Shown here: positions 1-64,000 of the stretch, piece by piece
Numbering within the stretch: the stretch's first letter is position 1
Layout of the letters: each line of letters starts with the position of its first letter
Assembly (NCBI RefSeq): GCF_026262505.1
Contig: NC_067203.1
Span: 17,186,392 to 17,250,391, forward strand
DNA from: Trichomonas vaginalis G3
Taxonomy: Eukaryota > Parabasalia > Trichomonadida > Trichomonadidae
DNA: 64,000 nt
Direction of reading: 5' to 3'
The notes under the pieces: generated by a model
The model's database searches: none
Told to the model about the DNA's origin: nothing
What the model saw: the letters and a program-made list of their open reading frames with translations, nothing else
Position numbers and translations under genes: made by a program

Positions 1-634
1 TTAAAATCACAAATGATCCTGTAATAGAATTTATTTTTATAACATTTTAGATTCATTATGTTTCGTTTTTCTTTCCAAAAAAATTTCAAAAATTAAAATT
101 TAAATTTCATTTTCTAGATTATTTTCATCAAATTCTGGAAATCAAAAAAAATTTGGAAAAAAATTAAATTATAACCAGTGTTTAAAATACTAATTACATC
201 AAAATACATCGTATTAATCTATCTTTAACATCCGAAAAAGAAATCTTTAAATTTTATTACTCTATTTCATGATATTATTTAACATTATGGTGATTTTATC
301 GACTTTCTAACGATATAAACACTTTGTCGCATAAATAGACTAAACAAGTATCTAGAAATGAAAGAAATCCCACAATCAAAAGAGATTAATTCGATTATTG
401 AGGGATATCGCATCAGTTAGACATATTAATTTTAGCATGTTCATGAATATATTTGTATGTCTAATCAAGATTGCTTGAATTGATGAAATTTGATTCATAA
501 TTTCTCATAAAACATCAAACTAATAACATAAGAACAATAGACAATTGATAGCAAATATAAATATCATATAGATTTCTCCAAAATAATTATGTGGTAATGA
601 AAAAAAAAAACGGTTGTTATTCGTTAGTTTTAAA
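1..634. other. AT-rich intergenic region
   Basis: No open frame of interest, repeat or RNA gene is visible. The stretch is strongly AT-rich with many homopolymer runs, and it ends at the start of the dynein light chain gene. An A-run just before 612 is the only marked feature. Confidence 0.6.
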
Positions 635-1336
635 ATGGCACAGAAGAAACCACCGCAGTACACAGCCACACAGGCTCTTGCCGAATGGCAGAAAAACCAC
701 CCAGACGAGCCTATTGAAGATGTTGTCGAAGTCGGACTTCAATTTAATCACCCACCCATCACTGTTATGTCTGATAAACTTGCACAACTTGCTGCTTGCA
801 AAAAACTTATGATTAGCACAAATAATATCCAAGAAATTAAGTTCCTCCCGCCTCGTATTGAAGTTCTTTCAATCGGACGTAATCTTCTTACAAAACTTAC
901 AGGTATCGAAAAAGCAGCTGCTACACTTACTCAATTATGGATGAGCTATAACTCTGTTAAAGATCTTCGTCCAATTGCCGCTTGCAAGCGCTTAACAGTT
1001 TTATATCTTGCCCATAATAAAGTTGAAAAGCAAACAGAATTAGATCACATCCAGCAACTCCCAGATCTTTCCGATCTCCTTCTTACTGGCAACCCAGTTG
1101 TCGAAACTATCAGCAAAAACAGAAATTATCGCGCAGAAATGTGCAGACGTTGCAAGAAGCTTCAGATTCTTGATGGCGCCCCAACCACTGATGCTGACCG
1201 CGGTGATACATCAGGCCCAGGCGCTCCAGGCGATACATCTTCTCAGAAAACAACTACAGGAAATACAACTACCGGAAATCAATCTGGTGCTCAGTCTTCT
1301 GGCAATGGATCTCGTGCTGTTTCTCCACGTGCTTGA
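635..1336 (+). CDS. Axonemal dynein light chain 1-like leucine-rich-repeat protein
   Basis: The 233-residue product resembles DNAL1/LC1, the leucine-rich-repeat light chain that sits on the outer-arm dynein heavy chain in flagella. Residues about 40-175 form short repeats of the type L-x-x-L-x-L-x-x-N, for example IEVLSIGRNLLTKLTGIEKA and LWMSYNSVKDL, followed by LPDLSDLLLTGNPV, as in LC1. The C-terminal 45 residues are a low-complexity Gly/Thr/Ser tail that LC1 usually lacks. The start MAQKKPP at 635 is preferred over an in-frame ATG at 614 because LC1 homology begins there and the context is AAAATGG. Trichomonads are flagellated, which fits. The family call is firm; the exact orthology is inferred. 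Confidence 0.85.
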   Translation: MAQKKPPQYTATQALAEWQKNHPDEPIEDVVEVGLQFNHPPITVMSDKLAQLAACKKLMISTNNIQEIKFLPPRIEVLSIGRNLLTKLTGIEKAAATLTQLWMSYNSVKDLRPIAACKRLTVLYLAHNKVEKQTELDHIQQLPDLSDLLLTGNPVVETISKNRNYRAEMCRRCKKLQILDGAPTTDADRGDTSGPGAPGDTSSQKTTTGNTTTGNQSGAQSSGNGSRAVSPRA

Positions 1337-1748
1337 AAAATAAATTTGAATGGTTTTTATTTAACGATATTCCTTATTATCAATTATTAACATTTTTCCC
1401 ACTTGCCTTTAAAAATTAATATATTTATGATGAATCCCAAGATAATTTTACTGATTTTTTTGGAGATATATTCTTGATCAATAGTTATCTTTTTAACATC
1501 TAGCCAATTCTTCATCTTTCAGTTTCTATAATACGTAAATAAGATTCATGTATCACATTAAATGAATTATAAAGAATCAAAAATTTCAAATCTTCTCAAA
1601 TCGAATTATTGAGCCTTAAATAAATGTATTTGAAAGACAAATAATAACACTGTGGTGAGAACTACATTATTTTATTGATTTAGCTTAAATATTTATTCAA
1701 TAAATTCTCGTTACTTTAAAACATAAAATTTTTGAGGTAAAAACATAT
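1337..1748. other. Intergenic region between convergent genes
   Basis: This lies between the ends of the dynein light chain and histone H2A genes. It is AT-rich, and I see no open frame, repeat or RNA gene in it. Confidence 0.5.
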
Positions 1749-2168
1749 TTATTCTTGTGTCTGAGAAGAATCCTTGCCCTTCTTTGGATTGCCGAGAAGG
1801 ACCTTGTGGATGTGTGGAACAACACCAGCGGAAGCGATGGTGATGTTGGAAAGTAATTGGTTCAATTCTTCATCGTTACGAACGGCAAGCATGATGTGAC
1901 GTGGGGAAATACGTGTCTTCTTGTTATCACGAGCAGCGTTACCGGCAAGTTCGAGAACTTCGACAGTGAGATACTCAAGAACAGCGGCCATGAAGACTGG
2001 AGCACCTGCACCGACACGTTCACCATAACGGCCTTCACGGAGGAATCTGTGAAGACGACCGACTGGGAACTGAAGACCGGCACGGGATGAACGTGTCTTT
2101 GGATGCTGGCGTTCACCATCAACGGCTGTCTTTGTTGCTGTCTTCTTAACACCCTTCTTAGCTGGCAT
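1749..2168 (-). CDS. Histone H2A
   Basis: A 139-residue core histone H2A. The diagnostic segment [18 protein letters not shown], the [27 protein letters not shown] helix and the ILRN-like [13 protein letters not shown] stretch are all present. The C terminus ends in SSQTQE, so a Ser-Gln pair sits five residues from the end, near where H2A.X carries its damage-phosphorylated SQ(E/D) motif. The gene is divergent from H2B, with 164 bp between start codons, so the two probably share control. A TCATA initiator lies about 12 bases before the ATG, and CCCCGCCAAAA (2193-2203) lies just upstream. Confidence 0.97.
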
Positions 2169-2192
2169 TAATAAATTATGAACTTTATTTCA

Positions 2193-2203
2193 CCCCGCCA
2201 AAA
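2193..2203. promoter_or_regulatory. E2F-like site in H2A promoter
   Basis: CCCCGCCAAAA, read on the coding strand as TTTTGGCGGGG, matches the shape of E2F sites (TTTSSCGC). It is 25 bp upstream of the H2A start codon. The match is by eye; whether an E2F/DP factor uses it is inference. Confidence 0.45.
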
Positions 2204-2223
2204 TATTTCTTTGATTATATGGA

Positions 2224-2269
2224 GTCTAAAATGGCATTTTCAATTTTTTCCGAAAATGCCATTTTAGAC
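2224..2269. promoter_or_regulatory. Perfect 18-bp inverted repeat in the H2A/H2B promoter
   Basis: Arms 2224-2241 (GTCTAAAATGGCATTTTC) and 2252-2269 are exact reverse complements around a 10-bp spacer. The palindrome is near the middle of the divergent histone promoter. It may be a dimeric factor site that drives both genes, or a symmetric core element used in both directions. The symmetry is seen directly; the role is inferred. Confidence 0.6.
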
Positions 2270-2301
2270 CTATGATATTTAACGTAGCTTGAATTCGAAT
2301 A

Positions 2302-2311
2302 TTGGCGCCAA
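2302..2311. promoter_or_regulatory. Palindromic E2F-like site in H2B promoter
   Basis: TTGGCGCCAA is the core of the classical palindromic E2F site. It is about 20 bp before the H2B start, directly upstream of a TCATTA initiator. It pairs with the CCCCGCCAAAA site on the H2A side, suggesting G1/S control of both histones. Confidence 0.5.
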
Positions 2312-2332
2312 GAAAAGTGATCATTATTTAGA

Positions 2333-2722
2333 ATGTCTTCAAAGAAGCCAGCCTCTAAAACACCAACAGAGAAGAAGCCAGCCGTCGAGGGAGTCGATGC
2401 TGCCAACGCCGCTAAGCAAGATAAGAAGCTCCGCCACAAGAAGCGTGCCGAAACCTTCTCTTCCTACATCTTCAAGGTTCTTAAACAGGTCCACCCAGAT
2501 ATCGGTATCTCCAACAAGGCTATGATGGTCATGAACTCCTTCGTTACAGATATCTTCGAGCGTATTGCTCAGGAAGGTGCTCGTCTTGTCGATATGAACG
2601 AACGTAACACACTCGGTTCTCGCGAAGTTCAGACAGCCGTTCGTCTTGTTCTTCCAGGTGACCTTGCCAAGCACGCCGTTTCTGAAGGTGGCAAGGCCGT
2701 CGCCAAGTTCAATGCTGAGTAA
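2333..2722 (+). CDS. Histone H2B
   Basis: A 129-residue H2B. The histone fold is unmistakable: [39 protein letters not shown] and [20 protein letters not shown], followed by [11 protein letters not shown], the usual H2B C terminus. The first 35 residues are a lysine-rich tail. A TCATTA initiator lies about 12 bases upstream of the ATG. The stop codon overlaps TAAAA, a typical trichomonad polyadenylation context. It is divergent from H2A and codon use is GC-rich, as expected for a strongly expressed gene. Confidence 0.97.
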
Positions 2723-3032
2723 AATATTGTTATTTTTCTTGCAATTTACTCCTTTTTGAAGATTCGATTATGTTTCGTTGATTAATAACGATTAATTAAA
2801 TTTTCCGAATCTTGAAATTTAAGACTTGTGAATGGGTAAAATAGTTAAGCATAAGTTATGGGAGTCACCCATGTGAAACTCGAGTTCAAATGCAAATTTT
2901 CAAATTTCATTGATCGTTTTATTTCCCAATACATCGTTTTTGTTGAATACTATACTCATTACATTATTTATAATTAGATTTTAAAAAATTCTACTCAATT
3001 GCCCTATTCATTTTATAGTTGGCTAATTCGAT
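2723..3032. other. Intergenic region between H2B and endonuclease III
   Basis: AT-rich spacer without an open frame. A TCATTTTATAG initiator lies about 25 bases before the endonuclease III start. Confidence 0.5.
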
Positions 3033-3749
3033 ATGACTCAAAATGCCGAAAAAACACTCAAACAACTCCACACTTTAATTGAGTATAGAAAATCACATCC
3101 TGCCCCAGTAGATACACTTGGCTGCGGCACTCAATCAGAAAAAGTTGATCCTAAAACAGAACGTTTTCAAACATTAATATCATTAATGCTTAGTTCCATG
3201 ACAAAAGATCAGCAAACATCAGCAGCAGTACGAAAATTACAACAAATGGAAGGGGGATTAAATGCACCAAACTTGATGAAAGCAGATTATGATGTTGTTT
3301 TAGAATGTATCAAATCAGTAGGATTTGCAAAGAAGAAAGCTGGCTATATCATTGAAGCAGCAAAGATTTGCCATGAAAAATATAATGATGATATCCCAAA
3401 GACATTGAAAGAACTTACGAGCTTTAATGGTGTTGGCGTGAAAATGGGAACGCTTGCAATGGCACATTGTTGGGGCGAACAAATTGGTATTGGTGTCGAT
3501 GTTCACGTTCATAGAATTTCTAACCTTCTAGGCTGGGTTAAAACAAAGAAACCAGATGATACAGAACTTGCATTACAGAAAATCTTACCCAAGGAAATAT
3601 GGTCTGAAGTTAACCATACTCTTGTTGGCTTTGGACAAACAATTTGCGATGCAAAGAAGCCAAAGTGTGATGAATGCCCAATTAAAGATACATGCCCTGC
3701 TCTCCAGCGTGGCAGTGCTAGCGAAGATGATGAATCTAGCGATGAATAA
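3033..3749 (+). CDS. Endonuclease III (NTH1-type DNA glycosylase/AP lyase)
   Basis: The 238-residue product is a helix-hairpin-helix GPD glycosylase that removes oxidised pyrimidines and nicks abasic sites in base-excision repair. The hairpin LTSFNGVGVKMGTLAMAHC carries the catalytic lysine (K in GVKMG), and VDVHVHRISNLLGW carries the conserved aspartate. The C-terminal iron-sulphur loop is complete, with cysteines spaced C-x6-C-x2-C-x5-C in the CDAKKPKCDEC segment. The length matches the family core, with an acidic tail EDDESSDE. A TCATTT initiator lies about 25 bases upstream. Confidence 0.95.
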   Translation: MTQNAEKTLKQLHTLIEYRKSHPAPVDTLGCGTQSEKVDPKTERFQTLISLMLSSMTKDQQTSAAVRKLQQMEGGLNAPNLMKADYDVVLECIKSVGFAKKKAGYIIEAAKICHEKYNDDIPKTLKELTSFNGVGVKMGTLAMAHCWGEQIGIGVDVHVHRISNLLGWVKTKKPDDTELALQKILPKEIWSEVNHTLVGFGQTICDAKKPKCDECPIKDTCPALQRGSASEDDESSDE

Positions 3750-3879
3750 TTTTACTTGTTCAGTAAATAAGTTTTTTTCATGTCATATTTGCTTTTTTTA
3801 CTTGAAAGTTCCAAAAGTATTTTAACAAGTGTTTAGAAACTGAACATTTATTACATACAAACATAATATATTATAAAGT

Positions 3880-4221
3880 TTAAAATTTTTGTTCTGGAAT
3901 AACTGTAACTCGTTTTCTTTCGTAGAATCTATCTGATCTATTAATTCCAACATTAATAATTCTTGGGCACCCATCACGATCTTTTCCTAACAAAGAGCAT
4001 TGTTCGCAATAATATGCTTTATATTTAGCAGGTGCTGAACAAACAATGCACTTGTCACGTAATTGTCCAAAAGAGCATTCGCCGCAAATATGGACTGGAA
4101 CGCATCGATCTTCTTTCACTGGGGCATTGCAAATAGGACATCTACCTTCACAAGCTTCACATACAAGCCCAAACTCAGGTCCAGGACGTCCACCACATTT
4201 AATAGAATCAGGATTCATCAT
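3880..4221 (-). CDS. PHF5A/Rds3, SF3b splicing subunit
   Basis: This 113-residue protein matches PHF5A (yeast Rds3), a small zinc-knuckle subunit of the SF3b complex in U2 snRNP. About a dozen cysteines form CxxC pairs such as CEACEGRCPIC, ICGECSFG, CIVC and YYCEQC. The family signature KDRDGCPRI(I/V)N followed by DRFYERK is intact, and the length equals that of human PHF5A. Its presence beside a YJU2 homologue later in the window shows that the splicing machinery is kept in this nearly intronless genome. MM at the start leaves a one-codon ambiguity. Confidence 0.96.
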   Translation of the reverse strand: MMNPDSIKCGGRPGPEFGLVCEACEGRCPICNAPVKEDRCVPVHICGECSFGQLRDKCIVCSAPAKYKAYYCEQCSLLGKDRDGCPRIINVGINRSDRFYERKRVTVIPEQKF

Positions 4222-4690
4222 TTTTTATTTTTGAATTTAAATTTTACATGTCAAAAAACATTTATAGTTGGATTTTACTATACGCTCATTAATTGTACAA
4301 GTTTTGATAAACCATTGCATGCATTCTAATTTAAATTAGCTTCTGACATACTAGAATTCTATTTGCGAATAAATTGAGAATATTTTCATTTGAAATTTGG
4401 GATAGAATTTCAAAATTATGTTGAAATATGAATTATTATATATTATTAAATCCATTTGCAGTTTTAAGTATTTTCATTTTTTTGGATTTTATCAATAAAA
4501 ATGTTTTATATTCAAAAATTTAAAATATTTTTATTATTATTTTGAAAATTCATTCTTGGAATTATAAATTAATAAAATTTATGCGGGGAAAACATCGTAT
4601 GAATCAGATACTATTTAAATACTTAATTACATTTTTTATTTTTTTTCAAAATCTGGTCCAAAAAAAGTGACGAATGGCCTTTCGAACAGA
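4222..4690. other. Intergenic region
   Basis: AT-rich spacer between the divergent PHF5A and uL13 genes. CCTTT about 12 bases before the uL13 start may be the transcription start motif of that gene. Nothing else is recognised. Confidence 0.45.
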
Positions 4691-5293
4691 ATGTCTGCCT
4701 CAATTGTTATTGATGCTAAGGGCCACATCCAAGGCCGTCTTGCCGCAGCCGTTGCTAAGCAGCTCCTTAAGGGCCGCAAGATTGTTGTTGTTCGCGCCGA
4801 AGAAATCGTTTTAAATGGCAAGCATAAGTTCACAGTCCACACCTACGAACGCTTCCTCAACAAGACAACAAACTCCAACCCACGTGATGGTCCATTCCAC
4901 CAGCGTGCTCCACGTGAAATTTTCGCTCGTGCTGTCCGCGGAATGCTCCCATACAAGACACACCGTGGTGCCGAGGCATTCGAAAATCTCAAGGTCTTCG
5001 AAGGTGTTCCAGCTAAGTACGTCACATACAAGCGTGTTGTTATCCCACACGCCCTCCGCTGCGTTTCCATCCACACTGATCGCCCAACAACAAAGCTCGG
5101 TGAACTCTCAACAACAATGGGCTGGAAGTACGGCAAGGTTGTTGCTGATCTTGAAGCCAAGCGCAAGGCCGAATCAGCCAAGTACTACGAAGCTAAGAAG
5201 GCTGCTCAGGACAAGAAGGCCGCTGCCATCGAGAAGGCTAACAAGCAACTCGGTGCTCAGGCCGTCAAGTTCCTTGAGACATTCTCTGAATAA
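4691..5293 (+). CDS. Large-subunit ribosomal protein uL13 (L13a)
   Basis: The 200-residue product is uL13. IVIDAKGHIQGRLAAAVAKQ at the N terminus, IVVVRAEEIVLNGKH and the signature RAVRGMLPYKTHRGAEAFENL are all present, as is a lysine/alanine-rich C-terminal helix typical of the eukaryotic protein. Start MSASIV at 4691 is chosen over an in-frame ATG 24 bases upstream because homology begins there and CCTTTCGAACAG, a plausible start-site motif, directly precedes it. Codon use is GC-rich, as in the histones. The stop runs into TAAAT. Confidence 0.96.
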   Translation: MSASIVIDAKGHIQGRLAAAVAKQLLKGRKIVVVRAEEIVLNGKHKFTVHTYERFLNKTTNSNPRDGPFHQRAPREIFARAVRGMLPYKTHRGAEAFENLKVFEGVPAKYVTYKRVVIPHALRCVSIHTDRPTTKLGELSTTMGWKYGKVVADLEAKRKAESAKYYEAKKAAQDKKAAAIEKANKQLGAQAVKFLETFSE

Positions 5294-5586
5294 ATTTACA
5301 GCACTTAATGATAAAAGCAGACCATCTTTTGATAACTGTCTATTTTCATATCTAATCTTTTATTACAACTTAATCACAAAATTGGCAAGATTTTTATCTT
5401 ATATAATACATAATTTTCAATTATTTTTAAACTAATAGACAATATCATCTATACATATTTTGTGTTTGTTTCGATAATGATTGCATTATTACATTTCAAT
5501 TAACTTAATTGTAATAAATTATATTTTTTTAAAAATGATTTAATCTTATTTTAGAATAGCTTGTTTATCAATAAATAAGTTATAGT

Positions 5587-6156
5587 TTATGCAATTCTGC
5601 ATGTTTTTGTTTCAGATATAACTTGATATGTTTCGAAATGTCCATTTAATTCAGCATATTGAGCAGGAGTTAGACCATCTTGGGCCTTCAGTTTAGGATC
5701 TGCTCCATTCTTTAGCAAAATCTTTGAAACTTCAACTCTATTGTGCTTTGCAGCGAAATGAAGAGGTGTATTTTGATATTTGTTAACAGCATTAACTTTT
5801 GCTCCTTTTTCTAGTAATAATTGAGCAGATCCAGCACAGTTCCTCATTGCTGCAAGATGAAGAGGAGTTAAATCATCGACATCAACACAATTGACATCAC
5901 ATTTGTTATCAATTAAAATTTTTACGCATTCTGTGGAATTGAATTCTGCTGCATAATGTAGAGGAGTTCTTCCATCCTTATCTTTAATTTCAACTTCAGC
6001 ACCTTTTGAAATAACACTCTCAAGTATTTCATGATTGTTGTACATGCTTGCAATATGTATAATTGATATTCCATTAACGGAATAATTGATCTTTCCTCCT
6101 TCTTGTATCAGTTTCTCGATTAATGAAGGAATACAAAATCCTGCTGAATAAACCAA
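5587..6156 (-). CDS. Short ankyrin-repeat protein, probably truncated at its 5' end
   Basis: The 189-residue product is about five ankyrin repeats, for example GRTPLHYAAEFNSTECVKIL and QNTPLHFAAKHNRVEVSKIL, with a short end after the last repeat. The large trichomonad ankyrin families usually have a long N-terminal region, which is missing here. The first codons overlap, on the opposite strand, the broken 5' end of the glycine-rich gene that follows, so this is most likely the 3' half of a longer gene cut at a rearrangement breakpoint. Whether it is expressed is unknown. Confidence 0.7.
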   Translation of the reverse strand: MVYSAGFCIPSLIEKLIQEGGKINYSVNGISIIHIASMYNNHEILESVISKGAEVEIKDKDGRTPLHYAAEFNSTECVKILIDNKCDVNCVDVDDLTPLHLAAMRNCAGSAQLLLEKGAKVNAVNKYQNTPLHFAAKHNRVEVSKILLKNGADPKLKAQDGLTPAQYAELNGHFETYQVISETKTCRIA

Positions 6157-7151
6157 GCATTCATTACTCCATTGTTCTTCCTCCTGGCCTGTTCAAGTTC
6201 GAATTGTACGGTGCATCAGGCGGAAGTTATACGGATGAAGTCTCTAGCTATCATTATGAATCAGGTGCATGCATGCCCGACAACTTTGTTAAGCTCTTTA
6301 ACGGCAATACTAAATGCCTTGAATCATCAAACTATGGCGGTGCCGGCGGATATGTCAGTGGTATTGTCCACATCCGGCATCCTACCAAAATATATGCCAC
6401 AATTGGTGGCAGCGGAAAATACTCCAATAATACTAAATGCACCACCGTAGAAGACTGCTATTCTGCGGAAAATTTGGTCCCCGGTGGATATGGTGGTGGT
6501 GGAAGTTCCGGCGGATATACTTTTGGTTCTTCCAGTGGCGGTGGCCAAACTTCCGTACAATTTTTAGAAAATACTCTATACCACCGAGTGATTGTGAGCG
6601 GCGCCGGCGGGGGAACTGATGACTACAGAGGTGATGATGCCAGAGGTGGCTCTGGTGGTAACCTTGTCGCTCAAGGTTGGTGGAATGAATCAGTTTATAT
6701 CGGCCAGTATGCAGCAAATTCTTCGTTTGGTTTTACATTTGGTACTGGAGAAGCAGCACAGCCATATGTATCAAAGAATCCAAAAGGAATCCAAATATCT
6801 GCTGCAGGTGGTGATAAATGCGGCGGCGGCGGTGGCTGGTTCGGCGGATTTGCGAGTAATGAGATCAATTCCGGATGTGGAGGCGGTAGTTCATGGGTAT
6901 TGACTCAAGATGCCTATATACCCCAAGGTTTGATCAAATCGCATGATGAGTTTTATGATTTAATTGATCAACAAAAGTATCAATTTGATCTCAATTCCGA
7001 ATATTTATTTTCTGAAGTCCAACATGTTCCAGGCATTTGGCAAGGTAATGGTCGACTAATTATTACACTTATTCGATCTTGCGTAGTTAATAGCTGTGCA
7101 GCAAAGTCTAATTTTAAATATTATCTTTTTGGATTCTTTATTTTAAGTTAA
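6123..7151 (+). pseudogene. Glycine-rich surface protein gene lacking its 5' end
   Basis: The frame encodes a Gly-rich extracellular domain of the type seen in many trichomonad surface proteins and in the ALK glycine-rich region. It opens at YSIVLPPGLFKFELYGASGG and has runs such as GGYGGGGSSGGYTFG and CGGGGGWFGG. The domain closes with GNGRLIITLI. The C terminus is hydrophobic (YYLFGFFILS), possibly a membrane or anchor segment. Family members normally begin with a signal peptide; here the frame runs directly into ankyrin-antisense sequence, so the true 5' end is lost. The ATG at 6123 is probably not authentic. Confidence 0.65.
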
Positions 7152-7257
7152 ATAAACATGTTATAATTTAGATAAGTAATTTTCCTTAATTCAGCAACCT
7201 GAACACAAATTGAACAATGACTAGATTCTCAAATAATTTTTTTTTTCGATTTTGAAA

Positions 7258-7557
7258 ATGAGCTTTCTATGGCAACCTTTACAAAGAATGATACAAGACC
7301 AACAAAATAGATCATATTTCAACTTATTTGATCGCTCGCGCAGTGTTTTCAATCCAACTTCTCACCAAGATACCGATTCAAATCTTCATTCATTTGACAA
7401 ATTATCTCAATATCCGCCAGGTTCTGCATTTAAAGTTAAAAACGATTCTAGAATATTGTCGTTAGTTGGAGTTTTAAAAGATGGAAATGTTTTATTATTC
7501 GATAATGATACTCAAACACTTGAATGGTATGAAAGAGAATGCATCGAAGAAATATGA
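7258..7557 (+). CDS. Small uncharacterised protein
   Basis: This encodes 99 residues from MSFLWQP. I recognise no family. The C-terminal half (GSAFKVKNDSRILSLVGVLKDGNVLLFDND) alternates hydrophobic residues like a small beta-sheet domain. The ATG at 7258 is preferred over the one at 7252 because of its AAAATGA context. It is not a shadow of another gene. Confidence that it is real is moderate. Confidence 0.45.
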   Translation: MSFLWQPLQRMIQDQQNRSYFNLFDRSRSVFNPTSHQDTDSNLHSFDKLSQYPPGSAFKVKNDSRILSLVGVLKDGNVLLFDNDTQTLEWYERECIEEI

Positions 7558-8166
7558 GTATTGGGATAGTTTTTACTTGATTTCAAAATTATTGACAAAT
7601 CTTTTTGTCTTGAAAATTCAAATGAAGATACATATTTGAAGTCATTGCTTTCAGTTCATATTTAGTATTAAGACAGGCATCAAATACTTAATATCTAACT
7701 TTGAAATTTCTTTTTGATTTCGATTTCATTATTCAATAATTATTTGTATTACAACATTAACTTATTGAACATCCAAAAGATTTATTTCTAGGTTTAAAGC
7801 CCAAGTTACAAATAAATTCAATTTTGAATTTATTTTCAAGTTTATTTGCTTCAAGAAGGAAAACATGTAAATTTGGCTAGCATAACCTTAAGTCATTACA
7901 TAATAACATTATAAATACCTTGTTTCATTTCGAATTTTTAATTATCTTTTGTTTTCATATTATAAACATTGTGTAATGCAATATTTAGTCTTATTCTTCT
8001 AGTTTTCACCATCAATCTTTTAGTTTGATGATGCAATTTCTTCAATAAAACTTCGGAAAAGATTGAAATCTACCAAAAAGAGTATACTCTGTCAGATACA
8101 TCTATTGAAACAGAATTTGCATTATTTGGAACACTTTTTTTTTCTAAGTTATGTCACTTTTCAGAA
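7558..8166. other. Intergenic region
   Basis: AT-rich, with no credible frame. A TCACTTTTCAG initiator lies directly before the start codon of the FHA gene. Confidence 0.5.
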
Positions 8167-9111
8167 ATGGAAGGTGAAGAATTTTCTCAGGAACAAATCA
8201 TTCCATTAGAATATGGACCACTTGCACTCCCATTTGAAACATTACAGATTACATTTCCTCAGTTAGTTGAAAAAACTCAAAGGGAAATCAATGAAAAATT
8301 CGAAAAAATGCTTCATATGCCAGATCAACGACTTCAAATATCAAGTTTCAATCTTGAACAAGAAATACCTTTTGACTTGGAAGAAGATTATCAAATATTT
8401 ACTCACATAATGAATTCGGATGAATCTTTTGACGATTTTATGAAAAGATCATTAAATATATTCAAGCCTATACGCAGTAAAAAGTCAATCCTTGATAGAA
8501 TTGAATACATTAAAAGCAGTGATAATACAGAATTACTTAATAATTACACTAATCAACTTGTTCTCGAGAAGATCTTTTACTTATCAGCCACAACAGACGG
8601 CAAACAAATTTATGACTTGAACAAGGCCAGGTTGCAGCAATCAGACTTAGATCAGTGCAGATGCGCTGTTGATATTACTCCAAGAGGTCCAGTTTCACAA
8701 GAAGCTTCTGGAATAATCGAACAATACCATCCTCATATTGGATTATTGGGCCAGCCTAAGTTTGGTCCAACAGATCTTGCAATGTTACGTGGAGAAGATA
8801 TTTATTTCTTAATTCGAAACGCTGCCGTTGTTTTAGGAAGAGGAACAGAAAAGGAACCAGTAGATATTGATTTAATGTATGGAATGGACCGCAGATGCAC
8901 ACATATTTCAAGATATCAAGCAATTATTTCTCTTTTACCAGATTTCTGTTTTTATATAGAAAATATTGGACAGAGAGCGTTCAGAGTTAATGGAGTAATA
9001 ATTCCTCCATCAGCTGTCGCAAGATTACCAGAAGGAGCATTATTAGATTTCAGCGGAGCTCTTTATATATTTATTCCTAATAATGAGCTTATTGCTAAGC
9101 TTAAAAATTAA
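8167..9111 (+). CDS. FHA-domain protein resembling microspherule protein 1
   Basis: The 314-residue product ends in a forkhead-associated (phosphothreonine-binding) domain at about 210-312. GRGTEKEPVDIDL is its Gly-Arg strand, RRCTHISRYQAII its Ser-Arg/His region and YIENIGQRAFRVNGV its Asn-Gly strand. The order of strands, with an Asp-rich loop after GRG, is closest to MCRS1, an FHA protein of chromatin complexes such as INO80 and NSL. The N-terminal half is helical and acidic. FHA is secure; MCRS1-like is inferred. A TCACTT initiator lies 14 bases upstream. Confidence 0.8.
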   Translation: MEGEEFSQEQIIPLEYGPLALPFETLQITFPQLVEKTQREINEKFEKMLHMPDQRLQISSFNLEQEIPFDLEEDYQIFTHIMNSDESFDDFMKRSLNIFKPIRSKKSILDRIEYIKSSDNTELLNNYTNQLVLEKIFYLSATTDGKQIYDLNKARLQQSDLDQCRCAVDITPRGPVSQEASGIIEQYHPHIGLLGQPKFGPTDLAMLRGEDIYFLIRNAAVVLGRGTEKEPVDIDLMYGMDRRCTHISRYQAIISLLPDFCFYIENIGQRAFRVNGVIIPPSAVARLPEGALLDFSGALYIFIPNNELIAKLKN

Positions 9112-9306
9112 TATTTGAGTTATACGAGTTGTTATAATTATAAAAATTTATAATTTTTGAAAATTATTATTTTTTTTTTTTGAGCTTAAAACAAAAATGA
9201 GATTCTCTTATCTTCTTAAGGATAATAATGTTCACTTGCAAATGTTAAAGACGGAAAAAATCTCATTGATAATTAAGATAATAATAATAAAATTTTTTAA
9301 AGGCTT

Positions 9307-9777
9307 TTAATTATATTGCAAGATCTTTATACCACCCATTTCAGCATTTCTAATGTATTCTGTAAGCCAGTCAAGATGTCTATCGAGCTCTGTGTAGATT
9401 GCGGATTGATCTTTGAATACTCTACTGTTGGAAACACGATTTGGTACAAGCTTCAAGAGACCATAAAGGAGTATTATTGGCGTATTTTGAGTTGTGTATC
9501 CCATATGTCTTTGAATAAGCTGGTACGATGGGGAGTTTTTAATTCCGTGGTTCTCGTGTTGGTTAACTAGTTCTTCAACAGCTCTTCGGTCATACTTACG
9601 TGTGTCCCTCGGTACTACTCGCTTTATGAACTTGTTGAGCTCTGTTGGTAGACGGTCGCTAACATCGTGACATGCTTTAAATGTTTTGATTGCCAACTTC
9701 TGCTTTGCCTCAAAGGATGGTGACTCATTATACTTTGCAATGAGTTGCTGGATGTTATCCTCGAATCTTTGCTGCAT
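9307..9777 (-). CDS. Uncharacterised helical protein
   Basis: The 156-residue product is charged and mostly helical, with no signal peptide, membrane segment or motif I recognise. The central part (KYDRRAVEELVNQHENHGIK, then YQLIQRHMGYTTQNTP) could suggest a helix-turn-helix-like unit, but this is weak. A TCATTTTCAA initiator directly precedes the ATG, which supports a real host gene. It faces the FHA gene tail to tail across 195 bp. Confidence 0.55.
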   Translation of the reverse strand: MQQRFEDNIQQLIAKYNESPSFEAKQKLAIKTFKACHDVSDRLPTELNKFIKRVVPRDTRKYDRRAVEELVNQHENHGIKNSPSYQLIQRHMGYTTQNTPIILLYGLLKLVPNRVSNSRVFKDQSAIYTELDRHLDWLTEYIRNAEMGGIKILQYN

Positions 9778-9867
9778 TTGAAAATGAACTGATAAAATTC
9801 AAACTATTCAAAATTCTTACTCCTAAATTTTTTTAAAATTTAAATGGGGGTAAATTTTTTTTCTGTT

Positions 9868-9927
9868 ATGCATATATATAAGAAATCATTATATGAATCA
9901 TATGCATATATATAAGAAATCATTATA
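9868..9927. repeat. Two-copy tandem repeat, 34-bp period
   Basis: ATGCATATATATAAGAAATC plus ATTATA occurs at 9868-9893 and again at 9902-9927. It lies upstream of the 156-residue gene, outside any coding frame. Confidence 0.7.
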
Positions 9928-10439
9928 AGAAATTATACGTTTTGCATTATTTTCAGAACCCAAATCAAATTTTCAAAGAATATACACCTCTTCCACAATT
10001 TTTTCAATGCACAATAACAAAACTCACTTTCAGCCGTATATTTAGAAATAAATATGCTTATTCCCCTTAAAGAGAGATTTCAAAACAATCAAACTCATTT
10101 CTAATCGAATTATATGTATTTTAAATTTAATAAAATCTTCCCTCATATCATCGACTTGATTCGATACCGAATTCGGGTTCAAGACGTCAATATAATCATT
10201 AATATCTAACCAAAATAATTTATCATTAATTTCTTAATTTCACCATTTCAACAAAAACCATCTTACAAATGAACATCATAGAGTTTGTATAGTTTTATTT
10301 CAGACACATCTCTGTCTAAAATGATTTCGTCCCATATTTTTGTCTGTCACGATATAAGGCATTGAAAGAGAGTGAGTTATGTTATCTCCTGTTGAATATA
10401 ATACTTTATAAAATTCAGATCATTTTGTGACCATTTTAA

Positions 10440-11479
10440 GGGTGCACCCGTATGTACGTTTATTTGAGAGGAGGAGGATTACCCTCTCAATTTTGAGGGA
10501 TTCGTTAGTTTATTTTCTCGATGAATATGCAATAAAATTTGATTTTTACCTTATCAATATACTTCATATAATATACACATGTTCATGTAAAAACTTTTTT
10601 CCCAAAATCCTCAGGAATTAAGGGATTTTTGAATTTTAAGAAATTTTTTTCGAATTTTTTCGAAAAAAAAATATTTTCAGAACAGCCTTAACGGCTAAGA
10701 TTTAGGAACAATGTTAAGTATCAAAAAGAAAGGAGGTCTGATATAGACAACATATATCGTTGAAGGTTGAAAAAATCTCTAATATTTGAGCCCAAAATTT
10801 CATATTTTAATTTTTTGAAAAAAGAGGCCACCCGTATGTACGTTTATTTGAGAGGAGGATTATATTTTTGAAAGGGTGAAACATTATGAATATGTTAATT
10901 ATATAATAATATGTATTATTATAAAAAAGAAAAAATAAAGCACGTTAAATTTTTTCTTTCTTGATTTTTTACAAAATCTACTTAGAATTATGCAAAATAT
11001 GACTAAATAATTATAAATTTCAAGTTAAATTTTAATTTTGATAAATAATTTAAATTTCAAAATATCAAGTTCAGTTCGACTATGTATGTAGTAATTCCTC
11101 AATAAAGTGCCAAAACCCTATTAAAATATATGAACATTTTCAACATTTTAATGTTTTTATTTAAAAATTTGTTGGAATATGAGCTTCAAACAATTATTAT
11201 GTAAATAAAAATAATTAAATATATGTATTTATTCGTATTACAACCGTAGTAAGTCGATTCTTCCTTTCTTCTACTGAGTTTTGAATTTGATTTCGAATTG
11301 TAAAGAGATTCAAAGGGAAAATACTAGCGGATAAAAACTACCTCCATGAAAGGGTCATAATGGAGTCAAGTTGTATTTTTTGATATTTTTTGCTTTTCGA
11401 GCCGAAATAGGTAGCCAAGATAATGCCTAAAAATAAGGTTCTAAATTCTGAAGTTTACATGATCCTCTCGTGTGCACCC
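10440..11479. mobile_element. Candidate non-autonomous transposon (1040 bp) bounded by TTAA
   Basis: The left end reads TTAA-GGGTGCACCCGTATG (TTAA at 10436-10439) and the right end, on the other strand, TTAA-GGGTGCACACGAGAGG (TTAA at 11480-11483). Only about nine terminal bases match exactly, but the same TTAA-GGG(T/C)GCA end recurs at a second element at 50345-50557. No transposase frame exists inside. The TTAA flanks suggest a piggyBac-type duplication, although TTA|A could also be a mariner TA site. It contains a 31-bp direct repeat (10445-10475 and 10829-10859). Confidence 0.5.
10445..10859. repeat. 31-bp direct repeat, copies at 10445 and 10829
   Basis: CACCCGTATGTACGTTTATT followed by TGAGAGGAGGA occurs identically at 10445-10475 and 10829-10859. 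The first copy abuts the TTAA-GGGTG end, so the second may be a remnant of another terminus nested inside the element. Confidence 0.75.
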
Positions 11480-11749
11480 TTAAGAATTTGAAATGAAATG
11501 AGTTCAATTTTTCATAAAACCGATAATGGTCAAAACCTTGATAAAAAAGGAGGCAGAGATTAGTCGATCTATTCGACCAATTTAATTTTAAAAAAATTAG
11601 AAGCATCCACCGATTTTTTTTAATTCTCTTCGTAAAAAATGACAGGATTTAATTATATTTTAGAAACCATATACAAGATAAATTTAATGTGAAATCAAAA
11701 TTCAACAAATTGTGTCAAATTTTGTTCACTTTTATATCTATATTTCTGA
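11480..11749. other. Upstream region of the PH-ankyrin gene
   Basis: AT-rich, with no frame. A TCACTTTTATATC initiator lies about 25 bases before the start codon. Confidence 0.4.
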
Positions 11750-14551
11750 ATGCATAAATCGTTTGAAATCAAAGCCTCATGGTGCCGTAAAGAAGGCGGT
11801 ATGATTAAAACAGTAAAGAAGCGCTGGTTTATTTTATTTGAAGACTCCCTTAAATACTTTGCCGACGAAGATCAGGAACAAGAAAAGGGACAGATTCCAT
11901 TTTCTGTAGAAAGTACCGTTGATATTGATACAACATATAAAATCCAACCATGCTTCTTCATCAACTGCCCAGAGCGTAAAAGAGTTTATCGCATTTTCCC
12001 CGAAACAGAAGTCGATAGAGACGAATGGGTAGCTATGATTAGCAATCTCATCAATCTAAAGAGGACTTCCGGAAATCCGAAATATATTACTCGTTTCCCA
12101 AGATTTTTCACTTTCTTCATTACCCCTTCAGAATTATTATGGAAGATCAGAAAGGAAGACATCCCAGAAATTTCCGTGATGCTCCAAGACATCGTAAATA
12201 AAAATGCGATGTCAATCAATCAACTTGGCCGTATGGTTGCTTACATCTGCCAGAATCGTCTTACAAAGCTCAGATTATATGCAGATTTAATGGGCGAATT
12301 CCTTTCAACACAGAAAAATGTTGATGGCGCAGCAATTCTCAAAGATTGTCCCCATCTTGTTGCCCTTCTTATCAAGAGGAGAAAGATAAGTGGCAAACAA
12401 TTAGAAGGATTCGAGAGCAAGTCCGAAGATCAGATCTGTGATATCTTTGACCAAGGTTCCTTGATGAATGCGATCTTTTATGACAATTTACAGGCCTTCC
12501 AAATCTACGCTGACAAGAAAGAATTTGATACTAACCAAGAAGTCGACGGAAAACCACTCATTAATATCGCTGCTCACTACGGTGCTTACAAAGTTTTCAG
12601 ATTTCTCTTCAAGACAGTTCGTGTTGACGAAGTTACCCTCAAAGAAGCCGCTTTTGGCGGAAACAAGGAAATCTACAAGCTCTGCAAGCAAAAAATTACA
12701 ACACCACGCGAAGTCATCGACGCAGCTATTTCAAATCACCAAACAGAAATGGTTTCTTACCTCTACAGCGAAGAAGAACTCGATTACACCTACATTTCTT
12801 GCCTCAGATCCAGTAATTTCCGAGCATTCTTCGACAGATTCTTCAAGAACGCAGATCCAAACTGGAAAGACCCAGAAGAGTGCACACCTATGATGGGCGC
12901 TGCCTCAGCTGGCTTCCAATCCTTACTTTTACTCATCAGCGAATGCGAAGGATCAATCGACTCCCAAGGCAGGGACGGCTACACACCATTATGCTTTGCA
13001 GCCCAATACGATCAGATTGACTGCGGCAACTACCTCATCAACAACCACACAAACCTCGAATCTAATACAGCAAGAGACGGAACTCCTCTTGTCATTGCAG
13101 CGAAGAACTGCGCGTGGCGATTCCTCAAACTGCTGATCGAGGGCAAGTCCAATGTCAATGCCACCGACTCACTCGGAAACAGTGCATTGATGTACGCGAT
13201 CAAAAACAACAATGAAGAGATCACACAGTTGTTACTCGAGAGCAAAGCGAATCCAAACAACTTGAACAAGAACAGAGATACACCTATCTTCTACGCAGTC
13301 GATTCTTGCAACGTAAACATCGTAAGAATGCTCCTCGAAAGAAGAGCAACAGTAGACCTCAAAAATGAAAAAGGTGACACACCCATACATCGCGCCTGTA
13401 AACGCAATAACATCATTATTGTTGATTACTTGATCAGGTGCGGCGCTAAGCTTGAAGAGCTCGACCACCACAACAACACACCTCTCATGATTGCTATGGA
13501 TAACAGCAATTTGGATGTAATGAGATTATTAATCCAAAGAGGTGCAAACGCGTCAAATTACGATAAAGACGGTTCGACACCTTTAATGTTTTGTGCGAAG
13601 AACAACAAATTGGATGCAGCCAAAGTCATCTGCGAGTGTGGTGTCAATCCAGAAGTCATGGATTACGAAGGAAAGACTGCTTTGATGTACGCATGTCTTT
13701 TCAACAACGTTGACATCATCAGATACTTGGCAAGCCGCAGATGCAACATCGAAGTTATCGACAAGTTCGGACGTACGCCTGTCATGCTTTCCCTCGCATC
13801 AAAGAACTTCGACGCAGCATACGCTCTTGCACAAGCTGGATGCAATCTCCACGCAAAGGATCTCGGTGGAGGATCAATTCTTTACTACGCCGCTTTTTAC
13901 GGTGACACGAGAATGGCTAAGTTCTGCATTGATAACCAGAAAGGAGTTGAATTGGATATCAACATCGATAACCAGACACCTTTGATTCTTGCTGCAACAC
14001 AACAGAACTCACAACTCGTTGATATATTGGTAGGAGCAGGAGCTTCCCCTGATGTTTTCAATCTCAGAGGAATAACTCCAATGTGCATCGCTGCAATTAA
14101 CAACGATTTTGAGACAATCAAGAGCTTCGTGAAGAATAAAGTTCCAATAGATGGAAGAGACGCGAAATTAAACACTCCTTTGATGCACGCGTGCGCTTGC
14201 AATTGCATCGAAATCGCTAAGTATTTAGTTGATTGCGGTGCACAGATAGAAGCAAAGAATTCAATCGGAGCAACTCCTCTTTCTTTCGCTGTTGCTTCAA
14301 ACGCAAAGGAAATTGTTTCTTTCTTGCTGTTTAAGAGAGCAAACGCTAATAACGTCGAAGGAAACGGAATTACTCCTTTGATGATCACTGTTATGAATAA
14401 TAATCCTCAAATCGCAAAGTTGCTCATCGAGTTCGGTGCGGATATTACTAAGAAGAACAACGATGGAAATACGGCTTTGGATTTGTGTTACGTTCACCAA
14501 TCTTCGGAAATTGAGAAAATGATCAAACAAAAGATGGAAAGAGGTTTCTAA
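11750..14551 (+). CDS. PH-domain and multi-ankyrin-repeat protein
   Basis: The 933-residue product starts with a pleckstrin-homology domain at about 5-103: ASWCRKEGG, then KKRWFILFEDSLKYF, closing with the invariant Trp in DRDEWVAMISNL. PH domains bind phosphoinositides or proteins at membranes. Residues about 150-260 form a helical linker, and the rest is a long solenoid of roughly twenty ankyrin repeats of the form (T/N)PLM-A-x-x-x-x-x-x-A-K-L-L. This layout is common in trichomonads and fits a membrane-tethered scaffold. The gene is intact, with no frameshift. Confidence 0.9.
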   Translation: MHKSFEIKASWCRKEGGMIKTVKKRWFILFEDSLKYFADEDQEQEKGQIPFSVESTVDIDTTYKIQPCFFINCPERKRVYRIFPETEVDRDEWVAMISNLINLKRTSGNPKYITRFPRFFTFFITPSELLWKIRKEDIPEISVMLQDIVNKNAMSINQLGRMVAYICQNRLTKLRLYADLMGEFLSTQKNVDGAAILKDCPHLVALLIKRRKISGKQLEGFESKSEDQICDIFDQGSLMNAIFYDNLQAFQIYADKKEFDTNQEVDGKPLINIAAHYGAYKVFRFLFKTVRVDEVTLKEAAFGGNKEIYKLCKQKITTPREVIDAAISNHQTEMVSYLYSEEELDYTYISCLRSSNFRAFFDRFFKNADPNWKDPEECTPMMGAASAGFQSLLLLISECEGSIDSQGRDGYTPLCFAAQYDQIDCGNYLINNHTNLESNTARDGTPLVIAAKNCAWRFLKLLIEGKSNVNATDSLGNSALMYAIKNNNEEITQLLLESKANPNNLNKNRDTPIFYAVDSCNVNIVRMLLERRATVDLKNEKGDTPIHRACKRNNIIIVDYLIRCGAKLEELDHHNNTPLMIAMDNSNLDVMRLLIQRGANASNYDKDGSTPLMFCAKNNKLDAAKVICECGVNPEVMDYEGKTALMYACLFNNVDIIRYLASRRCNIEVIDKFGRTPVMLSLASKNFDAAYALAQAGCNLHAKDLGGGSILYYAAFYGDTRMAKFCIDNQKGVELDINIDNQTPLILAATQQNSQLVDILVGAGASPDVFNLRGITPMCIAAINNDFETIKSFVKNKVPIDGRDAKLNTPLMHACACNCIEIAKYLVDCGAQIEAKNSIGATPLSFAVASNAKEIVSFLLFKRANANNVEGNGITPLMITVMNNNPQIAKLLIEFGADITKKNNDGNTALDLCYVHQSSEIEKMIKQKMERGF

Positions 14552-14954
14552 AATATTTTTTTATCATCATATTAATGACAAAATGAGTTAATTATATTTT
14601 TTCAAAAAGTTTTTATTTGAAATTTGATTTTATCTCATGGGTATTCTTGGATTAAAGTAAAAAATTTGTTTAATATGAATAAGAAATGATAGTATCATAG
14701 AGTAAATGACATTATAAAAGTATATTTTGATTGATTTTTGATATCTTTTACCATTCTTTGAAATGAATTGATATCTTTTTAAAATAATTATTTGTTGGGA
14801 AATTTTTGTTGAGTAAAGTATTATTTCCAAGATTATTTTTTCAATTTTCTTTTTTTTCCCTTTTGTAGCCTGGTTAAACCAACTTAGAATAGACTTTAGC
14901 TAGTATTACAATATTATTAAAAGAATAAAGTAAGAAACAAATGATTTTTTTATT
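14552..14954. other. Intergenic region between convergent genes
   Basis: AT-rich spacer between the 3' ends of the PH-ankyrin and Exo70 genes. I see nothing in it beyond homopolymer runs. Confidence 0.5.
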
Positions 14955-16772
14955 CTATAATTCTACGACTTTTCTCTTTTTAGGACCATAAAGTCTGTTA
15001 ATGATACCTTCAAGTGTGGATGGCTGAACACCAGTGTATTTCTCAGGATGTGATGCGAAACCTGAATCAAACCATCTTGTATAAAATGTCTCAAATTTGG
15101 TGTGAGTTTTCTGAATTGCTTCGTTCATAATCGGCTCCATTAACTTAGTATTCTTCAAACAATAGTTATTTTGCTTCATTTGAATAGTTAAAACCGCATC
15201 TTTAAATTTCTTGAATTTTTGCTTTACAAGTTTCTTCTGATTAGTATTAAGCTTGTCTCCTTTCTTTAGTCCATCGAATGCTCTGTCGTAATCTAAAATT
15301 TGGAAAGCTTTGTTCCATGTTTCGTCAACAAATACTTTTTGTGCATCTTGCATTGTTTTCTCGAGTGTTTCTTTAAATGCAAGAGGTATAGTACTTGTTA
15401 ACAAAGGACTTTGCTCAATTTGTGCCAAAATATAGTGAGAATTATTCATTAAAAATAATTGTCGTAAAACTATATCAGTATAACGCGTTGATTTCTCAAT
15501 AATATTCTTAAACAAGGCTTCCAAAACTGATGGAATGTATAGTTCAAATGAAAGACCACCAACTTGTTCAATTCCTGCTTTGTATTGTCCCAAAACATTC
15601 AAGAAGATAATAACATTAGAGACATTTGCAATAACACTTCCGTTGGCCGGAACATTGTCAGGATCGTTCATTTCTACGGCGACTCTGTAATTTGATAAAC
15701 ATCTTTCAATACCTGCATGGAACATATGAGATAATTGGGCTAACTGGACAGCATATGTTTGAAAATCTTCATCGTTAACTTGAGAATCGAGGACATCTAC
15801 AATTGTTGATACAATATCGACATCAAAAAGAACATCTACATGAGATTTGAGATCAGGATCAGAGACATTAACGCATGTTTTCTTGAAATGCTGGAAAAGT
15901 GGCTGAAAAGAGTTTTGGAAAGGACTTTTGTATTTATCGCCAAAAACTTTTTTGGCGAACTCCTTTTCTCTCTTGAAGAAAAAGGAAATAAGATATCCGA
16001 ATGTATGAATGGGATGTTCTTTCTTTTTGTAAAGTGGCAAATCTAAAACGTTAATTTCTTCTGAAGAAACAGTTCTTTTGTTGGATGCATCGATAATTGG
16101 TTCAACACTTTCATCAATTGCTCTCATTCTTGCTTCTTCATAGTCACTTATGTGATCAACACACAAAATCATTTGAAGAACCGAAGCCATTTGATTCATC
16201 ATTTGTAGAAGCTCTTCTTGTATCGGGTATATTGGATTTTCAAATCGTTTATCAGTCAAACTGAATTTGCCATCAACAAATTGAAAATTTGCCAAAGGAA
16301 TTGGAGTTGCAGTTCGATTCGCGAGGTCAAGAAAGTAATTAAGAAGCTTCTTTTCTGAAGTACCAATAAGTGTACTTAATTCTATCCTTTCGTTATTTGC
16401 ATCTTCAAAATCATAAATTTGTAGATATTGTTGAGCTTCAATCGCTTCATTAATAGCTTTCATGAACTCATCGAAATTCTTATTTACACTTAATTTCAAA
16501 ACATCTTGCAATTTTTCCGAAGTTGTTAATTTGTTTTGAATTTCCACAATATTATCTCGTACGCTTACTATTTTATCATGTATTTCCTGCTCTTTGCTTA
16601 TCTTTTTATATAATGAGGTTAAAGAATGCTCCTGTGATTTGAAATTCGAAGCAAACTTTTTAATTGTTGTATCTAAGCTAGAAAAATGAGATGATGCAGT
16701 TTCCATCGCCTTCTCCAAAGCTCGCAATTGGAATTCTGGATCTGATTTGGGCCCCTGCTCAGTTTCCAGCAT
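14955..16772 (-). CDS. Exocyst complex component Exo70
   Basis: The 605-residue product is all helical and matches Exo70, the exocyst subunit that binds phosphoinositides and small GTPases when vesicles tether to the plasma membrane. The N-terminal third is coiled coil. The C-terminal domain ends with the family hallmark KFETFYTRWFDSGFASHPEK, then YTGVQPSTLEGIINRLYG, as in yeast and animal Exo70. The length is normal. The start is 132 bp from the left Maverick junction, so the element landed in or next to its promoter, but the coding frame is intact. Confidence 0.9.
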   Translation of the reverse strand: MLETEQGPKSDPEFQLRALEKAMETASSHFSSLDTTIKKFASNFKSQEHSLTSLYKKISKEQEIHDKIVSVRDNIVEIQNKLTTSEKLQDVLKLSVNKNFDEFMKAINEAIEAQQYLQIYDFEDANNERIELSTLIGTSEKKLLNYFLDLANRTATPIPLANFQFVDGKFSLTDKRFENPIYPIQEELLQMMNQMASVLQMILCVDHISDYEEARMRAIDESVEPIIDASNKRTVSSEEINVLDLPLYKKKEHPIHTFGYLISFFFKREKEFAKKVFGDKYKSPFQNSFQPLFQHFKKTCVNVSDPDLKSHVDVLFDVDIVSTIVDVLDSQVNDEDFQTYAVQLAQLSHMFHAGIERCLSNYRVAVEMNDPDNVPANGSVIANVSNVIIFLNVLGQYKAGIEQVGGLSFELYIPSVLEALFKNIIEKSTRYTDIVLRQLFLMNNSHYILAQIEQSPLLTSTIPLAFKETLEKTMQDAQKVFVDETWNKAFQILDYDRAFDGLKKGDKLNTNQKKLVKQKFKKFKDAVLTIQMKQNNYCLKNTKLMEPIMNEAIQKTHTKFETFYTRWFDSGFASHPEKYTGVQPSTLEGIINRLYGPKKRKVVEL

Positions 16773-16903
16773 AAAATAAATTTACAAAATTGAATTCCAT
16801 CACAAAAAATTACATAAATTCAAACAATCTTTTGAATGAATAATTATTTTTGAGTCGGCACTGCATAAAATTATAAATCATTTTAAACAAACATTAGTTA
16901 CCA

Positions 16904-16909
16904 TTTATA
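16904..16909. repeat. Candidate target-site duplication TTTATA (left)
   Basis: TTTATA here matches 42931-42936 immediately beyond the right terminal T tract. A-richness next to it allows TTTATAA as an alternative. Confidence 0.6.
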
Positions 16910-16933
16910 AAAAAAAAAAAAAAAAAAAAAAAG

Positions 16934-16981
16934 GTATTGGGGCTTCCAGGCACTTCGTGCCCTCTAGCCCCGAAGATGTTT
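16934..16981. repeat. Left terminal inverted repeat (48 bp core) with nested hairpin
   Basis: It begins GTATTGGGGCTTCCAGGCAC and ends GCCCCGAAGATGTTT, identical to the reverse complement of 42871-42918. A run of 24 A lies outside it (16909-16932). Inside, GGCAC-TTC-GTGCC forms a hairpin enclosed by GGGGCT and AGCCCC, so each end can fold into a two-level stem. Confidence 0.93.
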
Positions 16982-17012
16982 AGTATAAAACCGCTTTTTA
17001 ACTTCACTTAAA

Positions 17013-20000
17013 ATGCCACGTAAGCTACGTAAGAATATACGTAAGAGGAAGAGAGCATTGAAACATCCAATAGTAAGACTGACACCACAACAACAGTTGC
17101 AACAACAAATGCTGAATGACCCCACTATGTTGCAACAAATGTCAAGCAATCCTATGCTTTTAAACCGAGTTCTTGGTGCACAGAGTGGAGGTTTAAGAGC
17201 GGCACTTTTAGCGAAAATGGCAGGCTATGGTGGAGCTGCAGACGGAACAGCCTATAACCCTCAAAGTCAAATGAATTTGAGTTCACTCAAAAATCAAATA
17301 ACAGATGTCAAAAAGTCAAACATAGACATACAGAAGCAAATAAGTGAAAACGAAAAGAAACTAGAATATGACAGACACACAAAGAAACTCAATGAGTTAA
17401 ACGTAGAGAAAAAGAAGAAAGAAGAACAACTGAAAGAACTAAGTACAGAGGAATATGCGAAAAAAGTGTCAGAAAAAGCAGCAGAAGTAGCAAAAATGGA
17501 ACAAGATGTCATAAATTTGAAAAACCATACTACTCAATATAAAATACTGAAAGATGAAGAGATAAAACAAAAAGCCCTGAAGACATATATGGATAGCGAT
17601 GAGTATAAAAAAGAAGTTGAAGCAAATGTAAAGGCAGAAAAACTTTTACAGTTGCAAAACCAAACCGTACAGTATGAAAACTTAGCACAAGAAAGTAAAA
17701 ATAACGACGCGGCTATGCAAAAGGCAATGAAAAGCGCAGAATATATAAAAGCCAACAATGACTGGTTAGATGCCCAAGCCAACGCTAAAGCAGCCCAACT
17801 CATAGGGTCAATAAGGACAAAAATACAAGCGGATGAAGACAGTTCAAATGAAGCTTTAACAAATGCTGACTTTAAGAACGCCTTCGAAGCTCTTCATAGT
17901 AAGGTGAAACAAGTGAACGACTTCTCATCTGGAAAGAAACTGAAGTCTGAAGGTTTCGACAAAGAGTTAAAAGAAGTAGCACAAAATATGACGAAAATAA
18001 CAGATGCAGCAACGAGACAGGCAGTTCAAAGTGCCTATGACGCCGTTAGAGCAACTGTTGTGAAAAGTCAAGAAAAAGAGTTACAACAGACCAAAACAGA
18101 CCTAGTAAATGCTTTCTTAAGAACGAAAAGTCAGGTAGGACATTACGCTGCAGATGGAACATATGTGCCAGCTGGTGGAACTTATATACCACCAAACCCT
18201 CCAAGAGAAGCACCTGCACCAGGACTACCTAAAACATTTACATCGTCACATGGACACAGACACAGGCATGCACCAAAACCAACAGTTCAAAATCCAGCAC
18301 AACAACCAACACAACCACCTCCACAACAACCAACACAACAACCAACACAACAACCAACAGTTCAAAACCCTGCACAGCAACAACCACAAACAGAGCAAGG
18401 ACATAAAAGAAGTAGAGAACAAGGAAACCAAGAATTCTTAAAAATGCTTAAAGAAGACTATGGTTACCCAGATACTATTGACTTTAGTGACAGATATAAA
18501 GAAGCTATTAGAAAGTTCAAGGATGGAAATACTGACCCGAACCTATTTAGCTTTATGGCTCTGCACCAAAGGGGATATAATCTCAAACCTGGAAAATACA
18601 AGCTCGCTAAGGGATATGATTTAATAGCATATCATCCAAATGACATGAACGAATTTACTCCGAGATATTTGATGTCAGAGCTAAATGACAATTTAACTCT
18701 CTTCATGAAACGCGTAAAAAATAGAGACGGAACGAAAGAAGAAAGGTTTATGAGTCCGGATGACTTAGAAAGGGAACTTTTTAAAAACGGTCTCGGAATA
18801 TATGAAATGCCAGCAGATGAGGTACAAGAAACTCCACAGGAAGAACTAGTTCAGATACAACCAGACATGGAAGAAATAGTTCAGCAACAACAGCTAGAAG
18901 AGCCTGAAGGAAACGAACAAGTCACTCCTTTGGAAATTAACTTCACAGAACTAGATGAAGATTTGGAACAGCCGAAAAATCTTGACCCTCAACAAGAGTA
19001 TGCGGAGAATATGGAATATTTCCAAGAGTCTAAGAAAAATTCGGCTGACATAGTAGAAGAATATCGAAAAATGTTCGCCGACATACAAAAGACTCCAACA
19101 TCAGATGAAAATATTCAGCATAGAATGGAAGAACTGAAAGAAAATGTACACAAATACAACAACCCTTTTTACTTACGAGCATTTAACGTTCAATCTTCGG
19201 ATGAACTCGGTGAAAATAAAAGGTTAAATTTCAAGAAAACATATAGAAATGAAACATTGTTTAAAGTTCATTCAGAACCTAACCAAGATGGAAACAAACC
19301 TACTTTTGTTTCTGCAGACGATGGAACTACAATGAGATGGGGTCATAAAGCTAATCCGGATAGGTGGTTCATAAACTTACAACCACAATTCCAAGAAGTT
19401 GTAGACGCAATGGAATTGAATGGTGAACGAGATATAGCTGGTATTTTAAGCGCGGCTTTAATGCCATTGAAAGATATGAAACATGCAGATATTTTGGACC
19501 AGTATGAAATGAACATGGCTGATGGAAATATAACACCTGACGTTCTAGAACATTTATCTCAAAGAACTACACAGAACCATAGAGATGGTATATTTGGTGA
19601 AGAGTTTAGAAAGAAAGTTAGGGAGGGAGAAGGAAGAGAACCTATTGTACATGACCTTGCAAACGAAAGTTTACAAAATGTCATAAAAACTTACTTTGCA
19701 GACAATGAACCGAGAAGGGATGAATATTTAAGAAAACTCAATTGGACAGTACCAAATGAAATGTTAGTATTGAAAAACATGTTCCTTGACAAAATAAAAC
19801 CAACTACAGAAATAAACGACGCAAGACTGAAAGATTGGGTAAAAGCTTTCCCATTCACAAAAGATATAGTTGGTAACATGGAAAGAAAACCAGAATGGCT
19901 ACAAAAACATATATTTGGAAACGAGCATATTCCATATGGACAGGCACTGTTTGAAGAGCTTGAACCGGAAACTCAGGAAAGAGTCATGCAAACAATACGC

Positions 20001-20321
20001 GACGACTCAAATACAGACTATGACAAACTCTTTCTAGGATATAGGTTACCTGAGATGGGCGACCAGAGCCCAAAGGCAAAAAGGACATGGGAAATTTACA
20101 ACATACTAGGTGAACATGAGGCAAAGATGCAACAACTTGAAGCAGAGGGCAAGTTACCAAAAGCGACACCAAAGAAGAAGAGAAGAGTAGAACAAAGTGA
20201 AAGTAGTGAAGAACTAACTTCATCTAGTGAAAGTAGTGGCAATGAAGGAAAAAGAAGAGTTAAAAACTCAGTCAGGAAGAAAGTAAAGCTTGGTCCACGT
20301 GGGTTCTATTATGACATATAA
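17013..20321 (+). CDS. Large virion-type structural protein of the Maverick
   Basis: The 1102-residue product is the first gene after the left end and directly precedes the capsid gene. It starts with a very basic stretch (MPRKLRKNIRKRKRALKHP), then a Gln-rich helix and an Ala/Gly-rich segment with QSGG-L and MAGY-G, which fit the (M/I/L/N/Q)xGG-x and (M/I/L/N/Q)xGx-G consensus for adenovirus-type protease cleavage. Residues about 90-370 are coiled coil, 395-465 are Pro/Gln/Thr-rich repeats, and the C terminus is basic with a Ser/Glu tract. The frame is intact. I do not recognise a family; a minor virion or core protein is inferred from position and composition. Confidence 0.75.
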   Translation: MPRKLRKNIRKRKRALKHPIVRLTPQQQLQQQMLNDPTMLQQMSSNPMLLNRVLGAQSGGLRAALLAKMAGYGGAADGTAYNPQSQMNLSSLKNQITDVKKSNIDIQKQISENEKKLEYDRHTKKLNELNVEKKKKEEQLKELSTEEYAKKVSEKAAEVAKMEQDVINLKNHTTQYKILKDEEIKQKALKTYMDSDEYKKEVEANVKAEKLLQLQNQTVQYENLAQESKNNDAAMQKAMKSAEYIKANNDWLDAQANAKAAQLIGSIRTKIQADEDSSNEALTNADFKNAFEALHSKVKQVNDFSSGKKLKSEGFDKELKEVAQNMTKITDAATRQAVQSAYDAVRATVVKSQEKELQQTKTDLVNAFLRTKSQVGHYAADGTYVPAGGTYIPPNPPREAPAPGLPKTFTSSHGHRHRHAPKPTVQNPAQQPTQPPPQQPTQQPTQQPTVQNPAQQQPQTEQGHKRSREQGNQEFLKMLKEDYGYPDTIDFSDRYKEAIRKFKDGNTDPNLFSFMALHQRGYNLKPGKYKLAKGYDLIAYHPNDMNEFTPRYLMSELNDNLTLFMKRVKNRDGTKEERFMSPDDLERELFKNGLGIYEMPADEVQETPQEELVQIQPDMEEIVQQQQLEEPEGNEQVTPLEINFTELDEDLEQPKNLDPQQEYAENMEYFQESKKNSADIVEEYRKMFADIQKTPTSDENIQHRMEELKENVHKYNNPFYLRAFNVQSSDELGENKRLNFKKTYRNETLFKVHSEPNQDGNKPTFVSADDGTTMRWGHKANPDRWFINLQPQFQEVVDAMELNGERDIAGILSAALMPLKDMKHADILDQYEMNMADGNITPDVLEHLSQRTTQNHRDGIFGEEFRKKVREGEGREPIVHDLANESLQNVIKTYFADNEPRRDEYLRKLNWTVPNEMLVLKNMFLDKIKPTTEINDARLKDWVKAFPFTKDIVGNMERKPEWLQKHIFGNEHIPYGQALFEELEPETQERVMQTIRDDSNTDYDKLFLGYRLPEMGDQSPKAKRTWEIYNILGEHEAKMQQLEAEGKLPKATPKKKRRVEQSESSEELTSSSESSGNEGKRRVKNSVRKKVKLGPRGFYYDI

Positions 20322-20353
20322 ATCCAACTATTCTATATTTTTACCCATATGAA

Positions 20354-21960
20354 ATGTACGCCGCTCAGAATATAACGCCAACAGTTTTGGATGCCATGAA
20401 TGGAAATGTTTCCGAATGGTATAACGAATGCGACAATGCCATTAGAAGGTCAGAAATAGTTCCTGGAACTTACGAATATACAACTGCTGTTTCTTATGGA
20501 AACGTAGGTGAGTTTGGAGAAGGTTCTTCAACAACAGTAGATATTGCTTGCGACAGGTTTCATATAATTTCTATTGACAACTCTTTCTTATACGTGGAAC
20601 AAGACATTGAAATAAAACCTTCTGCCAAGTTGTCTGACAAGAAAGGTTGCAATGGAATTTTCTATGTCGGATACCAATATGCTCCAGAAGTTTTCATGGG
20701 ATATAAGATATATTCTAACTCTGACTTAGTTCAAACAGTAACATGGGCAAACTATGAATGGTTCGCTTTGAGAAACTCAGTACAACCACAAGCTAGAGAA
20801 CAAACAGACCAGTATGCAACTATTGAGAAAATAAGAAGACTTGACCCTAACGTTCCAGGAGTTTATGTTGACCTTTCTGGACAAACTGCAGCAGCAGTAA
20901 CCAAAGTAAAATTGAAACTTAGAGTTCCTTTGTCATCTTTCCTCATCTTCAGGTTTTAAGATACTTGCCAAACTGGGCAGGAAAAATTTCTATCGAACTT
21001 ACTCCAAGCAAAAATAACTTAGTCATTGCACCAACACAAGACCCATTCACTCTTACAGACGTAAAGGGAGCAAATCAAACGTCATTCGCCGACTTTTGCA
21101 AAGACAAAGTTGACTTAGACTTTGGTTTCTCAAACCTCAACACTGAAGTAAACTACTACTTCAATGCTGCTGGAACTGCTTGGGACCCAGTTAAGTTCAC
21201 ATGCGAAAAGTTTGAATGCAAGAGAATAGAAAGCAGACTTGCAGTCTATATGTTGGACCCAGATATTTCAAATGCTTTAGCTGCCAAATATATTGCAGTT
21301 CCACTTATGTTCCCTATACACCAAATATCTGTCAAAGACTTTGCAGGTGAAGTTGGAAACCAAAGTGCTGAACCAGGTGCAAGAACAGATATTGCTTTGA
21401 CAACTGCAATGAAACATGCAGATACTATGTTTGTACTGTTCAGACGAACTATAAATGACTATTCTTGTTTCTACAACCCTGGTATTAAATATCATATAAA
21501 CATAGATGGCAAATATTATCCAAGAGAAGAATATTCTACAGTTGAAGATATGAGGTCATACAACTTGACATTAGATGCTATGAACTTTAACAACAACTTC
21601 ACAACAACCATTAACCCTGAAATGCAAAGTTCTATTATGCCATATGTGAAAGTATGGACTCATGCAGGAGCTCAAAACACTCAATATACAAATGGAGACC
21701 GTTCAAACTTTTGGCTTGGCATTCCATTTGCTGACTCAGAAGACTTTATGGGTGGTATTTCAACTGTTGGTACAGTTCAAATACAATATACTGGTGACAG
21801 AGACGGTCCAGATGAATTGAAAGCAAAGAAGTTTACAAAACCAATAGCACTTTTCACGGAAGATGCTCTTTTGAAAATTCGTTCGATGAAACCTGCTGGG
21901 GCTCCTCAGATTGGTATAACGACAGCTTCCATCGAGCAGATTTTGGCAGCAGGTCAGTAA
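20354..21960 (+). pseudogene. Major capsid protein (double jelly roll), one frameshift
   Basis: Two adjoining frames (20354-20959 and the frame ending at 21960) make up one double-jelly-roll capsid protein of about 535 residues. The first carries the N-terminal jelly roll (FHIISIDNSFLYVEQDIEI, near the end LKLRVPLSSFLIF); the second starts in the inter-barrel segment (LPNWAGKISIEL) and contains the second barrel, ending with WLGIPFADSEDFMGGIST and a Gln/Ala tail. The frames are offset by a single base at a four-T run (20954-20957). The second frame has no ATG at its head, so it is not a separate gene. Polinton MCPs have this architecture. Confidence 0.85.
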
Positions 21961-22273
21961 GTTGTTCTTGAACTGACTTCTCTCCGTCAAATATTGACAG
22001 TACGCCAGTTTTGATATAATATTGTATTAAAAACTTTCCTTTAGAAATATCGGTCAGTTTTGTTGTTATATTTTTGTCAACGTCAAGAACTTTCACCATC
22101 TCGGTTATACCAACTTTCTTTGCTTTATGAAAATATTTTGGTTCAGCAAAGACTGCTATTCTATAACATTTTCCATTGTTTGTGTAAAGAACTATTCTGT
22201 CAATGAACTTGTATTGTTTGTGTGTGTAAACTTTGTTTTGCTTCAATTCGAAGAGATACTCAAATACGTCCAT
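21854..22273 (-). CDS. Small uncharacterised Maverick protein
   Basis: The 139-residue frame from MDVFEYLFELKQNKVYTHKQ is antisense to the end of the capsid gene over its last 35 codons. The first 100 residues look like a real mixed alpha/beta protein (RIVLYTNNGKCYRIAVFAEP). The part overlapping the capsid gene may be an artefact of a frameshift near 21965. It is the only leftward gene in the left 9 kb of the element. No family is recognised. Confidence 0.5.
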   Translation of the reverse strand: MDVFEYLFELKQNKVYTHKQYKFIDRIVLYTNNGKCYRIAVFAEPKYFHKAKKVGITEMVKVLDVDKNITTKLTDISKGKFLIQYYIKTGVLSIFDGEKSVQEQLTDLLPKSARWKLSLYQSEEPQQVSSNEFSKEHLP

Positions 22274-22291
22274 CTTTTTATTCTAAGTAAA

Positions 22292-22596
22292 ATGTCATTT
22301 CCGAAAAATAGAAGCGTAAGTGTTTCAAAAGGTTTAATGGCGATGGCAGATGTGAAGTTAAATTCACCAACTCAAACAAACAGTCAAAGTGTTGTTGTCA
22401 ATGTCAAAGAAAGAGATGTTGAAGTGGGAAACCATACGAAGACGAAGATGGTATAACAATAGTTCCTGTAAAAGAACAACCAACATATCCTGAAGTTAGC
22501 AGAGACTTAAGTTCTGTTGCAGATATTCGAAACGACTACCAACAACTTAAAGACAACTTAAAACTCAGGAGAAGATTTGTCAGGCTTTGGGTATAA
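22292..22596 (+). pseudogene. Small Maverick protein, one frameshift
   Basis: The gene starts at MSFPKNRSVSVSKG after AAGTAAA, a start context repeated across the element, and runs about 55 codons to a stop. The other frame then continues with EDEDGITIVPVKEQPTYPEV and RNDYQQLKDNLKLRRRF to a TAA that overlaps the next ATG (TAATG). Together they give about 100 residues. No family is recognised. Confidence 0.5.
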
Positions 22597-22870
22597 TGTT
22601 AAACTTGGTTGAGCACAACCCTGTAAAAGTGAACTCATATGTCATCGCACCTCATGAAGTTTTGAAAGAACTATTGAAACTTTTGACAGAGGCAGACGAT
22701 ATAAACATCAAAGAAATAGAACCCGACATTGCTTGCTGTGGTGTTTCATATAATGTCATTGACAAGATATACGTTATGAAAGGAGTGAAACGTTGAACTT
22801 AAAATATAGTTTCCCAGACGTCATAAAAATATTTGACGACCACAACATTTCATTAAAGTTTGTTTGCTAA
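22596..22870 (+). pseudogene. Small Maverick protein, one frameshift
   Basis: It starts at MLNLVEHNPVKVNSYVIAPH, sharing an A with the preceding stop codon. About 66 codons run to a stop at 22796. A second frame continues (LNLKYSFPDVIKIFDDHNIS) to TAA at 22870, so the gene is about 90 residues with one base lost or gained near 22793. No family is recognised. Six bases separate it from the next start. Confidence 0.45.
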
Positions 22871-22876
22871 GTAAAA

Positions 22877-23107
22877 ATGTCAAAACTTCTTGAAAGATGT
22901 TTGAAGAAAAACAATATAGACTTTATTTCATGTAAAGGACTTTACACACTTTTGAACGATATGAAAGACCCTGTTTTGTTTGTTCGTGTAGACAAAGGAA
23001 AGTTCTATGTCTTTACAAAATATTTGAACTTCTTAGACAGAGAACTTCAAGAAACGCCATGTGAAAGTTTAGATGAAGTTCTTCTCCACTTTCAGAAAAA
23101 CTTTTAA
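22877..23107 (+). CDS. Small Maverick protein (76 residues)
   Basis: An intact short frame, MSKLLERCLKKNNIDFISCK and onward, preceded by CTAAGTAAAA. It shares an overall pattern (short alpha/beta, Lys-rich) with its upstream neighbour but has no recognisable domain. Tight head-to-tail spacing and the shared start context support it being real. Confidence 0.5.
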   Translation: MSKLLERCLKKNNIDFISCKGLYTLLNDMKDPVLFVRVDKGKFYVFTKYLNFLDRELQETPCESLDEVLLHFQKNF

Positions 23108-23117
23108 ATATATGTAA

Positions 23118-23921
23118 ATGGCAGAAGACATAGTGGTTTATACTATACGACTAAAAACCTGAGTCATATAATTCTATAACAACAAACTTACAAAGTCCTC
23201 AAGGACGGTATTGTAAACTGACCTTAAACACGATGACGACTAAAGCCTGTTTTGCTCTTTTGACACCAGAAGATTTTATTGTTGTGAATGGTAAAAAAAT
23301 ACTCCTTTGAAGATACTTACTCAGATATACCACCAACAGGTTTTGTTGACTTATTTAATACTTTAAGGACGGATGTAACATGTCTGCAACTAGAGCAGGT
23401 TTTCATTATGTTTGGATGTCCGACTGAGTTTAGTATAAACGATATGAGCTATAATACAAAACTTATATCTGGTTTTTACTACCAACAGTTTCCTATAACA
23501 GGAAAAGGTGCATACAAGGAATGTCTGTTCCATTGACTTTAAGCACACCTATTTTATATATTGTTTCAAACTTAGGTTCAAATGCTATTCGAATGTCGAC
23601 AGAAACTACTATGACCAAAAGATACTCATGCGTATAAACAACAACTTTCTTGCTGGTTTGCCTATTGTTCATTCGAATGCAGAGTTTTCAGCTTTAGTGA
23701 ACTCAAACACTTTGGCAAACATAAACTTAACCTTAGTTGACGCAAACTTTGTTCCTGTAAAACTTTTATGTCCTATGTATTTGTCAATGACGGCAGAAAG
23801 TTTCGAATTGGAAGATGCAACTGGTGAAAGTATTGTACTACAAGAACAACTTCAACAACAAATAGCTCAAGAACAACAAATGCAACAAATGGAACAAATG
23901 CAACAAATAGCTCAAGAATAA
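23118..23921 (+). pseudogene. Probable minor capsid (penton-type) protein, several frameshifts
   Basis: Pieces in different frames follow one another without gaps: MAEDIVVYTIRLK (23118), SPQGRYCKLTLNTMTTKACF (about 23190-23285), YSFEDTYSDIPPTGFVDLFN (23300-23515), LSTPILYIVSNLGSNAIRMS (about 23530-23620) and INNNFLAGLPIVHSNAEFSA onward to a Gln-rich tail. Together they give about 265 residues, rich in beta strands. Position after the capsid gene and features such as TPILYIVSNLG and VKLLCPMYLSM fit a single-jelly-roll minor capsid protein. At least three or four single-base shifts break it. The assignment is an inference from context and strand pattern. Confidence 0.6.
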
Positions 23922-23950
23922 AAAAAATATTTTTTTTATTTTTTATAAAA

Positions 23951-25215
23951 ATGTACAGAATAGACGTTTCAGATTTTTATGACTTCCAAGCCTTCAGAAA
24001 TATGTGTCCATTTAGAGACTATAACAAAGCAGTCGAGAATTTGAAACGTTTAGTCATTTATGTCGACTCTGCCCCAGAATGTTATGTCATGAAAGAATGG
24101 GATGTAGTCTTTAACAAACCTAAAGCGACAATAGTTTCAGAACAAGAATGTAAACAGAAACTTAAGAAAATAAAAGTCGTACAAGTTGGCATGAAGATGT
24201 TAGATGCTTGGGATATCTTATTGTCAAAGTTAGAAGATTTTTCAGTTCGTGGTATAAAGTTCTATACACCTTCTCCAAACTTCTATTCTATCTTCACTGG
24301 ATATAAATACGAACAAGTAGAATGGAAAGAAAATGTATAGAAGCTTGGTTAGACCATGTCAAAGAAATTATATGCAATGGAAACGAAAGAGTCTATGAGT
24401 ATATCTTATGTTGGTTTGCAAACACTTTACAACATCCAAGTGCTAAAAATGAAACTGCTCTCATCATAATTGGAAAACAAGGAACAGGTAAGAACACTTT
24501 CTTTACAGATATCTTATGCAAACTGTTAGAGGGCTATTCGAACCCGAATATGACAAACTTAGAAAACATCTGCGGTAAATTTAACTCTTCAATAAGAGAA
24601 TATGAAACTTATAGTATGTAACGAACTTCAAAGTATAGATACAACAAGGTTTTAAACTCAGATGCTTTGAAGAGTCTTTAACAGACAAGTTGGAGTTGTT
24701 TGAAAGAAAGTAATAGAGACCAAAGAGTTTGTGAAAATGTTGCAAACTTCGTCATGGTTTCAAACAACGCCGTTCCGATGAAGTTAGAAAGTTCTGACAA
24801 AAGATATGTAGTTGTCAGAACGTCAGATTCTCATATGCAAGATACAGAATATTTTGACGACTTAGCAGAAACTTTGACACCTAACTTTTACAACCACTTG
24901 TTCTCATATTTCATGACATTAGATATTTCAAAGTTCAATCCAAGACAAATTCCACATACCGAAGAGAGACAAACATTGTTAGAAGCAAACAAGAGTGTAT
25001 ATGAACTGTTCATAGATGAAACTGACTTTGAGTGTTTAGATGAAAGGTCATTGTACGATTCGTATAAACAATATTGTCAAGAATATGGTTATATGACAGC
25101 GTCTAAACGAACATTCTTGGCAAATGTCAAAAGTCTTTTAGACGTACAGAATGGTGTATATACAAAAAAAATTTTTCTGAGTAAATTTAAAAAAAATATT
25201 TTTTTTATCCGATAG
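23951..25215 (+). pseudogene. Superfamily 3 helicase (D5/phage-primase type), several frameshifts
   Basis: Frames 23951-24340, 24322-24621 and 24700-25215 form one protein of about 420 residues. The middle piece has the Walker A motif IIIGKQGTGKNTFF. A short piece near 24600-24655 has the motif-B-like CNELQSID. The last piece has the SF3 motif C region (FVMVSNNAVPMKLESSDKRY), followed by the usual helical C terminus. SF3 helicases unwind viral replication origins. An archaeo-eukaryotic primase domain is not visible in the N-terminal 130 residues. At least three base-level breaks lie around 24335 and 24605-24700. Confidence 0.75.
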
Positions 25216-25220
25216 AAAAG

Positions 25221-25639
25221 ATGACGAAATTCATCTCAGTAAACAAGTACATGTCAGGACTTAAAGAAGAACTAGACCCATTCACATATTTGAATGTTTA
25301 CTTCTACCATTTTGAAAGTCTACATTTGACAAAGTTTGGAACATCGAACCAGTTAAGTTTGCTATTGTGACTAAAAATGGTGCGAAATTTGAAGACTTAG
25401 ACATAGAAGGTTTGTTAACAGTCAAAGAAAGTTTTGACAGAAGGTTCTCAAACCTTAAAGAAGGCAAAGCATACAAACTTGTTATACCTTATGAACCAAA
25501 GAAAGCAGACGACTATGAATATTATGAGTCTAAGATAGTTGAAGTTCAAGGTAAATTGGGTAAAAAGATTTTAGAGTCTAAGCCGGTGTTTGCTCCTAAA
25601 GAGGAAGAGAACATTGACATTGACCCAGAAATGTTCTAA
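25221..25639 (+). pseudogene. Uncharacterised Maverick protein, one frameshift
   Basis: The start MTKFISVNKYMSGLKEELDP follows a T-rich tract six bases after the helicase stop. The frame breaks near 25315 and continues as NIEPVKFAIVTKNGAKFEDL to an acidic tail ENIDIDPEMF, about 139 residues in all. The position after a helicase and the acidic C terminus would suit a single-stranded-DNA-binding protein, but I see no diagnostic motif. Confidence 0.45.
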
Positions 25640-25655
25640 AAATAAAATTTTATTT

Positions 25656-26113
25656 TTACATGTCAAATTTCTTCTTCGGTGGAACTGGCTCTGGCTCTGG
25701 TTCTTTCTTCTCTTCTTCTACTTTCTTTTCTTTCTTTTCTCTCTTCTTCTTTTCTGGTGGAGTTATGTCAAACTTCTCAGAACCATATTTTTGTAAAAGG
25801 TCTTTGTCCTTTAATAGCTCTTCTATTCTGTTTTCTATTTCATTTTCAAGAACAGCGCATGTGTCTTCTTTGCATTCTAAGAAGTTTTTTGGACTTCATC
25901 TCTCCAAGAGGCGTCATCTCTGTCAACAAGTCTGTCATTGACAAATTTTAAGACTTCTCTGCTTAAGGTTTTATGGTTCTTGTCATATTCCCAGAAACAG
26001 AACTTTAGAACAAATTCACCTCTCTTGTTTACACTATGTAAGATTTTATGGTCGACAGATGTTTTGCTGTCGAAAAGCTTGTCTCGAATATAGATAGCGA
26101 AATCGCTAGACAT
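25656..26113 (-). pseudogene. Uncharacterised Maverick protein with Lys/Glu-rich tail, one frameshift
   Basis: The leftward frame from MSSDFAIYIRDKLFDSKTSV breaks at a T run near 25885 and continues in another frame (ECKEDTCAVLENEIENRIEE, then a Lys/Glu/Pro-rich tail ending KKKFDM). The total is about 150 residues. It is convergent with the preceding gene and divergent from the ATPase. No family is recognised. Confidence 0.5.
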
Positions 26114-27025
26114 TTCCTAAAAGATAAAAATTTTAATTTTTCTAAAAATGTGTTAGAAAAAAAGTTTGCTGACATTGACAAGAAATTTGAGAATGTTTTA
26201 AATAAGAACAAGAGGAAGTTGGAAAATGCTCAGATAAAACCCATACATGACAAGTTCTTATTTGCTCAGAATGGTATAACAGGTCTAATTGCACCACCTG
26301 GGTCGGGTAAGACTTTCACTTATCTTAAAACGGCTGCACAACAACAAGAACTAGATGAGAAGAACCCATTCTATGAGTTAGTAGTCATTTGTAGTACTTC
26401 TGGTCAATTTGACCAAACCGTAAATTCGTTCAAAGATATTATAAAAAAGTCTAAGTTAGTATGTATAAAAGACTCTGAGTTGTTAGATTGGATAAAGAAG
26501 TACCAAAGAAGAGTTTTGAAGTACAATGCTATAAATGAGTATGTCAATTCTAAGTTTAAAGACCCAAATGAGGAAATGCAGAGAATATTAGAGAAGAAAC
26601 ACTTCAGAAACAAACAGAAAGAGATTGAGTACCTTTCGAAGAAATTGCAATCTTACGATTGGAAGACTTACCCTCATAGATGTCTTCTTATCTTAGACGA
26701 CTTTGCTTCTCATCCTTTGTTAAAGAACAGAGAACAAGACATGTGTCGAATTCTTAAGAAGCTCAGACACTTTAACATTTCAGTTGTCATTTGTGTACAG
26801 ACAGCAAAGAGTTTAAGTAAGGATGTAAAGAGAATACTTACTGATATCATACTTTTCCCCGGATTGTCCGAAGACGATTTCATGGAACTTATGAAAGAGT
26901 CCATGGCAGGTAAGTTTGACAGACATGAACTATGGGAGAAGTACAAAGTCATACAAGACCCTCATACTTCTTTCAGAATTCATATCTACGCAAACAAAGT
27001 TCAAATTGTAAAAAGTCAAGCGTAA
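26048..27025 (+). CDS. A32/FtsK-type genome-packaging ATPase
   Basis: This is the Maverick packaging ATPase of the HerA/FtsK fold. Walker A is LIAPPGSGKTFTYLKT, Walker B is RCLLILDDFASHPLL, and a sensor Gln is in ISVVICVQTAKSL, all in the family order. It pumps DNA into capsids. The 325-residue frame begins at 26048, antisense to the neighbour. An ATG after TCTAAAA at 26148 is the more natural start but is out of frame, so a base change near 26150 is possible. Residues before about 40 are therefore doubtful. The catalytic core is intact. Confidence 0.85.
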   Translation: MVDRCFAVEKLVSNIDSEIARHFLKDKNFNFSKNVLEKKFADIDKKFENVLNKNKRKLENAQIKPIHDKFLFAQNGITGLIAPPGSGKTFTYLKTAAQQQELDEKNPFYELVVICSTSGQFDQTVNSFKDIIKKSKLVCIKDSELLDWIKKYQRRVLKYNAINEYVNSKFKDPNEEMQRILEKKHFRNKQKEIEYLSKKLQSYDWKTYPHRCLLILDDFASHPLLKNREQDMCRILKKLRHFNISVVICVQTAKSLSKDVKRILTDIILFPGLSEDDFMELMKESMAGKFDRHELWEKYKVIQDPHTSFRIHIYANKVQIVKSQA

Positions 27026-27118
27026 AAATGTAAGTGTTTTAGTCTTAGTCTGTTGTGGTGCTGGGGCTGTCGGTTCTTCTGGCTTTGGAATGGACTCGGT
27101 TGGTGGAACGTCAGCCAT
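26930..27118 (-). CDS. Short proline-rich frame
   Basis: MADVPPTESIPKPEEPTAPA begins at 27118, just before the 22-bp repeat block, and reads into the antisense of the ATPase C terminus. The N-terminal 25 residues are Pro/Glu/Thr-rich as in virion proteins. The overlap makes the C-terminal part doubtful. Low confidence. Confidence 0.3.
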   Translation of the reverse strand: MADVPPTESIPKPEEPTAPAPQQTKTKTLTFLRLTFYNLNFVCVDMNSERSMRVLYDFVLLP

Positions 27119-27128
27119 CCGTTTGTGT

Positions 27129-27532
27129 CCTGTCGGAAGGAAGAACTTTTCCTGTCGGAAAGAAAAACTTTTCCTGTCGGAAAGAAAAATTTTTCCTGTC
27201 GGAAAGAAAAATTTTTCCTGTCGGAAAGAAAAATTTTTCCTGTCGGAAAGAAAAATTTTTCCTGAAGGTCGGCCAAAAACTTCTCAATTTTCGAAAATTT
27301 GAATGGTTTACGGACGGACAACAGGAAAAATTTTTCCTGTCGGAAGGAAAATTTTTTCCAGTTGGAAGGAAAATTTTTCCTGTCGGAAGGAAAATTTTTT
27401 CCAGTTGGAAGGAAAATTTTTTCCTGTTGGAAGGAAAATTTTTTCCTGTTGGAAGGAAAATTTTTTCCTGTTGGAAGGAAAAACTTTTCCTGTTGGAAGG
27501 AAATTTTTTTCCTGTTGGAAGGAAAAACTTTT
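27129..27532. repeat. 22-bp tandem repeat in two blocks, each unit a mini-hairpin
   Basis: Six units at 27129-27260 (CCTGTCGGAAAGAAAAATTT-type) and nine at 27336-27532 (CCTGTTGGAAGGAAAATTTT-type) are separated by 75 bp of unrelated sequence. Each unit contains TTTCC-tgt(c/t)-GGAAA and so can form a small stem. Because 22 is not a multiple of 3 and the unit lacks stops, five or six reading frames stay open. These frames are by-products, not genes. Confidence 0.9.
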
Positions 27533-27642
27533 CCTGTCGGATGGAAGGACTCGGAATGCCAGAAGGACTCGGACAAGACAATTTACCATCTAGAGCTACC
27601 TGAGCCATCTTTGGTGTCAAGCTTGAAAAATATATGGTTCAT

Positions 27643-27801
27643 TTACTCTTCCTCTTTGAAGTTATCGAAATACTCTGTTATCTTTTCCTTCAGTAGCGGT
27701 AAGTCTTCTTTGAATGTAAGTATTGTACAACCTTTCATATCATAGTGTGTTTGAGGTAAAGTATCTTGAACTATCTGTTTAACATCTTCATTCGGTGTCA
27801 T
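27643..27801 (-). CDS. Small 52-residue frame overlapping the KilA-N stop
   Basis: MTPNEDVKQIVQDTLPQTHY begins at an ATG whose last bases are the stop of the upstream KilA-N gene (ATGA overlap), and it ends in an acidic FKEEE. It may be a separate protein read after the KilA-N gene, or the true C terminus of that protein displaced by a one-base shift. No family is recognised. Confidence 0.5.
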   Translation of the reverse strand: MTPNEDVKQIVQDTLPQTHYDMKGCTILTFKEDLPLLKEKITEYFDNFKEEE

Positions 27802-28448
27802 TGAAATCGGTAAGTTTTCGCGATAGAACCAATTTCTGTCAGATTGTAAATCTTAGCAAGGTCGTAAAAGCTTTTGTTGTTTCTTCTGACTAAATGCAAC
27901 ATAACCATATCTCTGTCTTCTTCATTTTCCATCTCTTCAGTGTAAATCATATACTTATAGTTCTTTTCCTTTCCTTTTGGTACCGAACGTGGTATTCTTT
28001 TCTGTATGTTTTTGTCTTTTGCTTCAAGCTTGTTCTCTAGCTCTTCACGTTCTTGTCTATGAATTTCATCTAACATCATGAAAATATAACAAGCATAGCG
28101 AGGTGAAGCCCACATTGCAACAGCATTTACTAAAAGTCTATGTACATACCAACCTCTCAAACCATTTGGCAAATTTTGACGATTTTCGTACGGAATCTCG
28201 ACCCGCGGTTTTCCGCCGGTCGCAAACATATGAGGAAATTCTTCTAAAAGTTCTTTTGTCTGTTGGTTTTCAAACCAATGGTATGCTTGCTTTGTAGAAC
28301 GAAGAGCATTCAAAATACTTTGCATTTGGTACATGTCATCTTTGACCGAACGAATGAGACGTAACTGTTTGTTATACTGTATGTACTCGTATTCTTCACT
28401 TATGGCTTCATGAACGATAGCAGTTGTTGTGTTCTCTGTTGTTGACAT
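27798..28448 (-). CDS. KilA-N domain protein A
   Basis: The 216-residue product carries a KilA-N domain, a DNA-binding module of large DNA viruses and phages. MQSILNALRSTKQAYHWFEN is the first helix pair, and GWYVHRLLVNAVAMWASPRY is the family's G-x-(W/Y)-V-H-x-L-x-x-x-x-A-x-W-x-S signature. A coiled linker and a C-terminal region ending KTYRFQ follow. Start MSTTEN at 28448 is preferred, matching the spacing from TGTAAAGACAGTA seen in sister genes. A hairpin-forming segment (28179-28242) inside the gene is the parent of the array at 29255-29558. Confidence 0.8.
   Translation of the reverse strand: MSTTENTTTAIVHEAISEEYEYIQYNKQLRLIRSVKDDMYQMQSILNALRSTKQAYHWFENQQTKELLEEFPHMFATGGKPRVEIPYENRQNLPNGLRGWYVHRLLVNAVAMWASPRYACYIFMMLDEIHRQEREELENKLEAKDKNIQKRIPRSVPKGKEKNYKYMIYTEEMENEEDRDMVMLHLVRRNNKSFYDLAKIYNLTEIGSIAKTYRFQ
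28179..28242. repeat. Hairpin segment inside KilA-N gene A
   Basis: The hairpin CGACCCGCGG-TTTT-CCGCCGGTCG lies between flanks ACGATTTTCGTACGGAATCT and AAACATATGAGGAAATTC. Both flanks recur in the extragenic array, and the last array unit keeps both. It encodes the residues just before NLPNGLRGWYVH. Confidence 0.85.
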
Positions 28449-28547
28449 TACTGTCTTTACATACAAAAAAAAAAAAAAAAAAATAAAATTAGCGTTATTT
28501 TCTATCTTGTATAAAAGACCAAAAATAAACGCTTTACATGTATTTTT

Positions 28548-29150
28548 TCAGCAACTTTCGTCAAATAATTTTATAGCTTTGTCGATCTCATCTACTTCAA
28601 ACGTTTCTTTACCTTTCGTGGGAGCACCATACAATTTCTCAAACTTTTCAAGTAGTTCTGTTTCAGCAGCTCTCATATCGTTAACAAACGCAACCTTGAC
28701 TCTATTGACTATACTGTCATATCTTTGAGTTATATTAAATGTTCTTCCTATCTTATATCTCTTTGTATTGAAGTCCTTCGGTTTCTGAACGATGTAAAGT
28801 AAGCCTTCACTGCAACGTTCTGTATCGAATGAACCATATGTTATGAAATTATATCCAACAACTGGGTCAATCCAGAACAAAACTACTGGTATAAGACTTT
28901 TGTCGATGAGATATGCTCTTGTTCCATAGAATCTTACCGATATCATAAGCTCAGGATTTCTTGTCAAAATTTTCTGAGTTGAAGCATTTTTAACCCAGTC
29001 GTGTGCTTTCTTTCCTTCAGATAGTGTTAAAATGTCTGACAAAGAATATTTTTTGTATTTCTTTGAGTATCTTACGTTTAAATCACCAATTCTAACCACT
29101 TTGGTGTCATTGTCTATCTTTTTAACTGTTTCAAACTCAGTGTTTGTCAT
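28548..29150 (-). CDS. KilA-N plus T5orf172 (GIY-YIG-like) protein
   Basis: The 200-residue product has a divergent KilA-N N-terminal half (YSLSDILTLSEGKKAHDWVK, with LIPVVLFWIDP at the W-x-x-P position) and a C-terminal T5orf172 domain (GLLYIVQKPKDFNTKRYKIG, then ETELLEKFEKLYG). This pairing occurs in Bro-like proteins of large DNA viruses. The T5orf172 fold is related to GIY-YIG nucleases. It lacks the hairpin-encoded segment found in the two other KilA-N genes. It shares the upstream TGTAAGAACA motif with its neighbours. Confidence 0.75.
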   Translation of the reverse strand: MTNTEFETVKKIDNDTKVVRIGDLNVRYSKKYKKYSLSDILTLSEGKKAHDWVKNASTQKILTRNPELMISVRFYGTRAYLIDKSLIPVVLFWIDPVVGYNFITYGSFDTERCSEGLLYIVQKPKDFNTKRYKIGRTFNITQRYDSIVNRVKVAFVNDMRAAETELLEKFEKLYGAPTKGKETFEVDEIDKAIKLFDESC

Positions 29151-29254
29151 TTCCTGTTCTTACATACAAAATAAAAAAATAAAAAAAATAAAAACTAACG
29201 TTAATTTTATTTTTTCTATCTTGTATAAAAGATATGATTTCATAGAGTTTTTTT

Positions 29255-29558
29255 ACGATTTTCATGAGTTTTAGGCGACCAGGGTTTTTCTCCCACTCGC
29301 ATTTTTTCACGATTTTCATGAGTTTTTAGGCGACTACGGTTTTTAACGTACTCGCATTTTTTTACGATTTTCATGAGTTTTAGGCGACCCCTGTAAAAGT
29401 CGGGGTCGCATTTTTTCACTGTTTTCATAGGGTTTTTTTCACTGTTTTCGTACGGAATCTCGACCCTCGGTTTTCCGCGGGTCGCATTTTTTCACGATTT
29501 TCGTACGGAATCTCTACCCCGGTTTTTCTCGGGGTAGCAAACATATGAGGAAATTCAT
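29255..29558. repeat. Array of about 53-bp units with conserved flank and variable hairpins
   Basis: Five full units and one partial start at about 29255, 29309, 29364, 29418 (partial), 29441 and 29494. Each begins ACGATTTTC(A/G)T and ends GTCGCATTTTTT or similar. Between these lies a stem whose sequence changes while pairing is often kept: GCGACCCC/GGGGTCGC (unit 3), CGACCCtCGG/CCGcGGGTCG (unit 5), TACCCCG/CGGGGTA (unit 6). Units 5 and 6 retain GTACGGAATCTC from KilA-N gene A. It resembles an array of hairpin cassettes. Confidence 0.85.
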
Positions 29559-29572
29559 GAAATTTGGTCATT

Positions 29573-29690
29573 TTACTCAGCAAAAATATATTTTAGGCGA
29601 CCAGGTCCCTCGGTCCCTCGGTCCCTCGGTCAAATGAACTTCTCTGAAAAAGTGTGACAACATGACATTTTGACAACAACACAGGAAATA
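29573..29690. repeat. 130-bp module, copy 1 (inverted)
   Basis: It holds AAAATATATTTTAGGCGACC, three tandem GGTCCCTC-type nonamers, and GTGACAACATGACATTTTGAC near the other end. The other copies at 31679-31800 and 32668-32800 are in the opposite orientation. Confidence 0.85.
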
Positions 29691-29947
29691 TACTTCATCG
29701 TAAATGTTTTGTCATGAATTTCATCGTCAATGAGCGTAAATCAGACAAAAATATATTTCTACCATAAAGTTTCACAAGCGTTTTACATGGTATATGTTGT
29801 GATGGTGTTATATACGAAAACGATAAAAACGGTTTGACAGAAAAGTGACAACTTTACGTGTCAAAAATATAAAAAGTGATATTTTATTCATCATTATCTT
29901 CTTCATAATTTATTTCATATTCTTCGTCTTACCAACAAAAGATGGGA
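29691..29947. other. Spacer with orphan acidic 3' coding end
   Basis: On the minus strand, 29888-29936 reads DEEYEINYEEDNDE followed by TAA, which looks like the C terminus of a protein whose upstream part is missing. Directly upstream lies the cloverleaf repeat, so the gene may have been cut by that insertion. The rest is AT-rich. Confidence 0.35.
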
Positions 29948-30417
29948 ATGTGAACAATTGCGGGCAATTTTTAGCCATTTTGGCTTGGAACTAGAGCCTG
30001 CGAGGTACATGGATAGTATCAGTACCTCACAGGCTCTAGTTCTCTATATGGCGCCGAGAAATTTTGGTGAAATGTGGTCGCATTTCACCAAAATTTTTTC
30101 GGCGCCATAGGATGAATTGGAGGGTGAGAGATATTATTTCATACAATACTACTCTCACCCTCCAATTCCCAGCCAAAATGGCTAAAAATTGCCCGCAATG
30201 TGAACAATTGCGGGCAATTTTTAGCCATTTTGGCTTGGAACTAGAGCCTGCGAGGTACATGGATAGTATCAGTACCTCACAGGCTCTAGTTCTCTATATG
30301 GCGCCGAGAAATTTTGGTGAAATGTGGTCGCATTTCACCAAAATTTTTTCGGCGCCATAGGATGAATTGGAGGGTGAGAGATATTATTTCATACAATACT
30401 ACTCTCACCCTCAATTT
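29948..30417. repeat. Tandem 250-bp units that fold as a four-stem cloverleaf
   Basis: In unit 1 the outer stem is an exact 29-bp inverted repeat (29957-29985 with 30171-30199). Three further stems lie inside it: 29988-30008 with 30022-30042 (21 bp, one mismatch), 30048-30074 with 30081-30108 (27-28 bp, one substitution and one indel), and 30114-30130 with 30152-30168 (17 bp). The second unit repeats the sequence with a 250-bp period but lacks its right outer arm. Each unit is preceded by GTGAACA. It encodes nothing obvious. Confidence 0.93.
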
Positions 30418-30471
30418 TAATTACTTAAACTCATTCTATTTTTTTGACATGTAAATGTCACTTTTACTGAG

Positions 30472-30500
30472 ATCTGACACAATGTCAGATCTCTTTTTTT
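30472..30500 (+). terminator. Perfect hairpin with T run at a gene end
   Basis: GAGATCTGACA-CAA-TGTCAGATCTC followed by seven T has the form of a bacterial-type intrinsic terminator on the + strand. The stop codon of the leftward 297-residue gene lies in the right arm. A eukaryotic role is unknown; it could be a transcript-end structure or a protein site. Confidence 0.5.
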
Positions 30501-31378
30501 CGTATATAAGAATGGTTCATGACTTTAAACAGTTTTGTAGCTTCTATTTCTTCACGAAGGATATCAAAAGTTTTAACGATACCGAAAGTTTCTTTATATT
30601 TCTTCTTGACATCTGAAAGAAGGAAATCGTTAGCAGTTGGATAGTTTTTGTTCAGAAATGTCAACATGTCCATTTTATCTTCTGCTGGTTTCTCTGCTTC
30701 TTTCTTTAAGTCAGTATAGTCTTTTCTCATACGTTCTATCTCTTTGACGGAGTAGTTATATTTCCTTGTTGCTGCTTTACATTTTGAACATTGTGGGTTC
30801 ATTTTTGCATTGTACATTGAAACCTTACCTGCAAGTATGACTAAGGCGTAGATGGTTTTCTTTAACTCAAAAGTTGCTGGTTTTATCTGTTCGTTCCATA
30901 CTTTACCTCTTCTATCTTTATCTCTTATCTGCCATACACATTTTGCAACTAACGAAACAAAGTTGTCGTAGGTCTTAAACTCTTCAGATTTGTATATGTC
31001 AATGAAATATACCATATCGCAGTCTTTGTGGTTGCAATGAAATCCAAGAAACTCATAGTTTACCTTTCGTATGAACTTCTTTATTTCTACTGAGTCAGTT
31101 GGTTTCACTTCTATTTCATCGAATTCAGGAATAGTGAGCTTTTGTTGTTGTATTTCAGGAAGTTTAGGTAGATGGTCAATAATATCCTGCATTTCATAAA
31201 GATACTGTTCATTTGTTTCATCTTTCGCACTACAGTTTAAATCTCCTTGGAGAAGTTCTTGCTTTATCTTCTGGATTTCTGTTTCGAAAGTATATGAAGA
31301 AGGAATGAAGCTTTTCATCTCTACTAACATTGAAGTTGGGTTCATGACTAACGAGTTTGGTGAAGTTGTTGCTGACAT
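30485..31378 (-). CDS. Uncharacterised Maverick protein with Cys/His pairs
   Basis: The 297-residue product is intact. It contains FHCNHKDC and NPQCSKCK, a possible zinc site, and charged helices around them. The start follows TTGTAAGAAC within a 30-bp upstream sequence identical to that of KilA-N gene B. The stop is embedded in a perfect hairpin. No family is recognised. Its location between the repeat modules and shared promoter suggest it works with the KilA-N genes. Confidence 0.7.
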   Translation of the reverse strand: MSATTSPNSLVMNPTSMLVEMKSFIPSSYTFETEIQKIKQELLQGDLNCSAKDETNEQYLYEMQDIIDHLPKLPEIQQQKLTIPEFDEIEVKPTDSVEIKKFIRKVNYEFLGFHCNHKDCDMVYFIDIYKSEEFKTYDNFVSLVAKCVWQIRDKDRRGKVWNEQIKPATFELKKTIYALVILAGKVSMYNAKMNPQCSKCKAATRKYNYSVKEIERMRKDYTDLKKEAEKPAEDKMDMLTFLNKNYPTANDFLLSDVKKKYKETFGIVKTFDILREEIEATKLFKVMNHSYIRKKEI

Positions 31379-31408
31379 GTTCTTACAATAAAAATAAAAA
31401 ATATTTTT
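31379..31408 (-). promoter_or_regulatory. Promoter block shared with KilA-N gene B
   Basis: GTTCTTACAATAAAAATAAA followed by AAATATTTTT is identical to 32492-32521. On the coding strand, TGTAAGAAC lies directly before the ATG. Two other KilA-N genes have the same or a near version (TGTAAGAACAGG before 29150, TGTAAAGACAG before 28448). Confidence 0.7.
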
Positions 31409-31490
31409 TTTTAAAAAAAACTAAAATATATTTTTGCCGAATTCAAGAGTTTTGTGTGTTTTCTACGGTGGGCCAAAAGTGGCTCGACCT

Positions 31491-31650
31491 CAAAACAAGC
31501 ATTTCATGAAGAATATACCAACCGCCGGAATTCCGCGGGTTGCTTTTTATACAAAACATTTACGATGAAAGTCTCAACAAAACAAGCATTTCGTGAAGAA
31601 TATACCAACCGCCGGAATTCCGCGGGTTGCTTTTTATACAAAACATTGAC
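31491..31650. repeat. Two tandem copies (87-bp period) of a KilA-N gene B segment
   Basis: Copies begin at 31491 and 31578, each with AAGAATATACC, the palindrome CAACCGCCGGAATTCCGCGG-GTTG and CTTTTTATACAAAACATT. The arms of this palindrome do not match each other: the left arm equals the copy at 32612 and the right arm equals the gene at 32256, so they look chimeric. They are inverted relative to the gene. Confidence 0.85.
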
Positions 31651-31678
31651 GATGAAAGTCTCAACAAAACATTGACGA

Positions 31679-31800
31679 AGAAATCTATCTCCTGTGTTGT
31701 TGTCAAAATGTCATGTTGTCACCATTTTCAAAAAGATGTTAGTTGACCGAGGGACCGAGGGACCGAGGGACCTGGTTCGCCTAAAATATATTTTTGCTGA
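31679..31800. repeat. 130-bp module, copy 2
   Basis: CTCCTGTGTTGTTGTCAAAA begins the conserved part. Three GACCGAGGG nonamers and TAAAATATATTTTTGCTGAA follow. Opposite in orientation to the copy at 29573. Confidence 0.85.
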
Positions 31801-31825
31801 ATTCAATAAAAATAAAATGGTTCAT

Positions 31826-32488
31826 TTACTCACAATATTTTTGTACAAAAGGACCCCAAACTTTTAACCTCTCTTCTGCAGCTTCTAATGAAATTTTAGC
31901 GAGTTCATATTCTCTAAATTCTCTCTTTAAATCTTCTTGTTCCCATTGGTCTAGTTCGTATGGAGAGTCTCTATAACCAGAACATATCTCACGTTCATGT
32001 TCTATTTGTTTTTCATGCATTTTTCTAACTTCTTCTTCAAACAAAGGTTTTGCATTCTCTACTGTATCTTCAAGTTCTTCTTCATCTAATTTCTCATGAA
32101 CTTTCTTGTCTATGGAGTCCATAATTTTTCCAACTGCTATGCAATATTTTGGAGAAGCCCACATTGCTATATAGTTTACAAGTCTTGGGTCTACATACGT
32201 TCCTCTAACCTGTTTGATTTCATCGGGAATTCCTGCATGAACTGTGTATAAAAAGCAACCCGCGGAATTCCGCGGGTTGGTATATTCTTCACAAAATGCC
32301 TTAAAATACTCTTCCCAAGACTTATTTTCCAACAACCTTCTAAAGTCTTTCCTAAACTGCTGACACATCTTTGTTGCATTTATATAACCATCCTTGTCTC
32401 TACGTAAGACTTCAATACCGTTATAGGTGCCTTTTGTGAATGTTTCGCCATTAGATTTGTTCGTGAACGTTTTTGCTTCGACTGTCAT
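31826..32488 (-). CDS. KilA-N domain protein B
   Basis: The 220-residue product is the clearest KilA-N protein here: the hallmark DGYINATKMCQQF is present, then LENKSWEEYFKAF, and GTYVDPRLVNYIAMWASPKY. The C-terminal half is a charged coiled coil. Residues EEYTNPRNSAGCFLYT, just before GTYVDPRL, are encoded by a perfect 24-bp EcoRI-centred palindrome and its flanks, which is also copied outside the gene on both sides. Likely a DNA-binding regulator; target unknown. The frame is intact. Confidence 0.88.
   Translation of the reverse strand: MTVEAKTFTNKSNGETFTKGTYNGIEVLRRDKDGYINATKMCQQFRKDFRRLLENKSWEEYFKAFCEEYTNPRNSAGCFLYTVHAGIPDEIKQVRGTYVDPRLVNYIAMWASPKYCIAVGKIMDSIDKKVHEKLDEEELEDTVENAKPLFEEEVRKMHEKQIEHEREICSGYRDSPYELDQWEQEDLKREFREYELAKISLEAAEERLKVWGPFVQKYCE
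32256..32279. repeat. 24-bp perfect palindrome inside KilA-N gene B
   Basis: CAACCCGCGGAATTCCGCGG-GTTG is self-complementary around GAATTC. It lies in the coding sequence at the position that precedes the KilA-N G-T-Y-V-D motif. Confidence 0.95.
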
Positions 32489-32491
32489 ACT

Positions 32492-32521
32492 GTTCTTACA
32501 ATAAAAATAAAAAATATTTTT
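32492..32521 (-). promoter_or_regulatory. Promoter block of KilA-N gene B
   Basis: Identical 30-bp block to 31379-31408, beginning four bases upstream of the start codon. Confidence 0.7.
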
Positions 32522-32572
32522 GGCTTAACCGTCGGACATTCGTTTGTGGCTTAACCGTCGGACATTCGTTTG
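32521..32572. repeat. 26-bp tandem repeat, two copies
   Basis: TGGCTTAACCGTCGGACATT-CGTTTG occurs at 32521-32546 and 32547-32572. The sequence after it, TGGCTCGACCTCAAAACAAG, is shared with 31480-31500 and leads into the palindrome copy. Confidence 0.85.
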
Positions 32573-32583
32573 TGGCTCGACCT

Positions 32584-32650
32584 CAAAACAAGCATTTTGT
32601 GAAGAATATACCAACCGCCGGAATTCCGGCGGTTGCTTTTTTATACAAAA
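32584..32650. repeat. Third copy of KilA-N gene B segment with perfect variant palindrome
   Basis: CAACCGCCGGAATTCCGGCG-GTTG is again fully self-complementary, but both arms differ from the gene's palindrome by compensating changes. Flanks match the gene on each side. Inverted relative to the gene and located upstream of its promoter. Confidence 0.88.
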
Positions 32651-32667
32651 TTCAACGGGTGAAAGAA

Positions 32668-32800
32668 TACGATGAAGTCTATCTCCTGTGTTGTTGTCAA
32701 AATGTCATGTTGTCACACTTTTTCAGAGAAGTTAAAATGACCGAGGGACCGAGGGACCGAGGGACCTGGTGACCTGGTGAGATCTAAAATATATTTTTCA
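32668..32800. repeat. 130-bp module, copy 3
   Basis: Same content and orientation as copy 2: CTCCTGTGTTGTTGTCAAAA, three GACCGAGGG nonamers, then a short GACCTGGT duplication and TAAAATATATTTTTC. It ends in the 3' end of the following leftward gene. Confidence 0.8.
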
Positions 32801-33658
32801 ATACTTTTTCAGCACTTTTCCGTAGTTGTATATGAAAGACAATTCGAGATAAAAGTCATAGTACAATGGTATAATATGCTGCACACCGTTTGTTGTGAAC
32901 CAGACTTGAAAGTCAGAGAAACTGTTACTAGGTGGTTCGTAGAATTTAGAAGCAAAGTCATAAAAGTCCTTACCGATACAAAGAAAACTGTTGTTGCTTG
33001 AACTGAAACTTGCATGACACATGACATTTTGAGGGTCAAACACGTTTTTATAAACTGTCAAATCTGCTGGTGGAAGTACAAATTTAAATGGACCATCTGG
33101 TGGCAATGGTTCGTTCTGGTTTAGTAACCGAAGAAATTGCGCCCAAGAACGTCTGTCTACTCCCCAATATAAAAACTCTGTATCTCTTGGAGGGTTAATT
33201 TCAATCTTTTGAAATGAAACGGTGGAGTTCATCTTATCGTATTCTAGTTTTAGATAGTATGTTCCATTTAGTAAAGAGTGGTATTTTTCTTGAAATTCCC
33301 AGTAGTATTTGTTTATTTGAGTTTGAAAGTCATTTAGAGTTTTTTCAAGACTTTCGTCTGAACGAATTGTAAAGATTTTCATTTCGTCAAATTTTTCTAT
33401 TAGACCGTCAGAGCCTTTATACTGCCCATGAAAATATACTGCAAACATAAACGCGTTAGTTCTATTTGAAAACAAAACTCTTCTAAATCCTATTGCCTTT
33501 GCATCTGAAGGACTTTGAAGCCAACGAATTGGATAGTCAAACCTGTAAGCTCCGGATGAAATTTCTTCATCTGATATATTCCTACCAGCGTTTGTAAAGA
33601 TATAGTCTAACGGTTTTGTATCTGCTACTTTTGTTCTTTGTTTTTCAACCTGAAGCAT
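32798..33658 (-). CDS. Maverick structural-type protein, paralogue 1
   Basis: The 286-residue product is paralogous to the one at 40388-41236 over its full length. Shared blocks include KPLD-x-x-F-T-N, YRFDYP-x-RWL, KAIGFRR, FLRLLNQ, HASFS-x-x-N-SFLC and FSDFQVWFTT. It is beta-rich with many aromatics, compatible with a virion or spike component, but I recognise no described family. The frame is intact. It lies after the PolB gene in the leftward cluster. Confidence 0.7.
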   Translation of the reverse strand: MLQVEKQRTKVADTKPLDYIFTNAGRNISDEEISSGAYRFDYPIRWLQSPSDAKAIGFRRVLFSNRTNAFMFAVYFHGQYKGSDGLIEKFDEMKIFTIRSDESLEKTLNDFQTQINKYYWEFQEKYHSLLNGTYYLKLEYDKMNSTVSFQKIEINPPRDTEFLYWGVDRRSWAQFLRLLNQNEPLPPDGPFKFVLPPADLTVYKNVFDPQNVMCHASFSSSNNSFLCIGKDFYDFASKFYEPPSNSFSDFQVWFTTNGVQHIIPLYYDFYLELSFIYNYGKVLKKY

Positions 33659-33714
33659 TTTATATATGTAAAAATATACTGTTTTAAAAACGTTTTAAAA
33701 TGGTATGCAATTTT

Positions 33715-35866
33715 TTATTTCATGCAATGTTTTATTTCTGTGCCGTCTTCAAGTATGGCCCAGTACTTACGCTTGGAGAGAACATGAACTTCGGAAAATA
33801 CCTTGTCTAGCTTAAAACAGCCCATCTTTTCACCGACCATTCCCATTTCAATGAGTTTGTTGTACCCTTCTTCGTTCGTCATGAGCGCATCGATGTTCTC
33901 ATAGTATACCTTCACTTTGGATTTAACATCGGAGAAGAATTTGTTGTAGTTGTCAAGGACTGCCTTTGCGAACTGAGGGTAGGACCAATGTTCGACAATA
34001 GGTTTTACTGTGGTTACTAAGCCATTTTGACCTTCGGTGAACTCGTATTTCAAAACAAAAGGGGAGAACCTTTCAACAAAGTTGTCGACCTTCTCATAGT
34101 GTTTACTCTTCATCTTTTGAGGTTTTTTAATGGAATACCCCCATGTCGAATTCATAAGCAATTTGAGTGTCATTGCAAGTTTGGGGTTTGAAGCTTTCCT
34201 AATATCATACAGTTGTTGTATGACTTTTCCAACTGTATAGTTCCTTCCCGGGAACTCACCATCTTCGTTTGGAATTCCAGTCGGAATATATTCGACAAAC
34301 CTCATGTACGCAGCGTTAAGGTCGACATAGTATATTTTTTCGTATGAGTCGAACTTATCGCAACCAATGGGTCCAGTTCGTGGAAATTCAAGTGAGTCTC
34401 TTATCTTCTGAGAAACTTCTCCTGTTATCTCATAAACATCGTCGAAGCAACCTGTTTCATATAAAACTTTCTGACCTAACTCAGAAGCTCTCCAATACAA
34501 TTTGACGTCGATTGGATGCCTCAATGGAAGTTTGTTTATAGCATCTTGAAGTTCTTGCAACCTCATTGGAAGTTCTTCTGGTTCAGGTTGGTATCCGAAC
34601 AATCCAACTCCTTTTGGAACTTGTACTTCTTTTGTGCTAGAACTTTGTCTGGAACAACTTTTGGTCTTACCAACAATGAAAAGTTTGTTTCGTCTTTTGG
34701 TACAAAAGTTTCTGTCAGCTTGTCATCTGGAATTGGTTCCAACAAGCCTTTCTCGAAAAGAATGTTAACAGCTCTGACAATGTTGCATTTGCCTTTTCCG
34801 AACAATGGGTTTGTAAGACTTTCGTTCAACATGAAGTGGTTGTGGACAATTACAATCTTCAACCATGGTAAGTCTTTGTCAACAACATACTCATCATGTG
34901 AAGAACCTTTCTCAGTCGGAATGTTGACTCGGATATTCACATTTGCCAACGGTGCAATTTTTGTCAATTGACTTCTGAGAATGTACCTTGTTTTCACACA
35001 TGACTCAAGGTACTTCATCTTCTCATCTGAAACAAGACCAGAGTTCCTGAGACATGTAAGAATACAAGGTTCATTGACAATTTTTTCAATTGAATTGTAA
35101 ATTCCATACCTGGTTAAGTCAATGTCAGACTTATTTCTGAACGGGAAGTATCCAGCATGTTGTCTGACTGCTTGAGGGTTGGGTTGGTACCATTCGAACT
35201 TCACGCTTGCAATTCCTTCAATCGCATTCAAAATATCTGAGTCGGAGTCAAACATTTGTTCTCTCTTTGTAGTCTTGAAAGCGTCAAGAAGTTGTGCGGC
35301 TGTTGTGACATTGCCATGCGCATAGTATATATGACCATCTAAATCTGTTACGGTTAGTCTGAGATTGTATCCTTTCTTATTTCCGTCTTGTATGGCAGCA
35401 AGTACTCCCATGAAGCCTTCTTTGTTCTTTCCATCGTCAAAGTTTACTGTAAAGGTTCGACCAGAAGTAATTTTACTTCTAACCTCACGATACTTCTCAT
35501 ATGCATATCTTGTTCTTTCCATGGGAGCATGTGCGTCTTCACCTTTTCCTTTTTTCCTTCTCAAAGGATGCAATTGTTCGTCATGTTTCCAGTAGAATCT
35601 GCAAAGCCGTCGTGTCCTTCAACTTTGCGGTCATTAACATCGAAAGGCATGTCCATAAGACGCTCTTCTTCTAACCTCTCTAATCTGTTTGGATAATTTG
35701 CGCGTGCTGTTTCTAAGTCCATTTCGTAGCGAAGACCAGACAGTTTGTCATAGACTTTTATGGGTCTTCCCTTCCTATATTTAAACTTCTTTGAAACTCT
35801 CCAACCATATCTTTCTAACTCTGCTTTTATTCTAGCAGATTTTCTATCCATTCTATATGGGGGCAT
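33715..35866 (-). pseudogene. Family B DNA polymerase (protein-primed type), two frameshifts
   Basis: Frames 35866-35561, 35573-34563 and 34602-33715 read in order as one polymerase of about 715 residues. The last piece has motif A (YYVDLNAAYMRF), motif B (TLKLLMNSTWGYSIKK, the K-x3-NS-x-YG type) and, at the motif C position, YYENIDALMT, where most family members have YxDTD. KRKYW follows as in Polinton enzymes. A DxE exonuclease motif is not evident and the total is shorter than typical Maverick PolB. Breaks lie near 35565 and 34605. Confidence 0.8.
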
Positions 35867-35895
35867 TTTTTATAAAAATAAAAAAATATACTGTT

Positions 35896-36479
35896 TTAAA
35901 ATGGTATGCCATATAGCTTCTTGAATTTGTTAAGAAGTATATGAACGCATTTTCCATCTGTATCTCTAGCGTTTACATGAGCATAGCCATCCTTAGTAAA
36001 ATATACTTGTAATTTCCTATAGTTTACGCCGGTATAAAAGTAGAAAGAGTCTTGTTCTTCGCTATAGTAGTAAAAACTCAAACGTATGCTCGCCATAGTC
36101 TGTAATTTCAATTGTTTCATCTTCTAGTTCGTCGACAAATTCGAATACAATATCTCCAAATTTGCCTATGTTCTTATTGTTTTCAGAACGAGTGACCCAA
36201 CGCAAGTTTTCAAGTCTATTGTCGTTTCTTATACGGTTATATGGTCTACAAAAGGTAAATTGTTAGGATTCGGTATAAAATGAGTTGCAATACAACATGT
36301 TTTAAATAGCGTTTCCCACTCATCCTCATCATAGCATATCCGTCATTTCGCTCACATTCGCTTAAAACTCTTTTTGTCTCTTTTTTTCTGACTTCAAATG
36401 ACTCACAACAGTGAATTTCATATTTCTCATCTAACAAACAAGTTTCCCAACGGTCTTCTCCAACAAACTCAGCGTACAT
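35896..36479 (-). pseudogene. HNH homing-type endonuclease, frameshifted
   Basis: The frame from MYAEFVGEDRWETCLLDEKY holds YAMMRMSGKRYLKH, then a shifted frame gives THFIPNPNNLPFVDHI, and another gives NDNRLENLRWVTRSENNKN, the classic end of the HNH module of phage-type endonucleases. A C-terminal domain (DSFYFYTGVNYRKLQVYFTK) follows in the frame ending at 35896. At least two to three single-base shifts break it. Such nucleases often spread by cutting DNA; it may be a passenger in the Maverick. Confidence 0.75.
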
Positions 36480-36538
36480 TTCAAATAAAATAAAAAAATG
36501 TTTTTTTGAAAAAAATGTTTTGTTTTAAATGGTATGCC

Positions 36539-36627
36539 ATTTCATATTTCTCATCTAACAAACAAGTTTCCCAACGGTCTTCTCCAACAAACTCAGCGTA
36601 CATTTCAAATAAAATAAAAAAATGTTT
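36539..36627. repeat. Duplicate of the HNH gene 5' end
   Basis: About 90 bp repeats 36417-36505, covering the first 20-odd codons and the upstream CAAATAAAATAAAAAAATGT. TGGTATGCCAT at its junction also occurs at the 3' end of the HNH gene (35900), so the duplicate joins a 3'-end scrap to a 5'-end scrap. Confidence 0.8.
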
Positions 36628-36633
36628 TTTTCT

Positions 36634-37218
36634 TTACTTTACATAACCACCGGCTACCATAAGTCTTTGACGCCAACCCATACCAGCTAATGAAGGTTGA
36701 CTTGTTTTAGTCTCCAGACTAAACTTTGGTTTTGGTTTATCTTCAGTTTTTGGTTTCTCTTCTTCTATTGGTTTTTCGTCACTTTTCGGTTCATCTGACT
36801 TTACCTCACTTGCTGGAACAGTTGTGTCGTCAACATCTTCATAAATATCATATGCCATTTGTTTTTGTTTTCCTTTCAACTTTTTGTGTTTGTTGTAAAG
36901 TTTAGAATATTTCGACTCTAAGTCAATGAGATGTTCTATAATGAACTGTTGGTCAGTGAAGTAAACTTTTCCATCTGTTGTCTCGAAAGCTCCTTCAGAC
37001 TTCAATATTTTATTTGTGAGAGTCTGTTTCTTTTTTGAGATACTTGCCGTTCCATTTTTATGAAAAGTGACTTTGTAGTTAGGGTTTGTATTTCCAGACC
37101 TGGCACTTTCTATTATTGAATTTTTCTCTTCATCTGTAAGTTCTTTGACAGGTTTTGACAATGGTTCTGAACTTTTTGTTTGTGGTGTCAAATCTACCGT
37201 TTCAACTTCTTCGGTCAT
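36634..37218 (-). CDS. Acidic/Lys-rich Maverick protein with possible protease site
   Basis: The 194-residue product has a charged N terminus, a helix around residues 85-120 (HLIDLESKYSKLYNKHKKLK), an Asp/Glu/Pro/Lys-rich stretch and a short C-terminal SLAGMGWRQRLMVAGG. LAGM-G fits the adenovirus-type cleavage consensus, which would release a 13-residue basic peptide. TTTACTGAGATGAA directly precedes the ATG, as for the next gene. Role unknown; virion component inferred. Confidence 0.6.
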   Translation of the reverse strand: MTEEVETVDLTPQTKSSEPLSKPVKELTDEEKNSIIESARSGNTNPNYKVTFHKNGTASISKKKQTLTNKILKSEGAFETTDGKVYFTDQQFIIEHLIDLESKYSKLYNKHKKLKGKQKQMAYDIYEDVDDTTVPASEVKSDEPKSDEKPIEEEKPKTEDKPKPKFSLETKTSQPSLAGMGWRQRLMVAGGYVK

Positions 37219-37224
37219 TTCATC

Positions 37225-37392
37225 TCAGTAAAAAATTTTAGTTTGGTTTTTTTCAACTGGTTGTTTAGGTTTTTTAAGTCGGTCTAAAACTTCCTGAGGT
37301 ATAGGAAGAACTTGACAAACACGTGGTTGTGTAACTGCTGGAAGCCGACAAAGCCATCTTGAGCCCATTTGTCTCAATGCTGTATTGTTCAT
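37225..37392 (-). CDS. Small Maverick protein (55 residues)
   Basis: MNNTALRQMGSRWLCRLPAV and onward, ending in a Lys-rich DRLKKPKQPVEKNQ. The start context TTTACTGAGATGAA is identical to that of the preceding gene, which supports it. No family is recognised. Confidence 0.5.
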   Translation of the reverse strand: MNNTALRQMGSRWLCRLPAVTQPRVCQVLPIPQEVLDRLKKPKQPVEKNQTKIFY

Positions 37393-37411
37393 TTCATCTC
37401 AGTAAAAAAAT

Positions 37412-37812
37412 TTACATTCCCCACGTTTGAGGCGGTTGAGGTTGGTTGTTGTTTACCCACTGTTGTGCATGGTTATATCCTCTGTTAAAGAATCTTTCAC
37501 CTTGGTCCATGTAGTGCCCTGCTTGGTTATAGTAGTCATTTGCTTTGTTATAGTAGTTTCCTGCTTGTCTTCCTACATTGTCCATCCATCCTTGAACTTT
37601 TCCTCTTGTTTCAGGATTTGGAATAAGATTTGCTGCATCTCGTGCTACATCCCAACCTTTCTGTACGGTTTGTATAATAGGTTGTGCTTTCTCTTTCAGT
37701 ATACCTAAGTACTCAAAATCTTCCTTCCAATTCCAAATGCACCTCTGGCTAGTGTTCCCACTGCGGGTAAAAATCTGGATGCGACTCCTGCTAATGCGCC
37801 AAATAAACCCAT
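37412..37812 (-). pseudogene. Amphipathic pVI-like minor protein, one frameshift
   Basis: The N terminus MGLFGALAGVASRFLPAVGT is a Gly/Ala amphipathic helix of the kind found in membrane-active or internal capsid proteins, and MG could be myristoylated. A one-base shift near 37730 moves the frame to LKEKAQPIIQTVQKGWDVAR, after which Tyr/Asn-rich repeats (GNYYNKANDYYNQAGHY) run to QPPQTWGM. Total about 133 residues. Only 16 bp separate its start from the divergent integrase start. Similarity to adenoviral pVI is by composition only. Confidence 0.6.
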
Positions 37813-37828
37813 TTCTTATGGGTTAAAA

Positions 37829-38788
37829 ATGACGAATTCAAACAAGGACCCGTATGTTTCTAAAGCAACAAAGAAAGCACTCATGGTAAAAATCTTTAGT
37901 TCAACACCAAATGCTTGGTTTATGGATATCTTGGAAAACATTCCGAGATATAGAGAAGATGGACCACCATATTGGCTAATATTTGTCGGTCAAAACACAA
38001 GATACTGTGAAGCCATACCATTATGGTCCAAAAATATTTTAGATGTGAAAACTGCTTTGACAATATTCGTTGACAAATACCATCCAACAAAACTGACATC
38101 TGACTGTGAAAGTTCTTTCAAATCAGACGATATTAAAAACTATCTGCGTTCAAAAAATGTAAACCAATATTTCATTGTCGACCAAAACCATTCTGCTCTT
38201 GGTGTCATTGACAGTTGTATAAAAATCTTAAGAGACTTAAACCAACCACAAGGTGGTGAGGTAGATGAAATGTCATATGACGACAAATATAGACACTTCT
38301 CCATGGCAAAGATGAGACAAGTTTTAAATATTTACAATACCCGTAAACAAAAAGGTTTGGGAAACCACTCCCCTGAAGAAATGAAAAACAACCCCGACTT
38401 AGAGAAAGACTATATATTTAATAGTTTAGTCAAAAGAGACAAACAAGAAAGAATGCCGGGCTTCAAACTTCAGAAAGGTGACAAAGTAAAAATAGAAATA
38501 CCTAAACGCGACCCATATGAAAATACTATTGACTATGACAACAATGGGAACTCGACAGGTACTCACATTCGTGTTCGTAAAAATAGAAGAAAGTATACAA
38601 GAGAATATTATGAAGTTTTAGGCAAACATGGCAAAATGTACAGACTGCAAGCAGAAGATAAAACTACTATTGTCAGACCTCGTTTCAAACTTGTCAAAGT
38701 TCAAGGTGGTATACTTTCAAAGACAGTTCCTAACAAATATAAGACAACTCCTGACGAATATGCTAAAGAAGTTGAAAATGACGACTAA
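37829..38788 (+). CDS. Retroviral-type (rve) integrase of the Maverick
   Basis: The 319-residue product has an RNase-H-fold integrase core: WFMDILENIP (first Asp), KLTSDCESSF (second Asp) and HSALGVIDSCIKILRDL, where the usual catalytic Glu is Asp, with 35 residues between the second and third acidic positions. An SH3-like C-terminal part (FKLQKGDKVKIEI and YYEVLGKHGKMYRL) follows. No HHCC zinc finger is visible at the N terminus. It inserts the element into host DNA. The frame is intact. Its stop overlaps the stop of the leftward fibre gene. Confidence 0.88.
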   Translation: MTNSNKDPYVSKATKKALMVKIFSSTPNAWFMDILENIPRYREDGPPYWLIFVGQNTRYCEAIPLWSKNILDVKTALTIFVDKYHPTKLTSDCESSFKSDDIKNYLRSKNVNQYFIVDQNHSALGVIDSCIKILRDLNQPQGGEVDEMSYDDKYRHFSMAKMRQVLNIYNTRKQKGLGNHSPEEMKNNPDLEKDYIFNSLVKRDKQERMPGFKLQKGDKVKIEIPKRDPYENTIDYDNNGNSTGTHIRVRKNRRKYTREYYEVLGKHGKMYRLQAEDKTTIVRPRFKLVKVQGGILSKTVPNKYKTTPDEYAKEVENDD

Positions 38789-40369
38789 GCATTTCTATAC
38801 CATGCGTAAACTGTCATGTAAGGTGGCATGTAGTCTTTACTTTGTCCCGTTGTTTGCGTATACCCTGAAACGCGATGTGTATGGTTTCCTTCTCCCTGTG
38901 TGCTACCCAGAAACAATTTATAGCAAACTGAACGTCGTCTTTAACATCATATCCTTTACCTTTTTTCATTGCTGACCAATCCCAAAATCTATGCTTATGC
39001 CAACCTGCTTGAGATGTACTTAAATCTATGTAGTGACTGTGCGCAGGTAAGTTTTCACCTGAAATCGTTTTACTTCCACCTGTTTCCTTTGAAGAGTTTG
39101 CACAATACAAAAACCTGTCGACTATTTGAGTCCAAGTTCCGAGACCAAGTACTACTTCTGGTCTGGTAGAGTTCATTGACGTGTAAATAGAACCTATAGG
39201 ATATAGTGTTTGAAGTATTTCTGTCTTTAACGTTTGAAGCTCTGTTTTGTCAGCTTATCATATAAATCTTGAGCAGTGAATTTAACTTTGTTTTCATCCT
39301 CCATGACATAGACATTTCTACATCTAATGTCTTTATCCGATGTTAAACCTTCTGGAAAGTTAGGAGGTTTAAAATATAATCCACCCCCACCAGTTTCTTC
39401 AATCGTTCCTAAAATACTTTCTATACCAACAGTTGAGAAGAAGTTATGTGTATGTCCAACGTCACTTTTCCTGTTTAAGGTTTCTTGTAAGTTTGTAATA
39501 TTTGCAATGGTATGTGTATGTCCAACGTCACTTTTCCTGTTTAAGGTTTCTTGTAAGTTTGTAATATTTGCAATGGTATGTGTATGGTTCTTATCTGCTT
39601 TAAGGTCTAAACATCCTGAAACCCATCCTGTATCGGCTTTAGTTTTTAAAATCTTTGTTGTCCGTTCATGGTACCATTCAACCCTTTCTTTAATTTCATT
39701 GTCTTTTTCATCCACATATTCCTTATCTGCCTTCTTCACTAACACACTAGCCATAAGTCCCTTATCTACCTTCTCCTCTAACTCACTGTTGACATATGTT
39801 TTGTCAGCTTTCTTTTCAAGGCTAACGTTTAAGTCTGTTATTTCAGATATAGAATGTGTATGTCCAACGTCACTTTTCCTGTTTAAGGTTTCTTGTAAGT
39901 TTGTAATATTTGCAATGGTATGTATATGAGTCTTTTTAGAATATTCGTTTTCAGCTCTTGTCACTTCACTTGACATTTTATTGTCAACATATGTTTTGTC
40001 TGCTAGTTCAGGATGAGTATGTTCTTTCGTTGCATATGTTGCATCTGCTCTGTCATGTTCTTCTTGAACTTTTTCAATGACATACTCTTTGTCAGCTTTG
40101 TTGTCAACATCTGCTTTCAAAAGAAGTTCTTTTATAGGTTTCTCGTTTAAAGTTCCTTTTGTTGGATTTATACAAACAGTATGGTTCTTATTGTCTTGAA
40201 ACAGAAACTCGTCTGTCATTGGGTTTAATGTCAGTTTTAAGTTTCCTTCTTTCAATGACTCAGATATCTTAGAATAGTTTGAAAAGTTTGTTGTGTTCTT
40301 ATTTAGAGCTTGCAAAATGAGTTGTCGGTTGTGTTGTATTTCTCTCATAGACGCTGTTTCATTCGACAT
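38785..40369 (-). pseudogene. Phage-like tail fibre with collar domain, two frameshifts
   Basis: The product, about 525 residues, starts at MSNETASMREIQHNRQLILQ and continues through repeats such as TIANITNLQETLNRKSDVGH and KADKEYVDEK, with repeated HTH/HTHT His-x-His motifs as in metal-binding phage fibres. After a shift near 39235 it reads YPIGSIYTSMN, then GTWTQIVDRFLY and ENLPAHSHYIDL, the phage collar-domain signature. A second shift near 38900 leads to KDYMPPYMTVYAWYRNA. This is a trimeric receptor-binding fibre by family knowledge. Two internal 75-bp repeats are near-identical. Confidence 0.8.
39443..39578. repeat. Internal repeat of the fibre gene
   Basis: A block encoding IANITNLQETLNRKSDVGHT occurs at about 39443-39508 and 39509-39578, and again at 39860-39922. 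The copies are almost identical at DNA level, suggesting recent expansion or gene conversion. Confidence 0.85.
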
Positions 40370-40387
40370 TTTTATTCTAGATAAAAT

Positions 40388-41236
40388 ATGCTTTCAATAG
40401 AAAAAGAAAATTCAAGAGTTGCTACAACTAAACCATTAGATGAACTTTTTACGAATGTCGGTCAAAAGTTTGAGACAGAGACCGTAAAGCATGAAGGCTA
40501 TCGTTTTGACTACCCACTAAGATGGTTAAGAGACCCATCCGTCACAAAAGCCATTGGCTTTCGTAGAATGAAGTTCATTTCAGAAGCCATACATGGTTTC
40601 CCATTTACGGTCGGTTTTGAAGTTCGATACTATAACAAAGAAAAACGTACGTATGAGAAATTTGTACAGGGAAAACTTTTACAAGTTAGTTTGCTTGTAA
40701 ACTTAGAAACAACTCTTCAAGCTTTTCAAGAAAAAATAAACGATATCTATCTCGAATATGCAAAACAGTACAACATTGACGAAGGAGAGTACCATCTCGA
40801 TATTTTATATGACAGGAAAAATGCAACTGTTAAAATCAATAGAATAGAAGACCTTGGAGAAGACGTTTATATTTCTATAAAATATAACAACTTGGCATGG
40901 TATAGATTTTTGAGGATGTTAAATCAGCCTGCAGAATATCCAGTACACCCGAACTTTTATGAAGTCGAAAACCCTAATGGAACATATGAAAATGTTTTCG
41001 ACTCAGATGCTATTATAGTTCATGCTTCATTTTCTGGTGCACAAAACTCTTTTTTATGCTTGGCAAATGACTTTTACGAAAAACCTACAAAGCTATATGA
41101 ACCACCGAGTGGAAGTATTTCAGACTTTCAAGTATGGTTTACAACAGATGGAAGAAAGAGAATAGTTCCATTATACCATGCGTTTTACTTAGAACTTAGT
41201 CTCATATACAACTACTATCGAACGGTAAAAATATAA
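40388..41236 (+). CDS. Maverick structural-type protein, paralogue 2
   Basis: The 282-residue product is paralogous to the protein at 32798-33658 along its whole length. The first 20 residues, the YRFDYPLRWL block, the HASFSGAQNSFLCLANDFYE block and the DFQVWFTTDG end all correspond. The start codon is 18 bp from the divergent fibre start, so both share a minimal bidirectional promoter. The position next to a fibre gene supports a virion surface role, which is inference. The frame is intact. Confidence 0.7.
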   Translation: MLSIEKENSRVATTKPLDELFTNVGQKFETETVKHEGYRFDYPLRWLRDPSVTKAIGFRRMKFISEAIHGFPFTVGFEVRYYNKEKRTYEKFVQGKLLQVSLLVNLETTLQAFQEKINDIYLEYAKQYNIDEGEYHLDILYDRKNATVKINRIEDLGEDVYISIKYNNLAWYRFLRMLNQPAEYPVHPNFYEVENPNGTYENVFDSDAIIVHASFSGAQNSFLCLANDFYEKPTKLYEPPSGSISDFQVWFTTDGRKRIVPLYHAFYLELSLIYNYYRTVKI

Positions 41237-41238
41237 TT

Positions 41239-41481
41239 TTAATACGGTTGAGGTGTTGGATTTGGTTGCCAACTTGACTGTGGTGCAGGTTCAGGCTGTT
41301 GTATAACAGGAGCTTGTTCTTCTGGTTCAGGGTCTTTAGGTATAATACCAACGAACTGACCTACTCTTTTACCAATATTTTTGACTCCGTTCCAAATTCC
41401 TCTTCCGACAGATTTTATTCCATTCCATATACCTCTTCCAACATTTCGAAAGAAGTTTCCTATTCTTCCAAAGAAACCCAT
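41239..41481 (-). CDS. Amphipathic basic peptide-type protein (80 residues)
   Basis: MGFFGRIGNFFRNVGRGIWN begins a duplicated amphipathic unit (GRGIWNGIKSVGRGIWNGVK) with evenly spaced Gly, Trp and Lys/Arg, followed by a Pro/Gln/Glu-rich tail. The N-terminal MG is a possible myristoylation site. The design resembles membrane-active capsid peptides or core peptides of adenovirus-like virions. It mirrors the MGLFG protein at 37412-37812. Convergent with paralogue 2. Confidence 0.6.
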   Translation of the reverse strand: MGFFGRIGNFFRNVGRGIWNGIKSVGRGIWNGVKNIGKRVGQFVGIIPKDPEPEEQAPVIQQPEPAPQSSWQPNPTPQPY

Positions 41482-41499
41482 TTTACTATATGTAAAAAT

Positions 41500-41862
41500 C
41501 TAATGTCCACCTAGTCTCTTACGTTTCCTGTTGAGTTCCATAGCATTTTTTAACTGGAGCTCATACATTCTATTTCTCCTCTGGTAGAAAACATAGTCTG
41601 GGTCAACTCCTGTGTTCGCGTCATCTGCATAGAGTTGTTTATATCCCACTTCAGGGTTTGTATAAAACTCTTTCCATCTCATATTTGCATACCATGGTGG
41701 TAAGCCTAACGCAGCGTCATTTGACATGGCAGTTTGCATTTGTACATCTGTTGGCACTTGACCATAGTTTGCCATTGCAGTTTGTATTCTAACTTCATTT
41801 GGAATATTCTCTGGGTTTGGTTGTCCAGGTTGCTGTGCATTCGCTAAGTTCTGTGCGTCCAT
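41500..41862 (-). CDS. Uncharacterised Maverick protein (120 residues)
   Basis: The N terminus is Gln/Asn/Pro-rich with a doubled phrase, VRIQTAMANYGQVPTDVQMQ, and the C terminus is helical and basic (YELQLKNAMELNRKRKRLGG). The frame is intact. No family is recognised; a small virion protein is plausible. Confidence 0.6.
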   Translation of the reverse strand: MDAQNLANAQQPGQPNPENIPNEVRIQTAMANYGQVPTDVQMQTAMSNDAALGLPPWYANMRWKEFYTNPEVGYKQLYADDANTGVDPDYVFYQRRNRMYELQLKNAMELNRKRKRLGGH

Positions 41863-41885
41863 TTAATATTAGATAAAAATATCTC

Positions 41886-42017
41886 TTACGAGTACATATG
41901 CTGAACATTTGCTGGTATTGGTTCATCTTCATATTCTCTATATCTTTCTGCCACGTCAAATAAGTAAATGACACAATGGAAAAAACCTAAAACAAGTAGT
42001 CCTATTTCAAACCACAT
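41886..42017 (-). CDS. 43-residue single-span membrane protein
   Basis: MWFEIGLLVLGFFHCVIYLF is a single hydrophobic span, followed by an acidic tail (YREYEDEPIPANVQ). Its start overlaps the methyltransferase stop by 16 bp. Small membrane proteins are common in virus-like elements. It is supported by clean composition and tight packing only. Confidence 0.5.
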   Translation of the reverse strand: MWFEIGLLVLGFFHCVIYLFDVAERYREYEDEPIPANVQHMYS

Positions 42018-42819
42018 TTAGTTACCAATAAAATTTCTTTGTTATGACACTTTTTCCGGTTTATAGGACCTCTCTCATATTCTATCTTATCGTATCTAAA
42101 ATCATAGTCATGTATATCCTCTAACCATCTCATAACGGTTTCCAAACCACTTTTATCGGATGTAAAGTAAAAGCATGGATGGTTATGTAAAACGTCTAAA
42201 GTTTCTAAAGAGTCTCTCAAAGTCCAGTCTGCTTGGTATTGAAAATCGTATGTGTTAAAGAACGGCGGGTCTACTATAAAGAAAACATTTTCCTTGTTTT
42301 TATATTTTTCATACAACTCTGTCCAACGACATCTCACAAACTCTATACCCTCAGTATATTTTTCTATGTTCTCTTTGAAAACCTTTGTATAGTTAAGATA
42401 TAAAACGTTTGACATAAGTGTTTCAATGTCATGAACTCTTATAGAACCACTATACAATAGTCTAGAAGATATACTATCCCAGTCAATATACTCTGCTTTT
42501 TTCAAAACCTCTCTGACAGTATTTTTCTTATCTAATGGTATACGTTCCATCTTACCTATAGGTATCTTTTCTTTTAACTCTTTCAATATTTTGTTTTGTC
42601 TGGTATATGTTTGAGACGGTTCATATAGTTGTCGAAGTCATTGCATATAATCTTTGAGTCAGGAAATACAGTATGGCACAAATGAGATATATAGAAACTT
42701 CCACCGAACAAATCTACAAATGTTAGACCATTCGGTAGTTTCTTAAGTTCTCTCAATAGAATATCTTTACATCTACTCTTATTTCCAAAGAAGGGTAACG
42801 GTGGTTTTGTAAAATTCAT
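42002..42819 (-). pseudogene. Dam-type adenine DNA methyltransferase, one frameshift
   Basis: From MNFTKPPLPFFGNKSRCKDI the frame has the SAM-binding motif LTFVDLFGGSFYISHL, then shifts near 42585 into a second frame with the catalytic motif FIVDPPFFNTYDF, where N6-adenine enzymes most often have DPPY. The C-terminal RKKCHNKEILLVTKC closes the domain. Total about 270 residues. It lies next to the right end and could mark element DNA. The target sequence is unknown. Confidence 0.75.
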
Positions 42820-42870
42820 TTTATATACAATAAAAATGTTTTTACCCTGAAAAGTGACAGAGAAGTGACA

Positions 42871-42918
42871 AAACATCTTCGGGGCTAGAGGGCACGAAGT
42901 GCCTGGAAGCCCCAATAC
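42871..42918. repeat. Right terminal inverted repeat (48 bp core)
   Basis: Exact reverse complement of 16934-16981, followed outward by a run of 15 T (42919-42933). The same nested hairpin is present. Confidence 0.93.
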
Positions 42919-42930
42919 TTTTTTTTTTTT

Positions 42931-42936
42931 TTTATA
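42931..42936. repeat. Candidate target-site duplication TTTATA (right)
   Basis: This is the partner of 16904-16909. The neighbouring T tract belongs to the inverted end, so the border can shift by a base or two. Confidence 0.6.
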
Positions 42937-43449
42937 ATATGTCATTTTTGTTTTGTTTGCCAATTTTCGAAATCAGAATCAAATTCCTAAATATCATCAC
43001 AGAGCCTAAATATCCAATATATGAGCGATAAATGAAATAAATTTCTATTTTAATATAGTGAATATCGAAATTTTCGATACAAATTCTTGTTATTTCAATA
43101 AAATTCTCGTTGAAACACAGCAAATAATTGAAAATACATATAAACTAACATGTGAAGAACATAATGAGAAAATATAAAGATATCTCATTTTTATTTCTTC
43201 AATTTATGACCAATTCCATAGTTGGTTAAAGAAATATCTTTTCATTCATATAGCAAGATGTTGATTTGCTCTGTACCTGAAAATATCTCTCTCCAAGATT
43301 TTTCTTGAATGCAATTTATGACTAAAGTTTGAATTGACTCTGACAATTACTCATTTTGAACTATGTAGCATCTAAAAATCCAATTAATTTCTGATGGTAT
43401 TTTTCCCCGCCATATTTCACTGGATACTTAATTTTCCCGCCAAAATTCA
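42937..43449. other. Host region between Maverick and the Pds5-like gene
   Basis: AT-rich; the last 60 bp hold two E2F-like sites. No gene is seen. A 63-codon leftward frame at 42932-43123 is compositionally random. Confidence 0.5.
43400..43445. promoter_or_regulatory. Two E2F-like sites before the Pds5-like gene
   Basis: TTTTTCCCCGCC (43400-43411) and TTTTCCCGCCAAAA (43432-43445) match the TTTSSCGC consensus. The second ends five bases before the ATG. They resemble the sites in the histone promoters of this window. Confidence 0.5.
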
Positions 43450-46400
43450 ATGAAGGCAGCGAAAGAAGTTCTAGCACTAGAGCTCTTTGATCCAGAGCTG
43501 GACAGTGCCAAGCTCACTACTAACATTGAAAACCTCGCAACATTCCTAAGCAAGCAACAAGCACCGTTTTCTCTTGAAACATTAAGACCAACAATGTCTT
43601 ACCTCATAGAAACAGAAGATATCATGGCAACTCACGTTCCAGAGCAGCAGGTCGACTTAACAAGAGCATTCCTTTACGCATTCAATTTAACAGCACCTAA
43701 TTTCCCAATATTTGATGAAGATTCGGGCCACTTACCAAGATTATACCATTTAATGGCTCAGGCTCTCCCACAGATCGAAGAAAAGGACGCCGAAGAGATC
43801 GAAAACCTTATTACCATCGCTAACGAAATTAATTTCTTCGTTCTTCCTCACGAATCGACATCTATCTCAGAAATTTTCGACGCATTATCCGAGTTAGATT
43901 GCAAGGCTTCATTGGTATCCCTCAAACACCTTATCAACGCTACAGATAGAATTCCTTTACAAGTTATTCAAGAAATTCTTGAACATCTTTCTAATGAGAA
44001 GGCAAAGGATATCATCAAAACAATCTCTACACAAAAGCAGAACGAAATATTGGCAAGTATCCGTTCAATTCTTTCAGGAGCTGAAGCAATTGACGCAACA
44101 GCCAAAGTTTCAGAGATTCTCGAAGTCCAACCCGAAGAATTATACGGTTCCCTTCGCGGTGATGTCATTTCTGAAGACAAAACAACACGTAGCGCTGCAG
44201 TTAAATTATTTACCAAAACATTGTCACATCAGAAGATCACAAAGGCAACAGTAGATTACTTCCTTGCCATCATTGGCCGCAATCGTGATGAAATGGAGGA
44301 GATTCGCTTACTCGTTATTCAATTCTGCTTCACAATTTTACACAACATCAAAGATTTCAAAGTTCCAGAGTTCACACCAGAATCCCTTATTACAAAGATC
44401 TGGGATGCCATCAAAATGGCCATCAATGATCCTTCTTCTAAGGTCAGATTAGCAACTGTCAAAGGAATTGCTAAAATGAAGTTCAATGAGATCAAGATGG
44501 ACATCAAAGATGTTGCAACACGTGTCAGAGACAATGATCCATCCGTTCGTTCAAAGACTTTGAATTTATTATTGGAATTATACGCAAAGGATCCAGAAGA
44601 ATACAAATGGCTTGAAGAATCCGTATTACAATTGTATCCATCCGACAAAACAGTTCCTTTAACAGCATTTTCCGTTTTCATTGAACATAGAAAATTAGAT
44701 CAGATCCTTGAAGGCATCGAAGATAGAAGACCATTATTGTTAATGCTCAAGCATACGAATATCTTCAGAAGTTTGGCCCAAAGATACAAAGACAAAGAGA
44801 TGAAAGAACAAATCGAACAATTTGTCCCAGTACAAGTCATTAAGAAGGCCATTAAGCACAGTCCCAAGTTCTTTGAGAGTGCCCTCGACTTCAAACAGAG
44901 AAAGCGCCTCTATAAACATCTTAAATCAAAATTAGATAATGAACAACAGGCAATTTTACTTTTAGGATACTACCAACCTATGCCAGCCTTACCAAATGAT
45001 ATTTTAGAATGGGAGAACACGACATTTGCCAAAGAAATGGCAGAAATCTTTTATTCAGATTTCGAAGAATTAATTCCAGACATGACAAAGAGGATGTCTC
45101 CAACAGACATTGCCGTATTCACCAAACTCGACAAGCTTGATATTCCTAGCCTCCCAGATGTCCTTAAAGCACTTGCAAAGGCTACAAATACAAGTGAAAG
45201 ATCCGAAGCTTTAGAAGCATTTTCTGTTTTGTTCAAGAAAGGAAATGAAAGTCTTCTGAGGCAAATCAAGTTTTCCAAGGACGAGAAATTGGAAAAACTC
45301 AAGTTCTATGCTAGAATTGGTGTTGCAAGACTTGTTCCTGATGATATTGTTGACGAAATCAATGAAAACTATGAAGAATTCGACAGCGAAGAAGCTACAT
45401 GGGCTTTGAAGTTATTCAGTTGTTTCGATCCAGAAAAATGCATTTCTTTCCATGAGAAAATGTCAGAAAAATTCCCTTCAGAGACATTTGATTCCTACAT
45501 GAAATGCACGTCAATCGAAAACACAGACATGTACAATGAAGCAACAAAGCCAGAGACATTCAGAAAATTCGCTTCATTGATGCAATCATTTGAACCAGAA
45601 GTCAGACAGCATTGCATTGAACAATTGAATTTGGCAATGAATAATCCACATACGCCAATCCAATTCCTTTCTTTGTTCGCGCTTTCCGCTACAGATCCTG
45701 TCAAAGCAAATGTGAAAATGGCTGAAGAATATCTGAAGAAACAAATCCAGTTCAGACGAGATATCATGAAGAAATACAAAAACGCGTCATCACAAGTCAA
45801 ACCGATCACCGTTTTGCCATATCTTATTCACATTTTAGCACATCATCAGGACTTCGAGAAAGACGCTCCTAAATTCCAATCATTTGCTTTGTACATCAGA
45901 GCTTTCATGAAACCTTTGACTGAAGGAACATCGAATTATGAGTCAATCATGGAAGTTTTGAGACACATGAAATACGCAGAAGATATTGATGAAGACTACA
46001 CAGAAAACATGAACAAACTTGTTGATGTTTCTCTCAGTGTTATTCTCGATATCGTTGGCGGAAAGAGTTGGTCACAAACACAGACACCGGGAGAAGTTTT
46101 GCTTCCTCAAAGATACTTCAAACCATGTGAAGATATCGATAGAATCAAAACAGATCTTCTCAAAATGAACTTCGATATTATCAAGTCGCCTGCGAAACCA
46201 AGCAAAGTCTTGAATGCTGGAATGAGTCCTGCACGGACAACAAGAATGAAACGTCGCGGAAAGGATATCAAAGAGAAGGAAAATAAGGAAGAATCAACAG
46301 AAGAAACAGAAAAACCAAAGAAGAAACGCGGAAGGAAGCCAAAGAAAGTTGAAGCTTCTTCTGATTCTGATAAAGAAGAAACAAAGACAACTTCTGATTC

Positions 46401-47073
46401 AGATTCATCATCAGATTCAGATTCATCAGATTCTGGATCTTCTTCTAGTTCTTCAGAATCAGAGAAAGAAGTTGCAAAGACACCAAAGCGAAAGGTATCT
46501 AATTCAACAAAGAAGACACCAACAAAGAAGAAACAAGAAAAGGAAACTCCGAAATCACCAAAGAGAAAACCATCTGCTTCTCCAAAACGCCAGAACAAGA
46601 AACAAGAAAGTGATTCAGAATCAGAGTCCGAAGAAGAGAAGCCAAAGAAGTCTCCAAAGAGAAAACCATCTGCTTCTCCAAAACGCCAGAATAAGAAGAA
46701 ACAAGTAGAATCATCTGATGAAAGTGATTCAGAAAAAGAAGATGAAAAACCAAAGAAAAGAATGCCGAAAAAGAAGAAACAAGTAGAATCTTCTGATGAT
46801 GAGAAATCATCTGATAAGGAAGAAGAGAAGCATACAAAGAAGTCCACAACAAAGAGAGGACCTAAGAATAAGAAAGAAGAAGAAGAAGAAGAAAAGAAAT
46901 CTACATCAAGAAAAACAAATAAAAACGATGAAGAAAAAGAATCTAAAGGAAAACAAAAGAAATCTAATAAGAAAATAGAGGAAGAAAAGAAGAGTGAATC
47001 CGAGGACGAAACTCCAAAGAAATCACCAAAGAGAAAACCATCTGCATCACCCAAACGTAATGCGAAGAAATGA
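43450..47073 (+). CDS. Pds5-like cohesin regulator (HEAT-repeat protein)
   Basis: The 1207-residue product is a helical HEAT-type protein for about 900 residues, with Pds5-like stretches such as DPSSKVRLATVKGIAK and VRDNDPSVRSKTLNLLLELY. A long Lys/Ser/Glu-rich tail follows, with repeated SPKRKPSASPKR units that would bind DNA. Pds5 controls cohesin on chromatin. The tail architecture resembles animal PDS5B. The E2F-like promoter sites fit an S-phase gene. The family is inferred from repeat pattern and tail rather than a diagnostic motif. Confidence 0.6.
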   Translation: MKAAKEVLALELFDPELDSAKLTTNIENLATFLSKQQAPFSLETLRPTMSYLIETEDIMATHVPEQQVDLTRAFLYAFNLTAPNFPIFDEDSGHLPRLYHLMAQALPQIEEKDAEEIENLITIANEINFFVLPHESTSISEIFDALSELDCKASLVSLKHLINATDRIPLQVIQEILEHLSNEKAKDIIKTISTQKQNEILASIRSILSGAEAIDATAKVSEILEVQPEELYGSLRGDVISEDKTTRSAAVKLFTKTLSHQKITKATVDYFLAIIGRNRDEMEEIRLLVIQFCFTILHNIKDFKVPEFTPESLITKIWDAIKMAINDPSSKVRLATVKGIAKMKFNEIKMDIKDVATRVRDNDPSVRSKTLNLLLELYAKDPEEYKWLEESVLQLYPSDKTVPLTAFSVFIEHRKLDQILEGIEDRRPLLLMLKHTNIFRSLAQRYKDKEMKEQIEQFVPVQVIKKAIKHSPKFFESALDFKQRKRLYKHLKSKLDNEQQAILLLGYYQPMPALPNDILEWENTTFAKEMAEIFYSDFEELIPDMTKRMSPTDIAVFTKLDKLDIPSLPDVLKALAKATNTSERSEALEAFSVLFKKGNESLLRQIKFSKDEKLEKLKFYARIGVARLVPDDIVDEINENYEEFDSEEATWALKLFSCFDPEKCISFHEKMSEKFPSETFDSYMKCTSIENTDMYNEATKPETFRKFASLMQSFEPEVRQHCIEQLNLAMNNPHTPIQFLSLFALSATDPVKANVKMAEEYLKKQIQFRRDIMKKYKNASSQVKPITVLPYLIHILAHHQDFEKDAPKFQSFALYIRAFMKPLTEGTSNYESIMEVLRHMKYAEDIDEDYTENMNKLVDVSLSVILDIVGGKSWSQTQTPGEVLLPQRYFKPCEDIDRIKTDLLKMNFDIIKSPAKPSKVLNAGMSPARTTRMKRRGKDIKEKENKEESTEETEKPKKKRGRKPKKVEASSDSDKEETKTTSDSDSSSDSDSSDSGSSSSSSESEKEVAKTPKRKVSNSTKKTPTKKKQEKETPKSPKRKPSASPKRQNKKQESDSESESEEEKPKKSPKRKPSASPKRQNKKKQVESSDESDSEKEDEKPKKRMPKKKKQVESSDDEKSSDKEEEKHTKKSTTKRGPKNKKEEEEEEKKSTSRKTNKNDEEKESKGKQKKSNKKIEEEKKSESEDETPKKSPKRKPSASPKRNAKK

Positions 47074-47675
47074 GAAAAATCTAAATTTGAATATTAATAA
47101 TTTTATGTAAAAGTTAACACAAAAAATAACATTTTTTTTATTCTTAATTTTTATTCCACTGCTTTGTGAATAGCTCTTTGTATATGCATTACAAGTAGAA
47201 TTTGATTACAAAGGATCATCATTTAAAATATATTCACGATATCAAAACTGTTAAAATAGAGTTTGCTTTTTTTCCCCAATAGTTTAATAATTAATGTTAT
47301 AAAATTTATACTTAGACTCATGATCACGAATGAAATATTGAATCATTTGAAGTAATCTCATATATCAAAAGCTTTCAGTAATCCTATATAGATTTCATTA
47401 TTTTTCAAGAAATAACTTTTATGAAGCTTCAAATAAATCATGAAAGAAAAATATTATAGAAGTTTTTATTGATTTTTTAAAAGAATTTAAAATTTGAAAG
47501 AAATCAATAATTCAGCAATCCCGAAAAAAGTTTGATACTTAATGCAATAGATTTAATAAAATGAAGAATTTGTTAGAATATAAGGGAACTACAACTGATT
47601 TTCTTCTAAATATAATCAATTTAATATAAAATGATATGTATTTGCATGTAAAAAAAATACTTATAATAGAAATTT
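47074..47675. other. Intergenic region
   Basis: AT-rich spacer between convergent genes. No frame, repeat or RNA gene is seen. Confidence 0.5.
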
Positions 47676-50175
47676 TTAAATTAAAATAAAAACAGCAATA
47701 CTAGATATACCTGGTAATGATGAAAAACTATTCTGCTTGCATGATGCTTCTTTTTCTGGGCAAATCTCAACAAAGGCAATATCTGGGATGCCACGTTCTG
47801 TAAACTTACTTCGCTTGGTTTTCATGCATTGAATAGAACCACAGTTCCGAAGTTTTGTACAACCAGTGAACGCATCCTTCCAAATAGTAGCAAGATTTGA
47901 TGAAGGAATATATAAGAAAGAAAGACTTGTGCAATTCGTGAATGACATATATCCAATATCTATGAGCCGATCACCATAGAAGAGAACTCGAGTCAAATAC
48001 TTGCTTCCCATGAAAGCATAGTTTCCGATTGACTTCATTGAAACAGGAACAATAAATGTTGTAATTCTAATTGATGGGAAAAATGTGATCAGAATTGTCT
48101 CATTGACATCAGTCAACGCTCCATTGTTGTAAGTATGGTTCTCACTGTTCGATTTTACTGTGTTAAGATTGTCGCAGTCGAAAAATGCACCACCATAGAT
48201 ATTTCGAAGTCTGCTGCCTGAACTCAGAGTAATCATAGACAACGATGTACAGCCTTTGAAAGCAAATGAACGAATTGTTTCAACTGTGCTCGGAATTGTG
48301 AGCGATGTGAGACCGATACAATCCATAAATGATTTATCATCAATAGAAGAAATACCATCATTCAATGCTAGATAATTCAACAATGTGCAGTTGTTGAAAC
48401 AAAGTTCTGGAATACTTTCAACAGAAATTTCGACGTGATTTAATAAGCTTGATTCGAAACATCCAAATCCAACTTTTGAAAGAGAATGAGAAACATCAAA
48501 TGCGCTAAGTCCACTCATTGTGAAACTATACATTCCGAGAATACTTATTTCTGTATTTTGGAATCCAACATCACTGATGCCGAAGCAACTACTGAATGCA
48601 TAATCCCCAATGGTAGTTATTGATGATGGCAATTGAAATTCACTTAGCATAAAACAATTGCTGAAACAATAATTTGGAATATATGTGATTTTGTTTCCCA
48701 TGAATGTTACGGTTGTTAGTTTATAGCATGAATCAAAACATTTATAACCAAGTGTTGTCAAGCTGCTCGGCAATGTTATCTCAACTAATGTTGAACTTGA
48801 AAATGCACTTTCTCTGATTTCTGTCAATGAATTCCCATCAAATGTCAGTTTCTTCAATTTTTTCCCTGAAAATGTTCCTGTTCCAATGATAGTGCATTGA
48901 GAATGAATTTTCAAGGAAGCTTCAGGATCTTGGCCAAAATAATCAGTTAGTAATGTATTTTCTTTTGAAAATAACATATCATCTACAGATAAAAAGTGAG
49001 TATTTTGTGATGTATTTATTTTAAGAATACAATTTCCGAATACAGATTCTCCCAAAGTTGTTAGAGATGCAGGGAATGTTAATTGCTTCAAACTATAACA
49101 ATATAAGAAAGCAGAATTCAATATTGTTGTCAATTTTGGAGGAAGATTAATGTTCTCTAAATTTTCACATTGCGAAAAAGCAGAAGCACATATTGTAACA
49201 ATATTATCATCCAAAACAACTGATTTTAAATATATATTGTTGGAAAACATATTTTCTTCTACTGCAGTTGATGTTTCTGGGAACGTGAAATTTGTTATTT
49301 TGGTTTCGCCTAAGCAATATCTCGAAAAAGATATTGGAGTTGAAGGTAGAATGATATTTGTTATTGGCACTCCACGAAAGCATGACGCTGAAAGCTTGGT
49401 TATTGTTGATGGAATGACAAAAGTATCTGTTAAATTTGGTGAAACACAATATATCGTTGCTTTATTATCTGAAAAGATTACTAAACCTTCTGATTGATAT
49501 ACTGGGTTGTTTTCATCAATTTCAATTCTTGACAATTGTCTGCATCTTAAGAATGAACCAGCATCTAATGATGTTAAGTATTGTGGAATGAAAATATAAG
49601 TGATCATGGAGCTTTCAAAGGCGGCATCAAGAATTCTCTTTAGATTTGATGTTCGTTTAATAATGATTTCTTTTAAAGCTGAATAGAAGACAGAACCATC
49701 TTCCCAGCTAAATGCATCAATTGTCTCCACAGTATCTGGTAAAGTTATTGAATCTAAATTTGAATCTTCACAAAAGCAACCTGCACAAATTGTCTTGATA
49801 TTTGGAGGCATTTGAATGCTTTTTAAATTCGTGCAATGAGAAAAAACGGAGTTATTTAAGGACATTAACTGTGTACACTGTTCCATGTCAACTCTTTCGA
49901 GTGATGTATATGAAAAACACCATTTACAAATATATTGTACTTTGCTAGAAACATCAAAGCGAATAGACTTGAGATTACTACGACACTCTTTGAAAGGACT
50001 AGATAATTGATTAGTTCCACCTGAAATTTCAACAACTGAAGTTGGAATTACAAAATCACCACTTAATCCAGCAGGGGCACGAACTAAACGGCTGTAATCA
50101 TCTGAAAATTCAACACCATTTTCATCAAATCGATTACAAATTAAAAAGAAAATTAAACTAAGGAAACTAAATTAA
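47676..50175 (-). CDS. BspA-like leucine-rich-repeat surface protein; start codon not found
   Basis: Repeats of the TpLRR/BspA type (LTIPSTVETIRSFAF, IGNYAFMGSKYL) run through the protein. The first in-frame ATG gives 736 residues (to 49886), but the frame stays open 95 codons further upstream, through FRGV-type and Pro/Val repeats, to a hydrophobic FSFLSLIFFLICNRF that looks like a signal peptide. No ATG precedes it before a stop near 50175. So either the start was mutated or the protein begins inside. The C terminus is hydrophobic (SSIAVFILI). These are adhesion proteins in related species. Confidence 0.8.
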
Positions 50176-50344
50176 AGTCTATCTTTTGAAACCTTAAAAA
50201 TTTGCCACATAGAATTAATATTTGAATCAAAAATAATCGTTGTTCACATAATTTTCACATCATATGATGAAACTCATTTCTTCAATGTTTGAGCTGATTC
50301 TTGAAAAATTTCAAACACAGTTTACAACTATTTAATTTTTTTAA

Positions 50345-50557
50345 GGGCGCATTTACCACTTTCTGACATTTTCTCAATTTTTTTGACACACAAGATTTGA
50401 ATCCCAATATTCTAAGGTCAAAAGTTAATATTTTTGGTTAGGAGAAAGCAGATATAAATTTCTTTATATAACCTAATATGGCTGCTATACTTTTCTTTTA
50501 TTAAAATAAAGATATATTGCTTTTTTCATAGCATGTCAGAAAGTGGTAAGTGCACCC
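50345..50557. mobile_element. Short inverted-repeat element (213 bp) flanked by TTAA
   Basis: The ends are imperfect 25-bp inverted repeats: GGGCGCATTTACCACTTTCT-GACAT at left and, reversed, GGGTGCACTTACCACTTTCT-GACAT at right, with two mismatches. TTAA flanks both ends (50341-50344 and 50558-50561). No coding content. The terminal GGG(T/C)GCA matches the larger element at 10440-11479. Confidence 0.75.
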
Positions 50558-50561
50558 TTAA

Positions 50562-51028
50562 GTTACACTCAAAATTGAATTAAAGAGCTATGCTTTTTCC
50601 CCAATAAAATTTGGGAAATCTGGTAGATTTGGGTATACTCCTTTCTCAAAAGCCCAAAAGTCAAAATTACTTTACTTGAAATCATAAAACTCAAATCATA
50701 CTACAAGTTTTATGATTCACCATAAAAAATATAACTTAATATTTTGAAAGAATCGGAGACTCTCTATATATAATACAAATATAAAATACAAAATTTCAAA
50801 TACTGAATAAATTTTGATCATGCGAAATTCTATAATTCTTTATATTGTGATAATATGAAAACAAAAAATGAATATAGCATTAAACAAGCTATTGATTTAT
50901 TAAGAACTAGCAAGTCTTTTATTGAGATTGATATTTTTAGTCAGATTTTGCAAATTTAGATATACAATTTAATCATTAACATTATCTTTATGAATTATAA
51001 GTTTTTGAGGTTGAATTGGCCAGTTCTT
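50562..51028. other. Intergenic region
   Basis: AT-rich spacer downstream of the RFC gene. Nothing recognised. Confidence 0.4.
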
Positions 51029-52006
51029 TTAAGCTTCAATTTCCATTCTAAGCATTTGGAAGGCAGCAGCAATTGCAGCTGATTGTACGCGCTCAGGAGA
51101 ACCTTCTGCCAAGCATCTTTCTATTTGGGCTAGTCTTTCAATGAGATTTGCTAGAACAAGTGGTGGAAACTCCATCAAAACGACTTGGCTGTGGAGTTCA
51201 CGGATAACATCGAGGAGGGAAAGTCCGTTGTTGAATACTTGGTCGTTTAAAGTGTTCAAGGCTTCATCTAATGGCTTATTAATTAATTGTTCGAGAGTTC
51301 TAGCCATATCTTCAGGTAACGGATATCCAGAGCATCTGTAAACGTTTGCCTCTGTAATATCTTTTGTATTTGACATAGATGTTGTCTGCATAAGATTAAT
51401 AGAACGACGGAGATCGCCAATGCCAAGTTTGAGCAGAGCTTTGAGACCTCCTTCGTCCATGTTAAGCTTTTCTGCATCAGCAATGTGTCTAAGGAATTTG
51501 GCTGCATCTTCGTCTGGTAAAGGCTGGAAACGGAATTCCGTGCACCTGGAACGAAGCGCTGGGATGAGCTTCTCAGGGTAGTTGCAGATTAGAATGAAAC
51601 GTACATTTGAAGTAAATTGTTCCATGATTCTACGTAAAGCGGCTTGAGCAGCGCCAGTCATAGCATCTGACTCATCAAGGATAATAAGCTTGATCTTTGG
51701 ACCAAATAAGCTTCTTGAACTTGCAAAATCTTTGATTCTCATTCTAACAGTATCAATACCACGCTCGTCTGATGCGTTTAACTCTAAAACTGACATTGAT
51801 GTATCATTTCCGTAGAGTTGGTGCGAGATTGCAATAGCTGTTGTTGTTTTTCCGGTACCTGGAGGTCCATGAAAACACAAATGCGGTAAACAGTTCTTAT
51901 CAATGAATTTCTTGATAGTACTAATGCATGCTTCATGGCTAACGACATCATCTAACTTAGATGGACGATATTTTTCTACCCAAGGAAGTACGTTTTGCGC
52001 AGTCAT
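51029..52006 (-). CDS. Replication factor C small subunit (human RFC5/yeast Rfc3 type)
   Basis: The 325-residue AAA+ clamp loader has the RFC boxes in order: LPWVEKYRPSKLDDVVSHE, the P-loop FHGPPGTGKTTTA, LELNASDERGIDTVRMRIKD, Walker B KLIILDESDAMT, the arginine-finger SRC in PALRSRCTEFRF, and sensor GDLRRSINLMQ. The DES(D/A) form and sequence order are closest to RFC5/Rfc3. It loads PCNA at primer ends. A TCATTT initiator lies 19 bases upstream. Confidence 0.93.
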   Translation of the reverse strand: MTAQNVLPWVEKYRPSKLDDVVSHEACISTIKKFIDKNCLPHLCFHGPPGTGKTTTAIAISHQLYGNDTSMSVLELNASDERGIDTVRMRIKDFASSRSLFGPKIKLIILDESDAMTGAAQAALRRIMEQFTSNVRFILICNYPEKLIPALRSRCTEFRFQPLPDEDAAKFLRHIADAEKLNMDEGGLKALLKLGIGDLRRSINLMQTTSMSNTKDITEANVYRCSGYPLPEDMARTLEQLINKPLDEALNTLNDQVFNNGLSLLDVIRELHSQVVLMEFPPLVLANLIERLAQIERCLAEGSPERVQSAAIAAAFQMLRMEIEA

Positions 52007-52371
52007 TCTTTTTTTTTACCAAATGAGGAAGTTTAGAATTTTTTTTTAGTTCCTCTTTTAGATTTTTTTGATCAATCATTAAAATTCTTAATCTTATAGA
52101 TAGATCCAAGTCTATTCTACAAGTAGAGCTATGTAATTAAGCATTTGAATGTTGAATTATTATTCAATCCTTTATTATATATAATAAATTTACATAAAAT
52201 GACTAAATTTACGCCATCTGACCTAATCCAAAGTTTTAGATGAAATTTCAGGGAAATAATTGATTTCTTTTTTTAATAGCCAACATAAAAGTCCGAAATA
52301 ATCGAATCAAAATGCAAATAGAGATGTATAATGATTTATAACAGTGAACACAATAATAAAATAAAAATATT
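52007..52371. other. Intergenic region
   Basis: AT-rich; contains the RFC initiator region and the 3' flank of the GTPase gene. No other feature. Confidence 0.4.
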
Positions 52372-53079
52372 TCATTGAGCTTGAGCTGCATCTGCCTGCT
52401 TTGCTTCTTCGGCTGCCTTCGCTTCACGTTCTGCGCGAGCCTTTTCGATTCTTGCTCTCTTTTCTTCCTTTTCGCGCTGATCAATTTCTTCTTGTTTCTT
52501 AAGATCAACTTGTCTCTTTGAGGCAAGCTTAGGATAATCAGCGATGATTGTATTGATGAGTAGATCGAGGGCTGCGCTAACACCAGGGTTAGGTTTCTTT
52601 TCTTCTATATTTGGTTGAGTAACAATTGCATCAACGACTTGGATTTTCTTTGGAAGGTCTAAGCGCTTCTTCAAATCAGCGGCTTTGATGGCTCCTTCCT
52701 TATCTTGCTTGTTGGCCACGACAATAAATGGCTTTGTCTTGAGAAATTCGTGTTGAATCATCTTGTGTAAGGCTTCCTTGCTTTCATTGATTCTTGCTTC
52801 ATCACTTGCATCTACGACCCAAATAAATCCCCATGTTGCAGCGTAAAAACGCTCCCAAACTGACCTAAACTTGGCGTTACCACCTAAATCATATACTGTG
52901 AGCTTGATATCATTGTACATAAACGACTCCTGGCCAAGACCGACAGTTGGTACACAGTCAAATTCGAAATTGCCGGCAAGAGAACGTAACAAACAGGTTT
53001 TACCAGCATTATCTATACCAAAGATTGAAATGATAATATCATCTATTGGAACAGTAGCTTGAGAACTAACACAGCCCAT
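52372..53079 (-). CDS. ARL13-like small GTPase
   Basis: The 235-residue product is an Arf-family GTPase with a long charged helix at the C terminus, as in ARL13B, a ciliary GTPase. P-loop GIDNAGKTCLL, switch I PTVGLGQ, DLGGNAKFRSVWERFYAATW (with Gly in place of the catalytic Gln, as in ARL13) and NKQDKEGA are intact. MGCVSS at the N terminus offers N-myristoylation and palmitoylation. The C-terminal coiled coil (residues 195-235) matches ARL13B layout. It fits a flagellated organism. Confidence 0.88.
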   Translation of the reverse strand: MGCVSSQATVPIDDIIISIFGIDNAGKTCLLRSLAGNFEFDCVPTVGLGQESFMYNDIKLTVYDLGGNAKFRSVWERFYAATWGFIWVVDASDEARINESKEALHKMIQHEFLKTKPFIVVANKQDKEGAIKAADLKKRLDLPKKIQVVDAIVTQPNIEEKKPNPGVSAALDLLINTIIADYPKLASKRQVDLKKQEEIDQREKEEKRARIEKARAEREAKAAEEAKQADAAQAQ

Positions 53080-53328
53080 ATGAACGTGTAAAAATATTAA
53101 TAACGTGCGGACGATAGAAAATTTTTCAAAAAAACGTAAACCATTTTATATTCCATTTCTCATAATTAAAGAAAAATCACTAGCTTGTAGAGCAAATGCG
53201 ATTATTCATTAAATTAATTGTTCATTTGAACTTTTTCTTGAAAATTTTATTAAATTTAGAGATATATCAAAAGCTTTTTTGATGACCTTTTATTCAACAA
53301 AGCTAGCACATAATTTCACTCATAATTA

Positions 53329-54873
53329 TTCATTCAACCTTGAAAAGAGCAACACCAAGAGCGCTCATCTCAATGTTGTATGTTCCGTTTGAGGATGTGT
53401 ATGTCTTCCCACTGATCAAGTCAGTGAGTTTCGTTTCCCCGACTGTGTAAGAAGCTGTGACAGTGTTTTGTGCGAGGTTTGCAGCGAAAACGACTTTGTT
53501 TCCTGTCTGTGAGTCGTATTTGCAGTTGAAGATGATACCGTTGCTGTATGTCTTTCCGTTCGTTCCTCTCCACAATGATGGGTTCTCGCTCCTGATCTGC
53601 ATGATCTTTGCAGTGAAGTCGTGAAGGTCTTGCTCCTTAGTGCTGAAGCCGCTGATCTTTCCGTCTGTCCTTGCGCAGTTGTCGCTGTATGTGTTTCCTC
53701 CGCATGAGTTTCCAGAGCCATACCAGCATTCTGCGATGTCGCCGTACTCGTCACCGTAGTATATTGTGATTGGTCCTGAGTAAGCTGAGAGGACGCCGAG
53801 AGCGATCTTGTACCTGTTCCAGTAAGCATCATTCTCGCGTGCATATCCGTATTTGCTGCGGATGAGGTTTCCGAAGCGCCATACGTCATGGTTTGTGATG
53901 AACATATTCGGATAGACATCGCCACTGTATCCTTTCTCTGATGGAGTTCTGAACACGTTTCCTAAGTTCTCTACTCCGTAGCCGCCTGCGCCAGATTCTT
54001 CCATGGCGAGTGTCTGAACGAGGTTGTATCTTGATGGGAAGTCAAATGCAGATCTAAGTCCGTTCTGTCCATAAGTTCTCGTATTGATATCTTCTGCACC
54101 AGACCAGTGCTCGCCGACGATGTATCCGAGGATGCCCCACTTCTCGCCGTTGTTCTTTCTAGTTGCGCACAGTGTTTCGACTGCCTGTCTGATCTCGCAC
54201 ATGTAGTTATGTCCATTCTGGTAGAGCTGGTAGCACTGATCGAGTCTCCATCCATCGATTCCATACTTTTCGATCCAGTATGTTGCAACTTCTTTGTAGT
54301 AGTCTAAAGATCCTGGGTATGAGACTGGGTTCGATCCTCCTTGTGGCCATAATCCATTTGGTGATGCGCTACTGACTCCGCCGTGATGACCGAAGACACC
54401 ATCAAGGATTACGTAAAGACCGAGATTGTGAGCTGTGTCAACAAGTTCTTTGAAAGTTGCTTCATCACCAAATTTTGGATCTATCTTGAAGTAGTTTGTC
54501 GCGAAGTATCCCGTCGATTGAAGGAGGCTTCCTCCTTGTCCGTTCGTTGAGTCGAAAATTGGTGTAAGCCATAGAGCGTTTACATTGAGTCCCTTGATGT
54601 ATGGAAGAGCATTAATAATACCGCGGAGATCTCCTTTGTGTGATGATGGTCCGTATCCAGTTCCATATCCAAGAGAGCTATCTCCATCCTGGAAAGATGA
54701 TACCATAACTTGGTACATCCTAATGTTGTTGAAGTCTTCGGACTTCGACATGCATGCTAAGAGAGATAGTACACTAAGCATTTGCGTATTCGTAAAAAAT
54801 GATATACTATAACTTGATCTTTTTTTTTAATCAGCTCTCTGTCAAAATTTCTACCGCATATTCAAAAAATTCA
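53329..54873. repeat. Left arm of the amylase inverted duplication
   Basis: This 1545-bp block carries the intact amylase and its promoter. Its reverse complement recurs at 55630-58298, less the insertion. The arms diverge right after the stop codon on one side and after CATATTCAAAAAATTCA on the other. The arms look almost identical, with only one 1-base difference noticed by eye, so the event is recent. Confidence 0.92.
53330..54781 (-). CDS. Secreted-type GH13 alpha-amylase (intact copy)
   Basis: The 483-residue product is a glycoside hydrolase family 13 alpha-amylase. IDGWRLDQ carries the nucleophile Asp, IVGEHWSG the acid/base Glu and FITNHDVWR the transition-state Asp. DGVFGHHGG is the first conserved region. 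The N terminus MLSVLSLLACMSK is a short hydrophobic signal-like segment. It would degrade starch or glycogen in the vagina. A TCATTTTTTACG initiator lies about 21 bases upstream. GC-richer codon use than its neighbours hints at past transfer from bacteria, which is inference. Confidence 0.93.
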   Translation of the reverse strand: MLSVLSLLACMSKSEDFNNIRMYQVMVSSFQDGDSSLGYGTGYGPSSHKGDLRGIINALPYIKGLNVNALWLTPIFDSTNGQGGSLLQSTGYFATNYFKIDPKFGDEATFKELVDTAHNLGLYVILDGVFGHHGGVSSASPNGLWPQGGSNPVSYPGSLDYYKEVATYWIEKYGIDGWRLDQCYQLYQNGHNYMCEIRQAVETLCATRKNNGEKWGILGYIVGEHWSGAEDINTRTYGQNGLRSAFDFPSRYNLVQTLAMEESGAGGYGVENLGNVFRTPSEKGYSGDVYPNMFITNHDVWRFGNLIRSKYGYARENDAYWNRYKIALGVLSAYSGPITIYYGDEYGDIAECWYGSGNSCGGNTYSDNCARTDGKISGFSTKEQDLHDFTAKIMQIRSENPSLWRGTNGKTYSNGIIFNCKYDSQTGNKVVFAANLAQNTVTASYTVGETKLTDLISGKTYTSSNGTYNIEMSALGVALFKVE

Positions 54874-55629
54874 TTAACTCTGATAACCTCATTCATTTTC
54901 AAGGATTTTACCTCTTAAATATCTCAAATTTGGCTAAGAAGCTTTTGTCAAAGGTTTAGCACTTTCTATTCAATCCTTTTTGTTCTTAATATCCAACAAC
55001 AAATTCGAAATTATTATCAATTGTTTATATTTATGCACATTTCATACATTAAAAACATCATTTGATAGATTAAACATCCATTTTACTTGATTATCACCAC
55101 AAAAGCGCATTGGATAATGATAATTTTATACTCATATTTTGAATTTACTTATAACACAATCACATTTTATTCGCCTAATTTAACAAAATCTATTTATATC
55201 CAAATATAGCATCAAAATATGAAGATAATAAAAACGATAAATGAAATTTCAAATCTAACTAAACATTTGAAATTACAAAAGAGACCATAACAGCGGTTTA
55301 TCCTGTACATTTATTTCAGCCTTTATTGATAAAAATTTTAAACAATAAATATATATTATTCAAGTGAATGAACAATATAAAGAGTTCATATTATGATATC
55401 ACTGTGTGAAAATGCTGAATTAATAGATTTTATAGACACCCACAGGTAGAGAGGTTGGGAGTGTTAGCCAAAATTGAAAGGATAAAAAAACAATGAATGT
55501 ACTTTTCATTGAATCTCAATAGCCTTAAAAAGAAAATTATCGATAATAATAGTATAGACATAGAGAAGAAACAATTGAGCTCAATTGCCAAAACTATATT
55601 TAAATTTTGATAAAAATTATCGTGATGGG
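54874..55629. other. Spacer between the inverted amylase copies
   Basis: 756 bp of AT-rich sequence with no gene. It is the loop of the inverted duplication; both amylase promoters point outward from it. Confidence 0.7.
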
Positions 55630-55721
55630 TGAATTTTTTGAATATGCGGTAGAAATTTTGACAGAGAGCTGATTAAAAAAAAAGATCAAGTTATAGTATA
55701 TCATTTTTTACGAATACGCAA

Positions 55722-58297
55722 ATGCTTAGTGTACTATCTCTCTTAGCATGCATGTCGAAGTCCGAAGACTTCAACAACATTAGGATGTACCAAGTTATGG
55801 TATCATCTTTCCAGGATGGAGATAGCTCTCTTGGATATGGAACTGGATACGGACCATCATCACACAAAGGAGATCTCCGCGGTATTATTAATGCTCTTCC
55901 ATACATCAAGGGACTCAATGTAAACGCTCTATGGCTTACACCAATTTTCGACTCAACGAACGGACAAGGAGGAAGCCTCCTTCAATCGACGGATACTTCG
56001 CGACAAACTACTTCAAGATAGATCCAAAATTTGGTGATGAAGCAACTTTCAAAGAACTTGTTGACACAGCTCACAATCTCGGTCTTTACGTAATCCTTGA
56101 TGGTGTCTTCGGTCATCACGGCGGAGTCAGTAGCGCATCACCAAATGGATTATGGCCACAAGGAGGATCGAACCCAGTCTCATACCCAGGATCTTTAGAC
56201 TACTACAAAGAAGTTGCAACATACTGGATCGAAAAGTATGGAATCGATGGATGGAGACTCGATCAGTGCTACCAGCTCTACCAGAATGGACATAACTACA
56301 TGTGCGAGATCAGACAGGCAGTCGAAACACTGTGCGCAACTAGAAAGAACAACGGCGAGAAGTGGGGCATCCTCGGATACATCGTCGGCGAGCACTGGTC
56401 TGGTGCAGAAGATATCAATACGAGAACTTATGGACAGAACGGACTTAGATCTGCATTTGACTTCCCATCAAGATACAACCTCGTTCAGACACTCGCCATG
56501 GAAGAATCTGGCGCAGGCGGCTACGGAGTAGAGAACTTAGGAAACGTGTTCAGAACTCCATCAGAGAAAGGATACAGTGGCGATGTCTATCCGAATATGT
56601 TCATCACAAACCATGACGTATGGCGCTTCGGAAACCTCATCCGCAGCAAATACGGATATGCACGCGAGAATGATGCTTACTGGAACAGGTACAAGATCGC
56701 TCTCGGCGTCCTCTCAGCTTACTCAGGACCAATCACAATATACTACGGTGACGAGTACGGCGACATCGCAGAATGCTGGTATGGCTCTGGAAACTCATGC
56801 GGAGGAAACACATACAGCGACAACTGCGCAATAGGGTTGTTAGATTCCCGACGATAGGTGTCTTGGAAGATTTGCCTGGTGTCATCATAGTGTCTTTAAA
56901 TCAAAAATTTTATTTTGGAGTTAGTTTTATTGATTTTTCAATAAAAAACATTTCTAAAACAAGAAAATAAAACGATAAAATATTTATATTTTATATAAGG
57001 ATCTTATATATTTAAAATAAATATCATTTTATTTTTTTCATTGGTGTCTGTCAAACCATAATACACTATTCAAAAATTCAATGTGTCTTGCGGTTTCAAA
57101 AGACACCTTCAAATTGAACGATAGCACAGACACTATTGAATTTTACCCATTGTATTTAGTTTTTACCCTTTTTATTTTTAAGAATTAATGACTGAAACAG
57201 CCGTTTTGCTATGACCTCAATCACTTTTATTTATTATTTTAAATATTATTTAATTTTATTATTTGAATAGGCCAACTTATATTTGAGAAGCTCAATTTGA
57301 GACCACTTAATACATTGAAATATCCTAAATATTGAAATATTAAAAAGTGTATTTCAAAATATTGAAATTATAAAAATTTATAATACTGAAATTGAGACAA
57401 ATTAATAAATTCAATGTGTTTTTTTTTTTGAATAACTCTCAAATATTATTTTTTTGTTTATTTAATGATGAATAAATATGATTGCTTTAGTCAATCATAA
57501 AAACTAATTTAAGTTTAAAATAATGAAAGGATAATTTGATCGTTTTTTATAATACAATTATTTTTGATGATTTGCAAGAATCTTTGAAAAGAATATAATA
57601 TAGGTTCTATTTTTGTAAAATTTATCCAAATCATGTATTACATAAATTACGATTAAAACGATGAAAGAACCAAAAAGTGTGTTTTGTGTTTTGTTGTTGC
57701 GTGTTGGATGCGGGATCCTGTTATTTCTGAAATCGACAAAAAATTTGGAAATTTAATTTCCGAAATCGAAATTATATTAATGTTTTTAATATTCTTATAT
57801 CAAAAGGATTAAAGTTCATTAAGAGAAAAACAATTCTTCTTCTTCAATCTATTGGCGCATTTATTTCTACACGCCAATAAGGAAGGGAAAATTATAAGAC
57901 ACCATGGTGTCTTCAAAACGCTAATTTTTGATATTTTTAACAACCCTACTGCGCAAGGACAGACGGAAAGATCAGCGGCTTCAGCACTAAGGAGCAAGAC
58001 CTTCACGACTTCACTGCAAAGATCATGCAGATCAGGAGCGAGAACCCATCATTGTGGAGAGGAACGAACGGAAAGACATACAGCAACGGTATCATCTTCA
58101 ACTGCAAATACGACTCACAGACAGGAAACAAAGTCGTTTTCGCTGCAAACCTCGCACAAAACACTGTCACAGCTTCTTACACAGTCGGGGAAACGAAACT
58201 CACTGACTTGATCAGTGGGAAGACATACACATCCTCAAACGGAACATACAACATTGAGATGAGCGCTCTTGGTGTTGCTCTTTTCAAGGTTGAATGA
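55722..58297 (+). pseudogene. Alpha-amylase pseudogene (frameshift and transposon insertion)
   Basis: The copy keeps the amylase start, promoter and catalytic segments, but one G is missing from the GGG at 55991-55992, shifting the frame after LLQST. A 1117-bp element then splits the gene at 56832. After the insertion, the C-terminal region resumes and ends with the same stop. Fragments therefore read as frames of 99 and 308 codons before the insertion and about 90 after it. It cannot make a full enzyme. Confidence 0.93.
56832..57948. mobile_element. hAT-like non-autonomous element with 8-bp duplication
   Basis: The element runs TAGGGTTGTTAGATTCC... to ...TTTTTAACAACCCTA, with 11-bp terminal inverted repeats. 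Target duplication CTGCGCAA (56824-56831 and 57949-57956) fits the hAT consensus nTnnnnAn exactly, and TAGGG is an Ac-type end. Subterminal GGTGTCTT/AAGACACC motifs recur, including an 18-bp palindrome at 57896-57913. No transposase frame is present. Confidence 0.9.
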
Positions 58298-58298
58298 A

Positions 58299-59136
58299 AT
58301 TTATTCAATTGAAATTTCAAATAAATACTTTCCAGTTAAAATTTGTATTTTATTTTATTAATCAAAGTAATTATTCACTATATCTTCAAATTAAATTCCC
58401 GTGTTTACAATTAAAGAAATTCCTACTTAATAGATAGAGATTTAGAAATAAACCTTATTTCATCGGATGGAATTATGAGACTTGGGAGTTGTGGAACCCG
58501 ACCTTCAAATATATAAAATAAACTAGAGGTAAAACTATTTCGGGTATTTTTAATGAGCAGAAAATCCTAATGAAGAAATCAAGATTCAACATATTCTATT
58601 ATGCAGTATAAATGTCAACAATATCCACAAACAATTTCATGCAAAGACGGATAAGGTATACTTTAAGCTCAAATATTGACTAAATATAAATGTCTTACAT
58701 ATTTTATAAAAAAAAGTTGTTTATTGATATAATATTACAGGAATTTTCTCATTTGAACAAATTTAAGTAGAAATTAGAGTACTGTGAATGTGTTATAGGT
58801 ACATTTTTTTGTCACAGATTACCTATAGATTAAAAATCGAACATTTTGAATAAACCTGTTTGCAAAACTTAGTGCATTAGGACAAAGGTTCGATTCTTTG
58901 AGTAGGGAATTAAAATTAAGATGTCTAATTTGATGATATAAATTTTTTTGAATAACTTCGAGTTCAAACTTGAAATCGAATATTTCAACTTGTTTGAAGG
59001 ATTGGATAAAAATTGAATGTTGAAAATTAACTAAAGTTCATACAATTGTTTAATACGGAATTTCATTGGAAAGATATTGAAGTTTTTCAATAGATTAAGA
59101 ATAGTATTGAAGGTCTTTAAGCCATGCTCAGACCTT
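58299..59136. other. Intergenic region
   Basis: AT-rich. A stretch near 58865-58910 with AAGGTTCGATTC resembles a T-loop but does not fold as a tRNA. Nothing else is recognised. Confidence 0.4.
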
Positions 59137-59535
59137 TTAGAAGTTTTCTGTTCTCTGGGCACGGATCATTACACGTGGGCCGTTCTCACCAAGTTGGACT
59201 TCACGCTCGCATGGATAATTAGCGTCAAACTTGTCAAGGGTGATTTCAGTCTTGCCTAATTCCTGATCTTGGGACCAGAAGGACTTGCGGTTGTAGAGAG
59301 CAATGACGATTGAAGAACGGTGTGGGTTTGTGTATTGGAAGTTGTACTCTGTGCCCATTGGACGCTGGCCGACCTTGAATTCTTGCTGGTTTCTCTTGAA
59401 GTTCTTTGCAGAGCCAACACAGAGTGTTAATGTGCCTTCCTTTGCACAGCCATTTGGATTAACTGCAGAGACAGAGAGCTTGAACTCGTTGTTTGTCTGT
59501 GTAAGGAGTTGTTCGTATCCATCGTTGCGGAGCAT
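59137..59535 (-). CDS. Small C2-like domain protein
   Basis: The 132-residue product looks like a single beta-sandwich of the C2 kind: GTLTLCVGSAKNFKRN, then TEYNFQYTNPHRSSIVIALY and FWSQDQELGKTEITLDKF, with LGKTEI the usual strand 7 motif. C2 domains bind phospholipids, often with calcium; the acidic loop residues are only partly present. A TCATTTTTCGGCA initiator precedes the ATG. GC-rich codons suggest strong expression. The C2 call is by pattern. Confidence 0.55.
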   Translation of the reverse strand: MLRNDGYEQLLTQTNNEFKLSVSAVNPNGCAKEGTLTLCVGSAKNFKRNQQEFKVGQRPMGTEYNFQYTNPHRSSIVIALYNRKSFWSQDQELGKTEITLDKFDANYPCEREVQLGENGPRVMIRAQRTENF

Positions 59536-61424
59536 TGCCGAAAAATGATATGATTTTGATTGAACGCCTCAATTGAGAAAGATAGCTCTCAATTCCGAAC
59601 AATTACTGAATTTGAAATCGCTCTCAAAACTAATAAATTCATCCAACATCTGTTTGGTTTATGCATCAAAAATTAAAAATAAACTTTAGGCGAAGAAATT
59701 GAAAGTACTTTGAAAATTCCAATCATAAAAATAAGAAAATTGAAAGGATTGAAAATGTTTTGTTGTTTATTTAATAGGATTAATGATAGTTATTAATGTT
59801 ATCCTAAAATGACAAAACGATCTTTAATTTTTGAAAGATATTTAGAATTTTTGATAAGAAATCGAACATTCAAGTGAGCGTCATATGTTTTAATTAATTA
59901 ATGGATATGCAAAAAATAAAAGAAAATCATGCTATAACATTTGAATTAAAAATTATTGAATTTTATAAGCGAAGAATTTTTGAAAATATTTAACTAATTT
60001 AAATTAGTTATTAATATTTTGCATTAGCCAAATTTGAATGCGAAATAACGTTTATAGTTTCTGGAAATTTAATTTGATTTTGTTAATGTATAAATATGTA
60101 AATAATAAAAAAATTTTCCAAAAAAAATTGTGAATAAATCTCTAATCGAAAACATCAGATCTATTATCTTTATGGATAAATATTTTATCAAAATTTCATA
60201 TATTTGGATGCATTGATTCAAATTCTCAATTCATTTTTTGAAAAGTTTACAAAGAGTTTATATTTTCAATATTTATCTCCTTTCAGCGTCGGATTTAATC
60301 ATTCAATTTATTTCCGTATAATCATGATTTATATACTTTAGTTCATTCGTACCTCTCTAATTTATGATTTCTACATTAATTTTACTGTCAATAAATCGTC
60401 CAAATATCAAATGAACTTAATTAATCAATCCAGAATGGGCTTTATATTCCTATTTTAGCAAAGAAAACTGTAAACTGCGTATAAATTTTCGCATTTCTTG
60501 ATTGGTAGAATTATCTCAAATTCAATACAATTCAAAAACAAAAACGATGTCTTCACAATTTTATTTCTGACCTATCAAATTCAAAACCTGCCATATGGCA
60601 CGTTGAAGCATCGATCAAAGATAGTCTTCTACAATTTAGTGATTTCCCGATTCAAAATATGATTCGTAGTACAACCCACATCTCGATATGATAAATCTCG
60701 AAAATTTGTTCACAATATCGAACATTTCAAAAATTTAGTAAAAGTTCCTTTGTTTAAGACCATTGAAAGGATATTTATGTCATCAATCATAAATTCATCC
60801 GTAATTTCAAAATTACCCATAGATATTACCTTTGCTATCCATAAATTTCTTCGAATTTTGCGAAATCGTCACTTTTTTTGCAATTCTTTCATGATAAGAT
60901 TTCCTTTATGTTTAATGCGTTTTACGTTTCAGAATATATCATCTAATCAAACTAAGCTATTAATTAATTTTTCCATGACTTGATTTTAATTTCGTAGAAA
61001 CAAATTTGTTCATGTCCTTATAGAGTTCGAGAATATTAACAGAGTAGATTCAGTTGATTTGCATTTTATGCTTTACATTTCTTAACTACTTTTTTATTCT
61101 CGATATTTTTCAAATTTTCTTAAAGTCTTTGGAAAATGCACTTTTTGTACTTATGGTTATAATTAGATATATTGTTTGATGAGTGGCATATCATAATTTA
61201 TCATAATTATTGAGATTTGATATGTTGAGTATTATTTTTCAACTAATTTCATATCAAAATACGTATATTTATCAATTCTATAAAATACCATTTAAAAATA
61301 GCTAAGAATGTTCAAGTTATATCGCTGCGTATCGAATTCTGTTAGTGGGTAATAGTTCGGCGCCGTCATTAAAACATCTATATAAAACATGAGTTTTATT
61401 CATTTTATAGTGTATTTTCCCTGA
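59536..61424. other. Long AT-rich intergenic region
   Basis: Nearly 1.9 kb without a convincing gene. A 77-codon frame at 60750-60983 has random composition. GGCGCC at about 61361 is upstream of the YJU2 gene. No repeat or RNA gene was recognised. Confidence 0.5.
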
Positions 61425-62108
61425 ATGGGTCAAAGGAGAGTATCGTCATATTATATCCCTCCAAACTTTGATCCATCTGATACAGGAAGGAAATCGAAAC
61501 CTAAAAATGGACAGCATGATACACGATTTATGCTTCCAATGGCAATTAAATGCAATAATTGCGGATTTATAATGGGACCAGGTACCAAAGCAAACTCAAG
61601 AAAAGAAATAGCGTACGGCCAAGATTACCTTGGAATTACAGTTTATAGACTATACATTCATTGCAAAGAATGTTATGGAGAAATTGTACTGAAAACTGAT
61701 CCAGAGAATTCTGATTACATTGTAGAGTCAGGAGGAACGCGCCATTTTGAGCCTTGGAGAGATTTCCGCATTGAACAAGCAAAAGAATTAAAAGAAAAAT
61801 TATCAGGCAGCCGTATAAAAGAAGTTGAAAAGACCAGATCTGACACAATGCGTGATATCAATCAGACAGCCGAATTAGATATGATAACAAAAAAAGGACT
61901 GCATCAACGTCGTCCTAAATTAAGTGATTTAGACAAAATCTATAAGAATTCGGACACAATAGTTCATCATTCTGAATCTGATAAGAAAATTGTTGAAAAT
62001 TTTGTTGAGAAGCCCCAAATCAAAGAAGATAAAGTTCAAATGAAACACATTCCTATTGGAACAACAAATATTTGGTCCTCAATTGGAGATGGATTAGATG
62101 AGCCTTAG
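61425..62108 (+). CDS. YJU2/CWC16 family splicing factor
   Basis: The 227-residue product belongs to the CWC16 family (yeast Yju2, human CCDC94/YJU2), needed for the first splicing step. YIPPNFDPS at the N terminus, the Cys pairs in KCNNCGFIMGPGTK and HCKECYGEI, and VLKTDPENSDYIVESGGTRH are the family signature. The C terminus is charged and helical. CWC16 members have zinc at the two Cys pairs. A TCATTT initiator lies upstream. It is the second splicing factor in the window. Confidence 0.93.
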   Translation: MGQRRVSSYYIPPNFDPSDTGRKSKPKNGQHDTRFMLPMAIKCNNCGFIMGPGTKANSRKEIAYGQDYLGITVYRLYIHCKECYGEIVLKTDPENSDYIVESGGTRHFEPWRDFRIEQAKELKEKLSGSRIKEVEKTRSDTMRDINQTAELDMITKKGLHQRRPKLSDLDKIYKNSDTIVHHSESDKKIVENFVEKPQIKEDKVQMKHIPIGTTNIWSSIGDGLDEP

Positions 62109-62695
62109 AAAATTTCGAAGATTTTTTTTTAATCTGAAAAATTGTATTTGATTTATTCTTCTTATACAGTTGAAGCTAATCAAAAAGCTCATGATTCCAA
62201 TTTCTCATATGTATCTTTACTCTATTGATGAATTCACAAAAAAATTCAATTAACTCCTACTTCCACTGAATTAAGTAGCTGAAAACCCTAAGATTGCACT
62301 TCGAAGTTACATATTTTTAGAAACCCAGTAACAATTAAGCATTTTATAGAAACAGTTTGCTTTGCGAAATTATTTCTGCGCTCAAGTGTTAATTCCTTGA
62401 GGATATATGGTGAATCATATCGTATTATTCGTTAATATCCTTTCATTAGATTAATTTATCAATTTACAATAGAATTCAAAACAAATCTTAATTTTCCTTT
62501 TTGATCTTTATCTAATCAAAGATTTTTCATATAATAAACTTACTTTTCTATCCTTTAACTCATATTTTTGCATGATTTTATTTGAATATTGAGATTAAAA
62601 AAAAATGTCAATAATTATTGTAGTTCGTAAAAAAGAAAGATTAGTATCATAGAATTTTGACAATTTACTTTATAATTTACTTATATATTTCTAAA
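62109..62695. other. Intergenic region between convergent genes
   Basis: AT-rich. Nothing recognised. Confidence 0.5.
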
Positions 62696-63208
62696 TTATT
62701 TTGGAGAATTGAAGAAAACTGTAGAAATGGCCTCAAATGGAGACTTAAGTGTATTTTGATTGCGTTCAATTGTGAATTTCTTTACTCTTTGATTGTTTCT
62801 GTATGTATTAATTGGTGTAAGTACGATCTGGAGACCTTTTCCGACAACTGTCATGAAAACTGACTGAAGGGCACCTTGGAAAGCCCCCGATGCAATTCCC
62901 TTCATACCATTTCTCCATTCTAAGAGAGCACCAACCATAGAACCTTCAGCGATATCTGCAACTATTGGATTTTTAATGCGAGAAGTTATATATGGTGTGA
63001 TTGTAGCAGAGCAAAGAGCCCATTTTGCCATGCTAACAGCATTTTGCTTTGATGTTAAAGCAAAATTGGATTTAAATTCAGCCATTTTTGATCCATAAGG
63101 GGCCTCAAAGAGTGCGTGCTTCATTGACCCCATAAGAGCAAAACCATGGCCAGTAATCATGCCTCTACCTGTTCTCTGAGCATATTCAATAAAAGTTGGT
63201 CTCTGCAT
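62696..63208 (-). CDS. TIM17/22/23 family hydrogenosomal translocase
   Basis: The 170-residue product has the four-span TIM17/22/23 layout: GRGMITGHGFALMGSMKHAL in the first span, and IVADIAEGSMVGALLEWRNG, then IASGAFQGALQSVFMTVVGK, with GxxxG-type glycine patterns. It would form the protein channel of the hydrogenosome inner membrane. RxG and AxxWRNG motifs are typical of the family. The short C-terminal tail is charged. Confidence 0.85.
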   Translation of the reverse strand: MQRPTFIEYAQRTGRGMITGHGFALMGSMKHALFEAPYGSKMAEFKSNFALTSKQNAVSMAKWALCSATITPYITSRIKNPIVADIAEGSMVGALLEWRNGMKGIASGAFQGALQSVFMTVVGKGLQIVLTPINTYRNNQRVKKFTIERNQNTLKSPFEAISTVFFNSPK

Positions 63209-63291
63209 TCTGACAAAAAAAATTTTTTTGTAAAGCTACAAAATTATTCAGTTGGAGAAAGAATTTTCATTAACATTTATGTAATCCCATT

Positions 63292-64000
63292 GATATATAA
63301 CATTAAATGGTAATCCAAATCAAAAATCTGTAGATATTCAATCATCAGTTAACGTTTATCCTTATCATTATCTGGATTATCAATTATGCCATTTTTATAG
63401 TGAAAGCGAATTAGCTATTGAAAAGATTGATTATCACTATAACATCAGATCCTACAATGGAACCCAAAATGTTACAATTGTTATGGAAGGATTATATGAA
63501 AATACTTTTACATATATGAGAAAATCTTTCAATTTCGCCATCGATGCATTATCCGACAAACCAATAGGATACAGAATTCGAAAAATGGATATACCTCAAG
63601 AAGTATATTCATTTTATTCATTCTCAACAAATATCACATGTCCAGATCAGGTTTCTTTTAATGTTACTGCTTGGACTAATGATCGAAAAGTCCAGAAATA
63701 TATTGTTGAACCAGGTCAAACACTCACTTTGAAGAGCATTAATCTTCTTATATTTGACCCAATTATAAGAGATATCACGTTAACCAGAATTATTTTTGAT
63801 GAGCCTGACAAAGCTAAGAGGTTTGGAAATTTAACATACGATTTTTTGTATGCAATCTGGCCACCACAAACTCCAAATCCAACGCCCGAACGAACACCTG
63901 CAATTACCACCATACGACCACAAACAACTGCGCCCGAGGAAGTAATCACGCCTAACAATGACCAAGGAAACGATCAGAAGTCCAAATCTGGAAAACTAGG
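63292..64000 (+). CDS. Surface-protein-like frame, open at the window end
   Basis: The frame stays open from 63292 to the window end, but the first ATG in it is at 63483 (MEGLYENTFTYMRKSFNFAI). The preceding 60 codons (VYPYHYLDYQLCHFYSESEL) look coding, so the true start may be damaged. It is beta-rich, with N-glycosylation-type sites, and ends in a Pro/Thr stalk (TPNPTPERTPAITTIRPQTT) of the kind that precedes a membrane anchor. The 3' end lies outside the window. No family is recognised. Confidence 0.5.

Follow-up and report, generated by a model that had tools for sequence, protein, structure and literature searches.

The tandem set of long, nearly perfect stems found inside a 64,000-nucleotide stretch of the Trichomonas vaginalis genome (hereafter the window, C1:17186392-17250391) raises the question of what kind of element this structure belongs to and what keeps its arms complementary. 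The original prediction described a 243-bp unit with a 29-bp outer stem and three inner stems, repeated with a 250-bp period and able to fold into a four-armed cloverleaf, and the array was recovered by TRF and a repeat finder (Table 1). Folding of positions 29951-30200 as DNA gave -104.2 kcal/mol against -26.3 for shuffled versions (sd 3.28, n=200; z -23.8), none of the 200 shuffles reaching an equally low value, and folding of the same segment as RNA gave -164.6 against -60.8 kcal/mol (z -23.3). The four-armed form is the fold of a single unit; the two-unit DNA fold pairs the 3′ outer arm of unit 1 (30171-30199) with the 5′ outer arm of unit 2 (30207-30235), and the array can just as well be read as a string with four hairpins in every 250 bp, the cloverleaf being one of two pairings. 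The GTGAACA preceding each copy, at first suggested as a possible duplicated insertion site, is the loop of this inter-unit hairpin, the actual target duplication being ATGG. The second unit is indeed shortened at its end, as had been noted, but more than its last arm is affected, since the break falls inside arm 3 and leaves the unit without the foot of that arm and without its 3′ outer arm. A chance cluster of palindromes in the surrounding DNA can be practically excluded, given that no shuffle folds as well and that hundreds of copies with the same structure exist genome-wide. ARAGORN found no tRNA at 29800-30520, and no Rfam family reached its gathering score, the microRNA-type matches being weak and all below that score; identity as a tRNA or as a member of an Rfam family was accordingly dropped. 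The arm-2 pattern had no exact match in a set of viral contigs from which records of the T. vaginalis genome may be missing.

Table 1. Features of the window, with positions counted from its first nucleotide.
Feature	Positions	Strand	Details
Maverick	16919..42933	.	66-nt inverted repeat at bounds, 97%
Target site duplication, left copy	29802..29805	.	ATGG; from empty Maverick sites
Whole inserted element	29806..30511	+	706 bp, TGTTATATACG...CGTATATAAGA; ends from empty sites and 48 distinct insertions
Left subterminal region	29806..29946	-	minus strand resembles 3′ end of IS481EU transposase genes
Left terminal inverted repeat core	29808..29820	+	13/13 complementary to 30497-30509
Tandem array	29947-30416/30417	+	period 250, 1.9 copies, 99% identity (TRF and repeat finder)
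Unit 1 as cloverleaf	29957..30199	+	outer stem 29957-29985/30171-30199, 29 bp (DNA and RNA folds)
Arm 1	29988..30042	+	21-bp stem 29988-30008/30022-30042, 95%
Arm 2	about 30047..30110	+	~28-bp stem with bulge, loop TGGTCG (repeat finder and folds)
Arm 3	30114..30168	+	17-bp exact stem 30114-30130/30152-30168
Inter-unit hairpin (arm 4)	30171..30235	+	29-bp stem, 7-nt loop GTGAACA 30200-30206 (two-unit DNA fold)
Unit 2	30201..30417	+	ends inside arm 3
Maverick DUF3839 ORF, host gene of insertion	30485..31378	-	PF12943, E 1.1e-143
Right terminal inverted repeat core	30497..30509	-	pairs with 29808-29820
Target site duplication, right copy	30512..30515	.	ATGG; from empty Maverick sites

The array was correctly held to be neither a gene nor a terminal repeat: it sits in a Maverick, recognized by its 66-nt inverted repeat together with ORFs for an rve integrase, an A32-type ATPase and a KilA-N protein (Pfam search), and within that Maverick it is internal to a 706-bp element. 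The limits of this element come from array-free Maverick copies, retrieved by a genome search with the array flanks, in which the left match ends at 29806 and the right match starts at 30512. In all eight empty sites fetched (L056-L063; a sample chosen by the flank searches, with L062 covered by 57 nt of the left flank only) the left and right matches share 5 nt, the last of which is the T that begins the element itself, and the element therefore spans 29806-30511 and is flanked by ATGG. Sites free of the element, a search for which had been suggested as a check, do exist, with their junction at ATGG rather than at GTGAACA. The suggestion of a nested palindromic mobile unit was likewise close, with the difference that the mobile unit is the 706-bp transposon with terminal inverted repeats (TIRs) around the array and not the cloverleaf alone. 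The window element contains no transposase ORF and has the features of a MITE-like element, being short, with TIRs and target site duplications (TSDs), and having long transposase-bearing relatives. Its insertion supplied the last codons of the DUF3839 ORF, whose C-terminal end reads MNHSYIRKKEI in the window and ..MNHHNIYHVKRL in the array-free copy L063. A replication or packaging structure of the Maverick, also considered originally, is unlikely because all eight homologous Maverick sites fetched, again a flank-search sample, are without the whole element, which hence does not behave as a Maverick component. Elsewhere in the window, positions 27128-27546 hold 18.7 tandem copies of a 22-bp repeat, through which long reading frames stay open on both strands, a 66-bp tandem repeat lies inside a minus-strand Maverick ORF at 39445-40000, and an ORF resembling an alpha-amylase by eye is present within long, 100% identical inverted pieces at 53329-58298.

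Searches of the 180.85-Mb genome, allowing up to 3 mismatches, located the left end of the element (25 nt) at 374 places, the right array junction at 173 and the left array junction at 150, while reversed-pattern controls gave 0 to 2 matches; the 173 right junctions alone dispose of the possibility that no second copy would be found. Of the 374 left ends, about 200 are not matched by any array junction, and the three of these that were examined (L064, L065, L066) are transposase-bearing pieces. Ten places, the window included, match a 481-bp query at 100% with equal top score, and the spread of the family therefore looks recent. Among 48 distinct insertions of this window-type family (fam1) with both ends present, chosen by their arrays, an exact 4-bp TSD is found at 42 and is absent at six (L001, L008, L018, L022, L028, L049), and none of the 48 has an exact duplication longer than 4 bp. 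Their lengths, from 456 to 3204 bp, all follow 206 + n x 250 to within 6 bp, corresponding to arrays of 0.9 to 11.9 units within a single assembly. Arrays of 0.9 units occur in 3 insertions, of 1.9 in 15, of 2.9 in 8, of 3.9 in 10, of 4.9 in 6 and of 5.9-11.9 in 6, frequencies that do not represent a fair sample, since the insertions were taken from the top listed matches and the first eight from a search with a 1.9-unit array. The 176 units of these elements contain 16 distinct base variants, of which 12 are singletons and one is common to two elements; the other three are private changes, each confined to a single element of the 48, where 2-6 units carry it, which fits expansion within lineages. 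At L052 (TSD GAAA), a window-type element has gone into the arm-2 stem of a module of the type carried by another family, fam2, placing a hairpin array within a hairpin.

Regarding the source of mobility, IS481EU is a superfamily described from T. vaginalis whose ends read TNT..AYA and whose TSDs measure about 4, 15 or 25 bp (Kojima and Bao 2023, PMC10045372). The fam1 termini, TCT...ACA on the minus strand, fit these ends, and the 4-bp TSDs at 42 of the 48 insertions agree with the shortest published class. A 3.9-kb relative (L065, C3:6338600-6342600) has the same ends, the TSD AATT and one module near its right end, together with a minus-strand ORF containing an integrase core (PF24764, 4.5e-14; PF00665, rve, 5.9e-12). 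The best NCBIfam match of this ORF is the IS481 transposase (1.6e-25), at 90 bits against a curated cut-off of 224 and hence below it, and its more remote matches in the PDB are integrases of retroviral type (best E 1e-4). Pieces from positions 1-125 of the element have 88-95% matches in L064, L065 and L066, and a stretch nearly identical to the left subterminal region was noted by eye where the transposase ORF of L117 has its 3′ end. Ends, TSDs and the long relative with its predicted IS481-like DDE transposase thus place the element in the published IS481EU superfamily, within which Banshee probably also belongs. Two stretches meant to extend L066 and L064 (L115 and L116) gave no match to L065, no right end and no module, and L065 contains at 3067-3137 another long, near-perfect hairpin with a 90% match in L066. 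The second family, fam2 (TGTAATGCATG...GCACAACA), also carries the module, with TSDs that by eye measure 5 bp and about 15-16 bp; in L073, L074, L075, L077 and L078 these lengths differ by about one helical turn, as in published IS481EU.

The module recurs outside fam1. Its arm-2 hairpin, with up to 3 mismatches, occurs at 1013 places genome-wide (441 + 572). Six sequence types of the module were distinguished, A-F (D being one copy), in at least three flanking contexts besides the window family; in L111 and L112, flanks of fam2 type are common to E and F. At C3:12595716-12601165, a type-F array with 22 unit matches listed has the same 250-bp period, so that arrays exist outside the window family too. 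In C4:16.98-17.18 Mb fam2 modules recur in both orientations, many of them about 6.3 or 8.7 kb apart, in what is apparently a large duplicated block; a small unplaced contig carries six type-B modules 10-14 kb apart (C82:30733-91128), and the module copies in L103 and L110 contain many single-base indels unlike the others, from decay or assembly error.

This distribution bears on the possibility that the module is itself an independent palindromic mobile unit, jumping between transposons and duplicating as hairpin-ended DNA, with the IS481EU elements as vehicles. The presence of similar modules in several different flanks (types A-F), in both orientations to the element ends, and the further array of the same period would agree with it, but neither a TSD nor a constant boundary could be found for the module by itself, its outer arms in types C and E taper off instead of stopping abruptly, and common descent with recombination among IS481EU families suffices, which makes independent movement unlikely. 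An aid to transposition, by which the array would bend or extrude near the element end or offer additional transposase contacts and longer arrays would move better, is similarly improbable. Such a role has been proposed for the tandem repeats of the foldback transposon Galileo, as mentioned in a report on Tetris (Dias et al. 2014, PMC4079207), and it is consistent with the position of the window array, 94 bp from the TCT end, and of the four type-C modules fetched (L065, L098, L100, L104; selected for the module), which all lie within about 70 bp of that end. It is countered by fam2, where hundreds of bases separate the module from the ends, and by the longest exact word common to the unit and the subterminal regions, which is AT-rich and measures 10 nt.

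The conservation of pairing was followed in an alignment of 17 of the 26 extracted units, truncated or near-duplicate units being left out. Pairs are kept at 98% in arm 1, 97% in arm 2 and 94% in arm 3, sliding of the stem partners lowers pairing from 90% to 40-45%, and double-sided changes affect three pairs in arm 1, three in arm 2 and one in arm 3. Covariation among copies is present to a modest degree: over the whole structure, 15 pairs are changed on both sides against a shuffle mean of 12.0, a value reached by 21 of 500 shuffles, but further pair types show no excess (39 against 40.4, reached by 412 of 500). Units of types C and E have a degraded outer stem, and in three other types its core is paired through different sequences (GCGGGC/GCCCGC in type A, GTGAGC/GCTCAC in type B, GCACCC/GGGTGC in type F). 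In L111 and L112, adjacent units of one and the same element carry the arm-2 loop in opposite orientations, and an inverted loop is seen again in type C.

Compensated changes in the arms and outer stem, together with the very stable RNA fold, could reflect a structured RNA carried by the transposon, transcribed and selected for its hairpins, for instance as a source or decoy of 34-nt PIWI-type small RNAs. Selection on RNA predicts that one-sided changes from standard pairs yield G-U more often than A-C on the transcribed strand, and this strand-specific wobble was looked for in 128 copies assigned to references A, B, C and E (none to F), with 18 copies skipped for indels or many changes. The distinct one-sided changes comprised 12 G-U, 7 A-C and 9 others, a strand preference that leans the expected way but is not significant (p = 0.36). 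Unpaired positions, 17.6% of the total, account for 15 of 48 distinct changes (p = 0.02); the stems thus change less, which fits either selection or self-correction. T. vaginalis possesses 34-nt small RNAs that map to transposable elements, and the interval 14-24 Mb of its chromosome IV has been described as a candidate piRNA locus (Warring et al. 2021, PMC7845603). Of the 34 left array junctions on C4, 21 fall within 14-24 Mb of that contig, among 100 places listed that reach 32.3 Mb of C4; this would favour an RNA role if C4 is chromosome IV, as assumed here, although the region may simply be transposon-rich. Module and transposase are on the same strand in L065 and on opposite strands in the long element C1:27363619-27367495, the latter known by coordinates only. 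Loop and module inversions of this kind are expected for palindromes that recombine or switch templates and are awkward for a strand-specific RNA; together with the wobble result and the absence of an Rfam family at the gathering score, they leave a structured RNA quite improbable and favour upkeep and expansion of the array at the DNA level. Module-transposase pairs within 5 kb were also counted, with 64 of 140 transposase matches entered and modules taken from the listed matches and four type-C loci, window-type arrays apart: in 11 of 16 pairs the module lies upstream on the same strand, in 4 downstream on the same strand and in 1 downstream on the opposite strand. An upstream same-strand link was discounted, given this coverage and since six of the 11 pairs come from one duplicated C4 region and another, at C5:21696615 (L117), reflects the insertion of a fam2 element into a transposase gene.

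In summary, the array very probably forms the interior of a non-autonomous DNA transposon of IS481EU type that itself sits within a Maverick, a reading built on what is directly observed, namely the element's ends, 4-bp TSDs, empty sites, dispersed near-identical copies, length steps of 250 bp and a transposase-bearing relative with the same module. The element would be moved in trans by a transposase of the IS481EU family, and its array may grow and shrink by unequal exchange or replication slippage between the 250-bp units. The stems would be kept near-perfect mainly because each arm can serve as DNA template for its partner, through template switching or gene conversion, a process that could also yield compensated changes and the inversion of loops and modules, while recombination and nesting may pass the module among IS481EU families. 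No function of the module for the Maverick or the host is demonstrated. A bolder version, in which the four-hairpin module is selfish DNA that invades IS481EU transposons, flips and multiplies in 250-bp steps via hairpin intermediates, templating its own arms and producing compensated changes without RNA, is tentatively put forward as possible but doubtful.

The interest of the transposon-borne array is that a single palindromic array occurs in one assembled genome at many sites and in graded sizes (0.9 to 11.9 units), mostly with clean TSDs, which makes testable both the survival and expansion of long palindromes in a eukaryotic genome and the origin of compensatory stem changes from DNA copying rather than RNA selection. 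The array also adds a feature to the IS481EU transposons and calls for caution when hairpins are sought in T. vaginalis by miRNA-style searches.

Among known systems, correction of quasi-palindromes and loop inversion take place at DNA hairpins, and the hairpin ends of parvoviruses exist in flip and flop forms. The module resembles these in its near-perfect inverted arms and in central loops found in both orientations, but no hairpin-ended DNA or replication protein is linked to it. With published IS481EU transposons the element has in common the T. vaginalis host, TNT..AYA ends, short TIRs, 4-bp TSDs, non-autonomous derivatives and, in the long relative, a putative IS481-like DDE transposase. 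The view that no element of this form had been described needs qualification, since the carrier superfamily is a described one, although the main text of PMC10045372 contains no mention of hairpin, tandem or palindrom; among the papers listed by full-text searches, none named this array in its title or in the opening of its abstract. The nearest analogue found is Tetris of Drosophila virilis, a non-autonomous element whose internal repeats of about 220 bp vary in number and have seeded satellite arrays (Dias et al. 2014, PMC4079207). Tetris/Galileo and the present element are alike in being non-autonomous, with an internal tandem repeat of 220-250 bp in variable copy number and satellite-like long arrays, and growth of the former has been attributed to unequal crossing-over (PMC4079207). 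Nevertheless, their repeats lie within long terminal inverted repeats, whereas here a single internal array accompanies short TIRs with a core of 13 nt, unlike a foldback transposon, and the unit consists of four hairpins, while the available text on Tetris does not describe its units as hairpin sets. The carrier superfamily is thus known, and what is unusual is a string of near-perfect hairpins that varies in copy number and is common to several related elements.
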